From Alphaproteobacteria bacterium (lineage in GTDB: Bacteria > Pseudomonadota > Alphaproteobacteria > Puniceispirillales > UBA1172), in contig JADHOM010000007.1 in NCBI GenBank assembly GCA_016778985.1, forward strand, positions 1 through 64,000: DNA of 64,000 nt. The letters run 5' to 3'. Each line of letters begins with the position of its first letter. Within the stretch, counting starts at the first letter, position 1. Shown piece after piece: positions 1 through 64,000 of the stretch. The notes under the pieces were generated by a model. The model was not told where the DNA came from and did not search any database. It saw only the letters and a list, made by a program, of their open reading frames with translations. Position numbers and translations under genes: made by a program.

Positions 1-2
1 AG

Positions 3-698
3 CAAAGATTTTCTGCCCTACAAGCTGAACTACCTGCAAGGATTGGTCAGATGCTGGCTAATAATCCATCTTCAGCTCATTCAGCTCGCCGCATGGTGCA
101 GCTATCCGCCATTGGTGCGGATGCCCAATCAAACAGCCGCTATGCCAAAACTAAAGCCGAGGGTGAGGCGGGATTGCTGGCCGCATGGCCGAATGCAACG
201 ATTTTGCGCCCGTCGCTTGTCTTTGGCGCAGGTGATGGTTTTTTTAATCGATTTGCTGGCATGGCAATGACCGCGCCTGCCATACCTGTGATCGGTGGCG
301 GCAATAATCGGATACAGCCAGTATATGTCGGTGATGTCGCGGATGCGGTGATCAATGCACTGAAAAATGACAAAACTGAAGGCCAGATTTATGAACTTGG
401 TGGCCCTGAAGTGATGAGCTTTCGTGACGCGATGCGATATTTGCTCAAATGTATTCACCGCAAACGGCTTTTGCTTAGCGTGCCTTTTCCTATCATGCAT
501 ATGGCGGCAACGGCGATGCGGATACTGCCGCAACCGCCGGTCACTAATGATCAGCTTAAATTGCTGAAAACAGATAATGTCGTGGCCGATGATGCCTTAA
601 CACTGACAGATTTAGGGGTTGCGCCAACTGCGATGGATGCCGTTGTGCCATCATATCTGGAACGCTATAAGCCTGGCGGCCAGTTTAATATGTCGTGA
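3..698 (+). CDS. Complex I NDUFA9-like NAD(P)-binding reductase, 5' end cut by window
   Basis: This is the C-terminal part of an atypical short-chain dehydrogenase of the NDUFA9/complex I assembly type. The frame is open from position 3, so the N-terminal Rossmann GxxGxxG lies outside the window. The visible part has the SDR active-site Tyr and Lys in a YAKTK motif, then the typical segment around ILRPSLVFGAGDGFFNRF, and a QPVYVGDV motif of the NDUFA9-like branch. Bacterial members resemble the mitochondrial NDUFA9 subunit, bind NAD(P)H and have no firmly assigned substrate. The next gene, uppP, is convergent with it. The family call is good; a role in complex I is only inference from the family name. 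Confidence 0.82.
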   Translation, partial: QRFSALQAELPARIGQMLANNPSSAHSARRMVQLSAIGADAQSNSRYAKTKAEGEAGLLAAWPNATILRPSLVFGAGDGFFNRFAGMAMTAPAIPVIGGGNNRIQPVYVGDVADAVINALKNDKTEGQIYELGGPEVMSFRDAMRYLLKCIHRKRLLLSVPFPIMHMAATAMRILPQPPVTNDQLKLLKTDNVVADDALTLTDLGVAPTAMDAVVPSYLERYKPGGQFNMS

Positions 699-733
699 TT
701 GGTAGCTAAGGTATTTGCTAATTTAGATAAGTG

Positions 734-1528
734 TTAGAGTTGGAATGAGATGACAATAAGCATGGTGCCTAGCGCGATGCGATAGATCACAAATGGCATC
801 ATGCTGAGCCGTTCTATCATCCACATCATTGCTGCGATTGAAAGTAATGCGGCTATGAATGCCAGTGCGGCGGCGGTGATGGCAGCATCTAATACCGCGG
901 ATTGATTTTCCCAGATAATATCACTGCCTGATTTGACACTTGCCCCAAGAATAACCGGAATAGACAGGATCATGGCAAATTGGGCTGAGGCAGTGCGGCT
1001 CAAGCCTGTTATACGGGCCATGGTCATGCAAATGCCAGAACGGCTGGTGCCGGGGATAAAGGCCAAGGTTTGGGCAAGGCCAATAACCACGGCATCAAAG
1101 AAGGTGATGCTATCAATCCGCCGATGGCCTTTGTTTCTATCAGCAAGGCCAAGAATAATTCCAAAGAATAAAGTGGCGCATCCGATTACCAACATATTGC
1201 GTAAATATAGATCAATTATGTCATATTCGCTGAGGAAATAGCCCACCAAAATGGCAGGGCCTGTCGCCAGCAATGCCATAATCGCTATTGGCAAGCTGTT
1301 TCTATACATGCGTCCAAAACTGATGACTGATAATGCCATCCGCAATAATATCCGCCAGTTATAGAGAATAACCGCCCCTAAACTGCCGAAATGGACGGCA
1401 ATATCTATTAACAAGCCTTGGTCATCATAACCAGTCAATTCAGGGAATATCGCCAGATGAGCAGATGAAGATACCGGCAGAAACTCGGTTATGCCTTGTA
1501 TGATTGCAAGTATAGCTAAATAACTCAT
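734..1528 (-). CDS. uppP: Undecaprenyl-diphosphatase UppP (BacA)
   Basis: This integral membrane phosphatase converts undecaprenyl diphosphate to undecaprenyl phosphate, recycling the lipid carrier for peptidoglycan and other envelope polymers. The 264-residue length matches the family. Both signature motifs are present: the Glu/Ser-rich GITEFLPVSSSAHL at residues 12-25 and PGTSRSG at residues 159-165, which form the phosphate-binding active site. About seven to eight hydrophobic segments are visible. It is transcribed alone, towards the NDUFA9-like gene. Nothing unusual was noted. Confidence 0.96.
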   Translation of the reverse strand: MSYLAILAIIQGITEFLPVSSSAHLAIFPELTGYDDQGLLIDIAVHFGSLGAVILYNWRILLRMALSVISFGRMYRNSLPIAIMALLATGPAILVGYFLSEYDIIDLYLRNMLVIGCATLFFGIILGLADRNKGHRRIDSITFFDAVVIGLAQTLAFIPGTSRSGICMTMARITGLSRTASAQFAMILSIPVILGASVKSGSDIIWENQSAVLDAAITAAALAFIAALLSIAAMMWMIERLSMMPFVIYRIALGTMLIVISFQL

Positions 1529-1802
1529 CTTTCGCTCCTCAAGACAAATGGTAAATTATCATATAATGACCGCCTTTGTGTATTTTATTTTCATGGGTTT
1601 ATTATCATGCCAATCCGTACATCAAACAACACGCATATATTGATACGGGCGGGCTGATCTTTTTGCTTGTTTCTGAGGTGAACAAGTGAAAGGATTAATT
1701 GCAACAGAAAACATCTGGGAAGTGTTCTTATAATCAGGTTAGTGAGAGTGAGTGAGGGTTGGTGAGGGTTTAAGCTGGTATTCCACTAAGGGGTAAAGCC
1801 AC
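1529..1802. other. Intergenic region between divergent uppP and GMC oxidoreductase
   Basis: This 274-bp gap separates two divergent genes and must carry both promoters. Just before the GMC gene it contains a purine-rich run with short imperfect repeats of the type GTGAGGGTT (about 1742-1770). An AAGGGG Shine-Dalgarno-like stretch lies about 10 nt before the ATG at 1803. No convincing operator or RNA was recognised. Confidence 0.5.
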
Positions 1803-3398
1803 ATGAAATTTGATTATATTGTGGTTGGTGCCGGTTCTGCCGGATGCGCTGTTGCTTCGCGCTTGAGTGAAAATGGCCGCTTCACAGTTGCGCTGATTGA
1901 GGCTGGGGGCCGTGATACCTATCCGTGGATACATATTCCCATTGGCTATTTCCGAACAATGGGCAACCCCAAAACCGACTGGTGCTATCAGACCGAAGCT
2001 GATCTAGGGCTGAACGGACGGGCTATCAAATGGCCGCGTGGTAAGGTGCTTGGCGGCTCATCCTCTATCAATGGCCTGCTTTATGTTCGCGGTCAGCAAG
2101 AAGACTTCAACCATTGGGCGCAATTGGGCAATAGAGGCTGGGGATGGCAAGATGTCTTGCCGTATTTCCGCAAATCCGAACATTGGCAAGGTGAGGGGCA
2201 TGAAGATCGTGGTCAGGGCGGGCCTCTCAATGTCGCCGAAAATCAGGTCGAACGTGATGTCATTTCAGTATGGATTGAGGCGGCGGTGGCGGCAGGTTAT
2301 CCGCGCAATTCAGACTATAATGCAGGCGACCAAGAAGGCGTTGGCCATTTCCAGATGACCATAAAAAATGGCCGCCGCTGTTCGGCTGCCGTGGCGTATC
2401 TCAACCCTGTGCGAGGGCGCAAAACCCTTGCGATTTTCACCAAATGCATGACCCTTGGCCTGATCATGGATGGCAAGACCGTGACGGGTATCAAGGCACG
2501 CCACAAAGGGCGTTTGATTGAAATTAAAGCCAATCGTGAGGTCGTTTTATCCGCCGGGGCGATCGGCTCACCGCAAATCTTAATGACATCGGGAATTGGT
2601 GATCCAGCAGAGCTGAAACAACATGGTATTGCCATCATTCATCAGCTTGATGGTGTCGGCAAAAATCTGCAAGATCATCTGCAAGCGCGGCCTGTTTATA
2701 AATGCACTAGCGGCTCTATTAATACGGATAGCCGCAACCCGATCAAGCTTGTCGGCATGGCGCTTGAATATGCGTTGCGGCGCACAGGGCCAATGGCGAT
2801 GGCGGCGTCTTTAGGAACAGGGTTTTTGAAATCTGATCCGGCCTTGGATCGGCCAGATATCCAGTTTCATATTCAACCTTTTAGCGCTGATAATCCTGCC
2901 GATGGCCCGCACCGGTTTTCGGCGTTTACCGCCTCCGTTCTTCAGCTCCGCCCTGAAAGCACAGGTCATATCAAACTGACCTCGGCCTCAATGGATGATT
3001 ACCCCGAAATCCATCCTAATTATCTATCCACCAAAACCGATTGTGATACTTTGGTGCGGGGGATTAAAATTGCTCGTAAGATTTGCAATACTGATCCTGT
3101 CAAGGCGATGATTACCGCAGAGTTTAACCCTGGCCCCGCGATTGCTGATGATGACGATGCCGCTATCCTTGATTGGGCGCGCAGTCATTCGACCACCATC
3201 TACCATCCCACAGGCACTTGCAAAATGGGGCAGGATAATATGGCCGTGGTTGATGAGCGTCTAAATGTGCGTGGGCTAAGGGGGATACGTGTGGCAGATG
3301 CCTCAATCATGCCGATGATCACATCAGGCAACACCAATGCTCCCGCCATTATGATTGGGGAAAAGGCCGCTGCAATGATGCTTGAGGATGCAGTTTAA
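1803..3398 (+). CDS. GMC family flavin oxidoreductase (choline dehydrogenase-like)
   Basis: This is a flavin-dependent alcohol dehydrogenase of the glucose-methanol-choline family, 531 residues, the usual length for BetA-like enzymes. The FAD-binding GAGSAG lies at residues 9-14, GMC signature 1 around GKVLGGSSSINGL, and signature 2 around GAIGSPQILMTSGIG. The catalytic His lies in HPTGTCKMG (about residue 468), with the partner Asn in SGNTNAP. Choline, other alcohols and polyethylene glycols are all substrates in this family, and the sequence does not settle which. No betaine-aldehyde dehydrogenase or BetI regulator is nearby, which argues against a classic choline-to-betaine operon. Confidence 0.9.
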   Translation: MKFDYIVVGAGSAGCAVASRLSENGRFTVALIEAGGRDTYPWIHIPIGYFRTMGNPKTDWCYQTEADLGLNGRAIKWPRGKVLGGSSSINGLLYVRGQQEDFNHWAQLGNRGWGWQDVLPYFRKSEHWQGEGHEDRGQGGPLNVAENQVERDVISVWIEAAVAAGYPRNSDYNAGDQEGVGHFQMTIKNGRRCSAAVAYLNPVRGRKTLAIFTKCMTLGLIMDGKTVTGIKARHKGRLIEIKANREVVLSAGAIGSPQILMTSGIGDPAELKQHGIAIIHQLDGVGKNLQDHLQARPVYKCTSGSINTDSRNPIKLVGMALEYALRRTGPMAMAASLGTGFLKSDPALDRPDIQFHIQPFSADNPADGPHRFSAFTASVLQLRPESTGHIKLTSASMDDYPEIHPNYLSTKTDCDTLVRGIKIARKICNTDPVKAMITAEFNPGPAIADDDDAAILDWARSHSTTIYHPTGTCKMGQDNMAVVDERLNVRGLRGIRVADASIMPMITSGNTNAPAIMIGEKAAAMMLEDAV

Positions 3399-3415
3399 GG
3401 AGAATTCTTAAGGGA

Positions 3416-3452
3416 AAATTCTTTCAGTTGTGCCTTTTTTACTAGTTTGATT
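3416..3452 (+). repeat. 37-bp direct repeat, copy 1
   Basis: This sequence recurs exactly, in the same orientation, at 4425-4461. It begins AAATTCTTTCAGTTG and ends ACTAGTTTGATT, with a T6 run in the middle. Copy 1 lies between the GMC gene and the LysE-type gene; copy 2 lies downstream of the LysE-type gene. The offset between copies is 1009 bp. Confidence 0.95.
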
Positions 3453-3481
3453 AATAAACTAATAGTGAACTTGATATAAAA

Positions 3482-4111
3482 ATGGACATATGGCTGCTCA
3501 CCCTTTTTGTTGCAACGGAATTCATGTTCTCGCTGTCACCCGGCCCAGCGGTCGCCGCCGTGGTATCATCGTCTATTATTGGCGGATATAGATTAGCCAT
3601 TTTTGCCATTCTTGGCGTGCTGATTGGTAATTTGATTTACTGTATTATTTCTGCTGTCTTGCTATCCGTAGGCGCAAGCGCAAGTGGCGATTACTTTTAT
3701 TACATCAGAATCGCTGGATGTACCTATCTGATTTATTTGCTTTATAAACAATATATTGCTGATTTATTCACAAATAAAAATAAGCTGGAAGCTTCTCTTA
3801 AAATAGATACCAAAAGGCAAAATGGGCTTAACAAGTTCATCATTACGTTTGTGATGCAGATCTCAAATCCAAAAACCATTTTATTCTTCACCGCATTCCT
3901 TCCGCAATTTATCAACACGGAATATAATTTAATGGTGCAGTTTGTGACCTTTGGCATCCTATCCTTTGTGACAGAGTTTGTTGTTCTGATCGTTTACGCT
4001 GCTGGCGGCCAAGCTATGCTCAGATATGGATCAGAGCATATTGGAAAATACGCCGATCATGTCGGCAATGTCATGATGGCTCTTGCTGTGATATGGAGCG
4101 TCTTTCGATAA
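3482..4111 (+). CDS. LysE/RhtB family amino-acid exporter
   Basis: This is a probable inner-membrane exporter of amino acids or related small metabolites. The 209-residue length and five to six hydrophobic segments fit the family. The N-terminal signature EFMFSLSPGPAVAAVV and the later FVMQISNPKTILFFTAFLPQF match the LysE/RhtB pattern. No clear Shine-Dalgarno precedes the ATG at 3482. The middle of the gene is visibly richer in A and T than its neighbours, and an exact 37-bp direct repeat brackets the gene, so a recent insertion or duplication event is plausible. Substrate is unknown. Confidence 0.87.
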   Translation: MDIWLLTLFVATEFMFSLSPGPAVAAVVSSSIIGGYRLAIFAILGVLIGNLIYCIISAVLLSVGASASGDYFYYIRIAGCTYLIYLLYKQYIADLFTNKNKLEASLKIDTKRQNGLNKFIITFVMQISNPKTILFFTAFLPQFINTEYNLMVQFVTFGILSFVTEFVVLIVYAAGGQAMLRYGSEHIGKYADHVGNVMMALAVIWSVFR

Positions 4112-4367
4112 AGCCCATAAAGCTAAGACTATAACTTTGAGGGTGATACTCTTCACCCAGCTCAGCTAGTGATGATGTTTCGCCTTATGAGGGAACATTT
4201 TTAATCTCGCCTAGCTTGTTTTTAATAAAATCATCTTGTAAGCTAATTTTTGGATTGGGATGGTTTCTGCCCATACTAGATAGAATGAAAACAAAAATAG
4301 AAACCGCATAAAGACCAGTTTAACACTGGTTTAACACTGGGGATGATACATCCTCGGTTGCTCTTTT

Positions 4368-4406
4368 ACCCGAATGGGTAACCCGAATAGGTAACCTGAA
4401 CAGGTG
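4368..4406 (+). repeat. Three degenerate 13-bp tandem units
   Basis: The units ACCCGAATGGGTA, ACCCGAATAGGTA and ACCTGAACAGGTG follow each other without a gap in the region downstream of the LysE-type gene. Function is unknown; they could arise by slippage. Confidence 0.7.
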
Positions 4407-4424
4407 GCCGACACAGGTTGGGGC

Positions 4425-4461
4425 AAATTCTTTCAGTTGTGCCTTTTTTACTAGTTTGATT
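4425..4461 (+). repeat. 37-bp direct repeat, copy 2
   Basis: This is an exact copy of the sequence at 3416-3452, downstream of the LysE-type gene. The flanking bases differ, so the repeat boundary is sharp on both sides. Confidence 0.95.
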
Positions 4462-4643
4462 GCTGATTTATGTCGATGCCGTTCGACATTTCAACGCTGT
4501 TGTTGTTGCGGATTTTCTCGTGACTACACGGTTGCTGATGTTGCTTGGCCTTGCTGTTTGTTTTCTGAATAAACGTGATGTAGTGCCCCAACAACACGTC
4601 AGGAAATAGTTTCAAAAGGGGCGTATTTTATGGAGGAAACATA

Positions 4644-5759
4644 ATGTTGATTTCTAAAAAAATGATTAAGGCTGTCATCATGACTTGTCTTGGTCTTTCT
4701 GCTTTGGCGGTTGCTGGCGTGGCACAGGCTAAAGAGGTTCATATCAGGGTGCAGGCTGTGATCGGCGCCAAGTCCGATGAAGTGGCCATGCTGAAAGAGT
4801 TTATGGCTGATGTGACGGCTCTTACCGGTGGTGAAGTGACATTTGAAGTATTGCCAGCAGGTGCTGTGGTTGGCGTTAAGGAAACGCTTGATGCGGTTGA
4901 TGCAGGTTTGGTAGAGGGCGGCTTTGCGTGGACACATTATTGGTCAGGCAAGCACCCAGCGGCAATGCTGTTTGGCTCACCTGTTGCCGGTGCCGGCGTT
5001 GGTATTGATAACATTGCCTTCTTGTCATGGTTCCAATATGGCGGCGGTAAAGAGCTTTATGATCAGCTCTGGGACGAAATGGGCATGAATGTGAAAGGCT
5101 TTATGTTACAGCCAGTGGGCCCAGAAGCGCTTGGCTGGTTTAAAGAGCCGATTAACTCCATGGAAGATTTCCGCAAGTACCGCTTCCGCACGCCTCCAGG
5201 GATTCCTGGTCAAACCTATAAAGACATTGGCGTTGCTTCTGTTGCTATGGGTGGTGGCGATATCCTGCCTGCGCTTGAAAAGGGGACGATTGATGCGGCA
5301 GAATGGTGTTGCCCAAAGCCTGACTCGGTCTTTGGCTTTCAGAAAGTGTTGAAGCATTACTATCTTCAAGGTCTGCATCAGGTTGTGGTGAACGCGGATT
5401 TGTATTTGAACAAAGACGTTTATAACTCGCTCACCGATCACCAGAAAAAGGCGTTTGAAGTGGCGGCAAATGCCTCACTTTCCAAGTCCATGTCTAACCG
5501 TATTTATGAAAACGGCAAGGCACTCAAGGACCTGACGGAAAACCATGGTGTTATCTTGCATGACACACCAGCGGATTACTTTCCGGCATATATGAATGCG
5601 GCGCGAGCATCATTAGAAAAGAACGCTGCTGAAAATGCGTTTTTTGCCGAAGTATGGCAGTCCCAGAGGGACTTTGCGGCTATCGCAGTGCCGTTCTGGG
5701 CAGGCTCACAAGCATCTAACGCTGCTCTTGGTAAAGCCTTTGCCGACAGCATAAAATAG
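4644..5759 (+). CDS. TRAP transporter substrate-binding protein (DctP/TakP-like)
   Basis: This is the periplasmic binding protein of a TRAP transporter, 371 residues. A GGAGGAA Shine-Dalgarno sits just before the ATG. The N-terminus has a signal peptide: Lys residues, then a hydrophobic stretch ending at VAGVAQA. The core has the conserved Arg-containing segment YRFRTPPGIPGQ, the usual carboxylate-binding site, and GTIDAAEWCCPKPDS, resembling 2-oxoacid binders of the TakP branch. The fused QM permease follows about 130 bp downstream after a terminator-like hairpin. The ligand is probably an organic acid, but the sequence does not say which. Confidence 0.92.
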   Translation: MLISKKMIKAVIMTCLGLSALAVAGVAQAKEVHIRVQAVIGAKSDEVAMLKEFMADVTALTGGEVTFEVLPAGAVVGVKETLDAVDAGLVEGGFAWTHYWSGKHPAAMLFGSPVAGAGVGIDNIAFLSWFQYGGGKELYDQLWDEMGMNVKGFMLQPVGPEALGWFKEPINSMEDFRKYRFRTPPGIPGQTYKDIGVASVAMGGGDILPALEKGTIDAAEWCCPKPDSVFGFQKVLKHYYLQGLHQVVVNADLYLNKDVYNSLTDHQKKAFEVAANASLSKSMSNRIYENGKALKDLTENHGVILHDTPADYFPAYMNAARASLEKNAAENAFFAEVWQSQRDFAAIAVPFWAGSQASNAALGKAFADSIK

Positions 5760-5768
5760 CATCATGTG

Positions 5769-5797
5769 AAAAAGGCGGGGCTTTCTCGCCTTTTTTT
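5769..5797 (+). terminator. Rho-independent terminator or attenuator after the TRAP binding protein
   Basis: An AAAAAGGCG / CGCCTTTTTTT stem is followed by a T run, directly after the binding-protein stop. Placed before the permease gene, it probably lowers expression of the membrane subunit relative to the binding protein, a common arrangement in binding-protein-dependent transporters. Confidence 0.8.
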
Positions 5798-5889
5798 CCG
5801 CCTGCTTTTTTGCCTATTTTTATGGTGCTGAGAGAACTCTAATTTTCAAAAATAAAACTATCTAAATCAAAAACTTTTAGGGGATGATC

Positions 5890-8160
5890 ATGGCTAAAAA
5901 CGAAGAAGGAATGGAGCTCGACATCTCCGATGAGCTGATTGCCGAACGGCGGGCAGGTGACCCCGGTGATACGCCAGAAGATATGCATCCCATCATGCGT
6001 TTTATTGTCAGGAATATTGATATTCTGAACAATTGGGTGGGGCGGCTCACCTGTTTGATGCTTATACCGGTGATTGCCGCCATGATTTATGAGGTGGTTG
6101 CCCGTAAGCTGTTTATTGCCCCGACGGATTGGGCGTATGACACGAGCCGTATGTTCTCTGGTGCGATGTTCATGCTGGGGGCAGGTTATGCCTTGATGCG
6201 CGGTGTCCATATCAGGGCAGATTTCCTTTTTCGGAACTGGTCGCCACGCAATCAGGCCTTGGTCGATGGCTCGCTCTATCTGCTGTTTTACTTTCCGGCC
6301 ATGCTGTTTTTCTTTTGGGTATCTTTTGAATATACCTACAAAGCGTGGGTAACGTGGGAGCTTTCTATGGATACGGCGCTAATGGCGCCGCTTGCCCCGG
6401 CGAGGAGCGCGATGCCAGTCGGTGCCTTTCTCTTGCTGCTGCAAGGTGTTGCTGAGTTTCTCCACGCCTATCACCAGTTAGGCAAAGGGGCGATCCAGAA
6501 ATGGGTGATACGACTCTTGCCGATTTACGTTGTCGTATTACTGGCCATTTTCTGCCACAGCCTGTTTCCCGGATTTTTCAATTTTGAAATGGTTTTTGGT
6601 GACGGTAGTGGCGCCAGTCTGAAAGACTTTGGTAATCTGTCAACGGAAATGATTGGTGTGATTATGATCGCGGTCATGTTATTGGCGATCTTTGTTGGCT
6701 TCCCGATTTCTTTCACCTTGATCTTCTTGGGCTTTGTCTTTGGTGCATGGGGGTTTAGCGGCAAGCTCGTCTTCTATCTGCAAACCCTTCAATTCAACAA
6801 TGTGATGCTGGAACAAACCTTGGCTGCCGTGCCGCTCTTTGTCTTCATGGGGATTATGATGGAGCAGGCGGGGCTGATGGAACGCCTCTTCAACTCAGTT
6901 CAGCTGATGCTGTCGCGGACACGTGGGTCGCTATATCTGGCGGTGTTATTTGTCTCCACCATCTTTGCGGCGGCAACTGGCATTGTTGGTGCCTCAGTCA
7001 CTATTCTGGGAATTATGGCGGCCAAGACGATGAACCGTTCTGGTTATGATGTGCGTCTTGCCGCTGGCACGATTACGGCAGGCGATACTTTGGGGATTTT
7101 GATCCCGCCATCCATAATGCTAGTGGTTATGGGGCCAGTCTTAGAAGTCCCGGTCACAGACCTTTTTTCAGCCGCGATTATCCCCGGCATCATGCTGGCA
7201 GCAATGTATGCGGGTTACGCGCTGATAAGGTGCTGGATTAATCCCTCACTAGGGCCCATCCTGCCAGTCGAAGAACAGCCGAAAACATCACCTTATTACT
7301 GGCTTGAAGCCATCACCGTGATTGCATCAATCGTCTTGTTGTTCACCTTGATTGTCATGGCATTTTCTGGCTCGCTAGTCGGGTTTTTTCCGTTCTCATC
7401 CCTGTTTATTCCTGTCGGCTGGATACTCATCATGTTTTATGGCGCCCGTTGGATAAGGGATTATAAGCCAAAGGGGTTTTACTTCTCAGACCTTTGGTAT
7501 GAGTTTTTTATGGGGCTTGTCCCGCCATCTACCTTGGTGGCGTTTGCCTTGGGCTCAATTCTCTTTGGCTGGGCAACGCCGACAGAGGGCGCCGGCTGTG
7601 GGGCTTTTGGGGCGCTTATTCTGACTTTGGCTTACGGCAAACTGTCGCTGAATAAGTTCTATGAAGCGCTGATCAAAACACTTGAGATTTCTGTGCTGAT
7701 CTTATTCTTGGTGGCGGCATCAAATTTCTTCGGCTCGGTGTTCTCACGCCTTGGCACGCCGACCATGATGACGGAGTTTTTGTTGGTCTGGGATATGTCA
7801 CCGACGATGATCTTGATCATTATCATGGCGCTTATCTTTTTATTGGGGTGGCCGCTGGAATGGGTGCCGATCGTGCTGATCATTGTGCCGATCCTTATTC
7901 CAGTGCTGGTCAAGCTTGATATTAACCTGACATGGTTTGGGATTTTGGTAGCGGTTAATCTGCAAACAGCATGGCTCAGTCCGCCGGTTGCGCTGTCGGC
8001 GTATTTCCTCAAAGGGGTGGTGCCTGAATGGGACTTGAAAGACATTTATTTTGGCATGATGCAATTCATGGTCATTCAGATGATTGGCTTGATTCTTATC
8101 TTTGTATTTCCAGAAATTGCGCTGTGGCTGCCTGAATATATTTATGGCGCGATTCAATAA
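5890..8160 (+). CDS. TRAP transporter fused small/large permease (DctQ-DctM)
   Basis: This 756-residue membrane protein fuses the small (DctQ) and large (DctM) TRAP subunits. Roughly residues 40-190 form the four-helix Q domain, with the conserved MFMLGAGYALMRGVHIRADF segment. A connecting helix around residue 210 leads into the M domain from about 250 to the end, with EQAGLMERLF and GIVGASVTILGIMAA motifs. Transport is driven by a sodium or proton gradient and depends on the upstream binding protein. An ATG also lies at 5884, but AGGGG at 5879-5883 sits 6 nt before 5890, so 5890 is preferred. The long M domain, with an extra spacer around residues 470-540, is typical of the TakQM-like group. 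Confidence 0.93.
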   Translation: MAKNEEGMELDISDELIAERRAGDPGDTPEDMHPIMRFIVRNIDILNNWVGRLTCLMLIPVIAAMIYEVVARKLFIAPTDWAYDTSRMFSGAMFMLGAGYALMRGVHIRADFLFRNWSPRNQALVDGSLYLLFYFPAMLFFFWVSFEYTYKAWVTWELSMDTALMAPLAPARSAMPVGAFLLLLQGVAEFLHAYHQLGKGAIQKWVIRLLPIYVVVLLAIFCHSLFPGFFNFEMVFGDGSGASLKDFGNLSTEMIGVIMIAVMLLAIFVGFPISFTLIFLGFVFGAWGFSGKLVFYLQTLQFNNVMLEQTLAAVPLFVFMGIMMEQAGLMERLFNSVQLMLSRTRGSLYLAVLFVSTIFAAATGIVGASVTILGIMAAKTMNRSGYDVRLAAGTITAGDTLGILIPPSIMLVVMGPVLEVPVTDLFSAAIIPGIMLAAMYAGYALIRCWINPSLGPILPVEEQPKTSPYYWLEAITVIASIVLLFTLIVMAFSGSLVGFFPFSSLFIPVGWILIMFYGARWIRDYKPKGFYFSDLWYEFFMGLVPPSTLVAFALGSILFGWATPTEGAGCGAFGALILTLAYGKLSLNKFYEALIKTLEISVLILFLVAASNFFGSVFSRLGTPTMMTEFLLVWDMSPTMILIIIMALIFLLGWPLEWVPIVLIIVPILIPVLVKLDINLTWFGILVAVNLQTAWLSPPVALSAYFLKGVVPEWDLKDIYFGMMQFMVIQMIGLILIFVFPEIALWLPEYIYGAIQ

Positions 8161-8211
8161 GCAACTGGCAACTTGCAATAGACAATAGAGCAACAGGAAC
8201 GGAGTATTTTT

Positions 8212-8616
8212 ATGAAAACTGACACATTCCTGATGTCGATAATCTTTGCGGCAATCGGGCTGGGTGTTGGTGTTGTCATTAGTGTGGTTATACTGATGGC
8301 AACGCTTAAGCCTGCCGCCGCGGATTTCTTTGATGGCTATGCCTTACAGCTCTATTGCAGGTCACAAAACCCGCAAGATGATGCGGTCTGTTTGGTCTAT
8401 ATTACGGGGTCATTCGATGCTTTCACCACTGTGGACGTGATCGCTCAAAAAACCGATAATGCGGTAGCGCAGTTTTGTGTGCCTGAGGGTATTGGCCCAG
8501 ATCAGCTCAAAGACAGGGTGGTTGCCTTTATGCAACGACAAGATACTAATCTTGAGTTTGCCGCATCCCTCGTGGTTTTAGGCGCTATCCAAGATGCTTA
8601 TGGCTGTGATCATTAA
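8212..8616 (+). CDS. Small secreted or membrane-anchored protein, Rap1a/Tai immunity-like domain
   Basis: This 134-residue protein has a long N-terminal hydrophobic segment (residues 7-35), either an uncleaved anchor or a signal peptide. The rest is a compact domain with four Cys: YCRS, AVCLVYITGSFDAF, FCVPEGI and the terminal YGCDH. The spacing C-x-GYI-x-G-x-D-A ... FC-x-P-x-G ... A-x-x-L-x-x-A-x-x-x-x-x-C resembles the Rap1a/Tai family, first known as type VI effector immunity proteins but widespread as periplasmic proteins without T6SS. It lies 51 bp after the TRAP permease, probably in the same transcript. No effector gene is nearby, so an immunity role is not supported. Confidence 0.65.
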   Translation: MKTDTFLMSIIFAAIGLGVGVVISVVILMATLKPAAADFFDGYALQLYCRSQNPQDDAVCLVYITGSFDAFTTVDVIAQKTDNAVAQFCVPEGIGPDQLKDRVVAFMQRQDTNLEFAASLVVLGAIQDAYGCDH

Positions 8617-8815
8617 CGTCGCCTGATCTCTGTTTTTTCTGTCCTGATCACTGCTTTGGTTTGATTTAATCACTTCTATCATTTGGCTTTACGTTAGGTT
8701 GTTTCTGTCAGATGGATAATAGTACCATTTCGGACTTAAATTACTTTAAGATTGCTAGAAAATACTAAAAATGGTATTTAGAAGTTATGAATATACTGGA
8801 AATAGGTTAAATATG

Positions 8816-8844
8816 TTGACCTATTATGCGTCCAATCTTATATT
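8816..8844 (+). promoter_or_regulatory. Sigma-70-type promoter candidate for gltD
   Basis: TTGACC (8816-8821) and TATATT (8839-8844) are separated by exactly 17 bp, about 60 bp before the gltD ATG. An inverted repeat AATAGGT/ACCTATT overlaps the -35 region (about 8801-8825) and could be an operator. Confidence 0.6.
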
Positions 8845-8905
8845 ACACTCGATATAAGGTTATATTTTGATCTCCTGTTAAGGTCTCTGGATAAGGAATA
8901 CAGTT

Positions 8906-10375
8906 ATGACAACGAAGGCAATGCTTCAGTTTGTGTCACGCGACAAAGAAATGCCAGCCAAGCGCAAAGCTGAGGCTCGGAAAGGTGATTTTCTTGAAAT
9001 CTATGATGATTTTAATGATGAAAAAGCCGCCCTTCAAGCTGGCAGATGCTCCCAATGCGGTGTGCCATTTTGCCAAACCCATTGCCCTTTGCAGAATAAT
9101 ATTCCTGACTGGCTTATGCTGACAGCCGAAGGCCGCATGCAAGAAGCTTATGAAGTTTCCGCCGCCACCAATACCTTTCCCGAGATTTGTGGAAGAATAT
9201 GCCCGCAAGACCGCCTCTGTGAAGGCAATTGTGTGATTGAGAAGGGATTTGAGAGCGTTACCATTGGCGCAGTTGAGCGCCATATTACCGAAACGGCGTT
9301 TGAAAATGGCTGGGTCAAGCCGCCTCAACCGATGTCTGAGCGCACCGAAACTATTGGTATTATCGGGGCTGGTCCTGCGGGGCTTGCCGCGGCTGAACAG
9401 TTGCGCCGGCAAGGCTATCAGATCACCGTCTATGACAGATATGATCGGGTTGGCGGCTTATTGATTTATGGTATTCCGGGCTTTAAGCTGGAAAAAGAGG
9501 TGGTCACCCGGCGTGAGGCTTTGTTACGCGATGGTGGCATAAGGTTTGAGCTGAACTGCCAGATTGGTGACGATATCAGCTTTGATCAGATCAAGAAAAA
9601 GCATGACGCTGTTCTAATCGCAACAGGCGTCTATAAAGCCAGAGATATTGAGCTTAAAGGCAAAAGCGATAGCGATGATCAGATCGTTCCTGCCTTGGAT
9701 TACCTCACCGCCTCAAACCGTCTTGGTCTGGGTGACAATGTGGCCGCCCATGCTAGTGGTCAGTTAGATGTTAAGGGTAAAAACGTCGTCGTCATAGGCG
9801 GTGGTGATACCGCTATGGATTGTGTCAGAACAGCCATTCGTCAAGAGGCTAAATCGGTGACATGTGTTTATCGCCGTGACCGTGCCAATATGCCCGGATC
9901 AGCGCGTGAAGTGATGAACGCCGAAGAAGAAGGCGTGAAATTTGAATGGCTGTCACAGCCCACTGGTCTGGCGCGAGATGCGGATGGCAAGGTCGCTGGC
10001 GTGATATGCCAGCGGAGCCGTCTTGGCGCTGCTGATACGAGCGGTCGTCAAAGTCCTGAGCCGATTGAGAACTCTGATTACAGGCTCGATGCTGATATGG
10101 TGATCATGGCATTAGGGTTTGATCCCGAAGACATGCCAAATATGTTCCATGAACCGCGGCTTAAAGTATCGCGTTGGGGGACGATTAGCATTGATTGGCG
10201 GACAATGATGACTAGCGTAGATGGGGTATTTGCCGCCGGTGACATCGTTCGCGGCGCCTCACTAGTTGTCTGGGGGATAAGAGATGGCCGTGATGCCGCC
10301 ACGCAAATTGACGGATGGTTAACTCGGCAGGCCGCCGACAAAGAAATCTCTGCTGAGCAAAAAGCCGCCTCCTGA
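8906..10375 (+). CDS. gltD: Glutamate synthase (NADPH) small subunit
   Basis: This flavoprotein delivers NADPH electrons to GltB for making glutamate from glutamine and 2-oxoglutarate. The 489-residue length is normal. N-terminal Cys clusters (CSQCGVPFCQTHC and CGRICPQDRLCEGNC) bind two 4Fe-4S centres. The FAD-binding GAGPAGLAAAEQL comes near residue 150, and the NADPH-binding IGGGDTAMDCVRTA near residue 300. Here gltD precedes gltB by 96 bp on the same strand, so they are probably co-transcribed from the promoter at 8816-8844. Confidence 0.96.
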   Translation: MTTKAMLQFVSRDKEMPAKRKAEARKGDFLEIYDDFNDEKAALQAGRCSQCGVPFCQTHCPLQNNIPDWLMLTAEGRMQEAYEVSAATNTFPEICGRICPQDRLCEGNCVIEKGFESVTIGAVERHITETAFENGWVKPPQPMSERTETIGIIGAGPAGLAAAEQLRRQGYQITVYDRYDRVGGLLIYGIPGFKLEKEVVTRREALLRDGGIRFELNCQIGDDISFDQIKKKHDAVLIATGVYKARDIELKGKSDSDDQIVPALDYLTASNRLGLGDNVAAHASGQLDVKGKNVVVIGGGDTAMDCVRTAIRQEAKSVTCVYRRDRANMPGSAREVMNAEEEGVKFEWLSQPTGLARDADGKVAGVICQRSRLGAADTSGRQSPEPIENSDYRLDADMVIMALGFDPEDMPNMFHEPRLKVSRWGTISIDWRTMMTSVDGVFAAGDIVRGASLVVWGIRDGRDAATQIDGWLTRQAADKEISAEQKAAS

Positions 10376-10471
10376 TCAGGATAAATAATCGCTCGTTTTC
10401 TGGTATTTAGCTAGTCTGTTAATGCCAGCAAAACATGAACAAGTAACTTGTGAAGATGTAGGAATAAGATC

Positions 10472-13400
10472 ATGACCAGAATTGATAACAAATCCCAGTT
10501 GGTTAAATCCCAGTTGGTTAAATCCCAGTCGGTTAAATCCCAGTCGGTTAAATCCCAGAGCCTTAAGACCCAATGGCTCGAAGATAGGCTTGATATGCAG
10601 GAGCGGCTGCAATCTGGTGGTGTCTGGTCACCTGAACAAGAACATGATGCTTGTGGTGTTGGGCTAGTTGCTGCCATTGATGGAACCGCGTCACGTCAGG
10701 TTGTTGATAAAGCCATAGAAGCCTTGAAAGCAGTTTGGCATCGGGGTGCCGTTGATGCTGATGGCAAGACAGGTGATGGGGCAGGTATTCATCTTGAGAT
10801 TCCACGCGATTTCTTTGCTGAGCATATTGAACATACAGGGCATGTTGTTGATGATGGCAGGATTGGTGTTGGTATGGTGTTCTTGCCGCGCACAGATATG
10901 GCCGCCCAGGAAACCTGCCGCTGTATTGTTGAAAATGAGATACTGGCCGCAGGTTTTCGGATTTATGGCTGGCGTCAGGTGCCAGTTGACATTTCGGTGA
11001 TTGGTGATCGGGCGGATGCGACACGCCCTGAAATTGAACAGATTATGTTTTCTGCTCCTGATAATGTCAGTGAGGCAGATGTTGAACGCCAGCTTTATGT
11101 GATCCGCCGGAAGATTGAAAATGCCGTGCTTGCAGAGCGGATTATGGAGTTTTATCTATGCTCATTCTCGGTTCGGTCGATCATCTATAAGGGTATGTTC
11201 CTTGCCGAACAAGTATCGGATTTTTATCCTGATCTCAAAGATGAGCGCTTTATTTCACGCTTTGCTATCTATCATCAGCGGTATTCTACCAACACGTTTC
11301 CAACATGGAAACTCGCCCAGCCATTCCGCGTGCTTGCCCATAATGGTGAGATTAATACCTTTCGCGGTAACAAGAACTGGATGACCTGTCACGAAGATCG
11401 CATGACCTCGCCATTATTCGGTGATGATGTTGAACATCTCAAGCCAGTTATCCAAGGCGGCTCATCTGATTCGGCAGCGCTTGATGCGGTGTTTGAACTA
11501 ATGCTTCACGGGGCGCGTGATTTGCCGATGGTAAAGACTATGATGGTGCCCGAAGCAACCGGCGATGATGCCGACCAAAAACTAAAAGACCTATATGGCT
11601 ATTGTAATGCGGTCATGGAACCGTGGGATGGCCCGGCTGCGCTTGCTATGGCATCTGGTGATTGGGTGCTGGCATCGGTTGATCGCAACGGCTTGCGGCC
11701 TTTGCGGGTGACGGTGACAAATGATGGCTTTATCTTTGCTGGTTCGGAAACTGGCATGGTGCAAATTGAAGAACAAAAGGTCCTTGAAAAGAGCCGTTTA
11801 GGCCCTGGTCAGATGATTGGCGTAAACCTAGCAGAAGGCCGCATTTACCATGATGCCGAATTGAAAGATATGTTGGTTAAGCGCCGTGATTGGGGGCAGT
11901 GGCTGGGCAAGTCGCAGATCATGGATGACCTGCTCGCCACTAGCCGCAAAGAGCCGGTAGAAATGATTGCTGGTGATGATTTGCGGCGGCGCCAATATAC
12001 TGCTGGCTGGACGCTCGAAGATTTGGAGTTATTGCTGCAGCCGATGGGCGAAGATGGCAAGGAAGCGGTTGGCTCAATGGGTGATGATACGCCTTTGGCA
12101 GTATTGTCGAATACCTATCGCGGCTTGCATCATTTTTTCCGTCAGAACTTCTCACAAGTCACCAACCCACCGATTGACTCTTTGCGTGAACGCCATGTGA
12201 TGACTTTGCGGACACGGCTAGGTAATCTGGGTAATATCTTGGATGAAAGCCCTGATCAATGTGATCATCTGTTGCTTGACTCGCCTGTGCTGACCATTGC
12301 AGAAGCCGCATCATTGCATGAATTTCTGGGTGATCGGGCATCAGTCATTGATATCACCTATCCTGCTGATATTGGTGAAGATGGCTTTCAGAAAGTCATA
12401 GATCAGATTGAACGTGAGGCCGAGGAGGCGGTTAGAGGTGGGGCTGAACATCTCATTCTTGATGATCGCAACACCTCAGCCAAGCGGGTGGCTATCCCAT
12501 CTGTTCTGGCGGTTGGTGCGGTTCACACGCATTTGGTCAGGCGGCAATTACGGACGTTCACGTCTATTAATTTGCTCAGTGGCGAATGTCTCGATGTTCA
12601 TCATTTTGCAGTTTTGATTGGGGTTGGCGCAACGACAGTGACCCCTTGGCTTGCCGAAGCAAGTCTTAGAGATCGGTATGGTCGCGGCCTCTTCAAAGGT
12701 CTGCCGCTTGAAACGGTTATTGGCAATTACCGAACAGCGATTGAAAATGGGCTGCTTAAAATCATGTCGAAAATGGGGATATCTGTTCTTGCATCATATC
12801 GGGGGGGCTATAATTTTGAATCACTAGGCTTGTCGCGATCATTAGTCTCACAATATTTCCCGCCAATGACATCACGCATTTCTGGCCTTGGCTTAACTGG
12901 TATTTTCAGCCAGATCAGTGCTTTGCACAAACAAGCTTGGGCAGAACAGCAGGCGGTATTGCCTGTTGGCGGTTTCTTCCGCTTCCGCAAGTCTGGGGAA
13001 AGTCATGCCTTTGATGCTAATACTATTCACGCTATGCAACGGGCGTGCGATACAGGCAGTTATGATGCTTGGAAAGCGTATAGCGCAGGCGTTGCCAAGG
13101 CCGGCCCTGTCAATCTGCGTGATTTGCTCGATTTCGTGCCGCAATATGCCCCTAAAGCCACTGATGACGTGCAAAGCATCACGGCTATCCGCAAACGCTT
13201 AGTTTCGCCGGGAATATCACTTGGTGCGTTAAGCCCTGAAGCGCATGAAACCCTGTCTATTGCGATGAACCGCATTGGTGCAAAATCAGATTCAGGCGAA
13301 GGCGGCGAAGACCCAGCTCGCTTTGTTCTGCGTGAGAATGGCGATAACCCATCATCAGCAATCAAGCAAGTGGCGTCAGGGCGTTTTGGCGTGACGGCAG

Positions 13401-15082
13401 AATATCTCAATTCATGTGAAGAATTGGAAATTAAAGTGGCGCAAGGCGCAAAACCGGGTGAGGGTGGGCAATTGCCCGGCATTAAGGTCAATAGTCTAAT
13501 TGCCAGATTGCGCCATTCAACGCCGGGAGTGACATTAATCTCACCACCGCCGCATCATGATATCTATTCGATTGAGGATTTGGCTCAGCTGATCTATGAC
13601 CTCAAGCAGATTAACCCAAAGGCGCGTGTCTGTGTTAAACTTGTTGCCTCAACAGGGATTGGCACGATTGCCGCTGGTGTAGCAAAGGCTAAGGCCGATA
13701 CGATCTTAATCTCTGGTCATGGTGGCGGCACTGGTGCCAGCCCGCAATCATCAATTAAACATGCTGGTCTGCCATGGGAAATGGGATTGTCTGAGGCGCA
13801 TCAGGTGTTAACAATGAACGGCTTGCGCGATAAGGTAATCCTCCGAACAGATGGCGGGTTGAAAACAGGGCGTGATGTTGTTATTGCCGCTATGCTAGGG
13901 GCTGATGAATATGGAATAGGCACGGCATCGCTTATTGCTATGGGCTGTATCATGGTACGGCAATGTCATTCCAACACGTGTCCGGTTGGCGTCTGCACCC
14001 AGCGTGAAGACCTGCGGGCTAAGTTTGCCGGCACGCCTGAAAAAGTGGTCCAGCTATTCACGCATCTAGCCGAAGAAGTGCGGGAGATTCTGGCCTCACT
14101 TGGCGTATCATCGCTCGAAGAAATTGTTGGCAGGACAGATATGCTACGTCAGGTTAGCCGAGGAAACGCCGCCCTAGATGATCTTGATCTTAACCCTATA
14201 CTTGTCCGGGCTGATGGCACGGCTAAACGCAAAACCCCGTCTTTAGCGCGCAATGAGGTGCCGGATACGTTAGATGCGCTCATGCTCAAAGATGCTAGTC
14301 ATGCGCTTGAACGTGGCCAGCGCACACAGCTATCCTATAATGTCAAAAATACCCAACGCGCGGTTGGTACACGGTTATCATCACATATTACGCAAAAATT
14401 CGGTATGACTGGCCTCAAAGAAGCAACCATTACGGTGCGATTGCGTGGCTCTGCCGGGCAATCTATTGGTGCTTTTGCTGTTCAGGGCTTAAAACTAGAT
14501 GTCTATGGTGATGCCAATGATTATGTTGGCAAAGGGTTATCTGGTGGCATGATCTGTATTCGGCCGATGGCATCCTCACATTTAGTTCCACATGAACAAA
14601 CGATCATTGGAAATACGGTGCTTTATGGGGCAACGTCGGGACGGCTTTTTGCCTCTGGGCAGGCAGGTGAACGGCTTGCTGTTCGTAATTCTGGGGCAAC
14701 CGCTGTTGTCGAAGGATGCGGCACTAACGGCTGTGAGTATATGACTGGCGGTGAGGTTGTTATTCTAGGTCAGGTTGGCTCTAACTTTGGTGCAGGCATG
14801 ACTGGCGGTATGGCATTTGTCTATGATCCAGAAAATCAGTTCAAAGATCAGGTGAACCTCGAAAGCATAGGGCTTTATCGGATTGATAATGATCATTGGT
14901 CAGATCACTTAAAGGCATTAGTGACGGAGCATCGCGATCGGACATCATCACCTTTGGCTAATCAGATGTTGATTAATTGGGATGTTAATGTGAAGCAGTT
15001 CTGGCAGATTGTACCGCATGAAGTATTGCCGAGACTAGCGCATCCTGTTAACGTATCTGCTGAAGGTGAGGCAATCGCCTAA
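10472..15082 (+). CDS. gltB: Glutamate synthase (NADPH) large subunit
   Basis: This 1536-residue protein makes glutamate from glutamine and 2-oxoglutarate. Domains in order: a class II glutamine amidotransferase starting at catalytic Cys61 in DACGVG (about 61-480), a central linker, the FMN synthase domain with the 3Fe-4S Cys set CIMVRQCHSNTCPVGVC, and the C-terminal beta-helix with GQAGERLAVRNSGA. The residues before Cys61 should be removed as a propeptide. That propeptide contains a five-fold repeat of a KSQ(L/S)V unit, encoded by a 15-bp tandem repeat. The ATG at 10472 has AGGA 8 nt upstream. The alternative Met42 (10595) has no comparable site, so the repeat is probably translated. Confidence 0.96.
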   Translation: MTRIDNKSQLVKSQLVKSQSVKSQSVKSQSLKTQWLEDRLDMQERLQSGGVWSPEQEHDACGVGLVAAIDGTASRQVVDKAIEALKAVWHRGAVDADGKTGDGAGIHLEIPRDFFAEHIEHTGHVVDDGRIGVGMVFLPRTDMAAQETCRCIVENEILAAGFRIYGWRQVPVDISVIGDRADATRPEIEQIMFSAPDNVSEADVERQLYVIRRKIENAVLAERIMEFYLCSFSVRSIIYKGMFLAEQVSDFYPDLKDERFISRFAIYHQRYSTNTFPTWKLAQPFRVLAHNGEINTFRGNKNWMTCHEDRMTSPLFGDDVEHLKPVIQGGSSDSAALDAVFELMLHGARDLPMVKTMMVPEATGDDADQKLKDLYGYCNAVMEPWDGPAALAMASGDWVLASVDRNGLRPLRVTVTNDGFIFAGSETGMVQIEEQKVLEKSRLGPGQMIGVNLAEGRIYHDAELKDMLVKRRDWGQWLGKSQIMDDLLATSRKEPVEMIAGDDLRRRQYTAGWTLEDLELLLQPMGEDGKEAVGSMGDDTPLAVLSNTYRGLHHFFRQNFSQVTNPPIDSLRERHVMTLRTRLGNLGNILDESPDQCDHLLLDSPVLTIAEAASLHEFLGDRASVIDITYPADIGEDGFQKVIDQIEREAEEAVRGGAEHLILDDRNTSAKRVAIPSVLAVGAVHTHLVRRQLRTFTSINLLSGECLDVHHFAVLIGVGATTVTPWLAEASLRDRYGRGLFKGLPLETVIGNYRTAIENGLLKIMSKMGISVLASYRGGYNFESLGLSRSLVSQYFPPMTSRISGLGLTGIFSQISALHKQAWAEQQAVLPVGGFFRFRKSGESHAFDANTIHAMQRACDTGSYDAWKAYSAGVAKAGPVNLRDLLDFVPQYAPKATDDVQSITAIRKRLVSPGISLGALSPEAHETLSIAMNRIGAKSDSGEGGEDPARFVLRENGDNPSSAIKQVASGRFGVTAEYLNSCEELEIKVAQGAKPGEGGQLPGIKVNSLIARLRHSTPGVTLISPPPHHDIYSIEDLAQLIYDLKQINPKARVCVKLVASTGIGTIAAGVAKAKADTILISGHGGGTGASPQSSIKHAGLPWEMGLSEAHQVLTMNGLRDKVILRTDGGLKTGRDVVIAAMLGADEYGIGTASLIAMGCIMVRQCHSNTCPVGVCTQREDLRAKFAGTPEKVVQLFTHLAEEVREILASLGVSSLEEIVGRTDMLRQVSRGNAALDDLDLNPILVRADGTAKRKTPSLARNEVPDTLDALMLKDASHALERGQRTQLSYNVKNTQRAVGTRLSSHITQKFGMTGLKEATITVRLRGSAGQSIGAFAVQGLKLDVYGDANDYVGKGLSGGMICIRPMASSHLVPHEQTIIGNTVLYGATSGRLFASGQAGERLAVRNSGATAVVEGCGTNGCEYMTGGEVVILGQVGSNFGAGMTGGMAFVYDPENQFKDQVNLESIGLYRIDNDHWSDHLKALVTEHRDRTSSPLANQMLINWDVNVKQFWQIVPHEVLPRLAHPVNVSAEGEAIA
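10490..10564 (+). repeat. 15-bp tandem repeat (five units) within the gltB propeptide
   Basis: Units AAATCCCAGTTGGTT (two), AAATCCCAGTCGGTT (two) and a diverged fifth follow without gaps. Being a multiple of three, copy-number change keeps the gltB frame and only lengthens or shortens the part removed before Cys61. Confidence 0.95.
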
Positions 15083-15112
15083 TCACAACATCGCTATTAG
15101 CAATAAAGACAC

Positions 15113-15670
15113 TTGATGATGAATACTGTTGATCTTGCGTATCAGATAAGACAGCAAACCCCACAGGATAACGATGAAATTGATCGCTTGATGGGTCTTG
15201 GTTTTGCCCCATCACATTCAGGTCGGGCAATCTGGTTGCTTCGACATGGTGATGCTATTGAAAACTTGTCGCTGGTAGCTGATGCGGGTGGGCAGTTATT
15301 AGGCTCAATTCGATACTGGCCTATTTTGATTGCTCAGCGGCCATCTATTTTGCTTGGGCCATTGGCGGTTGACCCTAGTGTTCGCGGCAAAGGTATTGGT
15401 GTCGCGCTGGTTCAAGAAAGCCTTGCTCTTGCCCAAAAAGGGCAGTGGGAATGGTGTTTTATTTCAGGTGAGCCAGAATATTATCTGAAGTTTGGATTTA
15501 AGTCAGTGACTTATGATGATATCACGCTGCCCGCGCATATTGAACCTGAACGCCTGCATTTATTGGAATTAGTATCCGCGCGGCCAAATACTATGCCTGA
15601 AAAACCGTGGTCTATTATACCAACAGCGTTAGATGTTGAACCCGTTCTACAGATCACAGGTGAAAGCTGA
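15113..15670 (+). CDS. GNAT family N-acetyltransferase
   Basis: This 185-residue single-domain acetyltransferase resembles the YhbS group. The acetyl-CoA-binding segment is clear: LLGPLAVDPSVRGKGIGVAL, with the Arg/Gly-x-Gly-x-Gly/Ala pattern, followed by GEPEYYLKFGFKSV, the typical end of the GNAT fold. The start could be any of three successive ATGs at 15113, 15116 and 15119. It lies 30 bp after gltB and its stop is 2 bp before fzlA, so it is probably part of the same transcript. Substrate is unknown. Confidence 0.85.
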   Translation: MMMNTVDLAYQIRQQTPQDNDEIDRLMGLGFAPSHSGRAIWLLRHGDAIENLSLVADAGGQLLGSIRYWPILIAQRPSILLGPLAVDPSVRGKGIGVALVQESLALAQKGQWEWCFISGEPEYYLKFGFKSVTYDDITLPAHIEPERLHLLELVSARPNTMPEKPWSIIPTALDVEPVLQITGES

Positions 15671-15672
15671 TT

Positions 15673-16341
15673 ATGCGTGTTCTGCATCACTATATGTTGT
15701 CAGCAGCATCGCGTTTTGTGCGGCTATATCTTAATGAGCAAAAAATGGACTTTTTGCCAAAACTAGAAGAATTTTGGAAATCAGAAGCGGCGTTTCTTAA
15801 ACTTAATGTTGCTGGTACGGTTCCTGTTCTTGTTGAGGATGATGGGACAGTATTATGCGGCGCTTATGTCATTGCTGAATATTTTGATGATATGTTGCCA
15901 GAACAGCCATTATTGCAGGGCCGCCCGGCAGAACGCGCAGAGATACGCCGATTATTCGATTGGCTTTGTGGGCGGTTTGATCGCGAGGTTCTGCAACCTT
16001 TGATCAATGAGCGGCTTATTCGCCGGATGACAGGCGAGGGGGTGCCATCCTCTGTAGTTATTCGCACCGCGCTTAGCAATCTGGGCGTCCACCTGGCCTA
16101 TTTCAATCATTTGGTGGAGCATCGCCAATGGCTAGCTGGATCAAAAATGTCCATCGCTGATCTAATAGCAGCGGCATCATTATCAGTGCTGGATTTTATG
16201 AATGATATTAATTGGGATGATTGGGATGAGCTGAAATTATGGTATGCGCGGATTAAATCGCGCCCATCATTTCGGCCGTTGCTTGCCGACCAAGTAACCG
16301 GCATGACACCGCCTGGCCATTACACAAATCTTGATTTTTAA
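15673..16341 (+). CDS. fzlA: FzlA-like glutathione S-transferase family cell-division protein
   Basis: This 222-residue protein has the two-domain GST fold: an N-terminal thioredoxin-like part with AGTVPVLVEDDG and a helical C-terminal part. It closely resembles FzlA of Caulobacter, which binds and curves FtsZ filaments and is required for constriction. Supporting features are the long identical-type stretches RIKSRPSFRPLLAD and a C-terminal tail ending NLDF, which in FzlA mediates contact with division proteins. A uppP gene in the same neighbourhood is also recalled from other alphaproteobacteria. The start follows the previous stop by 2 bp. A plain GST cannot be excluded without alignment. 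Confidence 0.78.
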   Translation: MRVLHHYMLSAASRFVRLYLNEQKMDFLPKLEEFWKSEAAFLKLNVAGTVPVLVEDDGTVLCGAYVIAEYFDDMLPEQPLLQGRPAERAEIRRLFDWLCGRFDREVLQPLINERLIRRMTGEGVPSSVVIRTALSNLGVHLAYFNHLVEHRQWLAGSKMSIADLIAAASLSVLDFMNDINWDDWDELKLWYARIKSRPSFRPLLADQVTGMTPPGHYTNLDF

Positions 16342-16406
16342 TCCGCACTTTGGCCAAATTATATACCATTTTTAATATTTGCCGTTTTAAGGGTCTGTTA
16401 AAGGTC

Positions 16407-17183
16407 TCAAGGGTGGGGCTGCTTGCGGGTAATTTCGGCAAGTGTGGCAAGTAGGGTATCAAGCTGATTGGGTTCTGAAAATCTGTGATTGGCATCAGCG
16501 TCAAACAGCACATCAACATCATCGCCGGTGATAGCATCGGCGATACGGTTCGCGGTTTGCCAAGGTACTTCCTCATCCTTATATCCATGCAGTAATCGCA
16601 CCGGGCAAGTGATTGGTATCCGGGCATTGAGGATCAGATTTTTGCGGCCATCAGTGATTAATTGATAAGGATAGATAACATCGCCCTCGCTATAAGGGTT
16701 CGGCACACTAAGCTGGCCAGATGCTTCCATATCGGCTTGCTGTTCTGGAGTTAATTTATTCCAGATCAGGTCATCGGTGAAATCAGGTGCCGCCGCAATC
16801 CCTATAATTCCGGCGATTTTGTCATGGCGTTCCATAGCCACCAATAGCATCAGCCAGCCGCCAAGCGATGAGCCAACGAGATAGCAAGGCCCGTCAACAA
16901 GGTGATCCATGATAGCCAGACAATCGGCTTTCCATATGCTAATGGTTCCATCCATCATGTCACCACTGGATTGCCCATGGCCAAAATAATCAAAGCGGAT
17001 AAAGCCAAACTTTTGCTGTTTCGCCCAATCTTCAACGACAAGTGCCTTAGTGCCATCCATGTCTGATCCATGGCCATGCAGAAAAACAATGGTAGGCTGT
17101 CCGTCAATCAGATGGGCGTGATAGGCAATCTGCCCGCCTCTGTGATCAAGGAATGATGGTGATAGGTTATTCTCATCTGTCAT
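16407..17183 (-). CDS. Alpha/beta hydrolase (esterase/lipase-like)
   Basis: This serine hydrolase of about 258 residues has the nucleophile elbow GSSLGG, oxyanion segment FLHGHGSDMDG, probable acid in HGYKDEEVPW and catalytic His in DANHRFSEP. It resembles small alpha/beta hydrolases of the monoglyceride-lipase/BEM46 type. The frame extends to an ATG at 17231, but AAGGGTGAG lies just before the ATG at 17183, so the shorter form is preferred. It is divergent from the glycosyltransferase and convergent with fzlA. Substrate is unknown. Confidence 0.85.
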   Translation of the reverse strand: MTDENNLSPSFLDHRGGQIAYHAHLIDGQPTIVFLHGHGSDMDGTKALVVEDWAKQQKFGFIRFDYFGHGQSSGDMMDGTISIWKADCLAIMDHLVDGPCYLVGSSLGGWLMLLVAMERHDKIAGIIGIAAAPDFTDDLIWNKLTPEQQADMEASGQLSVPNPYSEGDVIYPYQLITDGRKNLILNARIPITCPVRLLHGYKDEEVPWQTANRIADAITGDDVDVLFDADANHRFSEPNQLDTLLATLAEITRKQPHP

Positions 17184-17295
17184 CGGCTCACCCTTTGGAT
17201 CATGTCTTTGATAAAATAAAGCGATATACAAGCCAAGCTTGAGACGTTAAAACAAATCTACCTTTTATATAACCGATCTGTCTAGCGTTACATCC

Positions 17296-18444
17296 ATGCC
17301 AATTTTAAGCCTTAAAGGTAAGACTATCCTTCAAATTCTTCCTAACCTTAAGCAAGGTGGGGTTGAACGCGGAACTGTTGATATGGCGCAGGCCATCATC
17401 AAGGCTGGCGGGACGGCACTTGTGGTTAGTGGCGGCGGCCCAATGGAGGCACAGATTAAGCGCATTGGGGGTGAGCATATTACCTTAGCGGTTGGGAGCA
17501 AAAACCCCATTCGCTGGCCAAGAATACGCCGTCAACTGCGTCAGATCATGCTAGAGCATAAAGTTGATTTACTGCATATCCGCTCACGGGCGCCAGCATG
17601 GATAGGGATGCCAGCCGCTAGAGCATTAAATATTCCGGTCGTAACAACGGTGCATGGTCGCTTCAAAGCAACCAATATTTTCAAAAAATATTATAACAGC
17701 GTCATGACAAAAGCTGATCGTATCATCGCGATTTCAAACTATGTCTCTGAATTGATTTCCAAACAATTTCCAAAAGCCGCTGATAAGATCGTCACTATCC
17801 ATCGGGGTGTCAATGTTGATATGTTTAACCCCCAATCGGTTAATGCTCAGCGCACGATTAATGCGGCAAATACCCTAAATGTTGATGAGAATAAGAAAAT
17901 TATCATGCTCCCGGCCAGACCAACGCTCTGGAAAGGGCAGGAGGCGATGATTTCGGCAATGGCAAAACTTAGCGATAAAGACGCTATGCTAATTCTTGTT
18001 GGTGCGGCGGCTGGCCATGATGGCTTCCAATCAAAACTTATTGCTCATATCACCAGCAATCAATGCGAAGGCCGGGTGATCTTGGCGCCTGAAACCAATG
18101 ATATGCCAGCCACTATGATGTTGGCTGATGTTGTTGTCATGCCATCCATGACGCCCGAACCATTTGGCCGTATTGCCATAGAAGCGCAAGCCATGGGCAG
18201 GCCTGTAGTCGCATTTAATCATGGTGGGGCGGCAGAAAGCATTATCGATAAAGAAACAGGCTGGCTTGCCAGACCTAATGATATTGATGATCTTGCCGAT
18301 GCTGTTGATCAGGCTTTGGCATTAAAACCGCGCGCTCGACAGCAATTCTCAAAACGCGCCCGACAGCATGTCATTGATCATTTCAGCACAGATCATATGG
18401 AAGCCAAAACCCTAGCTGTCTATCGCAAATTGCTGAAATCATGA
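17296..18444 (+). CDS. Glycosyltransferase family 4 (GT-B)
   Basis: This 382-residue retaining GT-B enzyme transfers a sugar from a nucleotide donor to an unknown acceptor, probably in envelope polysaccharide or LPS synthesis. The N-terminal acceptor domain has the GGVERGTVDMAQ loop. The C-terminal donor domain carries MLPARPTLWKGQE and the family signature PEPFGRIAIEAQAMGRPVVA, with the conserved Glu pair contacting the nucleotide sugar. There is no obvious Shine-Dalgarno and no sugar-synthesis neighbours. It is followed closely by thrS. Confidence 0.9.
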   Translation: MPILSLKGKTILQILPNLKQGGVERGTVDMAQAIIKAGGTALVVSGGGPMEAQIKRIGGEHITLAVGSKNPIRWPRIRRQLRQIMLEHKVDLLHIRSRAPAWIGMPAARALNIPVVTTVHGRFKATNIFKKYYNSVMTKADRIIAISNYVSELISKQFPKAADKIVTIHRGVNVDMFNPQSVNAQRTINAANTLNVDENKKIIMLPARPTLWKGQEAMISAMAKLSDKDAMLILVGAAAGHDGFQSKLIAHITSNQCEGRVILAPETNDMPATMMLADVVVMPSMTPEPFGRIAIEAQAMGRPVVAFNHGGAAESIIDKETGWLARPNDIDDLADAVDQALALKPRARQQFSKRARQHVIDHFSTDHMEAKTLAVYRKLLKS

Positions 18445-18535
18445 TGTTGGATCAGATTTTGCAAGGGTTAACCCTTGAAGCCTTTGCCACAACAGGATAA
18501 AACCATCACTTGTGTTTACATCACATGAGGACAAC

Positions 18536-20461
18536 ATGCCCGTAATAACGCTACCTGATGGCGCCAAGCGTCAATATGATCAGCCTATTTCCGCCTATGA
18601 TGTGGCGGCAGATATTGGCCCCGGTTTAGCCAAGGCGGCACTGGCAGCGCGCCTAGATGGTGAGCTTATTGACTTGAGCCGTGTGATTGATCATGACGCT
18701 ACTCTGGCGATGGTGACGAATAAGGATGATGATGCACTGGCTTTGATCCGCCATGATTGCGCTCATGTCTTGGCTGAGGCTGTGCTTGAGCTGTTTCCAG
18801 AAACCCAGGTGACGATCGGGCCGTCTATCGAAAATGGCTTTTATTATGATTTTTATCGTGAGACGGCGTTTTCATCTGAAGATTTGGAAGCCATTGAAAC
18901 CCGTATGCATGCGATTGTTGATCGCGATGAGGCCATTACCCGCGAAGTCTGGACACGCGATGAAGCGGTAGCGTTCTATCGCCAGAATGATGAGCCATTT
19001 AAGGTCGAGCTAGTTGATGCTATCCCCGCAGATGAAACCGTGACGTTTTATCGGCAAGGTGATTTTATTGACCTATGTCGGGGGCCTCATGCGCCATCGA
19101 CAGCACGCATTGGCCATGCCTTCAAATTGATGAGTGTGGCAGGCGCGTATTGGCGTGGCGACTCGTCGCGGCCGATGTTACAGCGTATCTATGGAACGGC
19201 ATTTTTTCAGGAAAAAGAGCTAACCGCCTATCTTACCATGCTGGAAGAAGCTGAAAAGCGTGATCACCGTAAACTTGGCAAAGCGCTTGAGCTATTTCAT
19301 ATTCAAGAAGAAGCCACAGGGTCTGTATTTTGGCACCCAAAGGGCTGGACATTATACCTTGAGATTGAGAGTTATATGCGGCGGCGGTTAGATGCGGCAA
19401 AATACAAAGAAGTCAAAACCCCGCAAATGATTGACCGCAGTTTATGGGAAAAATCAGGCCATTGGGATAAATTCCGTGAGAATATGTTTACTGCGGAAAG
19501 TGAGGGAGATCGTATCCTTGCGCTGAAACCCATGAATTGCCCCGGTCATGTTCAGATTTATCGCCAAGGCATTACATCTTATCGGGATTTGCCCTTGCGT
19601 ATGGCAGAGTTCGGGTCGTGCCATCGCAATGAGCCATCAGGTGCCTTGCATGGTATTATGCGTGTTCGCGCCTTTACCCAAGACGATGCGCATATTTTCT
19701 GCACCGAAGACCAAATTGATAGCGAAGGCCGCGCCTTTTGTGATTTGTTGCTGGATATTTATAGAGACTTTGGATTTGAGGATGTGCGGGTTAAGTTTTC
19801 TGATCGCCCTGAAACCCGCGCTGGTGATGATGCGACATGGGATAAAGCCGAAGCAGCATTGGCATCAGCCACAGAAGCCGCAGGGCTGGAAACGACGCTT
19901 AATCCGGGTGAGGGTGCTTTCTATGGCCCGAAGCTTGAGTTTGTCTTGCGCGATGCGATTGGCCGAGATTGGCAATGCGGCACGTTGCAGGTTGATTTTG
20001 TGCTGCCTGAGCGGCTTGATGCAGAATATGTTGCCGAAGATGGTTCGCGCAAGCGTCCGGTGATGTTGCACCGCGCTATTTTAGGGTCAATGGAACGCTG
20101 GATTGGTATTTTAATTGAACAATATGCTGGCCGCATGCCGCCCTGGCTGTCGCCTGTTCAGGTGGTAGTTGCGCCAATCACGGATGCGGTCACGGCTTAT
20201 GCGGCTGAGGTTTATGAACGTCTTGCCGCACATGGCGCTAGAGTTGAGCTGGATAGCCGTAATGAGAAAATCAGCTATAAAGTGCGTGAACATTCGGTGG
20301 CGAAAGTGCCTTTCATCATTGCCATTGGCGAACGTGAAAAGGAAGAAGGGACAATTGCGCTGCGTCGTTTAGGTGAAAATAAGCAAGAAACCCTCGCTCT
20401 TGAGGATGCCGTTTCTATGCTGATTGAAGAAATTACACCACCGGATTTGAAAAATACCTGA
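18536..20461 (+). CDS. thrS: Threonyl-tRNA synthetase
   Basis: This class II synthetase charges tRNA-Thr. Domains: TGS (residues 1-60), the editing domain with HxxxH-type residues ([10 protein letters not shown] near residue 75, CRGPHAPST near 180), the catalytic core with [23 protein letters not shown] and DAHIFC, and an anticodon-binding C-terminus. The catalytic zinc ligands are Cys in MNCPG, His in DAHIF and a later His in MLHRAILGS. An in-frame ATG exists at 18512, but GAGG 5 nt before 18536 favours the latter, giving 641 residues, nearly the E. coli length. It leads the translation-gene cluster thrS-infC-rpmI-rplT-pheST. Confidence 0.97.
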
Positions 20462-20512
20462 TTTCTGTTATAAAATATGATGTATAGTACATCTGACAGG
20501 CAACATATTCAA

Positions 20513-20518
20513 AAGGAG
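20513..20518 (+). promoter_or_regulatory. Ribosome binding site that places the infC start at an AUA codon
   Basis: A strong AAGGAG lies 8 nt before ATA at 20527. There is no ATG, GTG or TTG at usable spacing in the infC frame. Confidence 0.8.
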
Positions 20519-20526
20519 ATACGTCA

Positions 20527-21072
20527 ATAGCCCGTCCACCACAAGGCCCTCTGAAAGGCACACCGAAAGGTAATAGCCCTCGTGTTAACGACGCTATTAC
20601 TAACCCCACCGTACGTTGCATTGATCACAATGGCGAGCAATTAGGCGTCATTAACACTGCCGACGCATTGCGTCAGGCGTTTGATGCTGGGCTAGATTTG
20701 GTTGAAGTTCAGCCAAATGTTGACCCGCCTGTGTGTAAAATCCTTGATTACGGAAAGTTCAAATACGAAACGCAGAAACGAGCCAATATAGCGCGCAAGA
20801 AGCAAAAAATCGTTGATGTCAAGGAAATCAAGCTTCGCCCTAATATTGATGAACATGATTATCAGGTGAAGATGAAAAATGTTCGCAAGTTTATTGATGC
20901 TGGCGATAAGGTTAAGGTTACCCTGCGCTTCCGTGGACGTGAAATGGCTCACCAAGAGCTTGGCGCTCAGGTGCTTAGCCGTGTCAGAGAAGAAATGGAA
21001 AGCTTGACCAAGGTAGAAGCCATGCCAAAGCTGGAAGGCCGTCAAATGGTAATGGTTCTGGCGCCTGCCTGA
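20527..21072 (+). CDS. infC: Translation initiation factor IF-3, non-canonical AUA start
   Basis: IF-3 binds the 30S subunit, blocks premature 50S joining and discriminates against non-standard start codons. The frame continues well upstream of the first in-frame ATG (20668). The N-terminal domain begins ARPPQGP and runs through [19 protein letters not shown], matching other IF-3 N-termini. Starting at ATA (20527), with AAGGAG at 20513-20518, gives 181 residues, the expected size. The C-terminal domain has [15 protein letters not shown] and [14 protein letters not shown] poor start codon on infC is the known basis of IF-3 autoregulation (AUU in E. coli); the same logic is inferred here. Confidence 0.93.
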
Positions 21073-21182
21073 TTGCGTTTTTCGCTATTTCTGCTTGCAT
21101 TAAGCGTGGTTTATGGATAAAACCCGTTCAAGTTCCGCGTCCGGGCGCAAAAGGGCATGCCTGGCCGGATGATGATCAACCT

Positions 21183-21212
21183 GGTTATATTTGATTTTGT
21201 TTTGATATAACC
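21183..21212 (+). promoter_or_regulatory. Hairpin in the rpmI leader
   Basis: GGTTATAT and ATATAACC pair as an 8-bp stem with a 14-nt loop, followed by CTTTTTG, about 20 bp before rpmI. It may be an attenuator, a weak terminator, or part of a ribosomal-protein autoregulatory leader. Confidence 0.4.
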
Positions 21213-21232
21213 CTTTTTGAAATGAGGTTAAA

Positions 21233-21430
21233 ATGCCCAAAATGAAAACGAAAAGCGGGGCGAAAAAGCGTTTTCGTCTGACCGCAACTGGAAAGGTTCG
21301 TGGCAGTGCCGCGTTTCTTCAGCATAATCTCCGTCGTCGTTCCCAAAAAATGAAACGCCAAGCGCGTGGCACCATGATCCTTAGTGATGCTGATGCCCGT
21401 ATCGTTAAGCGTTTTCTGCCGTACGCTTAA
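21233..21430 (+). CDS. rpmI: 50S ribosomal protein L35
   Basis: This 65-residue basic protein of the large subunit starts with [14 protein letters not shown], the typical L35 N-terminus, and keeps the [15 protein letters not shown] segment. GAGG lies 6 nt before the ATG. It is followed 12 bp later by rplT, the usual order. Confidence 0.98.
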
Positions 21431-21442
21431 AGGAGATTTATC

Positions 21443-21799
21443 ATGGCAAGAGTAACTTCTGGTACTACCGCTGCTGCGCGTCATAAGAAAGTTATTGCCG
21501 CCGCCAAAGGATATTATGGCCGCCGCAAAAATGTCTATCGTGTCGCTAAGCAGGCTGTCGATAAAGCCCGCCAATACGCCTATCGTGACCGCCGTGTCCG
21601 TAAGCGTGAAATGCGTGCGCTTTGGATTCAGCGAATTAATGCTGCTGTCCGTCTCCATGGCATGACGTATTCGCAATTCATGAACGGGATTAAGCTAGCC
21701 GGCATAGAAGTTGACCGTAAGGTGATGGCTGATCTGGCGGTGCGTGATGAGGCGGCGTTTAAGGCGCTGGTTGAATCGGCTCGCAAAGCTTCAGCTTAA
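21443..21799 (+). CDS. rplT: 50S ribosomal protein L20
   Basis: This 118-residue large-subunit assembly protein has [21 protein letters not shown] and [17 protein letters not shown], the conserved rRNA-binding helices. It has a strong AAAGGAG ribosome site. In other bacteria L20 represses its own operon by binding the leader; whether that happens here cannot be seen. Confidence 0.98.
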
Positions 21800-21813
21800 G
21801 CGAGGTTCTACGA

Positions 21814-22893
21814 ATGGCTGGTGCCGATCCGCAAGCGTTACAAGAGGCAATTTTAGCAGCCATTGAGGCAGCAGATACGCCTGATGCGCTGGAGATAGTT
21901 CGCATTGGCTCTCTCGGAAAAAAAGGTGAACTGACCACGGCGATGAAATCCCTTGGTCAGCTTGAAGGCGATGCCCGAAGAGAAATGGGGCAAGCGCTAA
22001 ATGCAGTGAAAGACGCCGTCACTCAAGCGCTTGAGGCGCGCCGTAGCGCATTGGCAATGGCTGAACTTAATCGCCGGCTTGCAACCGAAACCGTTGATGT
22101 ATCATTAAGCCAGCGGCCTGAGACCGCAGGCGTTATTCATCCCCTATCGCGGACATTGGATGAGATATTGGCGATCTTTGCTGAAATGGGGTTTACGGTT
22201 GCCGAAGGCCCCGATATCGAAAGCGACTATTATAACTTTACGGCATTAAATATGCCCGAAGATCATCCTGCCAGACAAGAACATGATACATTCTATATGA
22301 CGCCTGATGCCGACGGTCAGCGCAAAGTCTTGCGGACACATACCTCACCTGTGCAAGTGCGGACGATGGAAGCGACATCTCCACCAATTCGCATTATTGC
22401 CCCTGGCCGCACCTATCGGTCTGATCATGATGCTACTCATTCACCGATGTTTCACCAATGTGAGGGGCTGGTCATTGGTGATGGGATAACGATGGCGCAC
22501 CTGAAAGGATGTTTAATTGAGTTTTGTCGTGCCTTTTTCAATGTTGATGATCTGCCTGTGCGCTTCCGCCCTAGCTATTTTCCGTTTACCGAACCATCAG
22601 CTGAGGTGGATATCGGGTGCAGCCGTGATGGTGGCGGCTTGACGATTGGCGCTGGTGCTGATTGGCTTGAAATTCTGGGTTGCGGCATGGTTAATCCGCG
22701 GGTCTTGGAATATTGCAATATTGATCCGAATGAACATCAGGGATTTGCTTTTGGCATGGGGCTGGAAAGGCTGGCTATGCTGAAATATGGTATTCCTGAT
22801 CTGCGGCCATTTTATGATAGCGATTTGCGCTGGATGCGGCATTACGGCTTCATGCCGTTTGATCCTCCATCTGTTCATCTTGGCTTAAGCTAG
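21814..22893 (+). CDS. pheS: Phenylalanyl-tRNA synthetase alpha subunit
   Basis: This is the catalytic subunit of the alpha2-beta2 enzyme, 359 residues. An N-terminal coiled-coil (about residues 1-90) binds tRNA. Class II motif 2 ([10 protein letters not shown] and [24 protein letters not shown]) and motif 3 ([21 protein letters not shown]) form the active site. GAGG precedes the ATG. It sits 14 bp after rplT and 10 bp before pheT. Confidence 0.97.
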
Positions 22894-22903
22894 GGAGCCG
22901 AAT

Positions 22904-25306
22904 ATGAAGTTTACCTGGTCATGGCTTAACGACCATTTAGATACTGATGCAGATATGTCTGCTATTCTGGATGTCTTGCCTATGCTAGGGCTTGAGGTTG
23001 AGAGTGTGGTTGACCGCAGTCAAGCGCTTGCTCCCTTTACTATTGCCCGTATAGTTACAGCAGAGCCGCATCCAAATGCCGATAGCTTGCGGGTCTGTCA
23101 GGTTGATAATGGTGATGGTATGGTTGAGGTTGTTTGCGGGGCGCCAAATGCGGTGGCTGGACTAGTCGGTGTGTTTGCGCCTGTTGGGGCATATGTTCCG
23201 GGCATTGATCTGACCTTGACCGAAGCTGAGATTAGGGGCGTTAGCTCACGCGGGATGATGTGTTCTGAACGGGAAATGATGATCTCTGATGAGCATGATG
23301 GCATTATATCGCTAGCCACAGATGCGCCAATAGGCTCATCTTATGCGGCATGGGCAGGCCTGGATGATCCAGTGATTGAGATTGCGATTACCCCAAACCG
23401 TGCCGATTGTCTAGGCGTGCGGGGGATTGCGCGTGATCTCGCGGCGGCTGGTTATGGCAAATTGAAGCCGTTAAAATCAGAGCCTGTTGTGGCTAAAGGT
23501 AAAAGCGCAATCTCATGGCAATTGGACCTGCCATCTGATCAAGCTTATTTATGTCCACGCATTGTTGGCCGCAGCTTTTCAGGTCTCAGTAATGGCGTGT
23601 CACCAAAATGGATGCAACAGCGGCTAGAAGCCGTTGGCCAGCGCGTTATCTCAGCTTTGGTTGATATCACCAATTATATCATGCTTGATCTTGGTCGGCC
23701 GCTGCATGCTTATGATGCTGACCGTGTTAAGGGTGAAACGCTGACCGTGCGGCTAGCTAAATCAGGCGAGAACATGACCGCGCTTAATGAGAAAACCTAT
23801 CAGTTGGATGATCAGATGCTGGTTATTGCCGATGCTGATGGTGCTGATGATCTGGCCGGAATTATGGGCGGTGAGCGTACTGGCGTGACCGATGACACGA
23901 CAACAATGTTTCTTGAGATTGCTATTTTTGATCAGGTTTCTGTCGCTATGACAGGGCGTAAACTAAATATTCATTCTGATGCTAGGTATCGGTTTGAACG
24001 CGGCCTTGATGCGACTTCTCCAGACACAACCATTGATTATGTATCCGCCATGATATGTGCAATTTGCGGCGGCACAGCGTCGGAGCTAACCGCACAAGGT
24101 GAGGGCGCAGACTGGCAACGTCAGATCGGTTATCGCCCTGAACGCTGTGTTGATTTGACCGGCGTTAGCGTGGCAGCAGATAAACAGAAAACTATTCTTG
24201 AGACCCTCGGCTTTAGCATCGAAGATGCCAATCCTATGTGGCATGTTGCACCACCACCATGGCGCGGTGATATCGTTGGCGCGGCTGATCTGGTTGAGGA
24301 GATTATTCGGGTTAGTGGCTATGATGCTATTCCTGAACTGCCTTTGCCACGTCAGCGTGTGGTCAGCCAGCCAGCAGTTAATGCCGAACAAAAACGGCCT
24401 ATTATGTTGCGGCGGTTAATGGCTGGCCGCGGGATGAGTGAGACGGTTAGTTTCACCTTTGTTGATGCTGCAACGGCACAGCGTTATGGCGGCGGCAGCT
24501 CTGCCTTACATTTGGTTAACCCGATTAGCACTGATCTAGCCGTTATGCGGCCATCGCTTATTCCGGTTCTGATGGATGTGGTGGCACGCAATCAAGCGCG
24601 CGGCGAAAGTGATATTGCAGTGTTTGAAATTGGCCCTATCTTTGTTGATGATCCGCCGACTGGCCAGCATCCTGTGCTTGCCGGGATAAGGCACGGAATG
24701 ACGGCAGGCCGTGAATGGACAGGTTCAGCGCGGCCAGTTGATTGGCTCGATGTAAAAGCCGATGCTATGGCGGCGTTGGCGGCAATGGGAATAAAGACAG
24801 AGGCGCTCCAAACCCGCACTGATGCCCCTGAATGGTATCATCCGGGACAAAGCGGAACGCTTAATCAAGGTAAGATGGTATTGGCACGTTTTGGGACAAT
24901 GCATCCAGCCTATATGGACGCCCATGATCTCAAAGGCCCAGCCGCCGGATTTGAAGTTCTGCTGGATGCTGTGCCAATTCCGCGACAGAAATCATCCCAG
25001 CGGGCGCTTGCCAATTTATCACCATATCAACAGGTCGGGCGCGACTTTGCCTTTGTCTTAAATCAAGATGTGACGTCTGAAAAACTGATCAGAGCAGTTA
25101 GAGGCGCAGGCAAGCCACTCGTCACAGAGGTAACGGTGTTTGATGTTTATGCGGGAAAAGGCATTGCCGATGGACAGAAATCAGTGGCGCTAGCAGTCAC
25201 CTTACAGCCGATGAAAGCGACATTGACCGAGGCTGAGATTGAAGCCGTTAGTCAGGCCATTATCAGCGCCGTTGAAAAGCATTGTGGCGGTGTCTTACGC
25301 GGCTAA
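22904..25306 (+). CDS. pheT: Phenylalanyl-tRNA synthetase beta subunit
   Basis: This 800-residue subunit contains the tRNA-binding EMAP-like domain near the N-terminus (ADSLRVCQVDNG ... VVCGAPNA), the B3/B4 editing domain that removes Tyr-tRNA(Phe) (VDITNYIMLDLGRPLHAYD), B5, a catalytic-like core and a ferredoxin-fold anticodon-binding C-terminus (SPYQQVGRDFAFVLN). Length is normal. It ends the thrS-pheT block and is convergent with leuA. Confidence 0.97.
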   Translation: MKFTWSWLNDHLDTDADMSAILDVLPMLGLEVESVVDRSQALAPFTIARIVTAEPHPNADSLRVCQVDNGDGMVEVVCGAPNAVAGLVGVFAPVGAYVPGIDLTLTEAEIRGVSSRGMMCSEREMMISDEHDGIISLATDAPIGSSYAAWAGLDDPVIEIAITPNRADCLGVRGIARDLAAAGYGKLKPLKSEPVVAKGKSAISWQLDLPSDQAYLCPRIVGRSFSGLSNGVSPKWMQQRLEAVGQRVISALVDITNYIMLDLGRPLHAYDADRVKGETLTVRLAKSGENMTALNEKTYQLDDQMLVIADADGADDLAGIMGGERTGVTDDTTTMFLEIAIFDQVSVAMTGRKLNIHSDARYRFERGLDATSPDTTIDYVSAMICAICGGTASELTAQGEGADWQRQIGYRPERCVDLTGVSVAADKQKTILETLGFSIEDANPMWHVAPPPWRGDIVGAADLVEEIIRVSGYDAIPELPLPRQRVVSQPAVNAEQKRPIMLRRLMAGRGMSETVSFTFVDAATAQRYGGGSSALHLVNPISTDLAVMRPSLIPVLMDVVARNQARGESDIAVFEIGPIFVDDPPTGQHPVLAGIRHGMTAGREWTGSARPVDWLDVKADAMAALAAMGIKTEALQTRTDAPEWYHPGQSGTLNQGKMVLARFGTMHPAYMDAHDLKGPAAGFEVLLDAVPIPRQKSSQRALANLSPYQQVGRDFAFVLNQDVTSEKLIRAVRGAGKPLVTEVTVFDVYAGKGIADGQKSVALAVTLQPMKATLTEAEIEAVSQAIISAVEKHCGGVLRG

Positions 25307-25378
25307 ATTGCCTGCACAAGACCCATCTTAAAACACGACTTAAAACATGGCTTAATATACAGCCACCGTTATTAGCTA

Positions 25379-27097
25379 TCAGCTTTGATCTATGCGATTT
25401 AGTGCCGATACAACCGCCCGAATTGGGGCGCGCGTGATTGAGGTATCAAGCCCAACACCATACACATGCTTGCCATCATCGTCAGGAACAGCCAGTTCAA
25501 CATAGGCTGCGGATTCAGCCTTAGATGTTGCGCTTCGGGTGTTCTGGCCAAAGTCTTTGAGCCTGAAGGTTAAGCCGAATTGCTCTCTCACCCCGTTAAT
25601 GAAGGCAGATATAGGGCCATTACCTGTGGCGGTAAAACTGATCTCCTCGCCGCGATAGATAACGGTTGCCGCTATATCTTCTTGGTCATTATCTTTGGCT
25701 GATTTCTCACTGCTAAAGCTGATCAAAGTGAAAGGGCCGTTTTGATTGATATATTCATCCATGAAAATATCATAGATGCGGGCGCTGGTAATTTCTTGAC
25801 CTGTTGTATCCGCTACTTTCTGAACAGATTTACTTAGCTCAATTTCTGCCCCGCGCGGCAATTTAATATGATGATCGACTTCTAACAAATAAGCGACGCC
25901 GCCTTTACCAGACTGCGAATTGACGCGAATGATCGCTTCATAGGTGCGGCCAATATCTGACGGATCAATGGGCAGGTAAGGGACTTCCCAATATGTTGTA
26001 TCACTTTCCGCGAGCGCATCCATGCCTTTGCGAATAGCATCCTGATGGCTTCCCGAAAAGGCGGTATGTACCAATGAGCCGGCATAGGGATGACGTTCAT
26101 GAATAGGCAATTGGTTGCAAACCTCAGCCGTTTCAATCAGTTTATTGATGTCGGAAAAATCAAGTTTTGGATTGACGCCTTGCGTCAACATATTCAATCC
26201 CAGAGTGATAATATCAACATTACCTGTCCGCTCACCATTGCCAAATAACGTCCCTTCAACTCGATCACCGCCAGCCATAAGCGCTAATTCTGTTGCCGCC
26301 ACCGCACAGCCGCGATCATTATGAGGGTGAAGTGAGATGATGATACTGTCACGGCGTGAAAACTGCCGACACATCCATTCAATCTGATCAGCATAGATAT
26401 TCGGTGTTGCCATTTCTACCGTCGATGGCAGGTTTATAATGGTTTTATTATTGGGTGTTGGTTGCCATACGTCCATGACCTCATCACAGACCTCAAGCGC
26501 GTAATCCAGCTCTGTTCCAGTGAAAGATTCAGGTGAATATTGCAGCTGAAGATTAGTATTATTCAGCCGACCGATCCGTTCCACCACCATTTTTGCACCA
26601 TTAACAGCAATATCCTTAACGCCTTGCTGGGTGTCTTTGAACACAACACGGCGCTGAAGCGTTGAAGTTGAGTTATAGATATGCAGGATAGCATTTTTAC
26701 TGCCTTGCAATGCGTCAAAGGTACGGTCTACCAAATGCTCACGCGCCTGTGTCAGTACTTGAATAGTGACATCATCAGGAATATGGCCACCTTCGATTAG
26801 CTCACGGCAGAAATTAAAATCCGTATCAGACGCGGCAGGAAAGCCGACTTCAATCTCTTTGAAACCCATAGCGACCAAAAGCTGAAACATCGCCATCTTA
26901 CGTGGACTATCCATCGGTTCAATGAGCGCTTGATTGCCATCACGCAGATCAACACTGCACCAAATGGGGGCAGTTGTTATGGTTTTATCTGGCCAAGTCC
27001 TGTCTTTTAAATCGACGGCAGTAAAGGGGCGATATTTTTTGAAGCTTTTCTGTGTAGCCGACTTGCTGGCGGCGGTTTCTGGTTTTGTGGTGGTCAT
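25379..27097 (-). CDS. leuA: 2-isopropylmalate synthase (LeuA type 2)
   Basis: This enzyme condenses acetyl-CoA and 2-oxoisovalerate, the first committed step of leucine synthesis. At 572 residues it is the longer LeuA2 form. The HMGL-like barrel has DLRDGNQALIEPM near the N-terminus, with the metal-binding Asp, and HPHNDRGCAVAATELA plus GNGERTGNVD further on. The C-terminal third is the LeuA dimer domain that binds leucine for feedback inhibition. A GAAGG site precedes the ATG. It is transcribed alone, with a short hairpin in its leader. Confidence 0.95.
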   Translation of the reverse strand: MTTTKPETAASKSATQKSFKKYRPFTAVDLKDRTWPDKTITTAPIWCSVDLRDGNQALIEPMDSPRKMAMFQLLVAMGFKEIEVGFPAASDTDFNFCRELIEGGHIPDDVTIQVLTQAREHLVDRTFDALQGSKNAILHIYNSTSTLQRRVVFKDTQQGVKDIAVNGAKMVVERIGRLNNTNLQLQYSPESFTGTELDYALEVCDEVMDVWQPTPNNKTIINLPSTVEMATPNIYADQIEWMCRQFSRRDSIIISLHPHNDRGCAVAATELALMAGGDRVEGTLFGNGERTGNVDIITLGLNMLTQGVNPKLDFSDINKLIETAEVCNQLPIHERHPYAGSLVHTAFSGSHQDAIRKGMDALAESDTTYWEVPYLPIDPSDIGRTYEAIIRVNSQSGKGGVAYLLEVDHHIKLPRGAEIELSKSVQKVADTTGQEITSARIYDIFMDEYINQNGPFTLISFSSEKSAKDNDQEDIAATVIYRGEEISFTATGNGPISAFINGVREQFGLTFRLKDFGQNTRSATSKAESAAYVELAVPDDDGKHVYGVGLDTSITRAPIRAVVSALNRIDQS

Positions 27098-27138
27098 AAT
27101 AAACCTTCTTTAGTAATAGTCCGTTATCGAAATCAGTC

Positions 27139-27158
27139 ATGCTGAAGCTATTCAGCAT
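27139..27158 (-). promoter_or_regulatory. Perfect hairpin in the leuA leader
   Basis: ATGCTGAA and TTCAGCAT form an 8-bp stem with a 4-nt loop about 40 bp upstream of the leuA ATG. There is no T run after it, so it looks more like an operator or mRNA structure than a terminator. Confidence 0.45.
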
Positions 27159-27355
27159 ACTTACAATTATAGAAAAATCATAAATCCCGACCCTGGCCAT
27201 AGCTAAAGGCAAGAGCCGGGCTAGTTAGTCGATAATATGTACGGATCAATAACCACATACTTTCTTTTACTGCTCAATGCTCAGCGTGTCAATCTGACCG
27301 TTGCGCGGAGCCGTGGAAATAGGTATGAGTGGTTAATACATTTTTGAGGTTCATC

Positions 27356-29158
27356 ATGGTGCCTATATCCAACATTCGGAATTTTTCAATTATTGCCCAT
27401 ATTGATCATGGTAAGTCTACCTTAGCTGATCGTCTGATACAGGTATGCGGCGGTCTCACCGATCGTGAGATGAAAGAGCAGGTTCTGGATAATATGGAAC
27501 TTGAGCGTGAACGCGGCATCACGATTAAGGCGCAAACCGTGCGTTTATCGTATACCGCGAAGGATGGACAGGAATATATCCTTAATTTGATGGATACCCC
27601 CGGCCATGTTGATTTCGCCTATGAGGTATCGCGGTCACTAGCGGCTTGCGAAGGCTCATTGCTGGTTGTTGATGCCTCACAAGGGGTTGAGGCGCAGACG
27701 CTGGCAAATGTCTATCATGCGATTGATGTTAATCATGAGATTGTTCCTGTTCTCAATAAAATTGATCTGCCTGCCGCAGAGCCTGACCGTGTCCGCACGC
27801 AAATAGAGGATGTTATTGGGCTGGATGCCAGTGATGCTATTGAAGCCTCCGCTAAATCAAATATTGGCATTGAGGATGTGCTAGAGGCGTTGGTCAATCG
27901 CTTGCCACCCCCTCAAGGTGATCCTGATGCGCCTCTAAAAGCGATGCTGGTTGATAGCTGGTATGATCCTTATCTTGGGGTCATGACCTTGGTTCGGGTC
28001 ATTGATGGAGTTCTGAAAAAGGGCATGAAGGTCAGGATGATGGCGACAAATGCAAGCCACACGGTTGAACGTGTTGGCATCTTTGGCCCTAAGCCAACTA
28101 GCATTGATGCGTTAGGGCCGGGTGAGATGGGGTTTATTAATGCCAGTATCAAAACGGTTTCTGATGCTAAAATTGGTGATACGATCACTGATGACAGAAG
28201 GCCGGCAGAAGTCGCATTGCCAGGGTTTAAGCCATCTGTATCGGTGGTGTTCTGTGGATTATTCCCATTAGATGCAGGGGAGTTTACCGATTTAAGAGAA
28301 GCGCTTGAGAAGCTCAGCCTTAATGATGCATCTTTTTCGTTTGAAGCAGAAACATCAGCTGCCTTGGGCTTTGGCTTTCGTTGTGGGTTTCTAGGCTTGC
28401 TCCATATGGAAATCATCCGTGAACGGCTATTCCGTGAGTTTAACCTTGAGCTGATCGCAACGGCGCCATCTGTGGTTTATCATATCCATAAAACCGATGG
28501 TGAGATGGTCTCGCTTCACAATCCGGCGGATATGCCGGATGTCACGCGGATTAGCCATATTGAAGAGCCGTGGATCGAGGCTACCATTATGACACCTGAT
28601 GAGTTTCTGGGCGCGGTTCTGACGCTATGCACGGAACGGCGGGGGGAGCAGATCAATCTGACCTATGCCGGCAACCGTGCGATGGTTGTCTATAAGCTGC
28701 CCTTAAACGAAGTTGTGTTTGATTTTTATGATCGGCTAAAATCAGTCACCAAGGGTTATGCCTCATTTGATTATCATATCACGGGTTACAGAACGGGGGA
28801 GTTGGTCAAAGTTTCTATTCTGGTGAATAGTGATCCGGTCGATGCGTTGGCGATGATTGTTAATAAAGAACAAGCGGAAACCCGAGGCCGCGCGATTTGC
28901 GGCAGATTGAAAGATTTGATCCCGCGCCAGATGTTCAAAATTGCGTTGCAAGCGGCGATTGGCGGTAAGGTAATTGCGCGTGAAACGGTTGGCGCATTGC
29001 GTAAGGATGTGACGGCAAAATGTTATGGCGGTGATATCACGCGGAAGAAAAAATTGCTCGAAAAGCAGAAGGAAGGCAAAAAGCGGATGCGTCAGTTTGG
29101 TAATGTTGATATCCCGCAATCGGCGTTTTTAGAAGCCCTTAAGATGGGTGATAACTAG
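27356..29158 (+). CDS. lepA: Elongation factor 4 (LepA) GTPase
   Basis: LepA is a ribosome-associated translational GTPase, about 600 residues. The G domain has AHIDHGKST (P-loop), DTPGHVDF (G3) and NKIDLP (G4), followed by EF-G-like domains and the LepA-specific C-terminus ([13 protein letters not shown]). The frame is open to an ATG at 27329, but the family N-terminus [14 protein letters not shown] directly follows the ATG at 27356, which has GAGG upstream. Its stop is 2 bp from the stop of the convergent small membrane protein. Confidence 0.97.
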
Positions 29159-29160
29159 CG

Positions 29161-29511
29161 TCATTTATCTTTCTTAACGGCTACAGCCTTGCCGCGACCT
29201 TCACGATATTTACGCCATACGATTAATATCGCAGTGACGCCAATGAAAAATGGTGCCGCTGGCAGAAGCAAAATAAATGCAATCGTTGGATGCCATAAAA
29301 ATGGCGCACAATCGAGGCTGATGATTAACCCGCATGGATCAACATAACGGCTGATAACAGCCTCACTTACTTGCAGGCTGGTGGGGGCTAGCTGAAACCA
29401 CAAATAACCAACATCTGTGAATCCAGCACGTCCATCGGTCAGATCGACATATACCGCCACCAGCACCATCAGGCCAAAAAACAATCGTAATATAAAGCCA
29501 ATCCAACTCAT
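29161..29511 (-). CDS. Small membrane protein of unknown function
   Basis: This protein has about 116 residues and two clear hydrophobic helices, at the start (WIGFILRLFFGLMVLVAVYV) and near the C-terminus, separated by a segment with two Cys that may face the periplasm, and ending in a Lys/Arg-rich tail. No family was recognised. The frame could begin at a TTG at 29562, but the ATG at 29511 just before the first helix is simpler. Neither has a good Shine-Dalgarno. It is convergent with lepA. Confidence 0.6.
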   Translation of the reverse strand: MSWIGFILRLFFGLMVLVAVYVDLTDGRAGFTDVGYLWFQLAPTSLQVSEAVISRYVDPCGLIISLDCAPFLWHPTIAFILLLPAAPFFIGVTAILIVWRKYREGRGKAVAVKKDK

Positions 29512-29690
29512 GGCGGGAGTATGCCTATTAACTGCTGTTTTGGCAATGTTCTGGGGCGCCAATTCACTAAAAAGTGAATGAGGTTTTGCGTCTCATGCGC
29601 AAAAAATCAATGACAAGGCATTTAGCGTCATTCCGCCGTTGCGTCATGGCGCGGTTTTGGCTATTCTGCGCCAACATAGGCTGAATTAAT

Positions 29691-29780
29691 GGAGAGATGG
29701 CCGAGCGGTTTAAGGCGCACGCCTGGAAAGCGTGTTGGGGTTAACGCCCCTCGGGGGTTCGAATCCCCCTCTCTCCGCCA
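29691..29780 (+). tRNA. tRNA-Ser (anticodon GGA)
   Basis: A 90-nt gene includes an encoded CCA end. The acceptor stem GGAGAGA pairs with TCTCTCC, followed by discriminator G. The anticodon stem CACGC/GCGTG encloses loop CTGGAAA with anticodon GGA at 29725-29727, reading UCC and UCU. A long variable arm (class II) and the T arm GGGGGTTCGAATCCCCC complete a normal serine tRNA. Confidence 0.97.
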
Positions 29781-29852
29781 TAATCATTATTAAATCATTG
29801 GTAATTCATCATTTTCTATTATCAATTAGTAGAGAACACAATCCGCACCATC

Positions 29853-30101
29853 CTAGCCATATTTAATGCCGGCCTTATCCAGTTCTTCGAGCAGGTCGGG
29901 AATATATTTACGGTATTTTTTCCACGCATCTGATGAGCCTTGATACATCTGCTCCCGCACCTGTGTCTGGCTGGCGGTGAGAACCCCGCGCCTGGTTTTA
30001 TAAAACTCAAGACACTGGTCTTGCCAAGGCAGGCCGCAATGCTCAAGCAGCGCGGGATTATATTGATGATCTATTTGGCGGAACAGATGGGATATTTGTC
30101 A
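29853..30101 (-). pseudogene. C-terminal remnant of a sulfotransferase-family protein
   Basis: On the minus strand, an 81-codon stretch running down from an in-frame stop at 30099-30101 to a stop at 29853 reads like the end of a TPR/sulfotransferase protein. Landmarks are a CGLPWQDQCLEFYKTRR segment, then LTASQTQVREQMY, then a Ser-Trp-Tyr pattern before a charged C-terminus. This is the family's usual PAPS-binding tail. The rest of the domain was not found upstream in any frame. It therefore looks like a deletion remnant, 72 bp downstream of tRNA-Ser. Confidence 0.65.
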
Positions 30102-30168
30102 GCGATACTATCCCGACCGAATTGCTCTGATGACGCCTACCTTGCTAGGCGGTTCATATAACCTAAAT

Positions 30169-31206
30169 CTAACCTTCATAGCCGGTCAGCAATAGAATTT
30201 TCCCCTTATGGCTAGCGGCTTCCATCATGTGATGTGCATTGGCGGCCTCGGCTAGTGGCATAGTCACATGGGTGGTCGTTGTAATCGACTTATCGGCAAA
30301 GAACGGCCATACTTTCGCCTCTAATTCGCTGGCTATCAGAGCCTTGAACGCATCTGGTCGCGACCGCAAGGTTGAGCCTGTGAATGTTAGCCGTTTTAAC
30401 ATCACCGGCATTAAATCAATCTCAACCTTTGAGCCGTGGTTAAATGCTAGTTGAATAATCCGGCCATCCGCGCGTGCTGCCTTAATATTGCGCGCAATAT
30501 AATCACCGCCAATAATATCAAGGATCAGGTCGGCACCGCCTGCCTCACGCGTCATGGCAACAAAATCTTCGTCCTTATAGTTGATTGCTTGGCTCGCCCC
30601 TAGCTTTTTGCACCATTCTGCCTCATCAGCATGAGCAACCGTTGTCAGCACCTCATACCCCATAGCCGCACCCAGCTGAATAGCGGTTGAACCAATGCCG
30701 CCAGCACCACCATGAACTAGAAAACGTGAGCCTGATGGTCGCGGCGTTGGATGAAAGACATTGCTCCATACCGTGAAAAAGGTTTCTGGTATACCAGCCG
30801 CATCAATCAAACTTACGCCTTTTGGTATAGACAGAACATGATCAGCCTTGACGCTGACATATTCGGCATAACCGCCACCATTAGTTAGCGCGATGACAGC
30901 CTCGCCAATTTGCCACTGGCTAACCGCCTTGCCAGTCGCGGTAATAATGCCCGATACTTCAAGCCCTAACAGGTCGGAAGCCCCTTTTGGTGGCGGGTAA
31001 TGGCCGCGTCTCTGCACTAAATCAGGGCCATTAACGCCTGCTGCCACCACTTTGATTAGTACCTCATCATCAGCAGGAACCGGGATTTCTCGTGATCCCG
31101 TGATGAGTACATCTGGGGTGCCAGCCTTTTGCATTTCGATAACGTTCATGCTGGCCCTGCTTGTGGTCTTGCTTGTGGTCTTGCTTGTGGTCGGGCTCAT
31201 ATTCAT
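30169..31206 (-). CDS. NAD(P)H:quinone oxidoreductase / zinc-free alcohol dehydrogenase family (PIG3-like)
   Basis: This 345-residue medium-chain reductase has the PIG3/QOR pattern: GVNGPDLVQRRGHYPPP and LGLEVSGIITATG near the start, and the NADPH-binding VHGGAGGIGSTAIQLG. It lacks the zinc-binding Cys/His set. It probably reduces quinones or enals with NADPH. The N-terminus carries an extra Ser-Lys-Thr-Thr repeat, encoded by a 12-bp tandem repeat, before the conserved MNVIEMQKAG. Met20 (31149) would remove it, but a GAGG lies before the upstream ATG, so the longer form is listed. Confidence 0.88.
   Translation of the reverse strand: MNMSPTTSKTTSKTTSRASMNVIEMQKAGTPDVLITGSREIPVPADDEVLIKVVAAGVNGPDLVQRRGHYPPPKGASDLLGLEVSGIITATGKAVSQWQIGEAVIALTNGGGYAEYVSVKADHVLSIPKGVSLIDAAGIPETFFTVWSNVFHPTPRPSGSRFLVHGGAGGIGSTAIQLGAAMGYEVLTTVAHADEAEWCKKLGASQAINYKDEDFVAMTREAGGADLILDIIGGDYIARNIKAARADGRIIQLAFNHGSKVEIDLMPVMLKRLTFTGSTLRSRPDAFKALIASELEAKVWPFFADKSITTTTHVTMPLAEAANAHHMMEAASHKGKILLLTGYEG
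31159..31192 (-). repeat. 12-bp tandem repeat near the start of the quinone oxidoreductase
   Basis: Nearly three copies of GCTTGTGGTCTT (plus-strand reading), in frame, encode SKTT units before the conserved domain. Confidence 0.9.
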
Positions 31207-31350
31207 TTATCCTCATTAGTCGGTGATATTATAGCTAGTTTTTCTTTGTATGGCGGTTTTGTAGCATTTATATGCTGATTTACAATATTAGCATCTGTAC
31301 AAAAAATTAAAGTGATCAAAGATGTTATGTTTTCAGATGAATTATTCTTG

Positions 31351-31360
31351 TGGTATACAT
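31351..31360. promoter_or_regulatory. Candidate GntR-type operator upstream of formate dehydrogenase
   Basis: TGGTATACAT, 70 bp before fdh1B, resembles the TGGTATACCA palindrome at 41050-41059 upstream of the GntR-Oxc gene. FCD-type GntR regulators often bind TGGTNNNACCA-like sites. The link is inferred. Confidence 0.35.
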
Positions 31361-31429
31361 AATAATGAACCTATGATTTAATTCAATAACCAACATGAAT
31401 ATTGATAAGCAAGCCGTAATTTTGGTGTA

Positions 31430-33136
31430 GTGGGGGGGTCAATCTTGGACGCGATAACAGATGACAACGGAGTATGGAAATCGGCTAGAGGCAAGGGGCG
31501 TAAAACCCCAAAAGGTCGTCAGGTTGATGATCAGGCGTTAGCCGAGGTGCGTGCCCTATTAGGCGAAAGACCGCGCCGTCGTGATTTGCTGATAGAGTTT
31601 CTGCACCTTATCCAAGATAATTACGGCCATCTGAGCGTTCGCCATATGCATGCGCTGGCTGATGAATTACGGCTAGCCCAGACAGAAGTCTATGAAGTTG
31701 CAACATTTTATGCACATTTTGACGTTGTTGACGAGGGTCAGACGCCGCCTCCTGCCACGACTATTCGAGTCTGTGATTCGCTCTCATGTGAGTTGGCCGG
31801 CGCGCAAAATCTTATCAAGGCGTTGCAAGATGGGCTTGATCCATCAGAGGTACGGGTCTTGCGGGCGCCATGTATGGGGCGCTGTGATACGGCGCCAACG
31901 CTTGAAATTGGTCATAATCATATTGATCATGCGACCCTTGATGCGGTCAATGCTGCCATTGCTGATGATGACACGCATCCGCATATCCCAGAATATCAGA
32001 ACTTCACGATGTATTGCGCTGAAGGCGGGTATGAGAAGCTGCTTGAGTTGCGGCAGAACGGTAATTGGGAAGATGTGCAAGAACAGATTAATGAAAGCGG
32101 CTTGCGTGGATTGGGTGGCGCTGGCTTCCCATCTGGCCGTAAATGGGGGTTTGTTCGTGCCGCCGAAGGCACACGCTATCTCGCCGTCAATGGTGATGAG
32201 GGTGAGCCGGGGACATTCAAGGACCGCTATTATTTAGAGCGGACACCGCATCTCTTTCTTGAGGGCATGCTAATCGCAGCATGGGCGGTTGAGGCAGAGC
32301 AATGTTTTATTTACATGCGGGATGAATATCCGGCCGTTCTCCATATCTTGGCTGAGGAAATTCAGCGTTTGGTTGATGCTGGCATTGTTGCACCCGGATA
32401 TATTGATTTGCGGCGCGGGGCAGGGGCTTATATCTGCGGTGAAGAAAGTGCCATGATCGAATCCATCGAAGGCAAGCGCGGGTTGCCGCGCCATCGCCCG
32501 CCATATGTGGCGCAAGTTGGGCTGTTTGGTCGGCCAACGCTGGTTCATAATATTGAAACCTTATACTGGGTGGCACGAGTCTGTCGCGAAGGTGCGGAAA
32601 TCTTATCGTCTGTTGAAAAAAATGGCCGCAAAGGATTGCGCAGTTACTCTGTATCTGGGCGTATCGCAAAGCCGGGTGTATATTTACTGCCAGCCGGGTC
32701 AACAATTACCGATATCATAGAAGCCGCGGGCGGCATGCAAGATGGTCACGTCTTCAAAGCCTATCAGCCGGGTGGCCCGTCATCAGGGTTACTGCCAGCA
32801 ACTTTAAATGATGTGCCGCTAGATTTTGATACACTGCACCCGCATGGTAGCTTTATTGGATCAGCGGCGGTTGTTGTGTTATCTGATCAAGACAAAGCCA
32901 GAGATGCGGCGCTAAATATGCTGCGTTTCTTTGAGGATGAGAGTTGTGGGCAATGTACACCATGTCGGACAGGGTGCAGTAAAGCGGTACAATTGATGCA
33001 AGAGGACGCATGGGATAAGCCGCTTTTAGAGGATTTATGTCAGGTCATGAGCGATGCGTCTATTTGCGGTCTGGGGCAGGCGGCGCCGAATGCTATTCGA
33101 CTTACCATGAAACATTTTGATAGTGAAATTAGCTGA
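31430..33136 (+). CDS. fdh1B: NAD-dependent formate dehydrogenase beta subunit (fused NuoE/NuoF type)
   Basis: This 568-residue fusion transfers electrons from formate to NAD. The N-terminal part (about 1-155) is the NuoE/FdsG-like thioredoxin fold with 2Fe-2S ligands in CDSLSCELAG and APCMGRC. The rest is NuoF/FdsB-like: NADH site LRGLGGAGFPSGRKW, FMN site NGDEGEPGTFKDRYYLE and 4Fe-4S ligands in CGQCTPCRTGC. Fusion, size and order match Fdh1B of Methylobacterium, the partner of a W/Mo catalytic subunit. The start is a GTG followed by a run of seven Gs. A TTG at 31445 is the alternative. It lies 11 bp before the alpha subunit. Confidence 0.92.
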   Translation: MGGSILDAITDDNGVWKSARGKGRKTPKGRQVDDQALAEVRALLGERPRRRDLLIEFLHLIQDNYGHLSVRHMHALADELRLAQTEVYEVATFYAHFDVVDEGQTPPPATTIRVCDSLSCELAGAQNLIKALQDGLDPSEVRVLRAPCMGRCDTAPTLEIGHNHIDHATLDAVNAAIADDDTHPHIPEYQNFTMYCAEGGYEKLLELRQNGNWEDVQEQINESGLRGLGGAGFPSGRKWGFVRAAEGTRYLAVNGDEGEPGTFKDRYYLERTPHLFLEGMLIAAWAVEAEQCFIYMRDEYPAVLHILAEEIQRLVDAGIVAPGYIDLRRGAGAYICGEESAMIESIEGKRGLPRHRPPYVAQVGLFGRPTLVHNIETLYWVARVCREGAEILSSVEKNGRKGLRSYSVSGRIAKPGVYLLPAGSTITDIIEAAGGMQDGHVFKAYQPGGPSSGLLPATLNDVPLDFDTLHPHGSFIGSAAVVVLSDQDKARDAALNMLRFFEDESCGQCTPCRTGCSKAVQLMQEDAWDKPLLEDLCQVMSDASICGLGQAAPNAIRLTMKHFDSEIS

Positions 33137-33147
33137 GGAATTGATCA

Positions 33148-35943
33148 ATGCCTGATAGCCTCCCAAACAATACTGAAGTAAAAATGGTTTCCATCATGCT
33201 AGATGGTAAATCGGTTTCTGTTGCCGAAGGATCAACGATCTGGGAAGCCGCGCAAGCCGAAGGTAACATCATCCCGCATTTGTGTCATAAGCCTGAACCG
33301 GGGTATCGGACCGATGGGAATTGCCGCGCTTGCATGGTTGAAGTTGAGGGTGAGCGAACGTTGGTTGCATCATGTATTCGCTCAGTCCAGGACGGCATGG
33401 TCGTCAATACTGCATCGGAGAGGGCAGAAAAATCGCGTGCCATGATTGTTGAATTGCTGGCCGCCGATCAGCCCGAAGAAGCCCATGATGCGTCATCACA
33501 TTTTCTCACCATGATGGCAGCAAATAATGTCAGTGAGAGCCGCTTTCCATCAAAGTCTCCGGAAATGATCCCATTGCTTGATGACTCTCATGTTGCAATG
33601 CGAGTTAATCTTGATGCTTGTATTCATTGTAATCTTTGCGTTCGCGCTTGCCGTGAGGTGCAAGTCAATGATGTTATCGGTATGTCTGGTCGCGGCAATC
33701 ATGCCAAGATTGTCTTTGATATGGATGATGACATGGGGCAATCGACCTGTGTGGCTTGTGGGGAATGTGTTCAAGCCTGTCCAACAGGTGCCTTGATGCC
33801 AGCGACAGTTCTCGATAATGCCCAGTTGGGGGATAGCCAAGATATCGACAAAGAGGTGCAATCTGTTTGCCCATATTGTGGTGTTGGATGTCAGCTAAAC
33901 TTCAAAATTAAAGACGATAAGATTAAATATGTTGAAGGGGCGTCAGGGCCAGCAAATGAAAACCGGCTTTGTGTGAAAGGCCGTTTTGGTTTTGATTACA
34001 TTCATCACCCGCACCGTCTCACCAAGCCGTTGATCAGGCGTGATGATGCGCCGGCAAAGGGGTTGAATGTTGACCCTGCCTATCCGCTAAGCCATTTCCG
34101 TGAAGCTAGTTGGGAAGAAGCACTTGATTTTGCAGCTAAAGGCATGACAGATGCTAAAGCCAAGGCTGGTACGCAAGTTGCTGGCTTTGGCTCAGCGAAA
34201 TGTTCAAATGAAGAGGCGTATCTTTTCCAGCGCTTCATCCGTGAGGGCTTTGGTCATAATAATGTTGATCACTGTACACGGCTTTGCCATGCTTCGTCTG
34301 TTGCGGCACTTCTCGAAAATGTTGGGTCTGGTGCGGTAACGGCAACATTTAATGAAATTGAGAATGCAGATGTTGCCATCTTGATTGGCTGTAACCCTAT
34401 TGAAAATCACCCTGTTGCGGCGACCTATTTCAAGCAATTTGCCAAACGTGGCGGCAAGTTAATTGTCATGGACCCACGCGGCCAGGGTTTGAGTCGCCAT
34501 GCTACGCATATGCTGCAATTCCGTCCGGGGTCTGATGTGGCGATGCTAAACGCTATCATGCATGTGATCGTTGAAGAAAATCTATACGATCAGCAATATA
34601 TTGATGGTTTTACCGAAAACTGGGAAGACATGAAATCGCATTTGAAGGCGTTTAGCCCCGAAGATATGTCTGAGTTTTGTGGAATTGACGCGAATACCTT
34701 GCGGCAAGTTGCAAGGGATTTTGCTACCGCTAAGGCCGGAATGATATTCTGGGGTATGGGTATCTCACAGCATATCCACGGCACCGATAATTCACGCTGT
34801 TTGATCTCGCTTGCATTAATGTCTGGTCAGGTTGGGCGTCCGGGGACAGGGCTGCATCCTCTGCGTGGTCAAAATAATGTGCAAGGTGCATCTGACGCTG
34901 GTTTGATTCCAATGTTCTTGCCCGATTATCAAAGCGTTACTGATGATGGTGTGCGGAGCGCCTTCAATGATATCTGGGAGACTGATAATATTGCCGCAGA
35001 AAAAGGCCTGACTGTGACAGAGATTATGGATGCTGTTCATGATGGTGATATTTCGGCCATGTATATTCTGGGTGAAAATCCAGCTATGTCTGACCCCGAT
35101 GTTGATCACGCCCGCGACGCTTTGGCGAAACTTGATCATCTGGTGGTGCAGGATATTTTCCTGACAGAAACGGCTAATTATGCCGATGTGATTCTGCCAG
35201 CCTCAGCTTGGGCAGAAAAAACCGGAACAGTCACTAACACAAACCGGCAAGTGCAAATGGGGCGGAAAGCTGTTGATGCCCCTGGTGAAGCCAAAGAAGA
35301 TTGGTGGATCACGGTTGAACTGGCCAAGCGGATAGGTCTTAACTGGACATATCAGCATCCAAGTGAAGTGTTTGCTGAAATGAAGAAATCCATGGCGTCG
35401 CTTAATAATATTACCTGGGATCGCCTTGAGAAGGAAAATGCTGTTACCTATCCATCTTTGTCCCCCGAAGACCCCGGGCAGGCCATTGTTTTTGGTGATA
35501 GCTTCCCACGGCCAAATGGCAGAGCAAGATTCACACCAGCAAATATCATTGCGCCTGCGGAAACGCCTGATGCAGAATATCCAATGATCATGACAACAGG
35601 CCGTCAGCTTGAGCATTGGCATACCGGTTCCATGACACGCCGGGCAACCGTACTCGATGTGATTGAGCCGGAGGCAAATGCCTCCTTGCATCCTAAAACC
35701 TTGCGTCGGCTTGGTGTCGATGCAGGCGAGATGGTGACAATTTCAACCCGTCGAGGTTCTATTGATATTATGGCAAGAGCAGACCGCGCGGTCGCCGAAG
35801 ATATGGTATTTGTCCCCTTCGCTTATGTTGAGGCGGCAGCTAATATCCTGACTAATTCGGAACTTGATCCATATGGAAAGATTCCAGAGTTTAAGTTTGC
35901 TGCCTGTCAGGTGATCAAAGCACTGGAAACAGCGGCCGAATAA
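33148..35943 (+). CDS. fdh1A: NAD-dependent formate dehydrogenase catalytic (alpha) subunit
   Basis: This 931-residue molybdo- or tungsto-enzyme oxidises formate to CO2. The N-terminus carries a 2Fe-2S domain (CHKPEPGYRTDGNCRAC), two ferredoxin-like 4Fe-4S clusters (CIHCNLCVRACREV and CVACGECVQACPTGA), then the FDH 4Fe-4S motif CPYCGVGCQ and the bis-MGD catalytic domain. The metal ligand is Cys in DHCTRLCHASS, so no selenocysteine is needed. No Tat signal is present, so the enzyme is cytoplasmic. Together with the fused beta subunit it matches the FDH1 type, which can also reduce CO2. It supplies NADH from formate made in the neighbouring oxalate pathway. Confidence 0.94.
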   Translation: MPDSLPNNTEVKMVSIMLDGKSVSVAEGSTIWEAAQAEGNIIPHLCHKPEPGYRTDGNCRACMVEVEGERTLVASCIRSVQDGMVVNTASERAEKSRAMIVELLAADQPEEAHDASSHFLTMMAANNVSESRFPSKSPEMIPLLDDSHVAMRVNLDACIHCNLCVRACREVQVNDVIGMSGRGNHAKIVFDMDDDMGQSTCVACGECVQACPTGALMPATVLDNAQLGDSQDIDKEVQSVCPYCGVGCQLNFKIKDDKIKYVEGASGPANENRLCVKGRFGFDYIHHPHRLTKPLIRRDDAPAKGLNVDPAYPLSHFREASWEEALDFAAKGMTDAKAKAGTQVAGFGSAKCSNEEAYLFQRFIREGFGHNNVDHCTRLCHASSVAALLENVGSGAVTATFNEIENADVAILIGCNPIENHPVAATYFKQFAKRGGKLIVMDPRGQGLSRHATHMLQFRPGSDVAMLNAIMHVIVEENLYDQQYIDGFTENWEDMKSHLKAFSPEDMSEFCGIDANTLRQVARDFATAKAGMIFWGMGISQHIHGTDNSRCLISLALMSGQVGRPGTGLHPLRGQNNVQGASDAGLIPMFLPDYQSVTDDGVRSAFNDIWETDNIAAEKGLTVTEIMDAVHDGDISAMYILGENPAMSDPDVDHARDALAKLDHLVVQDIFLTETANYADVILPASAWAEKTGTVTNTNRQVQMGRKAVDAPGEAKEDWWITVELAKRIGLNWTYQHPSEVFAEMKKSMASLNNITWDRLEKENAVTYPSLSPEDPGQAIVFGDSFPRPNGRARFTPANIIAPAETPDAEYPMIMTTGRQLEHWHTGSMTRRATVLDVIEPEANASLHPKTLRRLGVDAGEMVTISTRRGSIDIMARADRAVAEDMVFVPFAYVEAAANILTNSELDPYGKIPEFKFAACQVIKALETAAE

Positions 35944-35953
35944 AGTCGTGAAG

Positions 35954-35996
35954 TTAGGCCCTCAACCTCTAGTTTGTGATAACTAGTAGGGCTTAA
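35954..35996. terminator. Possible bidirectional terminator between convergent fdh1A and the XRE regulator
   Basis: TTAGGCCCT pairs with AGGGCTTAA (one mismatch), and inside it CTAGTT pairs with AACTAG, forming a long imperfect hairpin. There is no strong T run on either side. Confidence 0.4.
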
Positions 35997-37444
35997 TTGG
36001 TTTCAAGATCATAGAGACCGACGCGCCGCATATGGCTATCAAAACGAAGCTCATAGCCGATAGGAGGCTGTGATCGCTGGGTACAATCTAGCCGTTCACA
36101 CACCGAGCAATTAACGCCAACAGGTTCGAGTTGTTTATGCTTGCCTGTTTCCAGATGATCAGCATAGACAATATCATTCGCATGATGAAGCTCACAGCCA
36201 AGCGCGATCGCAAACTCAGGGGCAGGCTGTGTTGAAGATGTAAGCAATGGTGGTACCGCACGGGCAATCGACAAGACTTGCTGGCCATTGGGCAACTCTG
36301 CCGCCTGAACAAGTGTTTTCTCTGGTGTCCGAAAGCTTCTATGGACAGACCATTTTGGGCAGGCACCACTATGCAAGGCAAAGTTAATTCCAGCCGCCGA
36401 TATACGTTTTGAGATATTGCCGGCATCATCAATGCGGACGAAGGCAAAGGGTATGCCTTTTTGGGTAGGACCATTAAGTGTAGTGAGACGGTGGCAGGCC
36501 TGCTCAAAGGTAACGCCAAAGCGCCGTGACAACAGATCAATATCATAGCGGAAACTAATCGCTGCCTGCAAAAACAGGCTATATGGCATCATGACAGCGG
36601 CGGCAAAATAACCAGCTAATGTGATCCGCATTAATGAGATTGTCTGTTCATTCAAGGTGTCAATATCTTGAATGAGTGGGTTGATCACTTGGTTCTGTTC
36701 AATTAGCACATATTGTACGAGCAAATGAAATATCCGTTGTGGACGCCTTAACACTTCACTGATCAATATCTCTTGCCGATGGTGATCATAACGGCGCAGG
36801 TTATTATTCATAATATCCGTTGGCATGATGCGAACACTGATACCAAGCCTGTTATGAATATAGCTAATGAGGGCATTAAAGTCGGTATCCTGCGGCATAC
36901 TCTTGGCGCTAACTCCTTTGATTGGGGTATGAATATGATTGCGAAGCTCAAGCGCTTGGTCTTCTAGCGCCGCAAAATAGTTGTTATTCTTTTCAAGCAT
37001 ATGGCGGACATGTTCAACAGAATTGCTGAGAACCAGAGGCACGCCTTGGGCCCCTTGTGCGCCAACATTATTTTCTAGCTCATCGCGAACACTGCGATAT
37101 GCCTGAAACATCTTGATAATAGCGCGCGATACATTAGGGCTTGCGGTTACGATATCTTGTAAATCACGGCGGGTAACGCGTTCCTCTGACATAACAGGAT
37201 CAGTAAAAATTTCAGACAAGTTGTTAATCAGCGAATGGGTGTCATCCTCTGCAAACTCCATGACGTTAATATTGAAACTACTGCCAATTTTTAACAGAAT
37301 AGCAGCGGTAAGAGGCCGCTGATTATGTTCAAGTAGATTGAGATAAGAAGGGCTGATGCCTAGCGTTTCTGCCATCGCAGATTGTGATAAATCAATGGTT
37401 TGCCGAAAGCGGCGTAGCTTATGTCCAGCAAGTATTTTATCCAT
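35993..37444 (-). CDS. XRE-family regulator with ImmA/IrrE-like and DUF2083 domains (RamB/MccR-like)
   Basis: This transcription factor has about 483 residues. An N-terminal helix-turn-helix (HKLRRFRQTIDLSQSAMAE ... SPSYLNLLEHNQRP) is followed by an IrrE-like middle domain and a DUF2083-type C-terminus ending in a Cys cluster, VNCSVCERLDCTQR. This layout is shared by RamB, PrpR/MccR and ScfR, which sense acyl-CoA or short-chain acid metabolism. AAGGAG 6 nt before 37444 sets the start, rather than the ATG at 37465. It is divergent from the PanE2-like gene, and the intervening DNA has TTTGCAAA-like palindromes, so it probably controls that promoter. Confidence 0.86.
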   Translation of the reverse strand: MDKILAGHKLRRFRQTIDLSQSAMAETLGISPSYLNLLEHNQRPLTAAILLKIGSSFNINVMEFAEDDTHSLINNLSEIFTDPVMSEERVTRRDLQDIVTASPNVSRAIIKMFQAYRSVRDELENNVGAQGAQGVPLVLSNSVEHVRHMLEKNNNYFAALEDQALELRNHIHTPIKGVSAKSMPQDTDFNALISYIHNRLGISVRIMPTDIMNNNLRRYDHHRQEILISEVLRRPQRIFHLLVQYVLIEQNQVINPLIQDIDTLNEQTISLMRITLAGYFAAAVMMPYSLFLQAAISFRYDIDLLSRRFGVTFEQACHRLTTLNGPTQKGIPFAFVRIDDAGNISKRISAAGINFALHSGACPKWSVHRSFRTPEKTLVQAAELPNGQQVLSIARAVPPLLTSSTQPAPEFAIALGCELHHANDIVYADHLETGKHKQLEPVGVNCSVCERLDCTQRSQPPIGYELRFDSHMRRVGLYDLETN

Positions 37445-37509
37445 AACAGTCTCCTTAAGCACCATCTCATGAAGGTTTGTTCAGACAGATGCCGTTGTGT
37501 CATATAACT

Positions 37510-37520
37510 CTTTGCCAAAG
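37510..37520. promoter_or_regulatory. CTTTGCCAAAG palindrome in the divergent promoter region
   Basis: A perfect palindrome around a central C lies 66 bp upstream of the XRE regulator start. It resembles the TTTGCAAA core described for RamB and mycobacterial PrpR, so autoregulation is plausible. Confidence 0.45.
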
Positions 37521-37560
37521 GATATAAATAACATGTAAAATGACTTTTTGTAAATTGTAT

Positions 37561-37597
37561 TTGTAAAATATTTACAATTTTCATTTTATCACTTTTT
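37561..37597. promoter_or_regulatory. Shared palindromic promoter element, copy A (PanE2-like gene)
   Basis: TTGTAAA-ATA-TTTACAA (37561-37577) is followed by a T-rich tail ending TTATCACTTTTT. Nearly the same sequence, allowing one 1-nt gap and about three mismatches, occurs upstream of tctC at 48833-48868. Confidence 0.75.
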
Positions 37598-37655
37598 TCC
37601 TTTTCATTCTTTCATATTGACCTAAATATATAGAGGTGAATAAAGGAGTCTTGCG

Positions 37656-38720
37656 ATGAAAATTTTAATTCTTGGTGCATCATATGGGTCACTACTCTCA
37701 ACGAAATTGTTAATGGCAGGTCACGATGTGACTTTGGTATGCCGCTCGGCTTCTGCAAATCTGATTAATACTAAAGGCACCGAGGTGCGGATTAAACTGC
37801 GTGATGAGGATGCGCACCGCATTATCATGTCAGATGATCAGCCCGGCCGTTTAGACGCGACAACGCCTGAGCAAGCCAGACCAGAAGATTATGACTTGAT
37901 TGGTTTAGCCATGCAGGAACCACAATATTCTTCACCAGCGGTTGCCGGCTTAATGAAGCGCATTGCTGATGCCCAAAAACCATGCCTGTCGATTATGAAT
38001 ATGCCGCCTTTAGCCTTCCTTAAGCGTATCCCTGCTTTGGCTGATGCTGATCTCACCTCATGCTATGATGATGCCAGTGTTTGGATGAACTTTGATCCCG
38101 GTCTTATCTCGCTATGTAGCCCTGACCCGCAAGCCTTCCGTCCTCCTGAGGAGGCGAGCAATGTTCTGCATGTTGGGCTGCCGACGAACTTCAAGGCCAG
38201 CACATTTGCCTCAGACGAACATAACGCTATGCTCAAGACTTTAGCCGAAGATATTGATCAGGTTCGGATTGAAGGCAAGGATGTTCCGGTTAAGCTCCGC
38301 GTATTTGATTCGCTTTTTGTTCCGATGGCTAAATGGTCAATGTTAATGACGGGTAATTACCGTTGTGTTCGCGAGCATGATATTCAACCTATTCAAGCCG
38401 CTGTCCATGCTGATATTGAGACAGCCGAGCAGATGTACAGATGGGTTGATAATTTGGCACAAGAACTTGGTGCAGATGCAAGTGATCAAGTGCCTTTTGA
38501 AAAATATGCCGCTGCCGCAAAGCAGCTTCTAAAGCCATCATCTGTGGCAAGGGCCATTGATGGTGGCACGACTAAGGTTGAGCGTGTTGATCGCATGATC
38601 CAGATTATTGGGCGCCACCTTAATATGTTTAATCCAACTGTTGACAGCATTGTTGCGACAGTTGATCAGCGGCTGGCAGAAAATGCCGAAATCGTAGAGC
38701 AGTCGGCTAAATCAGCATAA
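37656..38720 (+). CDS. Ketopantoate-reductase-fold enzyme, putative oxalyl-CoA reductase (PanE2-like)
   Basis: This 354-residue NAD(P)H-dependent reductase has the ApbA/PanE fold. The N-terminal Rossmann motif is GASYGS. The catalytic Lys-Asn pair is visible in AKWSMLMTGNYR. It is longer than housekeeping PanE (about 300) and no pantothenate genes are near. In Methylobacterium a PanE paralogue, PanE2, was identified as the oxalyl-CoA reductase that makes glyoxylate during oxalate growth. Here the gene sits between formate dehydrogenase and the oxc-frc operon and shares a promoter element with the TTT transporter, so the same role is inferred. AAGGAGTC precedes the ATG. A different 2-oxoacid substrate cannot be excluded. 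Confidence 0.72.
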   Translation: MKILILGASYGSLLSTKLLMAGHDVTLVCRSASANLINTKGTEVRIKLRDEDAHRIIMSDDQPGRLDATTPEQARPEDYDLIGLAMQEPQYSSPAVAGLMKRIADAQKPCLSIMNMPPLAFLKRIPALADADLTSCYDDASVWMNFDPGLISLCSPDPQAFRPPEEASNVLHVGLPTNFKASTFASDEHNAMLKTLAEDIDQVRIEGKDVPVKLRVFDSLFVPMAKWSMLMTGNYRCVREHDIQPIQAAVHADIETAEQMYRWVDNLAQELGADASDQVPFEKYAAAAKQLLKPSSVARAIDGGTTKVERVDRMIQIIGRHLNMFNPTVDSIVATVDQRLAENAEIVEQSAKSA

Positions 38721-38771
38721 ATAGATGCTAAAATCTTCACATGACGTAATCCCTCAATATTGAATAAAATT

Positions 38772-38800
38772 AAAAAGAGCGCTGATATAGCGCTCTTTTT
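38772..38800. terminator. Strong bidirectional terminator between the PanE2-like gene and sucD
   Basis: AAAAAGAGCGCT and AGCGCTCTTTTT form a perfect 12-bp stem with a 5-nt loop. The A run and T run let it work in both directions for the two convergent transcripts. Confidence 0.95.
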
Positions 38801-38849
38801 TGTTTGAGGTGCGGAGGAACTCACCTCATTATTTGACAAAGCCTTATCT

Positions 38850-39752
38850 TTAACAATTTAACAGCGCTACCAGCGTATCCCCTAAGCTTGCAGGTGAGGG
38901 TGATACTTTGACCCCTGCTGCCTCAAGTGCTTCTATTTTGGCATCCGCGCCACCTTTGCCACCTGAGATAACGGCGCCAGCGTGACCCATTGTGCGGCCG
39001 GGCGGTGATGTTCGGCCAGCAATAAATCCAACCATAGGTTTCTTGCGGCCTTTTTTAGCTTCTGCTTTGATAAAGTCAGCGGCCTCTTCTTCGGCAGAAC
39101 CGCCAATCTCACCGATCATAATAATGGATTCGGTTTCATCATCATCGAGGAACATATCAAGTACATCAATAAACTCAGTGCCTTTGACAGGATCACCGCC
39201 AATTCCCACAGCTGTGGTTTGGCCTAGCCCTGCCATAGTGGTCTGATAGACGGCTTCATATGTTAATGTCCCTGAACGCGATAATACCCCGACTGAACCG
39301 CGGCGGAAGATACTGCTCGGCATGATGCCAATTTTGCATTCGCCGGGGGTAAGTAGGCCTGGGCAATTCGGGCCAATAAGCCGTGATGATGAGGCGTCAA
39401 GACGTTCTTTAACGCGAACCATATCAAGAACGGGAACGCCTTCGGTTATGCAAGTGATTAGCGGGATGCCAGCATCTATGGCTTCGATAATCGCATCTGC
39501 GGCGCCTGCTGGCGGGACATAGATTACCGAGGCGTTGGCGCCGGTCGCGGCTTTTGCTTCCGCTACTGAGCCAAAGATAGGGAGTTGTTTGCCGCTATCG
39601 CTGCCCCATTCTTCACCGGCTTTTTTAGGATGCGTACCAGCGACCATCTGGGTGTCGTGATAGGCTAGGGCTTGTTCAGTGTGAAATGTGCCTGTTTTTC
39701 CAGTCAGACCTTGAACAATTATCTTCGTCTCTTTGTTAATTAAAATCGCCAT
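38850..39752 (-). CDS. sucD: Succinyl-CoA ligase alpha subunit
   Basis: This 300-residue subunit carries the CoA-binding Rossmann domain ([16 protein letters not shown]) and the phosphorylated active-site His in [31 protein letters not shown] is also present. An insertion around [14 protein letters not shown] makes it slightly longer than the E. coli protein. It interconverts succinyl-CoA and succinate with nucleotide phosphorylation. It lies 10 bp after sucC and is convergent with the PanE2-like gene. It is not next to the other usual TCA-cycle genes in this window. Confidence 0.94.
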
Positions 39753-39762
39753 GGTCTTGCCC

Positions 39763-40959
39763 CTAATTTCCTTTAACCGCTTTTACAATTTTTTCCGCCG
39801 CATCGTTAAGATCATCGGCGGCAATCAGATCAAGCCCGCTTGCCTCAAGAATAGCCTTGCCTTCGGCGACCTTTGTACCTTCTAGGCGCACAACCAATGG
39901 CACTGCAAGTGAGATATCCTTAGCTGCTTGGACAACGCCCTCAGCAATCACATCACATCGCATGATGCCGCCAAAGATATTGACTAAAATGCCTTTGACA
40001 TTAGGGTCTGCGGTAATGATCTTAAAGGCGGCGGTCACCTTTTCGGTGGTGGCACCGCCCCCAACGTCCAGAAAGTTAGCTGGCTCCGCACCATAAAGCT
40101 TGATGATATCCATGGTCGCCATAGCTAGGCCAGCGCCATTCACCATACAGCCAATGTCACCATCAAGAGCTATATAGGCGAGATCATATTTTGACGCTTC
40201 CAGCTCTTTGGGGTCTTCTTCGGTTATATCACGCAATTCAACAATGTCAGGATGCCGGAACAAGGCGTTGTTATCAAAAGACACTTTCGCATCTAGCACC
40301 TGAACATGGTTGGCTGCCGTGATTATTAATGGGTTAATTTCCAAAAGGCTCATATCCTTTTCAACAAAGGCTTTATAAAGCGTTTTGAAGAGCGCCATGC
40401 CCTCGTCTTTGGCTGTGCCAGTCATGCCAAGCGCGTCAGCAAGCGTTGCTGCATCATTATCCGTGCAGCCAGTGCTATGATTGATAGGCACGGTATGTAT
40501 CTTTTCCGGCGTGTCATGAGCAACGGTTTCAATGTCCATGCCGCCTTCGGTTGAGACAACAAAAGCAACCTTGCCAACCGCCCGGTCGACCAGGATAGAT
40601 AGATAGAGTTCTTTTTCAATGTCAGCGCCAGCTTCTATATAGAGCCGATTAACGGCCTTGCCGCCATCACCGGTTTGTGCGGTAACAAGTGTGTTTCCAT
40701 ACATTTCGTGGGAATTGCCTTTAGCTTCATCAGCAGAAAAGCTAACCCGAACTCCACCTTTGGCATCTGCTGACAGCTCTTTGAACTTGCCTTTACCTCT
40801 GCCGCCAGCGTGTATCTGGCTTTTTACAACCCAAACTGGGCCGGGCATAGAATCCACAGCTTGATCAATCTGATCGGCGGTTGTGATCACGGCGCCGTTA
40901 GCAACAGGGGCGCCGTAGCTCTTTAATATGGCTTTGGCTTGATACTCATGAATATTCAT
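39763..40959 (-). CDS. sucC: Succinyl-CoA ligase beta subunit
   Basis: This 398-residue subunit has the ATP-grasp domain ([14 protein letters not shown] near residues 45-60, [10 protein letters not shown] near 205) and a C-terminal domain with the [13 protein letters not shown] motif. The KGKFKE/AKGGVRV pattern is that of alphaproteobacterial succinate ligases rather than malate thiokinase MtkA. It is divergent from the GntR-Oxc gene, across a 325-bp region holding candidate GntR operators, so it might share regulation. Confidence 0.95.
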
Positions 40960-41284
40960 TGTCTTCCCTTTATCTTATCGCGTCATAATGCGGTGTTTGG
41001 TGTGACCAAAAATAGCGCTGTGGTGACAGTCTGATTATTGGTACTGCTATGGTATACCAGACAATCTTTTTTTCAAGTCGGAACAGACGATAGATTAATG
41101 ATTACCCCAAATTATAATGCTAACATATTAAAATATAATACTAATACAGATTATTAAATGTCTGACTTGACGAAGTAATTCTTTGGTATATTGTATTTTT
41201 AGTGATTTGAGCACACAATATTGAATTGTTATTTTGTATTTCTGCTGAAGATTTTGGGCTAAAGGTTTTGGGGGAATATCTGAG
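40960..41284. promoter_or_regulatory. Divergent promoter region, sucC versus gntR-oxc operon
   Basis: This 325-bp AT-rich gap contains the palindrome TGGTATACCA (41050-41059) and a half-related TGGTATATTG (41184-41193). A GGGGGAA ribosome site lies about 9 nt before the GTG at 41285. No RNA gene was recognised. Confidence 0.5.
41050..41059. promoter_or_regulatory. TGGTATACCA palindrome, candidate GntR operator
   Basis: A perfect 10-bp palindrome of the form used by FCD-type GntR regulators lies between sucC and gntR-oxc. A similar site is upstream of formate dehydrogenase at 31351. Confidence 0.5.
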
Positions 41285-43951
41285 GTGAGTAAGCTTAAAC
41301 CAATCTCTAATGACTTTACGATAAAAGATCATCTTTATGGTGTTCTTCGTGATCACATTCTTGGGATTGACATCTATGGGTCAGATGATGATTTGCGCCT
41401 CGATGAGCGACAGCTAGCGGCACAGCTTGGGGTGTCGCGGACGCCGATTAGAGAAGTCCTCGCACGACTGGCTCAAGATGGGCTGGTTGAAATTATCCCG
41501 CGCAAGGGCGTCTTTATTCACCGCAAGACAATGACAGAGATACTTGAAATGGTGATCACATGGGCGGCTCTGGAAAGCATGGCGGCGCGTTTGGTTACTG
41601 AAAAAGCCAGCGATGATGATCTGCTATTGCTTCGGCGATTCGCGCAAGGCAGCATAGGCGAAAGTAATTCCATTCCGATTAGTGAATATTCAGATGCCAA
41701 TGTCACATTCCATCAAACAATTTTAGAATTATCAGGTTGTACGCTTCTGAAAACCACAACAGATCAATTATTTATGCAGATGGCGGCGATCAGACGCCGT
41801 GCCATTCATGAAGATGATCGGGCGGTTAAATCGGTTTCTGATCACCTGCAAATAATTGAAGCGTTAGAGGCCAGAGATGCTGACCTTGCGGCGACGTTAG
41901 TCCGTGAGCATACCATGCGTCTGCATGATCATATTAAATTACGCTGGACAGTCTTTTCTAATGGCGATGATGGCTCAGACGAAGCTAATGCTGATGCCAG
42001 TTCCAGTTCCAGTTCTGATAAAGCTATCCCTGAAATGACCTTTGATAGCGATCAGGATAAAATTGTCAGTGATATTGGTGCGGTATCGGCCAACCATAAT
42101 AACGCCCAGGCTTACCCACGGGCCACCATTGAGGCCGCATCTCACCCACAGTCTTTTTCTAAACCACAAACTATGACACCAAATGATAAAAAAGAGGAGC
42201 CTTCTATGTCTGATCAGGCGATTACTGAACAGGATACCGATGTAGCACATTTGACAGATGGATTTCATCTTGTTGTTGATGCTTTAAAACTTAATGATAT
42301 CAACACTATATACAATGTCCCTGGAATACCAATTACTGATCTTGGGCGGATTGCACAGGCTGAGGGCATGCGCGTTATCTCATTTCGTCATGAACAGCAT
42401 GCCGGTTACGCTGCGTCTATCGCGGGTTATTTAACCAAAAAGCCTGGGGTGGCGCTTACCGTGTCGGCGCCGGGGTTTCTCAATGGTCTAACGGCATTGG
42501 CTAATGCCACAACAAATTGTTTTCCTATGATTTTGATCAGCGGTTCATCAGAACGGGAGATTGTTGATCTTCAGCAAGGTGATTATGAGGAAATGGATCA
42601 GCTTGCTATTGCCAAGCCATTATGTAAGGCGGCGTTCCGTGTCTTGCATGCAGAAGATATTGGTATTGGCATAGCAAGAGCCATAAGAGCGGCATGTTCG
42701 GGCCGTCCAGGCGGCGTATATTTAGACCTTCCGGCGCAACTGTTCTCACAAGTTATGGATGCCGGGAAGGGCAAAGCATCGTTGGTCAAAGTTATTGATC
42801 CAGCCCCCGCACAATTGCCTGCGCCAGAAGCGATCAACCGTGCGATAGACGTCTTAAAAAGCGCGAAAAAGCCGTTAATGATTATTGGTAAAGGCGCCGC
42901 TTATGCTCAAGAAGATGAGCTGATTAAAACTTTTGTTGAAAACAGCGGCATGCCATATCTGCCAATGAGTATGGCAAAGGGGCTACTGCCTGATGATCAT
43001 CCGCAATCGGCGGCAGCAGCGCGGTCACTGGTTCTGAAAGAAGCTGATGTTGTTATGCTGGTCGGAGCACGGCTTAACTGGTTATTATCTCATGGTAAGG
43101 GCAAAACATGGGGTGAACCGGGGGCAAAAACCTTTATCCATATAGATATTGAACCACGTGAAATGGACAGCAATGTTGAAATTGCCGCGCCGCTTGTTGG
43201 TGATATCGGCTCTTGCCTGCGCTTGATGAATGATGCGCTGGGATCAAAATGGCAGAAGCCACCGGCTGACTGGATTGATGCTATTAATGAAAAGAAATCG
43301 GTCAATCTGGAAAAAATGGCATCTAAGTTGATGAGCAATGCGGTGCCGATGGATTATCATGGTGCGCTAGGTTCTTTGCGTCAGGTGGTTAAGGATAATC
43401 CTGATGTTATTCTGGTCAATGAAGGCGCCAACACGCTTGATTTTGCGCGCAGCATTATTGATATCTATAAACCGCGCCATCGGGTTGATGTCGGTACATG
43501 GGGGATCATGGGTATTGGTCAAGGGGCGTCAGTTGCGGCGGCTATTGAAACTGGCAAGCAGGTTCTGGCGATCGAAGGTGATAGTGCATTTGGTTTCTCA
43601 GGCATGGAGATTGAAACGATTTGCCGATACAACCTGCCGGTCTGTATTGTTGTCTTTAATAATAACGGGATTTACCGAGGCACGGATAAAAACCCAACAG
43701 GTGGTGATGATGTTGCCCCAACCGTTTTCGTTAAAGATTCGCGTTATGACATGATGATGCAAGCCTTTGGCGGTGTGGGCGTTTATGCAACTAATACGGA
43801 TGAGCTTGGCCGTGCGGTGAGAGAGGCCTTGGCATCAGGCAAGCCAACCCTTGTTAATGCCATTATTGATGAGGGTGCAGGTACCGAAAGCGGCCGCATT
43901 GGCAATCTCAATCCGCAAAGTATTGTGATGCAGAATAAGGCAAAATCCTAA
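41285..43951 (+). CDS. oxc: GntR (FCD) regulator fused in frame to oxalyl-CoA decarboxylase
   Basis: A single 888-codon frame joins two proteins. Residues 10-75 are a GntR winged helix ([19 protein letters not shown]) and 85-225 an FCD ligand-binding domain. Residues 226-307 are a low-complexity acidic/Ser-rich linker including six Ser. Residues 308-888 are a full oxalyl-CoA decarboxylase: TPP-activating Glu in [29 protein letters not shown], and TPP/Mg site [13 protein letters not shown]...NNNGIYRG. Oxc converts oxalyl-CoA to formyl-CoA and CO2. Within the linker, GAGGAG precedes an in-frame ATG at 42206 that begins a normal-length (581-residue) Oxc, so free Oxc may also be made. The GntR start is a GTG. 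It is first in the frc-fhs operon. Confidence 0.93.
42194..42199 (+). promoter_or_regulatory. Internal ribosome binding site for stand-alone Oxc
   Basis: GAGGAG lies 6 nt before the in-frame ATG at 42206 inside the GntR-Oxc reading frame. It is as good as other ribosome sites in the window, so the fusion and free Oxc could both be produced. Confidence 0.7.
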
Positions 43952-44035
43952 GCGGATTAGAGCCAGATTGATAGATAATTGTGATGACCAGAATGGTTAA
44001 CAGCCTAATGGTTAATAGAATGGATGGTAAGTAAA

Positions 44036-45298
44036 ATGATGAAAGCATTAGAAGGAATAAAAGTTCTCGACTTTACCCATGTGCAGTCAGGGCCAACTTG
44101 CACGCAGATACTGGGCTGGTTTGGCGCTGATGTGATCAAGGTGGAGCGTCCTGGTGTCGGTGATGCAACGCGAAAACAGCTTGTTGATAAGCTGGGTGCA
44201 GACAGTCTTTATTTTACCATGCTCAATCATAATAAACGGTCTATTGAGTTGAACTCAAAGAACGAGACTGGCAAAGAAGTGCTAACAAGACTGATCCAAG
44301 AATGTGATGTCTTGGTTGAAAACTTTGCCCCCGGTGCGTTGGACAGAATGGGCTTTGGCTGGGATCGCGTTCATGAGATTAATCCGCGTATTATCATGGC
44401 GTCAATCAAGGGTTTTGGACCAGGTAAATACGCTGATTGTAAGGTTTATGAGAATGTCGCGCAATGTGCTGGTGGCTCTGCCTCAACCACCGGTTTTCTG
44501 GATGGCCCGCCATTGGTAACAGGGGCGCAAATCGGCGATTCAGGCACCGGACTGCATCTTTGTCTTGGTATTGTCACGGCGCTTTTCCAGCGTGAAAAGA
44601 CAGGTCTTGGTCAGCGTGTGAGTGTTGCTATGCAAGATGCTGTGCTTAATTTGGCGCGGGTGAAAATGCGTGATCAACAACGTCTTGATGCTGGGCCTCT
44701 TAAAGAATATTCGCAATTTGGTGAGGGCATCCCATTTGGTGAGGCAACGCCGCGCGCGGGTAATGATTCGGGTGGTGGTCAGCCTGGCCGTATTTTAAAA
44801 TGTAAGGGCTGGGAGACCGATCCTAATGCCTATACGTATTTTATCATTCAAGCGGCTGTGTGGGAAAAAGTATGTGATCTGATTGGTGAGCCTGATTGGA
44901 AAACCGCGGAAGGCTTTGCGACGCCGCCTGAACGTCTCGATAAACTGAACCAGATTTTTGAGCGTATTGAAACTTGGACAATGACTAAATCAAAGTTTGA
45001 AGTGATGGATTTATGTAATCCGCTTGATATTCCTGTTGGACCTATTCTGTCGATGAAAGAAATTGCCGAAGACAACGGGCTATATGAAACAGGGACATTG
45101 GTGAAAGTCGATCATCCTGAACGTGGAGAGTATATTTCTGTTGGCTGCCCAATTAAACTATCGGCAAGTCCTGTTGAGGTATCAAGGTCACCGTTGTTAG
45201 GGGAACATACGTTAGAAATATTAAAAGATGTTTTGCATTATGATGATAATGAGGTTGAGAATATTGTGTCATCAGGTGCTGTTGGCGAAGCCAAATAA
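44036..45298 (+). CDS. frc: Formyl-CoA:oxalate CoA-transferase
   Basis: This class III CoA-transferase moves CoA from formyl-CoA to oxalate, giving oxalyl-CoA for Oxc and releasing formate. About 420 residues, as in E. coli Frc. The N-terminus [20 protein letters not shown] and [18 protein letters not shown] are close to known Frc proteins. The catalytic Asp is in [19 protein letters not shown], and the Gly-rich active-site loop [10 protein letters not shown] is present, which separates Frc from carnitine CoA-transferases. Three in-frame ATGs (44024, 44036, 44039) are possible. It lies about 85 bp after oxc. Confidence 0.94.
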
Positions 45299-45325
45299 CC
45301 TGCTGATCAAAAGGGGATAATAATA

Positions 45326-46240
45326 ATGCGTATCGTATTACACGGACAACAAGCCTTTGGCGAAGCGGTATTAAATAAACTGCTGGAAAGAGGCGAAGAT
45401 GTGGTTGCTGTTTGTTGTGCTCCAACGAAAGAAGGCAAGCCCGAAGACCCGCTAGCTCTCTTAGCCAAGGATAAAGGCATCCCGCTGCATCAGCCAGATT
45501 CATGGAAAACACCAGAAGCGCTTGAATTAATGCAGTCTTTCAAATCTGATGTTTGTTTAATGGCATATGTGTTGAAGTTTGTCCCTGAGGCGGTGCGCGA
45601 TGCGCCGACTTACGGCACCTTTCAATATCATCCATCGCTTTGTCCTCAGCATCGTGGCCCATCATCTATCAATTGGCCGATTGCAATGGGTAAAACCCAT
45701 ACTGGATTGACTATTTTCTGGCCAGATGACGGCCTTGATGAAGGGCCTATTATGCTACAGAAAACATGTCCTATTGGCCCTGATGAAACGCTGGGTGATA
45801 TTTATTTCAAAAAGCTGTTCCCGATGGGCGTGGATGCGATGATGGAAGGCCTTGATATGGTTAGGGCCGGTGTCATTATTAAGCATGATCAGCGGCTTGA
45901 AGATGGCACCTATGAAGGTTGGTTCAATAAGGATTGCGCCAAGCTCGATTGGACAAAACCGGTTGCCGAAACCTATAACACAATCCGTGCTGCCAATCCG
46001 GCGCCGGGTGCGTGGACAACACTGAATGGTGCTGAGGTAAAAATTTACGACGCTGCTAGAATGGATGGTGATGGCACTCCCGGTGAGATTATAGACATCA
46101 CAGAAGAGGGGGTGATCGTCCAATGTAATGGTGGGCGTATTCTGATAAAACGTGTTCGACCCGAAGGAAGTGGTAAAATTCCAGCTTCGGAATGGGCATC
46201 AATGGTCTCTCTTCAAAATGGTGCAACTCTTGGTCAATAA
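45326..46240 (+). CDS. Formyltransferase resembling the hydrolase domain of 10-formyl-THF dehydrogenase
   Basis: This 304-residue protein matches the N-terminal hydrolase domain of ALDH1L1-type 10-formyl-THF dehydrogenase. The catalytic His is in YHPSLCPQHRGPSSINW and the catalytic Asp in FWPDDGLDEGPI, followed by a C-terminal Fmt-like barrel. The carrier-protein and aldehyde-dehydrogenase domains are absent. In that family the isolated domain hydrolyses 10-formyl-THF to THF and formate. Lying between frc and fhs, it could balance formyl-THF and formate. Direct use of formyl-CoA would be new and is only a guess. AAGGGG precedes the ATG. Confidence 0.8.
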   Translation: MRIVLHGQQAFGEAVLNKLLERGEDVVAVCCAPTKEGKPEDPLALLAKDKGIPLHQPDSWKTPEALELMQSFKSDVCLMAYVLKFVPEAVRDAPTYGTFQYHPSLCPQHRGPSSINWPIAMGKTHTGLTIFWPDDGLDEGPIMLQKTCPIGPDETLGDIYFKKLFPMGVDAMMEGLDMVRAGVIIKHDQRLEDGTYEGWFNKDCAKLDWTKPVAETYNTIRAANPAPGAWTTLNGAEVKIYDAARMDGDGTPGEIIDITEEGVIVQCNGGRILIKRVRPEGSGKIPASEWASMVSLQNGATLGQ

Positions 46241-46264
46241 TTATGCAATGAATAGGAAACTACT

Positions 46265-47941
46265 GTGAGCTACAAATCTGATATCGAAATCGCCCGCGAA
46301 GCTAAAAAGAAACCAATCCAAGAAATTGGTGAGAAGCTTGGCATCCCTTATGAACATCTGTTGCCTTTCGGTCATGATAAGGCAAAGGTCTCTGAAAACT
46401 TTATCAAAAGCCTTGATGATCGTGAAAATGGTAAGCTGATTCTGGTGACGGCTATTAACCCAACGCCTGCGGGTGAGGGTAAAACCACGACCACTGTTGG
46501 GCTTGGTGATGGGCTTAATAGGGTCGGCAAAAAAGCCGCCATTTGTATTCGTGAAGCGTCGCTTGGGCCTTGCTTTGGCATGAAGGGTGGCGCCGCAGGT
46601 GGCGGGTATTCTCAGGTTGTGCCAATGGAAGAAATGAATCTGCATTTTACAGGTGATTTTCATGCCATTACATCAGCCCATAACTTGCTGGCGGCATTGA
46701 TTGATAACCATATTTACTGGGGCAATGAGCAGGGTATTGATGTCCGGCGTGTCGCTTTCCGACGTGTCCTTGATATGAATGATCGGGCTTTGCGCCAGAT
46801 TAATTGTAGCCTTGGCGGTGTTGCCAACGGCTTCCCGCGTGAAGCTGGCTTTGATATCACCGTTGCATCAGAAGTCATGGCTATTCTCTGCCTAGCGAAT
46901 GATCTGGCTGATCTTGAACGCCGTCTGGGTGATATTATTGTTGCCTATCGCCGTGACCGAAGCCCTGTTTTCTGCCGTGACATTAAGGCTGATGGTGCGA
47001 TGACGGTTCTATTGCAACAAGCTATGCAGCCTAATCTGGTGCAGACTTTGGAAAATAATCCGGCTTTTGTACATGGTGGCCCTTTTGCTAATATTGCGCA
47101 TGGCTGTAATTCGGTTATCGCAACCAAAACAGCGCTTAAACTCGCTGACTATGTTGTGACAGAAGCAGGATTTGGTGCTGACCTTGGGGCGGAAAAGTTC
47201 CTTGATATTAAATGTCGGCAAGCTGGATTGAAGCCAGATGCGGCCGTTATCGTAGCGACGGTTCGGGCCATGAAAATGAACGGCGGCGTCGCCAAGGCGG
47301 ATCTGGGTGAGGAAAATGTTGAAGCGGTGAATGCCGGTTGTCCTAATCTTGGGCGGCATATGGAAAACATTGGTAAGTTTGGTGTTCCTGCGGTTGTTGC
47401 TATCAACCATTTTTACAGTGATACCGATGCTGAGATCGCCGCCCTGCAAGATTTTGTTGAAAGTCAGGGTGGTCAGGCTATTGTTTGTCGGCACTGGGCG
47501 GATGGAAGCGCCGGTACAGAAGAACTGGCAAATACCGTTGTCAAAATGATTGAGACAACGCCGTCACAATATAAACCGCTTTATCCGATTGAAATGAGCT
47601 TGTTTGAGAAAATCGAAACGATTGCCAAAGAAATCTATCGTGCCAATGAAGTCGTTGCTGATCAAAAGCTGCTTGATCAGCTCAAATCTTGGGAAGAGCA
47701 AGGCTACGGCAAATTGCCTGTATGTATGGCAAAAACTCAATACAGTTTCACAACAGACCCGAATAAGCGAGGAGCACCGACTGGTCATAGTCTGCCCATT
47801 CGTGAGGTCAGATTATCCGCAGGCGCAGGCTTTGTTGTGGTAGTCTGTGGTGAGATTATGACAATGCCTGGTCTGCCTAGAGTGCCAGCAGCAGAAAGTA
47901 TCCATATTAATAATGATGGTCTGATTGAAGGATTATTCTAA
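46265..47941 (+). CDS. fhs: Formate-tetrahydrofolate ligase
   Basis: This enzyme makes 10-formyl-THF from formate, THF and ATP, feeding C1 units to biosynthesis. 558 residues, the usual size. The P-loop is [16 protein letters not shown], and the family signature [24 protein letters not shown] follows. The start is a GTG, with AGGAA upstream. It is 24 bp after the formyltransferase and 15 bp before the universal stress protein. It converts formate released by Frc into the folate pool. Confidence 0.97.
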
Positions 47942-47956
47942 AAACCGGAGGCGGCA

Positions 47957-48811
47957 ATGATAAATAGGGTAGTTGTTCCTGTTAGAGATGATGGCAACGC
48001 AGAATGTGTTTTGCGTCACGCTATATCTCTGGCCAAAAATGTCAACGCCCATATTATTGTAACGCATTGCCGCCTGCGACCTGAAGACATGCTACCTTTT
48101 GGCGTTCCTATGTCGCGTGACATGAAGAAGCAAATTATGACGCAATCAGCATCTGTGCTTAATTTAGCTGAAACAGTCATGCGCCAAGAGGTTGAGGCAA
48201 TTTGTGCCTCTGCTGGCGTTCAAATGTCAGATAAGCCTATCCCTCATGCCGTTACCGCGCAGTTTATTGAAGCCGAAGGCAGACAAGTTGACGTGGTGCG
48301 GCGGCATGGCCGTCTTGCTGATATTGTGGTTGTAGCAAAACCAGAGATTGATCGTAATTTGGGCACAAATACGCTCAAAGCAGCTCTCTTTCATACTGGC
48401 AGACCTGTTTATATGTGTGATGGCTCAATGCCAGATGAAGTTAAGGGGTTTGATCAGATCGCCTTATGCTGGGATGGCTCTATAGAGGCCACTCGTGCTG
48501 TTGCGCAATCATTATGGCTAATGAAAATTGCTAAGAAAGTGAATATCTTAACGGTCGAGGCAGAGCATGTTCAGATCCGTCCAGAAGAGCTTCAATTATA
48601 TCTCAGCGAGCATGACATCAATTCTGATATTATTATGGTTAAGTCGTCTGGTTCAACTGGCGCGTCCTTAATGAAAGTAAGTGAAGCATGTGGTGCTGAG
48701 ATAATTATTTTAGGTGCCTATGGTAATAATCAGTATTTTGAGAGAGTATTAGGAGGAGTGACTCAACATTTTGTTGATCATGCATCACGACCTTTGGTCT
48801 TGGTGCACTAG
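47957..48811 (+). CDS. Universal stress protein, tandem UspA-like
   Basis: This 284-residue protein has two UspA-type alpha/beta halves. The second ends in the ATP-binding pattern LGAYGNNQYFERVLGGVTQH followed by RPLVLVH. The first half is more diverged and lacks a clear nucleotide loop. Such proteins bind nucleotides and often accompany transporters or central metabolic enzymes. CGGAGG precedes the ATG. It closes the oxc-fhs operon before the TTT transporter promoter. Confidence 0.85.
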   Translation: MINRVVVPVRDDGNAECVLRHAISLAKNVNAHIIVTHCRLRPEDMLPFGVPMSRDMKKQIMTQSASVLNLAETVMRQEVEAICASAGVQMSDKPIPHAVTAQFIEAEGRQVDVVRRHGRLADIVVVAKPEIDRNLGTNTLKAALFHTGRPVYMCDGSMPDEVKGFDQIALCWDGSIEATRAVAQSLWLMKIAKKVNILTVEAEHVQIRPEELQLYLSEHDINSDIIMVKSSGSTGASLMKVSEACGAEIIILGAYGNNQYFERVLGGVTQHFVDHASRPLVLVH

Positions 48812-48832
48812 TGAGTATGATAATTAAGTAAA

Positions 48833-48868
48833 TTGTAAAAATTTACATTTATCATATTATCACTTTTT
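48833..48868. promoter_or_regulatory. Shared palindromic promoter element, copy B (tctC)
   Basis: TTGTAAAA-ATTTACA with a tail ending TTATCACTTTTT closely matches copy A at 37561-37597. It lies about 110 bp before tctC and suggests common control of the transporter and the PanE2-like enzyme. Confidence 0.75.
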
Positions 48869-48943
48869 ATAATTCTGAATGATGGTATCAACTGTCAAAC
48901 AGTCTAAATAATAAGACGTCAATAGCTCTATGAGGAGGATGAA

Positions 48944-49930
48944 ATGAGCATTTTGAAAAAACTAGCCACTGGCTTTGTTGCTGCTGGCATGACTATTTCG
49001 GCAATGTCTGGATTTGCACTTGCAGATGGGCATGGCTGGAAGCCAAATAAGCCGATTGATTTCATAATTATGGCTGGTAAAGGTGGTGGTGCCGATAAAA
49101 TGGCGCGTCTGATGCAGGCTATCGTTGAAAAAGAAGGCTTGGCAGAGCGTCCATTGGTTCCTACCAATAAATCAGGTGGTTCAGGGGCTGAGGCATTAAT
49201 CGCCGCTAAATCAGCAAATGATCCTGATCATACGATCATGGTGACACTGAACTCATTCTACACAACACCTCTGCGTCAGCCTGGTCTTGATGTTGATGTT
49301 ATGACATTTGCACCGGTTGCTCGGATGGCTGAAGATACTTTCCTTTTGTGGGTTCACAAGGATAGCGGTATCACATCATTCGAACAGTGGTTAGAAGTAG
49401 CAAAATCAGAAGGCAAAAACTGGGTTATGGGCGGAACAGGTTCAAACTCTGAAGACAATATTATCACTGACTTCTTGAATGATAATTTTGGCCTTAGCAT
49501 GAAGTATATCCCATACAAAGGCGGGGGTGCTGTTGCCAAGGACGTTGCTGGTAAGCAGATTAATTCATCTGTTAACAACCCATCAGAAGCTCTTGGTTTC
49601 TATGAGTCTGGAGACATGATTGCCCTTGTTGCCTTCACTGATGAGCGTTTGCCAATGTTCCCTGATGTCCCGACACTTCGTGAAAAAGGTGTTGATTTCA
49701 GCTATTTCATGCAGCGTTCCGTTGTTGGCGCACCTGGCATGTCTGCCGAAGCAGAAGCTTATTATTCTGGCCTGTTTGAGAAGGTTTATAATTCAGCAGA
49801 CTGGCAGGATTATAAGAGCAAAAAGTCACTGATGGGTGATCTCATGTCAGGTGATGAGCTAATGGCATATTGGAAGGTGCAGCGCGCTAACCATGAAACC
49901 ATTTTGCGTGCTTCTGGTGCAATTCAATAA
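48944..49930 (+). CDS. tctC: Tripartite tricarboxylate transporter substrate-binding protein
   Basis: This 328-residue periplasmic binding protein of the TctC/Bug family has a signal peptide ending near SGFALADG. The mature domain starts with WKPNKPIDFIIMAGKGGGADKMAR, the typical ligand-loop region, followed by YIPYKGGGAVAKDVAGKQI. GAGGAGG precedes the ATG. It is followed by TctB and TctA genes, the normal order. Bug proteins bind di- and tricarboxylates or small acids. Oxalate is suggested by the locus, not by the protein itself. Confidence 0.93.
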   Translation: MSILKKLATGFVAAGMTISAMSGFALADGHGWKPNKPIDFIIMAGKGGGADKMARLMQAIVEKEGLAERPLVPTNKSGGSGAEALIAAKSANDPDHTIMVTLNSFYTTPLRQPGLDVDVMTFAPVARMAEDTFLLWVHKDSGITSFEQWLEVAKSEGKNWVMGGTGSNSEDNIITDFLNDNFGLSMKYIPYKGGGAVAKDVAGKQINSSVNNPSEALGFYESGDMIALVAFTDERLPMFPDVPTLREKGVDFSYFMQRSVVGAPGMSAEAEAYYSGLFEKVYNSADWQDYKSKKSLMGDLMSGDELMAYWKVQRANHETILRASGAIQ

Positions 49931-49968
49931 ACATTTAACATCATAAAGGTATATAGGGGGGACGACTA

Positions 49969-50499
49969 ATGCGAAGAGCTGAAATTGTAACAGCGTTTAT
50001 TTTGGGAATATTCTCTATATACCTTATGTGGAAAAGCGGGGACCCACCTGCTTGGAATCCAAGCATTCCTCGCTTTGCTAATATCGGTTTTGATGAAACC
50101 GGAACACCAGGCAGCGGCTTTTGGCCGTTCTGGCTCGGTTTCATCATGCTGATATGCACGATCTGGATAGGCATTAACTGGGTGCTGAAACGGTCTCCAC
50201 AATCCGTATCTGAAGAACCTTTCCTTGATGATTTTGGAAAGAAAATGTTTCTTACAGTCGGGGGAGGCTTAATCGGTTTTCTGGTCATGATACATCTTGC
50301 CGGTTTCTACGGTGCGATTTTCCTATTCATGGTTTACTACCTAAAGTTTTTAGGACGGCATACGTGGTTCTTAACCTTAACGATTTCAACTTCTTTGCCG
50401 ATTGTTAGTTTCTTCTTTTTTGATGTGGCGATGCGAATTGTCTTACCAAAAGGGTATCTGGAGCCATTATTTATTCCGCTCTATGATATCTTTCTTTAA
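49969..50499 (+). CDS. tctB: Tripartite tricarboxylate transporter small permease TctB
   Basis: This 176-residue membrane protein has four hydrophobic helices and the TctB-family GTPGSGFWPFWLGFIMLI segment near residues 43-62. It pairs with TctA in the inner membrane. GGGGGGACG lies about 5-12 nt upstream. It is 38 bp after tctC and 38 bp before tctA. Confidence 0.88.
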   Translation: MRRAEIVTAFILGIFSIYLMWKSGDPPAWNPSIPRFANIGFDETGTPGSGFWPFWLGFIMLICTIWIGINWVLKRSPQSVSEEPFLDDFGKKMFLTVGGGLIGFLVMIHLAGFYGAIFLFMVYYLKFLGRHTWFLTLTISTSLPIVSFFFFDVAMRIVLPKGYLEPLFIPLYDIFL

Positions 50500-50537
50500 T
50501 GATAATTTCATAATATAAGTTTGGGGGAATTTTTTAG

Positions 50538-52055
50538 ATGGAAGTGCTAGGTCATTTATTTGAAGGAATATTAATAGCGTTAGAGCCGGTGAATTTAGGC
50601 CTAGCCATCATTGGTGTTATTATTGGTCTGTTTGTTGGCGCCATGCCGGGGCTGGGATCGGTTAATGGTGTTGCTATCTTGCTTCCATTTACGTTTGTCA
50701 TTCAGGGGTTTACAGGTGGTGCTACGTCACCAATGATCTTTCTGGCCTCGATCTATTATGGGGCTATGTATGGTGGGGCGATATCATCGATAACGCTTGG
50801 CATACCGGGGGCGTCAACGGCGGTCGCAACCACATTTGATGGCCGGCCATTAGCGATGAAGGGGCAGGCGCATGTTGCCTTGATGGCGGCGGCCTTAGCT
50901 TCATTTATCGGTGCTACGATTTCAAATATCTTATTTACCGGTTTTGCCCCGCTATTGGCGTCGGTTGCCTTGAACTTCGGTAATCCGGAGATTTTTGCCC
51001 TCATGCTTCTGGCATTTGCTACATTTGCAGGACTTGGTGGTGATGATTTTCCCAAAACAATATTTTCTATCTGTTTCGGGCTGGCACTATCAGCGGTCGG
51101 GTTTGATATTATTTCAGGTGAGCCAAGGCTGATTTTCTTTGATATCCAAGGCTTTTCGCATGGGATTCGCTTCCTTGTTCTGGCTATTGGTATTTATGGA
51201 ATTGGTGAGATGCTGTGGACGATTAACACGTCACGTTATGGCTCATCTATGTCGAATGTTGAGGTTAACTTTGCCAGTATCGTTTATGCCCTCAAGCAGT
51301 TTAAGGGCGCGTGGAAAGGTACATTAATCGGTTCATTTATCGGCTTTTTTGTTGGTATTTTGCCTGCCGCTGGTGCAACCCCTGGATCACTCATGGCATA
51401 CGGCGTGACCAAGATGACTTCAAGAGACCCGAGCAAATATGGCAAAGGTGTTGTTGACGGTGTTGCTGCGCCTGAGGCGGCGAATAACTCTGCTTCCACA
51501 GGGGCTATGTTGCCGATGATGACGCTTGGAATTCCAGGCTCACCAACAACCGCGGTTCTGCTGGCAGGGATGGTTATCTGGGGTCTGCAGCCTGGGCCAT
51601 TGCTGTTTACTAATCAGCCTGATTTTGTTTGGCCATTAATTGGCTCATTCTATATCTCAAACTTTGTTGCCGTAGCAGTCAATATTATGTTCATCCCAAT
51701 TTTCCTTTGGATGTTACGGATGCCATTCACTATCCTTGCGCCAACGATTTTTGTTTTGTCGCTAGTTGGGACTTATGCCGCGTATCTGGATATGTTTGAT
51801 GTCTGGCTGATGGTATTAGTCGGCTTTGGTGGCTTCTTTATGCGGATATTGGATTATCCTGTTGCGCCGGCAGTTCTGGCTATTGTTCTTGGCCCTATTG
51901 CGGAGCCAACATTACGTCAAACATTGCTCCAATATGAAACCTTTACAATCTTCTTTACCAGGCCGATAGCAGGGCCAATTACCATTTGTGCTGTTATTTT
52001 GATCTTTTTGCCTGCTATCCAACTGATCTTAAGGAAGATGCGTAGCAAAGCATAA
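50538..52055 (+). CDS. tctA: Tripartite tricarboxylate transporter large permease TctA
   Basis: This 505-residue permease has about twelve hydrophobic segments. The two family repeats are clear: GAMPGLGSVNGVAILLPFTF near residue 35 and GILPAAGATPGSLMAYGVTK near 275. GVAAPEAANNSASTGAMLPM and LGIPGSPTTAVLLAGM are further family signatures. Transport uses an ion gradient with TctB and TctC. The next gene starts about 10 bp after the stop, implying one transcript. Confidence 0.95.
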   Translation: MEVLGHLFEGILIALEPVNLGLAIIGVIIGLFVGAMPGLGSVNGVAILLPFTFVIQGFTGGATSPMIFLASIYYGAMYGGAISSITLGIPGASTAVATTFDGRPLAMKGQAHVALMAAALASFIGATISNILFTGFAPLLASVALNFGNPEIFALMLLAFATFAGLGGDDFPKTIFSICFGLALSAVGFDIISGEPRLIFFDIQGFSHGIRFLVLAIGIYGIGEMLWTINTSRYGSSMSNVEVNFASIVYALKQFKGAWKGTLIGSFIGFFVGILPAAGATPGSLMAYGVTKMTSRDPSKYGKGVVDGVAAPEAANNSASTGAMLPMMTLGIPGSPTTAVLLAGMVIWGLQPGPLLFTNQPDFVWPLIGSFYISNFVAVAVNIMFIPIFLWMLRMPFTILAPTIFVLSLVGTYAAYLDMFDVWLMVLVGFGGFFMRILDYPVAPAVLAIVLGPIAEPTLRQTLLQYETFTIFFTRPIAGPITICAVILIFLPAIQLILRKMRSKA

Positions 52056-52064
52056 TGCAGGGTG

Positions 52065-53825
52065 ATGATGGTAACCCCACCAACCAATAAGGGGGCTGAT
52101 GCCTATCATGCATGGGCGCCGGGGATTACGTCATCAATTCCGCCACATCTCAAGCCATTAATCACGCTGTTTCAACCAGACAACAGCGTGATTTCTTATG
52201 CTGAGGCAAAAGAGGCGGCACAATTATGCGGCTTGCCAGAAACTGATCTGGCGATATTGCATGTCGATAGGCTGATTATTCATGAATTGCTGTTGCGTGT
52301 AACATCCGATCTTTATGTTCCTGATGGCCCTAATTATGCTGATTTGGGAATATCTCTGCGGACAATGGTAGATACCATTTATCAGCGCCATATGATCCCC
52401 AAGATGGATAGATATCGCGATGCCTTCGCCAAGGTTAAGGTGCAGATACTATCGCAATTAAAAGATATTCTAGCCGAGAGCATGACCTCTCAGATCATAA
52501 CAGATAGACGACTTTTTGGTCTCTTGCCCGGTAAGACAAAGCAAATCAAGCCAGATGATGAAGCCCGTGTTGCTATATGGAAAGATGCGGCTACAACAGT
52601 GCCTGATAGCACCTGCATTGCGAGTTGCTATTCAGCGCTTATAAGGCTGGGCTTAGCAATGATGGGGCAACAAGGGCGGCTGATTTCTGATCAAGATATG
52701 ATGGCAGATTTGGCTAGCCGACTGGTCTTTCATGATTATGGTAGCCGCCAAGTCAGAAAGATGATCTCAGCAGATTTCAGAGAAGCAGCGAGAGCAGAAG
52801 AATATCGCTTCTTGCCACCACAGCAAAAACCTGTGGTAATGAATACGAAAGGCGCATCAGCCGCTGGCAAAAGCACGCTGCGCCCCAAACAGCGACAATT
52901 GGCTAGCAAGATTAAGACAAGTTGGGAGGATTATGCCGTTATATCTCCTGATTATTGGCGCAAGTATTTAATTGATTATGACTCACTTGCTGATGATTAT
53001 AAATATGCAGCTATGTTGACAGGACATGAACTGACCATGATTGATCGTAAATTGGATCAGTATATGGCGGAAAAGGCAGCGGCTGGAACAATGCCGCATT
53101 TGCTCATTGATCGCTTCCGTTTTGATAGTTTTGATACTAATGCAGAAGGCAATTATCAAAGCAATTTGCTGACCCAATTTGGTGATGTAGTGTATTTATT
53201 TTTTGTCATTACGGCACCGCACCAAACCGTTGAGCGAGCATGGATGAGAGGCTTGTCTACCCAGAGATATAAGGCTGTTGATGATCTGCTCTACCATAAT
53301 ATTGAGGCTTTTACAGGTATTCCTGATCTGTTTTTTTCATGGTCGCAAGTCCCCAATAAAATAATTCATTTTGAGTTTCTTGATAATGATCAGCCGCTAG
53401 GTGAGCCGCCACGCACCATAGCCTTTGGGACAAACAAATCCATGATCATTCTTGATCCTGACGCGCTTTGTAATATTGATCGTTATCGGCATGTCAATGT
53501 TGATGCTAAGACATCTGAAGATGTATTAATGCCATTGGCGACACCGCCATATCAATTTATCCAATCTTGCATTACGTCTTTGGATCAAGTCACTTTTGCT
53601 GATTTTCATACAGCCGATGTTTATGGTCAGATTGAACAAGGGCAATGGCAATATTTCAATCCACGGCTTTGCCCCAAAAATGAAACCTTAACCGATATTC
53701 TTGTCAGTCTAGGCTGCGGTGATCAGGCTATCAATGCGCAAGCGTCAGATGCGGGCTCACCCCCTGTTCTCGATGCTATGGCAGAACATAATCACACGGT
53801 TGGCCTATGGGCTGAGGGCATTTGA
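52065..53825 (+). CDS. Unrecognised P-loop protein, zeta-toxin-like nucleotide kinase fold
   Basis: This protein has about 586 residues and no family could be named with confidence. A Walker A motif GASAAGKST lies near residue 263. It is followed by VISPDYWRKYLIDYD and, about 85 residues later, LLIDRFRFDSFD. This layout resembles zeta-toxin/polynucleotide-kinase-type phosphotransferases. The first 250 residues are helical and show no known motif. No antitoxin gene is adjacent, and the gene starts directly after tctA and is followed by a molybdoenzyme, so a metabolic or regulatory kinase role is more likely than a toxin. The start may be GTG 52062, ATG 52065 or ATG 52068. Confidence 0.6.
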   Translation: MMVTPPTNKGADAYHAWAPGITSSIPPHLKPLITLFQPDNSVISYAEAKEAAQLCGLPETDLAILHVDRLIIHELLLRVTSDLYVPDGPNYADLGISLRTMVDTIYQRHMIPKMDRYRDAFAKVKVQILSQLKDILAESMTSQIITDRRLFGLLPGKTKQIKPDDEARVAIWKDAATTVPDSTCIASCYSALIRLGLAMMGQQGRLISDQDMMADLASRLVFHDYGSRQVRKMISADFREAARAEEYRFLPPQQKPVVMNTKGASAAGKSTLRPKQRQLASKIKTSWEDYAVISPDYWRKYLIDYDSLADDYKYAAMLTGHELTMIDRKLDQYMAEKAAAGTMPHLLIDRFRFDSFDTNAEGNYQSNLLTQFGDVVYLFFVITAPHQTVERAWMRGLSTQRYKAVDDLLYHNIEAFTGIPDLFFSWSQVPNKIIHFEFLDNDQPLGEPPRTIAFGTNKSMIILDPDALCNIDRYRHVNVDAKTSEDVLMPLATPPYQFIQSCITSLDQVTFADFHTADVYGQIEQGQWQYFNPRLCPKNETLTDILVSLGCGDQAINAQASDAGSPPVLDAMAEHNHTVGLWAEGI

Positions 53826-53869
53826 TTAGCCCTTTACCACAAACCTGAATTAAGACATGATGTGTAGCT

Positions 53870-56224
53870 ATGGATGATTTAGATAATAAAGATGATTTGC
53901 CGCGTCGCTTGTTCACATCAAGCCATTGGGGCAGTTACTCCGTATCGGTTGAAAATGACCGCGTGACAGGGCTTGAGCCACTGGAGACGGATAACGACCC
54001 GTCACCCATTGGCGCCGGTATTATTGATGTCCTTGATCACCCGACACGCGTCACCGCGCCGATGATAAGAAAAAGCTGGTTAGAAGCTAAGTCAAACGGT
54101 TCTAGTGGCATTAAACCTGAATTACGCGGTCGCGATAGCTTTGTTGAGGTGAGCTGGGATGAAGCGGAAAAATTAGTCGCGGGTGAGTTATCGCGTGTTA
54201 TCCAAGATCATGGCAATGAGGCTATTTTTGCGGGCTCATACGGATGGGCAAGCGCTGGCCGTTTCCACCATGCCCAAAGCCAAATACATAGATTTCTGAA
54301 TTGTGTTGGCGGCTATACTAAATCGGTAAATACATACAGTTTTGCCGCCGCAGAAGTTATTGTTCCCCATGTGATAGGGCATTTTCGCAACTATATTTAT
54401 GAGCAAACGAGCTGGCAATCTGTCGTTGAGAATACAGAGCTGTTTGTCGCTTTTGGCGGGCTTCCTGCTAAAAATGGGCAAATCGGCCAAGGCGGATTGG
54501 GTAATCATATTCAGCGCCCAGCGATGGAGCAGGCGGCAAAGCATGGCGTCTCGTTTGTGAATATCTCACCCTTGCGGCAAGATGTGATTGATCAGCTCGA
54601 TGCCGAATGGATGCCGATCCGTCCTAATACAGATACGGCACTGATGCTGGCGCTTTGTCATACCCTGATTACCGAAGAATGTTATGATCAGGCCTTTATC
54701 AATAAATATACCGTTGGCTTTAGTGCATTTGCCGAATATATTTTGGGAAACCGTGATGGTATTGCTAAAACCGCAAGCTGGGCGTCAAAAATCACCGGCA
54801 TTGCGGCTGATGATATTTCTGCGTTAGCGCGGCGGATGACAAGCCAGCGCACTATGATTAGCTTAAGCTGGTCACTTACCCGTCAGCAATATGGGGAAGA
54901 GCCCTATTGGGCAGGCATTGTTCTGGCAGCGCTTATTGGTCAAATAGGCTTGCCGGGTGGCGGTTTTGGCATGGGGTACTCGGCTGTTAACACCATTGGT
55001 CATAATATCAGCAATCTCAATTTTGCGGCATTACCGCAAGGCCAGAATGCGGTAGAAAGCTTTATTCCGGTTGCTAGAATTAGTGATATGCTGCTCTATC
55101 CGGGTCGGTCTTTTCGCTATGATGGCGGCACCTATACCTATCCTGATATTCGTCTTATGTATTGGGCAGGCGGCAATCCTTTTCATCATCATCAAGATTT
55201 AACCCGTATGGTCAAGGCGTGGCAGAAACCCGATACTATTGTCGTTCATGAGTGGTGCTGGAATGCTAATGCAAAACATGCCGATATTGTATTACCGTGT
55301 ACGACAACGCTAGAACGCCAAGATATCGCTATGACGCCGCGTGATAATCATGTGGTTTCTATGGATCAAGCGATTCCGCCTGTTGGGCAGGCACGTGATG
55401 ATTATGATATCTTAACCGGAATAGCTAGAAATATGGGGTGCGGTGATGCCTTCACCGAAGGCCGTGATGCTGAGGAATGGCAACGCTGGCTCTATGATTT
55501 ATCGCGCCAATCGCTATCACAATTTGGTAAAGAGATGCCTGATTATGCGGCATTCCGCAAAAAAGGGTTTTTTACCTTGCCCGAAGACGAGCAGCCGATG
55601 ATTTTGCTCAAAGATTTTCGTGATAATCCAGAACAACACCCTCTCCAAACTCCATCTGGCAAAATTGAATTAGCGTCTGAACGGATTGAGAGTTTTGGTT
55701 TGGATGACTTTCCGGGGATACCATATTGGCAAGAACCTGATGAATGGTTGGGTGTTGCTGATTTGGGGCGGCAACTTCACATGATCAATAATCAGCCTCA
55801 TACAAAACTGCATTCTCAACTGGATCATGGCAAGGTTAGCCGCGCCGAACGCATTGATGGGCATGAGCCTGTCATTATCAATCCAGCTGATGCGGCGAGG
55901 CATGGCATTGGTGATCGCGACTTGGTGCTTATATCAAATGTTCGCGGTGCGATGGTGTGCGGGGCTATTCTTAGCAAAGATATTATGGCAGGCGTTATTC
56001 TGGTCAGCACGGGCGCATGGTTTGATCCTGATCATGATGGCACGCTTTCATGCAAGCATGGCAACCCGAATGTGTTGACGCCCGATATTGGCACTTCTTC
56101 CTTGGCGCAAGGGCCGGCGGCACATAGCTGTCTGGTAACAATCGACCGATGGCATGGTGGTGATATTGATATCACTGCGCATCAGCCTCCAAAAATCGAA
56201 ACTGAGACAAAAAATAGCAGCTAG
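53870..56224 (+). CDS. Molybdopterin oxidoreductase, BisC/TorA-like, cytoplasmic
   Basis: This 784-residue bis-MGD enzyme belongs to the DMSO/TMAO/biotin-sulfoxide reductase branch. No N-terminal 4Fe-4S Cys cluster and no Tat signal are present, as in cytoplasmic BisC. The molybdenum ligand is expected to be the Ser in GSYGWASAGRFHHAQSQ. Cofactor-binding segments WAGGNPFHHHQDL and HEWCWNANAKHADIVLP are visible. It probably reduces an S- or N-oxide such as methionine or biotin sulfoxide. It is 44 bp after the P-loop protein, so it may belong to the transporter operon. The substrate is not determinable here. Confidence 0.88.
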   Translation: MDDLDNKDDLPRRLFTSSHWGSYSVSVENDRVTGLEPLETDNDPSPIGAGIIDVLDHPTRVTAPMIRKSWLEAKSNGSSGIKPELRGRDSFVEVSWDEAEKLVAGELSRVIQDHGNEAIFAGSYGWASAGRFHHAQSQIHRFLNCVGGYTKSVNTYSFAAAEVIVPHVIGHFRNYIYEQTSWQSVVENTELFVAFGGLPAKNGQIGQGGLGNHIQRPAMEQAAKHGVSFVNISPLRQDVIDQLDAEWMPIRPNTDTALMLALCHTLITEECYDQAFINKYTVGFSAFAEYILGNRDGIAKTASWASKITGIAADDISALARRMTSQRTMISLSWSLTRQQYGEEPYWAGIVLAALIGQIGLPGGGFGMGYSAVNTIGHNISNLNFAALPQGQNAVESFIPVARISDMLLYPGRSFRYDGGTYTYPDIRLMYWAGGNPFHHHQDLTRMVKAWQKPDTIVVHEWCWNANAKHADIVLPCTTTLERQDIAMTPRDNHVVSMDQAIPPVGQARDDYDILTGIARNMGCGDAFTEGRDAEEWQRWLYDLSRQSLSQFGKEMPDYAAFRKKGFFTLPEDEQPMILLKDFRDNPEQHPLQTPSGKIELASERIESFGLDDFPGIPYWQEPDEWLGVADLGRQLHMINNQPHTKLHSQLDHGKVSRAERIDGHEPVIINPADAARHGIGDRDLVLISNVRGAMVCGAILSKDIMAGVILVSTGAWFDPDHDGTLSCKHGNPNVLTPDIGTSSLAQGPAAHSCLVTIDRWHGGDIDITAHQPPKIETETKNSS

Positions 56225-56312
56225 ACGGCTTGCTTAATATGTCGGAATTACTTACCTATATGATATGTCTGCTAAACTATTTAGCCATTTGACAACATAG
56301 GAGGCAAAACCA

Positions 56313-56741
56313 ATGTCTGGACCACGTTACGCATTTATTAAAGCCAATTGGCATAGTGATATTGTTGATCAGGCGTTAGTCGGATTTCAGCAGGAAATAC
56401 CAGCTGACCAGATTGATGTTTATGATGTTCCAGGCGCGCTAGAAATTCCTCTGGTTGCTAAAAAATTGGCTGCGAGCGGTAAATATGCTGCAATTGCTGG
56501 ATGCGCCTTTGTAGTTAATGGTGGGATTTATCGCCATGATTTTGTGTCCGCAACGGTTGTTGATGGCTTAATCCGCGCCTCGCTAGATACAAATGTGCCA
56601 GTGTTATCGATTGTCTTAACGCCGCATAATTTCCAAGAAAACCCTGAAATGATTGAGTTTTTCACCAAGCATTTTGTGAAAAAAGGTGTTGAAGCGGCGC
56701 ATGCTGCGATCAAGATCACGGCGCTTGACGCAACACTTTAA
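56313..56741 (+). CDS. ribH2: 6,7-dimethyl-8-ribityllumazine synthase, type II (RibH2)
   Basis: This enzyme makes the last riboflavin intermediate. At 142 residues it resembles RibH2 of Brucella and rhizobia: [15 protein letters not shown] at the start, [19 protein letters not shown] where the Arg-His pair sits, and LTPHNF. RibH2 is decameric and, in Brucella, differs from the housekeeping RibH1. AGGAGG precedes the ATG. No other riboflavin genes are nearby, which is usual for ribH2. Confidence 0.93.
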
Positions 56742-56761
56742 TGGGTCGCCGTGCTGGCTTT

Positions 56762-57625
56762 TTATCTGAGTAATTTGATCAGCGCCGATGTGTCATTGCG
56801 GCCAAAACCGCGATCAGATAGTTGCGCATAATACTGCGCGACTAATGCGGTTACAGGCAGAGATGAGCCATTTTTCTTGGCTTCTGACATGCACATGCCC
56901 AAATCCTTGATCATCCAATCCAGCGCAAAGCCAAACTCAAACTCATCAGCCGCCATTGTGGAACCGCGATTAACCATTTGCCATGATTGTGCCGCCCCGC
57001 CGGAGATGACGTCAAGCACCTTATCCATATCCAGATCGGCGCGTTGACCAAAATTAATAGCCTCTGATAAACCCTGAACCAATCCGGCAATGCAAATCTG
57101 ATTGACCATTTTGGTTAACTGGCCCGCCCCTGATGCGCCTATTAGAATAACCTTTGCCGCATAACAGGAAATGATGGGCATGGCTTTATCAAATATATCA
57201 GCCTCACCCCCACACATGACGGTTAATTTGCCATTTTCAGCACCTGCCTGACCACCCGAAACAGGCGCATCAATCATATGCAGCCCAAGCTCTCTCGCCG
57301 CCCCATCGAGGGTTCTTGCGGCATCTGCTGAGGCGGTTGTATTATCAACAAAAATACTGCCAGCCTTCATGCCAGAAAAGGCACCATCAGTCCCAGTCGT
57401 TACCGCATAAAGGTCTTGGTCAGCACCCACACAGCAAAAGACAATATCAGCATCATGCGCCGCTCCCGCTGGAGTTGCCGCCATCTTGCCGCCATGTTCT
57501 TTCACCCATGCTTCGGCTTTTGTTGATGTTCGGTTATAGACCGTTACTTCATGGCCACCTTTTTTCAAATGTCCAGCCATAGGGTAACCCATTACGCCAA
57601 GCCCCAGAAAAGCCAGTTTTGCCAT
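56762..57625 (-). CDS. Beta-hydroxyacid dehydrogenase (tartronate-semialdehyde reductase / HIBADH family)
   Basis: This 287-residue NAD(P)-dependent enzyme has an N-terminal Rossmann motif GLGVMGYPMAGHL, substrate-binding DAPVSGGQAGAENG and the catalytic Lys in GQLTKMVNQICIAG. The Arg of the NRT motif after the second strand suggests NADP. GAGGAG precedes the ATG. Family members reduce tartronate semialdehyde, succinic semialdehyde or glyoxylate, or oxidise 3-hydroxyisobutyrate. With glyoxylate expected from the PanE2-like enzyme, a role in the glycerate pathway is possible but unproven. Confidence 0.88.
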   Translation of the reverse strand: MAKLAFLGLGVMGYPMAGHLKKGGHEVTVYNRTSTKAEAWVKEHGGKMAATPAGAAHDADIVFCCVGADQDLYAVTTGTDGAFSGMKAGSIFVDNTTASADAARTLDGAARELGLHMIDAPVSGGQAGAENGKLTVMCGGEADIFDKAMPIISCYAAKVILIGASGAGQLTKMVNQICIAGLVQGLSEAINFGQRADLDMDKVLDVISGGAAQSWQMVNRGSTMAADEFEFGFALDWMIKDLGMCMSEAKKNGSSLPVTALVAQYYAQLSDRGFGRNDTSALIKLLR

Positions 57626-57763
57626 GATATATTCTCCTCGTTTTGAATAATGATGTTTAGCATTTCTATCCTAGCGCGGTCAGACAAAAGGCGCAATCTG
57701 ATGCTGGACAGTCATATCAATTAGTGCCATGTTTGGTATCAATTTAAATACGGAGATATCTTT

Positions 57764-58405
57764 ATGATCCTTAGAACTTCTGCACCGTCGCCTTTTGGGC
57801 GGATGGTCAAGATAGCGGCTGATGTGCTTGGCATGACAGCTGATATGTCAATTGTCTCTGCTGATACCAATGATCCGAATGATGATTTGCGGCAACAGAA
57901 TCCGCTAGGTAAAATCCCAATCTTGCTGGTTGGTGATGATATTCTTTATGACACGCGTGTTATTTTTGATTATTTTGATCAGCTATATGTGGAACAGCAT
58001 GACAAGAGTATCCTTTTCCCCGGATCAGCAATGGATATTATCCGTGAAAAAACCCGCTTAGCGCGGGTGATCGGGATGTTGGATGCCGGTATTTTGATTG
58101 TCTATGAAAGCCGCTTCCGTCTTGAAAATATGCGTGTTGACAGTTTTGTTGACTACCAGCTTGCAAAAATCACACGCAGTTTTGCCGACATTAAAGCAGA
58201 AAATCCGCTTTACAAAAATGCCTCTACGCCGACAGCGTCTGATATTGCGCTGGCTTGCGCGCTTGATCATTATGATTATCGTAAGCAACTTGACTGGCGT
58301 GATCATTGCCCGTCATTGGCGTCTTGGATGATAGATTTCTCGAACGCAGTAACAAGTTATAAATTGACTTTGCCAGATGATATTGATCCCGCTGAATGGC
58401 GATAA
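57764..58405 (+). CDS. Glutathione S-transferase family protein
   Basis: This 213-residue GST-fold protein begins with LRTSAPSPFGRMVKIAADVLG, a typical beta-1/alpha-1 with a catalytic Ser-type position, then QNPLGKIPILLVGDD, with the cis-Pro that holds glutathione. The helical C-terminal domain follows, with ASDIALACALDHYDY. It resembles the small YibF-like GSTs. CGGAGA precedes the ATG. Glutathione reductase is encoded 840 bp downstream. Substrate is unknown. Confidence 0.87.
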   Translation: MILRTSAPSPFGRMVKIAADVLGMTADMSIVSADTNDPNDDLRQQNPLGKIPILLVGDDILYDTRVIFDYFDQLYVEQHDKSILFPGSAMDIIREKTRLARVIGMLDAGILIVYESRFRLENMRVDSFVDYQLAKITRSFADIKAENPLYKNASTPTASDIALACALDHYDYRKQLDWRDHCPSLASWMIDFSNAVTSYKLTLPDDIDPAEWR

Positions 58406-58474
58406 ATTTATGTTTTAAACAGGATTAATTAGTAATATTCTATCGAATATTAATTTACTTAATCCTTATAATCC

Positions 58475-58508
58475 TAGCACGGTGAGAAATTGCCGTGCTA
58501 TTTTTTTT
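58475..58508 (+). terminator. Rho-independent terminator after the GST gene
   Basis: TAGCACGG and CCGTGCTA form an 8-bp stem with a 10-nt loop, followed by T8. It ends the GST transcript in an AT-rich 270-bp gap. Confidence 0.93.
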
Positions 58509-58674
58509 ATTTAGTTACATGCGGAAATGCCTTGATGCTATTATATTAAATAAACCTATTCATTTGTATTAGTAGTTGCTTATATAAATGATCACCTTTT
58601 TTAATTTGGTTAATATATAATTAATCAATAATTGTCCAAATTTGCTTTTTTGTTAGGCAACTGTGAGGACAATT

Positions 58675-59136
58675 ATGTCGGTAAATTCGCTATTATTATC
58701 CCTTGATGAAATGGGAGACCACGATCTTGGTAAAATTTCTCATTCTGAAGATGGCCATTGGGTATTAGGAGATGACAGTCATTTTCCAATACAGATTGAT
58801 CCATTATTAAATATTGATGAAATCCTTATCTATGGGACGTTTGTGAAAACTTCAGGCGAGCCGATTTATACGCCTATTCTGACCTCTATGATGCTTGAAA
58901 ATATGGTCGGGACAACACTTGATGGATATGGAATATGCCCTGGGCCGGTGACATTTTCCATTTACTCGAAAATATCTATTTTTGCCATGACGCCAGAGCA
59001 GATGATTGAACTGATCGCCGGTATGCGTCAGTTAATTGATTTTATTCGCATTTCAACGGCGGTATCAGGTGACTATGCAGACCTGCCAGACCGCCATGAA
59101 AATGATGCTTTATTGCCGCCCGGAATGGTGCATTAA
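58675..59136 (+). CDS. Unknown 153-residue protein, possible CesT/type III chaperone-like fold
   Basis: This small acidic protein has no signal peptide or membrane segment. Its order of features is a Leu-rich first helix (SLLLSLDEMGD), a strand pattern HWVLGDDSHFPIQID, another strand ILIYGTFVKT, a helix ILTSMMLENMVG, a strand near SIYSKISIFAM and a final helix MIELIAGMRQLIDFIRIS. This resembles secretion-chaperone (CesT/Tir) folds, though no secretion genes are in the window. The frame opens at a GTG (58663), but GAGG 6 nt before 58675 favours the ATG. Function is unknown. Confidence 0.65.
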   Translation: MSVNSLLLSLDEMGDHDLGKISHSEDGHWVLGDDSHFPIQIDPLLNIDEILIYGTFVKTSGEPIYTPILTSMMLENMVGTTLDGYGICPGPVTFSIYSKISIFAMTPEQMIELIAGMRQLIDFIRISTAVSGDYADLPDRHENDALLPPGMVH

Positions 59137-59245
59137 TAGTGCATTAACAGTTGTCTTGTTAACGTGCCATAGATTGCGAAGCATCTGATTTTATATTGGA
59201 TTTTTATGAGCTAGCCGCGTATCACTAAAGCTGAGGAGATATAAG

Positions 59246-60622
59246 ATGGCAAGCACATATGATTTTGATCTGATCACCATTGGCGGTGGTTCTGGGGGCG
59301 TCAGGGCTAGTCGCATTGCCGCCAGCCACGGCGCAAAAGTGGCAGTTGTTGAGGAAGACCGTTTAGGCGGCACTTGCGTTCTGCGCGGATGTGTCCCTAA
59401 AAAGCTGCTTGTATATGGGGCTAGTTTTGCCAGTGATTTCGCTGATGCGGCTGGCTTTGGCTGGCAGGTTTCAGCACCAGTTCATGACTGGCCTGCCTTA
59501 ATCAAAGCCAAAAATGATGAGCTTGATCGGCTGGCTGGCATTTACCGCGGCATGATGGATAAGGCCGGAGTCACGGTTATAGAAGGCCGCGGCGTTATCA
59601 CCGGCGCTCATGAAGTCACAGTCAATGGTAAGGTATGGACGGCGGAGCGTATCCTGATTGCTGTTGGCGGCTGGCCGCATATCCCTGACATTCCGGGGAT
59701 GCGTGATCACGCCATTAGCTCAAACGAAGCCCTGGACTTACCGCAACGCCCTGATCAGATTGTCATTCAAGGAAGCGGTTATATTGCCGTTGAGTTTGCT
59801 GGCATCTTTGCAAGTTTTGGGGTGGAAACGCATTTGGTTTTTCGGGCTAGCCAACCCCTGCGCGGATTTGATCCTGATATGCGTCAGGGGCTGATGACGG
59901 CCATGCAAGACCGCGGCGTTATCCTTCATGCGGGGACAAATATTACATCTGTTGCTAGCGATGATGATAAAACCGCTGTTAGCCTTGATAATGGAAATAC
60001 TTTGCGTGTTGATTGCGTCATGGCGGCGACTGGCAGGCGGCCAAATATTACCGGGTTAGGGCTGGCTGATCAGGGCGTTGCCCTTACAGATAATGGTGCG
60101 ATCAAGGTTCAAGATGACGCGCAGACGTCTATCAGTACAATTTATGCGATTGGTGATGTCACAGACCGGATTAATCTAACCCCTGTTGCTATCGCTGAAG
60201 GGCATAGATTTGCTGATCATTTTTATGGCCAGAATAGCCACCCTCAGGCAAATAGGCCCATGAGCTACACTAATATCCCTTCAGCTGTCTTTAGCCAGCC
60301 GCCTATTGCTAGTGTTGGGCTAACCGAAGATGAGGCCAAGCAACAGGGATTGTCGATTAAGGTTTATGTAGAATCGTTTCGAGCAATGAAAAACACGCTA
60401 GCAGGCCGTAATGAAAAATCAATAATGAAACTGATTGTAAATGCTGAAGATGATAAAGTTATCGGCGCTCATATGCTAGGTTTTGATGCGCCGGAAATTA
60501 TTCAAGGCATTGCGATTGCGTTTAAAGCGGGTGCAACTAAGGCTGATTTTGATGCTACTATTGGTATTCACCCAACTGCCGCCGAAGAGTTTGTGACCAT
60601 GCGGACACCGCGAGATGGATAA
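59246..60622 (+). CDS. gor: Glutathione-disulfide reductase
   Basis: This FAD enzyme reduces oxidised glutathione with NADPH. 458 residues. The redox disulfide is in GGTCVLRGCVPKKLLVYG, FAD binding is at GGGSGGVRASRIAA, and the second Rossmann motif GSGYIAVEFAG comes near residue 175. The C-terminal interface HPTAAEEFVTMRTPRDG contains the active-site His-Glu. GAGGAG precedes the ATG. Confidence 0.95.
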   Translation: MASTYDFDLITIGGGSGGVRASRIAASHGAKVAVVEEDRLGGTCVLRGCVPKKLLVYGASFASDFADAAGFGWQVSAPVHDWPALIKAKNDELDRLAGIYRGMMDKAGVTVIEGRGVITGAHEVTVNGKVWTAERILIAVGGWPHIPDIPGMRDHAISSNEALDLPQRPDQIVIQGSGYIAVEFAGIFASFGVETHLVFRASQPLRGFDPDMRQGLMTAMQDRGVILHAGTNITSVASDDDKTAVSLDNGNTLRVDCVMAATGRRPNITGLGLADQGVALTDNGAIKVQDDAQTSISTIYAIGDVTDRINLTPVAIAEGHRFADHFYGQNSHPQANRPMSYTNIPSAVFSQPPIASVGLTEDEAKQQGLSIKVYVESFRAMKNTLAGRNEKSIMKLIVNAEDDKVIGAHMLGFDAPEIIQGIAIAFKAGATKADFDATIGIHPTAAEEFVTMRTPRDG

Positions 60623-60650
60623 TCGCATCATCCTGTGCCCCGTTATTGCA

Positions 60651-60682
60651 AAATCCCCATAATGGTAAATCCCCATAATGGT
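60651..60682 (+). repeat. 16-bp tandem duplication upstream of the DAHP synthase
   Basis: AAATCCCCATAATGGT occurs twice in direct succession between gor and the DAHP synthase, about 65 bp before the preferred start. It could be an operator pair or a slippage product. Confidence 0.9.
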
Positions 60683-60746
60683 AATCATTGTCAAAACAGC
60701 AGAATTACTGTTATTATGAATGACAACTTACATAATGGGGTTAATT

Positions 60747-62129
60747 ATGGGCTGGACACCATCTTCTTGGCGTAAACTGCCGATCGTACAGGTGCCTGAA
60801 TATGACGATCAGGAGCACCTAAAATCGGTTGAAAATAAGCTAGCGGCTATGCCGCCTTTGGTTTTTGCTGGTGAAGTGATGGCTCTACGTCAGCGGCTTG
60901 CTGATGTCGCTTTAGGTAAGGCGTTTTTGCTTCAGGGTGGCGATTGCGCGGAAAGCTTTGATGATTTTTCGGCTAATAATATTCGAGATACCTTTAAGCT
61001 GTTTTTACAGATGGCGGTTGTCCTGACATTTGGCGCCTCTATGCCTGTGATCAAGCTTGGCCGGATTGCGGGCCAGTTTGCTAAGCCGCGCTCCTCGCCG
61101 GTTGAGGTGATTGATGGCGTCGAACTGCCTAGTTATCGTGGTGACATGGTCAATGGTAATGCCTTTACAGCGGCGGCTCGTTTGCCCAACCCTAACCGTT
61201 TGCTTGAGGGCTATCATCAATCGGCTTCTAGCTTAAACTTATTGCGGGCTTTTGCATCTGGCGGTCTTGCTGATCTTGAAAAGGTGCATGGCTGGACGCT
61301 TGATTTTGTGTCAGACTCATCGCAAGCCCAGCGATATGAGGAAATTGCTGGTCAGATTGATGACTGCCTGAACTTTATGCGCGCATGCGGTATTTCAAGT
61401 GATAAAACCTTGCGTCTGCGTGAGACGGAGTTTTATACCAGCCACGAAGCGCTTCTATTGAACTATGAAGAAGCCTTTACCCGTAAAGACACGATTACCG
61501 AAGAAGGTGGATATTTTTCAACAACAGCCCATATGCTGTGGATTGGTGACCGGACACGGCAACTTGATGGGGCGCATGTTGAATATATGCGTGGGATTAA
61601 GAATCCGATTGGCTTGAAATGTGGCCCATCTATGGAAACAGATGATTTGCTACGTCTCATAGAAACCCTTAATCCGGAAAATATCCCCGGAAAATTAACC
61701 CTGATAAGTCGCATGGGTGCTGATAAAATCATGGATAAACTGCCGCCAATGCTGGAGGCAGTGAAGGCGTCAGGCTATGACGTTGTCTGGTGTAGTGATC
61801 CGATGCATGGCAACACGGTGAAGGCCTCATCTGGATATAAAACACGGCGCGTCAATGATGTTTTGAATGAGGTAGAAGGCTTTTTCAAAGCGCATGATAT
61901 GGTAGGTACATATCCGGGTGGAATTCATTTTGAAATGACCGGTTCAAACGTGACAGAATGTGTTGGCGGTGATGTGCAAGCGGTTAGTGAGGATGATCTT
62001 TCCAACCGTTACCATACCTTCTGTGACCCTCGGCTAAATGCTAATCAATCGCTAGAATTAGCGTTTTTGATTGCGGATTTGCTACAAAAACGCCGTGTAT
62101 CAAAGGATGGCTTGGCGAAAGCCTCATAA
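60747..62129 (+). CDS. aroG: 3-deoxy-7-phosphoheptulonate synthase, class II
   Basis: This is the first enzyme of the shikimate pathway, joining phosphoenolpyruvate and erythrose 4-phosphate. About 460 residues, the plant-like class II form. Conserved parts are [17 protein letters not shown] at the start, [14 protein letters not shown] with the metal-binding Cys, [21 protein letters not shown], and [18 protein letters not shown] near the end. ATG codons at 60720 and 60747 are in frame. GGGG 6 nt before 60747 and the family N-terminus support the latter. It lies between gor and the NAD-salvage genes. Confidence 0.95.
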
Positions 62130-62174
62130 AGTCATCATCATTGGCGCAAGAGCAAAACATTATTGAGCATATAA

Positions 62175-63311
62175 ATGGCATTATCGACACCTTTTCCAGG
62201 CCCTTCGCCCGAGCAACATCCTAGTCTGACAGATAGCTATTTTCTGCGTAGCAAAGCGGTGGTTGAACAGCATGGTGATATTGACGTCACCTATGCCGTT
62301 TTTATGCGGCGGCCGGTTTTGTCAGCTCCTGCAATGGCGATAGATTGGCTTGAAGCCATGATGGCGCATCGCCAGATGAGTGTAGATATTAATCTCTGTC
62401 ACCCCGAAGGCAGCTGGGTCGGGGCGGGGCAACCGATCTGTTATATCACGGGGGCATTATCTGGACTGGTTGATTTGGAAACCGTATTTTTGCAGCGCAT
62501 TGGGGCGGCCTGTGTCGCGGCATATAATGCACATGCCATGTGTTCAAGCCTTCCAAAAGTGTCATTTCTGGCTATGGATGCCCGCCATTGTGCTGGTACA
62601 GATATGTCAGAATTAATGGCATATGGCGCGTCGGTTGGCTCCAAAGTGGCGCAGCGTGATGATCATGCGACAGGATTTATAGGCTCATCAACGGATCATA
62701 CAGCGCATTTTTTTGGCGCAACGCGAGGACGAGGCACTATGCCACATGCCCTCATCGGCTATGCTGGGTCAACACTTGATGCGGCAAAACTCTATCGCAA
62801 AACCTTTCCTGATCAACCTCTGACCGTGTTAATTGATTATTTTGGAAATGAGGTCACTGACGCGCTCGCGGTGGCGACAGAGTTTTCTGATATGGCGGCA
62901 GCAGGAGAGCTATCGGTGCGGCTGGATACTCATGGTGGTCGCTATTGTGAAGGGCTAGATGTACAGGCGTCTTACGCCGTTCTTAATCGCAATAAACCGC
63001 AATCTATTCGCGCTTATCGCACTGATAGTGAGCTGAAAAGCCTCATCGGGACAGGTGTTTCTGCGGCGGCGGCATGGCATCTCCGTGAACAATTGGATAA
63101 GCATGGTTTTGATAAGGTAAAAATTGTTTGCTCAAGTGGCTTTGGCCCTGAAAAATGTAGGGTCTTTGCGCTTGCCGATGCGCCAGTCGATCTAATCGGT
63201 AGCGGGTCTTTTTTACCGAACCAATGGTCTGAAACTTATGCGACAGCAGATATCATTGCCTATGGTGATGTTAGCCGTGTCAAAAAAGGGCGCGAGTTTC
63301 TTATTCCATAA
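62175..63311 (+). CDS. Nicotinate phosphoribosyltransferase-like enzyme
   Basis: This 378-residue member of the nicotinate phosphoribosyltransferase/NadC superfamily starts LTDSYFLRSK, a typical beginning. It contains MDARHCAGTDM, GSSTDHTAHFFGATRGRGTMPHA, LIDYFGNEVTDAL and VRLDTHGGRYCEG, which match the phosphoribosyl-binding barrel. It should make nicotinate mononucleotide from nicotinate, with nadE immediately downstream supporting NAD salvage. It is a little shorter than E. coli PncB. No clear ribosome site precedes the ATG. Confidence 0.85.
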   Translation: MALSTPFPGPSPEQHPSLTDSYFLRSKAVVEQHGDIDVTYAVFMRRPVLSAPAMAIDWLEAMMAHRQMSVDINLCHPEGSWVGAGQPICYITGALSGLVDLETVFLQRIGAACVAAYNAHAMCSSLPKVSFLAMDARHCAGTDMSELMAYGASVGSKVAQRDDHATGFIGSSTDHTAHFFGATRGRGTMPHALIGYAGSTLDAAKLYRKTFPDQPLTVLIDYFGNEVTDALAVATEFSDMAAAGELSVRLDTHGGRYCEGLDVQASYAVLNRNKPQSIRAYRTDSELKSLIGTGVSAAAAWHLREQLDKHGFDKVKIVCSSGFGPEKCRVFALADAPVDLIGSGSFLPNQWSETYATADIIAYGDVSRVKKGREFLIP

Positions 63312-63370
63312 CGGTATCAGATTATGATTTTGGCTTTACCAGCCTTACTCTTTCCTGCTAGGAAAACGAT

Positions 63371-64000
63371 ATGAAAACGCACCTTATTTGCGCTATTGCT
63401 CAGTTAAACTTCAAACTGGGGGCGATAGATGAAAATGCCCATGCAATTATCAGAGCGCACCAGCAAGCGGCGGCGCAACAGGCGGATTTTATGCTTGTTC
63501 CAGAAATGTATCTATCGGGATATCAGCTTGATGATCTCATCCTGGTGGACGGTTTTATGGATCATATTGATGCCGCCATATCAAAACTTGCTAAATTAAC
63601 GGCTAATAATGCACCGGCGATGATTATTGGTGCGCCGCGACGCGCTGGCGGTAAACTCTATAACTCGGTTTATGTTCTTGATGGTGGGGTTATCGTGGCA
63701 ACTCGCGATAAGGTGCGTCTGCCGATTGGTGGGGTTTTTGATGATCCGCGTAATTTTGCCCATGGCGTCATGCCTGAACCGGTAGTGATCAGAGGTGTAT
63801 CCATTGGCCTGCCGATTTGTGAAGACCTCTGGCATGCTGATGTTGTTAGGCATATCTGCCAAAACGGTGCCGATATTATTTTATGTCCTAATGGTTCACC
63901 ATTTGAGATTGATAAAACCGATCAGCGTATCCAAACAGCGGTGGCACGAGCGGTTGAAAATAAAGTGCCTGTGGTCTATGCCAATTTGGTGGGTGGGCAG
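63371..64000 (+). CDS. nadE: Glutamine-dependent NAD synthetase, N-terminal part, cut by window end
   Basis: The first 210 codons of NadE are present, reading to the last base of the window. They encode the nitrilase-like glutaminase domain: AIAQLNFKLGAID at the start, the catalytic Glu in VPEMYLSGYQLDDL, the Lys in TRDKVRLP and the Cys in GLPICEDLWH. The NAD synthetase domain would follow outside. AGGAA lies 6 nt before the ATG. It follows the nicotinate phosphoribosyltransferase-like gene by 59 bp. Confidence 0.92.
   Translation, partial: MKTHLICAIAQLNFKLGAIDENAHAIIRAHQQAAAQQADFMLVPEMYLSGYQLDDLILVDGFMDHIDAAISKLAKLTANNAPAMIIGAPRRAGGKLYNSVYVLDGGVIVATRDKVRLPIGGVFDDPRNFAHGVMPEPVVIRGVSIGLPICEDLWHADVVRHICQNGADIILCPNGSPFEIDKTDQRIQTAVARAVENKVPVVYANLVGGQ

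Follow-up and report, generated by a model that had tools for sequence, protein, structure and literature searches.

In ALDH1L1, a phosphopantetheine arm carries the formyl group away from the N-terminal domain (PMC8748788), and the isolated hydrolase domain was proposed to work with mercaptoethanol as its thiol (PMC4388273). The Asn that is crucial in FMT, ArnA, and GART is replaced in FDH by Ile104, and the I104N mutant keeps less than 10% of the activity (PMC4388273). HypX was proposed from its structure to formylate CoA from 10-formyl-THF, and its authors pointed out that CoA can take the role of phosphopantetheine, the end of CoA being the same phosphopantetheine (PMC6802093). In studies of oxalate metabolism, formyl-CoA, with a half-life of 1.9 h, was less stable than the three other acyl-CoAs tested, and E. 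coli was proposed to prime its cycle via YfdE, which is encoded next to oxc-frc (PMC3720670). The open-access literature on formyl-CoA, oxalate, or lyases together with folate or formyltransferases, to which the search was confined with subscription papers outside it, contained no report of the protein described here, and an earlier note on this DNA had called a formyl transfer from formyl-CoA to THF unreported in this setting; the HypX proposal was the sole one to connect formyl-THF with CoA.

The window, which is the whole stretch of 64,000 nucleotides analyzed, came from an alphaproteobacterial genome of 2.1 Mb that is 98.6% complete. Its oxalate operon was arranged in the order GntR-oxc (in one frame), frc, FTH, fhs, usp, tctC, tctB, and tctA (Table 1), where FTH denotes the formyltransferase gene of this study. 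Both oxc and frc exceeded their equivalog cut-offs, as in a canonical oxc-frc oxalate operon. Within the annotated plasmid collection, a near relative was present on the La6 plasmid pLA6_002 alone and lay in the same gene order (sucCD / ydfH-oxc-frc-'fmt_2'-fhs-usp-tct). The GntR regulator and oxc shared one frame with no stop between them, in which the window stood alone among the 101 loci compared. A possible start of its own for oxc, ATG 42206, was found after AAAAGAGGAG; this internal start suggests that the two parts are translated separately, but a true regulator-enzyme fusion may be present instead. TctA together with TctBC is presumed to be a carboxylate importer, and the formate dehydrogenase upstream of the operon is the other outlet for formate. 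The sucCD pair, which was also located beside the same operon in La6, L052, L055, L056, L060, and L061, is probably an accessory CoA ligase and not a TCA enzyme, as indicated by the sucC_4/sucD_4 label on the La6 plasmid. A protein of 354 aa at 37656-38720 (+) had no Pfam or NCBIfam match and began like a Rossmann protein, with weak similarity to 2-dehydropantoate reductase (E 0.2); it was conserved at ~70% ahead of the same operon in L052, L055, L056, and L060, and its position makes it a candidate oxalyl-CoA reductase (PanE2-like). After tctA, a protein of 587 aa at 52062-53825 (+) had no NCBIfam match and was 40-52% conserved in seven related operons.

Table 1. Features of the oxalate operon and its surroundings (positions in the window; scores in bits against the model cut-off)
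Feature	Position	Strand	Evidence or remark
NAD-type formate dehydrogenase (NuoEF-like 31430-33136, alpha 33148-35943)	31430..35943	+	TIGR01591 752.7 vs cut-off 666
sucD-sucC, succinate-CoA ligase-type pair	38850..40959	-	divergent from the operon
GntR/FCD regulator and oxalyl-CoA decarboxylase (oxc)	41285..43951	+	one open frame, 888 aa; TIGR03254 984.5 vs 739.4
frc, formyl-CoA:oxalate CoA-transferase	44024..45298	+	TIGR03253 689.5 vs cut-off 504.2; glycine-rich loop SGGGQ and GDSGTG
Ribosome-binding-like purine-rich AAGGGGA before the FTH start	45311..45317	+	read from sequence
FTH, stand-alone ALDH1L1-hydrolase-type formyltransferase	45326..46240	+	304 aa; domain, fold, and residue evidence
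fhs, formate-tetrahydrofolate ligase	46265..47941	+	PRK13505 933.9 vs cut-off 652
Universal-stress-protein family gene (usp)	47957..48811	+	recurrent at the same place
TctC-type binding protein	48944..49930	+	
TctB-like small membrane subunit	49969..50499	+	position and conservation
TctA large membrane subunit	50538..52055	+	

The FTH frame was intact from its ATG start to its TAA stop and was separated by 27 bp from frc upstream and by 24 bp from fhs downstream. Pfam analysis revealed only Formyl_trans_N (E 2e-25) and Formyl_trans_C (E 1e-21), both of which were present in 36 of 36 aligned relatives; no carrier-protein or aldehyde-dehydrogenase domain was found in FTH by Pfam, which separates it from full-length ALDH1L1. 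The top sequence match in the PDB was the ALDH1L1 hydrolase domain (phmmer E 3e-55, ~33% identity), with FMT (E 2e-39) and ArnA behind it and HypX far lower. Using the AlphaFold model of FTH (pLDDT 95.4), Foldseek also ranked the ALDH1L1 domain first by E-value (top 4qpd, TM 0.88), closely followed by FMT. The earlier note had read the gene from the DNA alone as a stand-alone hydrolase part of 10-formyl-THF dehydrogenase, placed between frc and fhs and with its catalytic His and Asp intact. The phmmer, fold, and Pfam results agreed on this domain, the 304 residues held its two subdomains only, both neighbors scored over their NCBIfam cut-offs, and the two catalytic residues, His102 and Asp138, were present.

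An analysis of the sequences revealed that the triad His102/Ser104/Asp138 of FTH was equivalent to His106/Ser108/Asp142 of ALDH1L1 and was invariant in 109 of 109 sequences, with the surrounding loop fully conserved as well; there were also conserved Lys/Arg positions. Position 100 was Gln in 91 of these sequences and Cys in 18, and in none of them was it Asn. The corresponding codon is located at 45623-45625 of the window, and the Cys variant was scattered over OXC, TPPB, and unlinked contexts. The equivalent residue, as read from the sequences, is Asn in FMT and E. coli PurU and Ile in ALDH1L1 and in the N domain of Bradyrhizobium HypX. FTH did not possess the Ile that marks the ALDH1L1 type at position 104; the Asn was lost likewise, but the residue in its place was Gln or Cys. 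Judged by sequence, FTH is a homologue of the ALDH1L1 hydrolase domain and no strict member by residue 100. On the residues compared here, the family members with an actual or proposed phosphopantetheine-type thiol acceptor have lost the Asn, and FTH groups with them. A tree built without HypX placed FTH and ALDH1L1-N on one side and FMT on the other with 100/100 support, and was compatible with ALDH1L1-N being either sister to FTH or nested inside it. HypX was left out because, when added, it formed a very long branch that could not be placed usefully.

The existing gene names were each rejected for FTH: fmt, owing to a TIGR00460 score of 142.7 bits against the cut-off of 201.5 and Gln-Tyr-His where the FMT paralogues have Asn; purU, as FTH had no TIGR00655 match over the cut-off, PurU has an ACT domain that FTH does not, and its Asn is missing in FTH; arnA, for scores below every NCBIfam equivalog cut-off; and hypX, for lack of the C-terminal enoyl-CoA-hydratase-like domain. 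The fold that FTH has in common with FMT and the fmt label of the La6 relative would fit a formyltransferase acting on another acceptor (an amine or a protein-bound phosphopantetheine) or a second methionyl-tRNA formyltransferase, but such a role is quite improbable. The source genome encodes three Formyl_trans proteins, FTH included, and by length and residues the two other Formyl_trans_N proteins appear to be PurN and FMT, so that genes of both kinds are already at hand. FTH also fell under every equivalog cut-off of NCBIfam, the Asn of amine formyltransferases was replaced in all 109 sequences, and the operon showed no gene for a carrier protein.

The distribution of FTH was surveyed in 289 evenly drawn genomes of the class, in which orthologues were taken at 48% identity or more; the next matches fell to ~34% and were FMT. 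FTH was present in 21 of the 289 genomes, belonging to 15 families. The oxc gene was found in 12 genomes, 9 of them with FTH, and a second ThDP lyase, TPPB, in 13, 10 of them with FTH, and no genome contained both lyases. The association of FTH with oxc or TPPB was strong (Fisher p = 1e-22, with the 289 genomes treated as independent and phylogeny ignored). The last two FTH genomes, G281 and G288, had an OXC/HACL-like enzyme (524-531 bits), and an OXC, TPPB, or OXC/HACL-like lyase was present in 21 of 21. About half of the FTH orthologues in the class sample did not adjoin frc, and the link to the lyase persisted in genomes where FTH was not beside it (G071, G104, G107, G120, G122, G187, G210, and G226). 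Unlinked FTH in one family (L037:2446-2769, L044:9266-9592) was located directly after a gene that by eye looked like a pterin-4a-carbinolamine dehydratase. FTH was dispensable for oxalate use, since oxc genomes without it were common (several large-genome genera, plus G007, G127, and G283). The fhs gene accompanied FTH in 20 of 21 genomes (p = 5e-7, with the 289 genomes again treated as independent).

These distributions also bear on a plain 10-formyl-THF hydrolase, that is, a PurU substitute balancing the folate pool and regulated against running versus fhs. The nearest homologue is called a hydrolase, no PurU match above the threshold was found in the source genome, and PurU occurred in 0 of 21 FTH genomes compared with 65 of 268 others (p = 0.006). 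However, this exclusion mostly reflected fhs, as the counts among fhs-positive genomes were 0/20 and 16/109 (p = 0.13), and a plain hydrolase would leave the tie to formyl-CoA lyases and frc unexplained. The Asn kept in PurU was missing in FTH, and even the ALDH1L1 domain was proposed to act through a thiol (PMC4388273). We therefore consider a plain hydrolase unlikely.

The surroundings of FTH were compared in 101 loci, consisting of the 21 from the class sample and 80 from named GTDB contigs that were ranked by similarity and were thus biased to close kin. Where the flank was long enough, 73 of 93 loci had frc no more than 300 bp from FTH, and fhs adjoined FTH in 45 of 76. Upstream sequence of 3.3 kb or more was available in 78 loci; OXC occurred in 32 of them, TPPB in 28, and both together in none. 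The two lyases were exchanged in one slot of the arrangement GntR-(OXC or TPPB)-frc-FTH-fhs. The common factor of the FTH operons is formyl-CoA, not oxalate. The supposition that the gene always accompanies oxc-frc failed, with 12 of the 21 FTH genomes lacking a true oxc. An association mainly with genomes lacking oxc, which the earlier note had set against its own proposal, was thus literally observed, but 10 of these 12 genomes carried TPPB and the other 2 the OXC/HACL-like enzyme. The choice of formyl-CoA rather than formate as the partner was upheld by the lyase in every FTH genome and by the adjoining frc.

TPPB shared ~25% identity with OXC, and the copies in its carriers shared 65% or more with one another. 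Its closest solved structures were OXC/HACL/HICL enzymes, and its nearest NCBIfam model, acetolactate synthase, stayed below the cut-off. The OXC motifs GIP, Y-E, and NNGI were replaced in TPPB by GGH, LQD, and NNxxxNxxR, and the Actinomycetospora 2-hydroxyisobutyryl-CoA lyase 7pt3 has GGH, LQD-PH, and NNxxxNxxR as TPPB does. 2-Hydroxyisobutyryl-CoA lyase makes formyl-CoA (PMC7176365). The glycine-rich loop, described as a hallmark of formyl-CoA:oxalate transferases (PMC3720670), was kept in 29 of 33 frc partners of TPPB. From these motifs we infer that the TPPB operons may run a frc-type cycle on another acid, in which formyl-CoA would charge the acid and the lyase would give formyl-CoA back; the TPPB-frc-FTH operons would then mark a further pathway beside oxalate. 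A GntR-TPPB-frc-FTH(-fhs) operon with Tct transporters was widespread (L032, L033, L034, L039, L050, L051, and 28 of L052-L131).

On these grounds, we consider it reasonably probable that FTH is a 10-formyl-THF/CoA formyltransferase catalyzing 10-formyl-THF + CoA <=> THF + formyl-CoA. The fold, residues, operon, and genome association were observed, and from them we infer both CoA as the substrate and the reaction itself. FTH stands alone beside formyl-CoA enzymes, and free CoA is therefore its simplest partner. The enzyme would use the chemistry of the ALDH1L1 hydrolase, with His102-Asp138 as catalytic residues and Ser104 orienting His102, and free CoA would replace the phosphopantetheine arm of ALDH1L1 as thiol acceptor or donor. 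It would thus link two pools: formyl-CoA, which OXC or the HICL-like TPPB makes and FRC uses, and the one-carbon folates, which FHS serves. One argument against the transferase is that most features of FTH are also those of a domain with 10-formyl-THF hydrolase activity in vitro. The same association with formyl-CoA producers would also be expected of a formyl-CoA hydrolase that detoxifies this labile thioester (half-life 1.9 h, PMC3720670) in the same active site without folate and guards the CoA pool. Such an enzyme is very improbable, since the triad of the folate family and its surrounding loop were fully conserved, and the co-occurrence with fhs and two shared reading frames pointed to folate.

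These shared frames were found in two Hyphomicrobiaceae MAGs, in which FTH and FHS occupied one open frame (L079:8180-10816, 879 aa; L080:9001-11649, 883 aa) with Pro/Ala/Lys-rich linkers at the junction. An internal GTG was kept in both frames, with a clear SD-like sequence in L079, so the two parts may be translated separately or may form a single polypeptide. The genus g341, with small genomes of 1.7-2.1 Mb, and G624 carried FTH and oxc without fhs. The g341 loci L172-L175 read oxc-frc1-(PAS-like protein in 3 of 4)-frc2-FTH, with two different frc copies side by side and no fhs in the genome. The OXC of g341 gave a higher score against the 7ayg OXC than against that of O. formigenes, and an identity of g341 with O. 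formigenes was rejected on this ground.

The transferase may run in either direction. In the forward direction, formyl-CoA would pass its formyl group to THF, and the formyl group of oxalate would enter folate without free formate; this transfer is likely downhill thermodynamically by our own estimate, would be useful for assimilation, and is favored by the fhs-less g341 and G624. In reverse, fhs and FTH would make formyl-CoA from formate, ATP, and CoA and would prime or refill the frc/oxc cycle, which would lose its CoA charge whenever formyl-CoA is hydrolyzed or oxalyl-CoA is withdrawn. The frequent position of fhs beside FTH and the two shared frames favor this direction, as do the low stability of formyl-CoA and the priming by YfdE proposed for E. 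coli (PMC3720670). Draining formyl-CoA would stall the cycle because the cycle only hands CoA on, and the genomes without fhs are compatible with priming because 10-formyl-THF exists without fhs. The reverse direction fits the frc cycle no less well than the forward one. The transfer from formyl-CoA to THF put forward in the earlier note therefore stood as a link between formyl-CoA and folate, supported by the context, but not in its preference for direction. The ATP-wasting cycle that it had feared beside fhs would vanish with the proposed folate/CoA transferase, because fhs and FTH in reverse would make formyl-CoA from formate. The E. coli oxc-frc operon, which has yfdE, contained no FTH, and a search for YfdE found no genome over the cut-off, among FTH carriers and non-carriers alike. 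As a tentative and rather doubtful extension, FTH with fhs may act in reverse as a two-step ATP-dependent formyl-CoA synthetase via folate that charges an autocatalytic CoA-transfer cycle common to the OXC pathway and the HICL-like TPPB pathway. Folate would then activate formate so that a thioester can be formed, and a CoA-dependent ancestor would have given rise to the ALDH1L1 domain of animals, the tethered phosphopantetheine having taken the place of CoA.

The fold family of FTH is known, and its activity and pathway role would be new. If the proposal is true, a gene publicly labelled fmt supplies the missing connection of formyl-CoA with folate-based one-carbon metabolism, providing a route for carbon from oxalate or 2-hydroxyacids to the one-carbon pool, or a start of the cycle in organisms without yfdE. 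It would also offer a natural folate-linked enzyme for synthetic C1 pathways based on formyl-CoA, a simple stand-alone protein with which to probe the HypX proposal, and a hint at the role of the ALDH1L1 hydrolase domain before its fusion to a carrier protein.

Among the known systems, the N-domain of ALDH1L1 shared with FTH the fold, both subdomains, the triad, the loss of Asn, Lys284, and the signatures LFPxGV, TYE, and IRGxxxxPGAW. Unlike ALDH1L1, FTH stands alone, with neither a carrier to take the formyl group nor a dehydrogenase domain to oxidize it; it has Gln or Cys at position 100 where ALDH1L1 has Ile, and it is found in formyl-CoA operons. The N-domain of HypX/HoxX belongs to the same family (Foldseek E 4e-21) but was 19-25% identical to FTH, continues into an enoyl-CoA-hydratase-like domain with a proposed role in making CO, has lost the Ser of the triad that FTH retains as Ser104, and belongs to hydrogenase maturation. 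FMT resembled FTH in its two-domain architecture and ~30% identity, and the La6 relative is publicly labelled fmt_2; FMT, however, has the Asn, is missing the ALDH1L1-type signatures, and formed a separate branch (100/100). PurU would carry out the same reaction only if FTH were a plain hydrolase, and it keeps Asn-Ile-His and never co-occurred with FTH in the 289 genomes. YfdE, the acetyl-CoA:oxalate CoA-transferase of E. coli, is unrelated to FTH as a protein, but it provides the oxalate cycle with its first acyl-CoA (PMC3720670) and is in this respect a possible functional counterpart of FTH.
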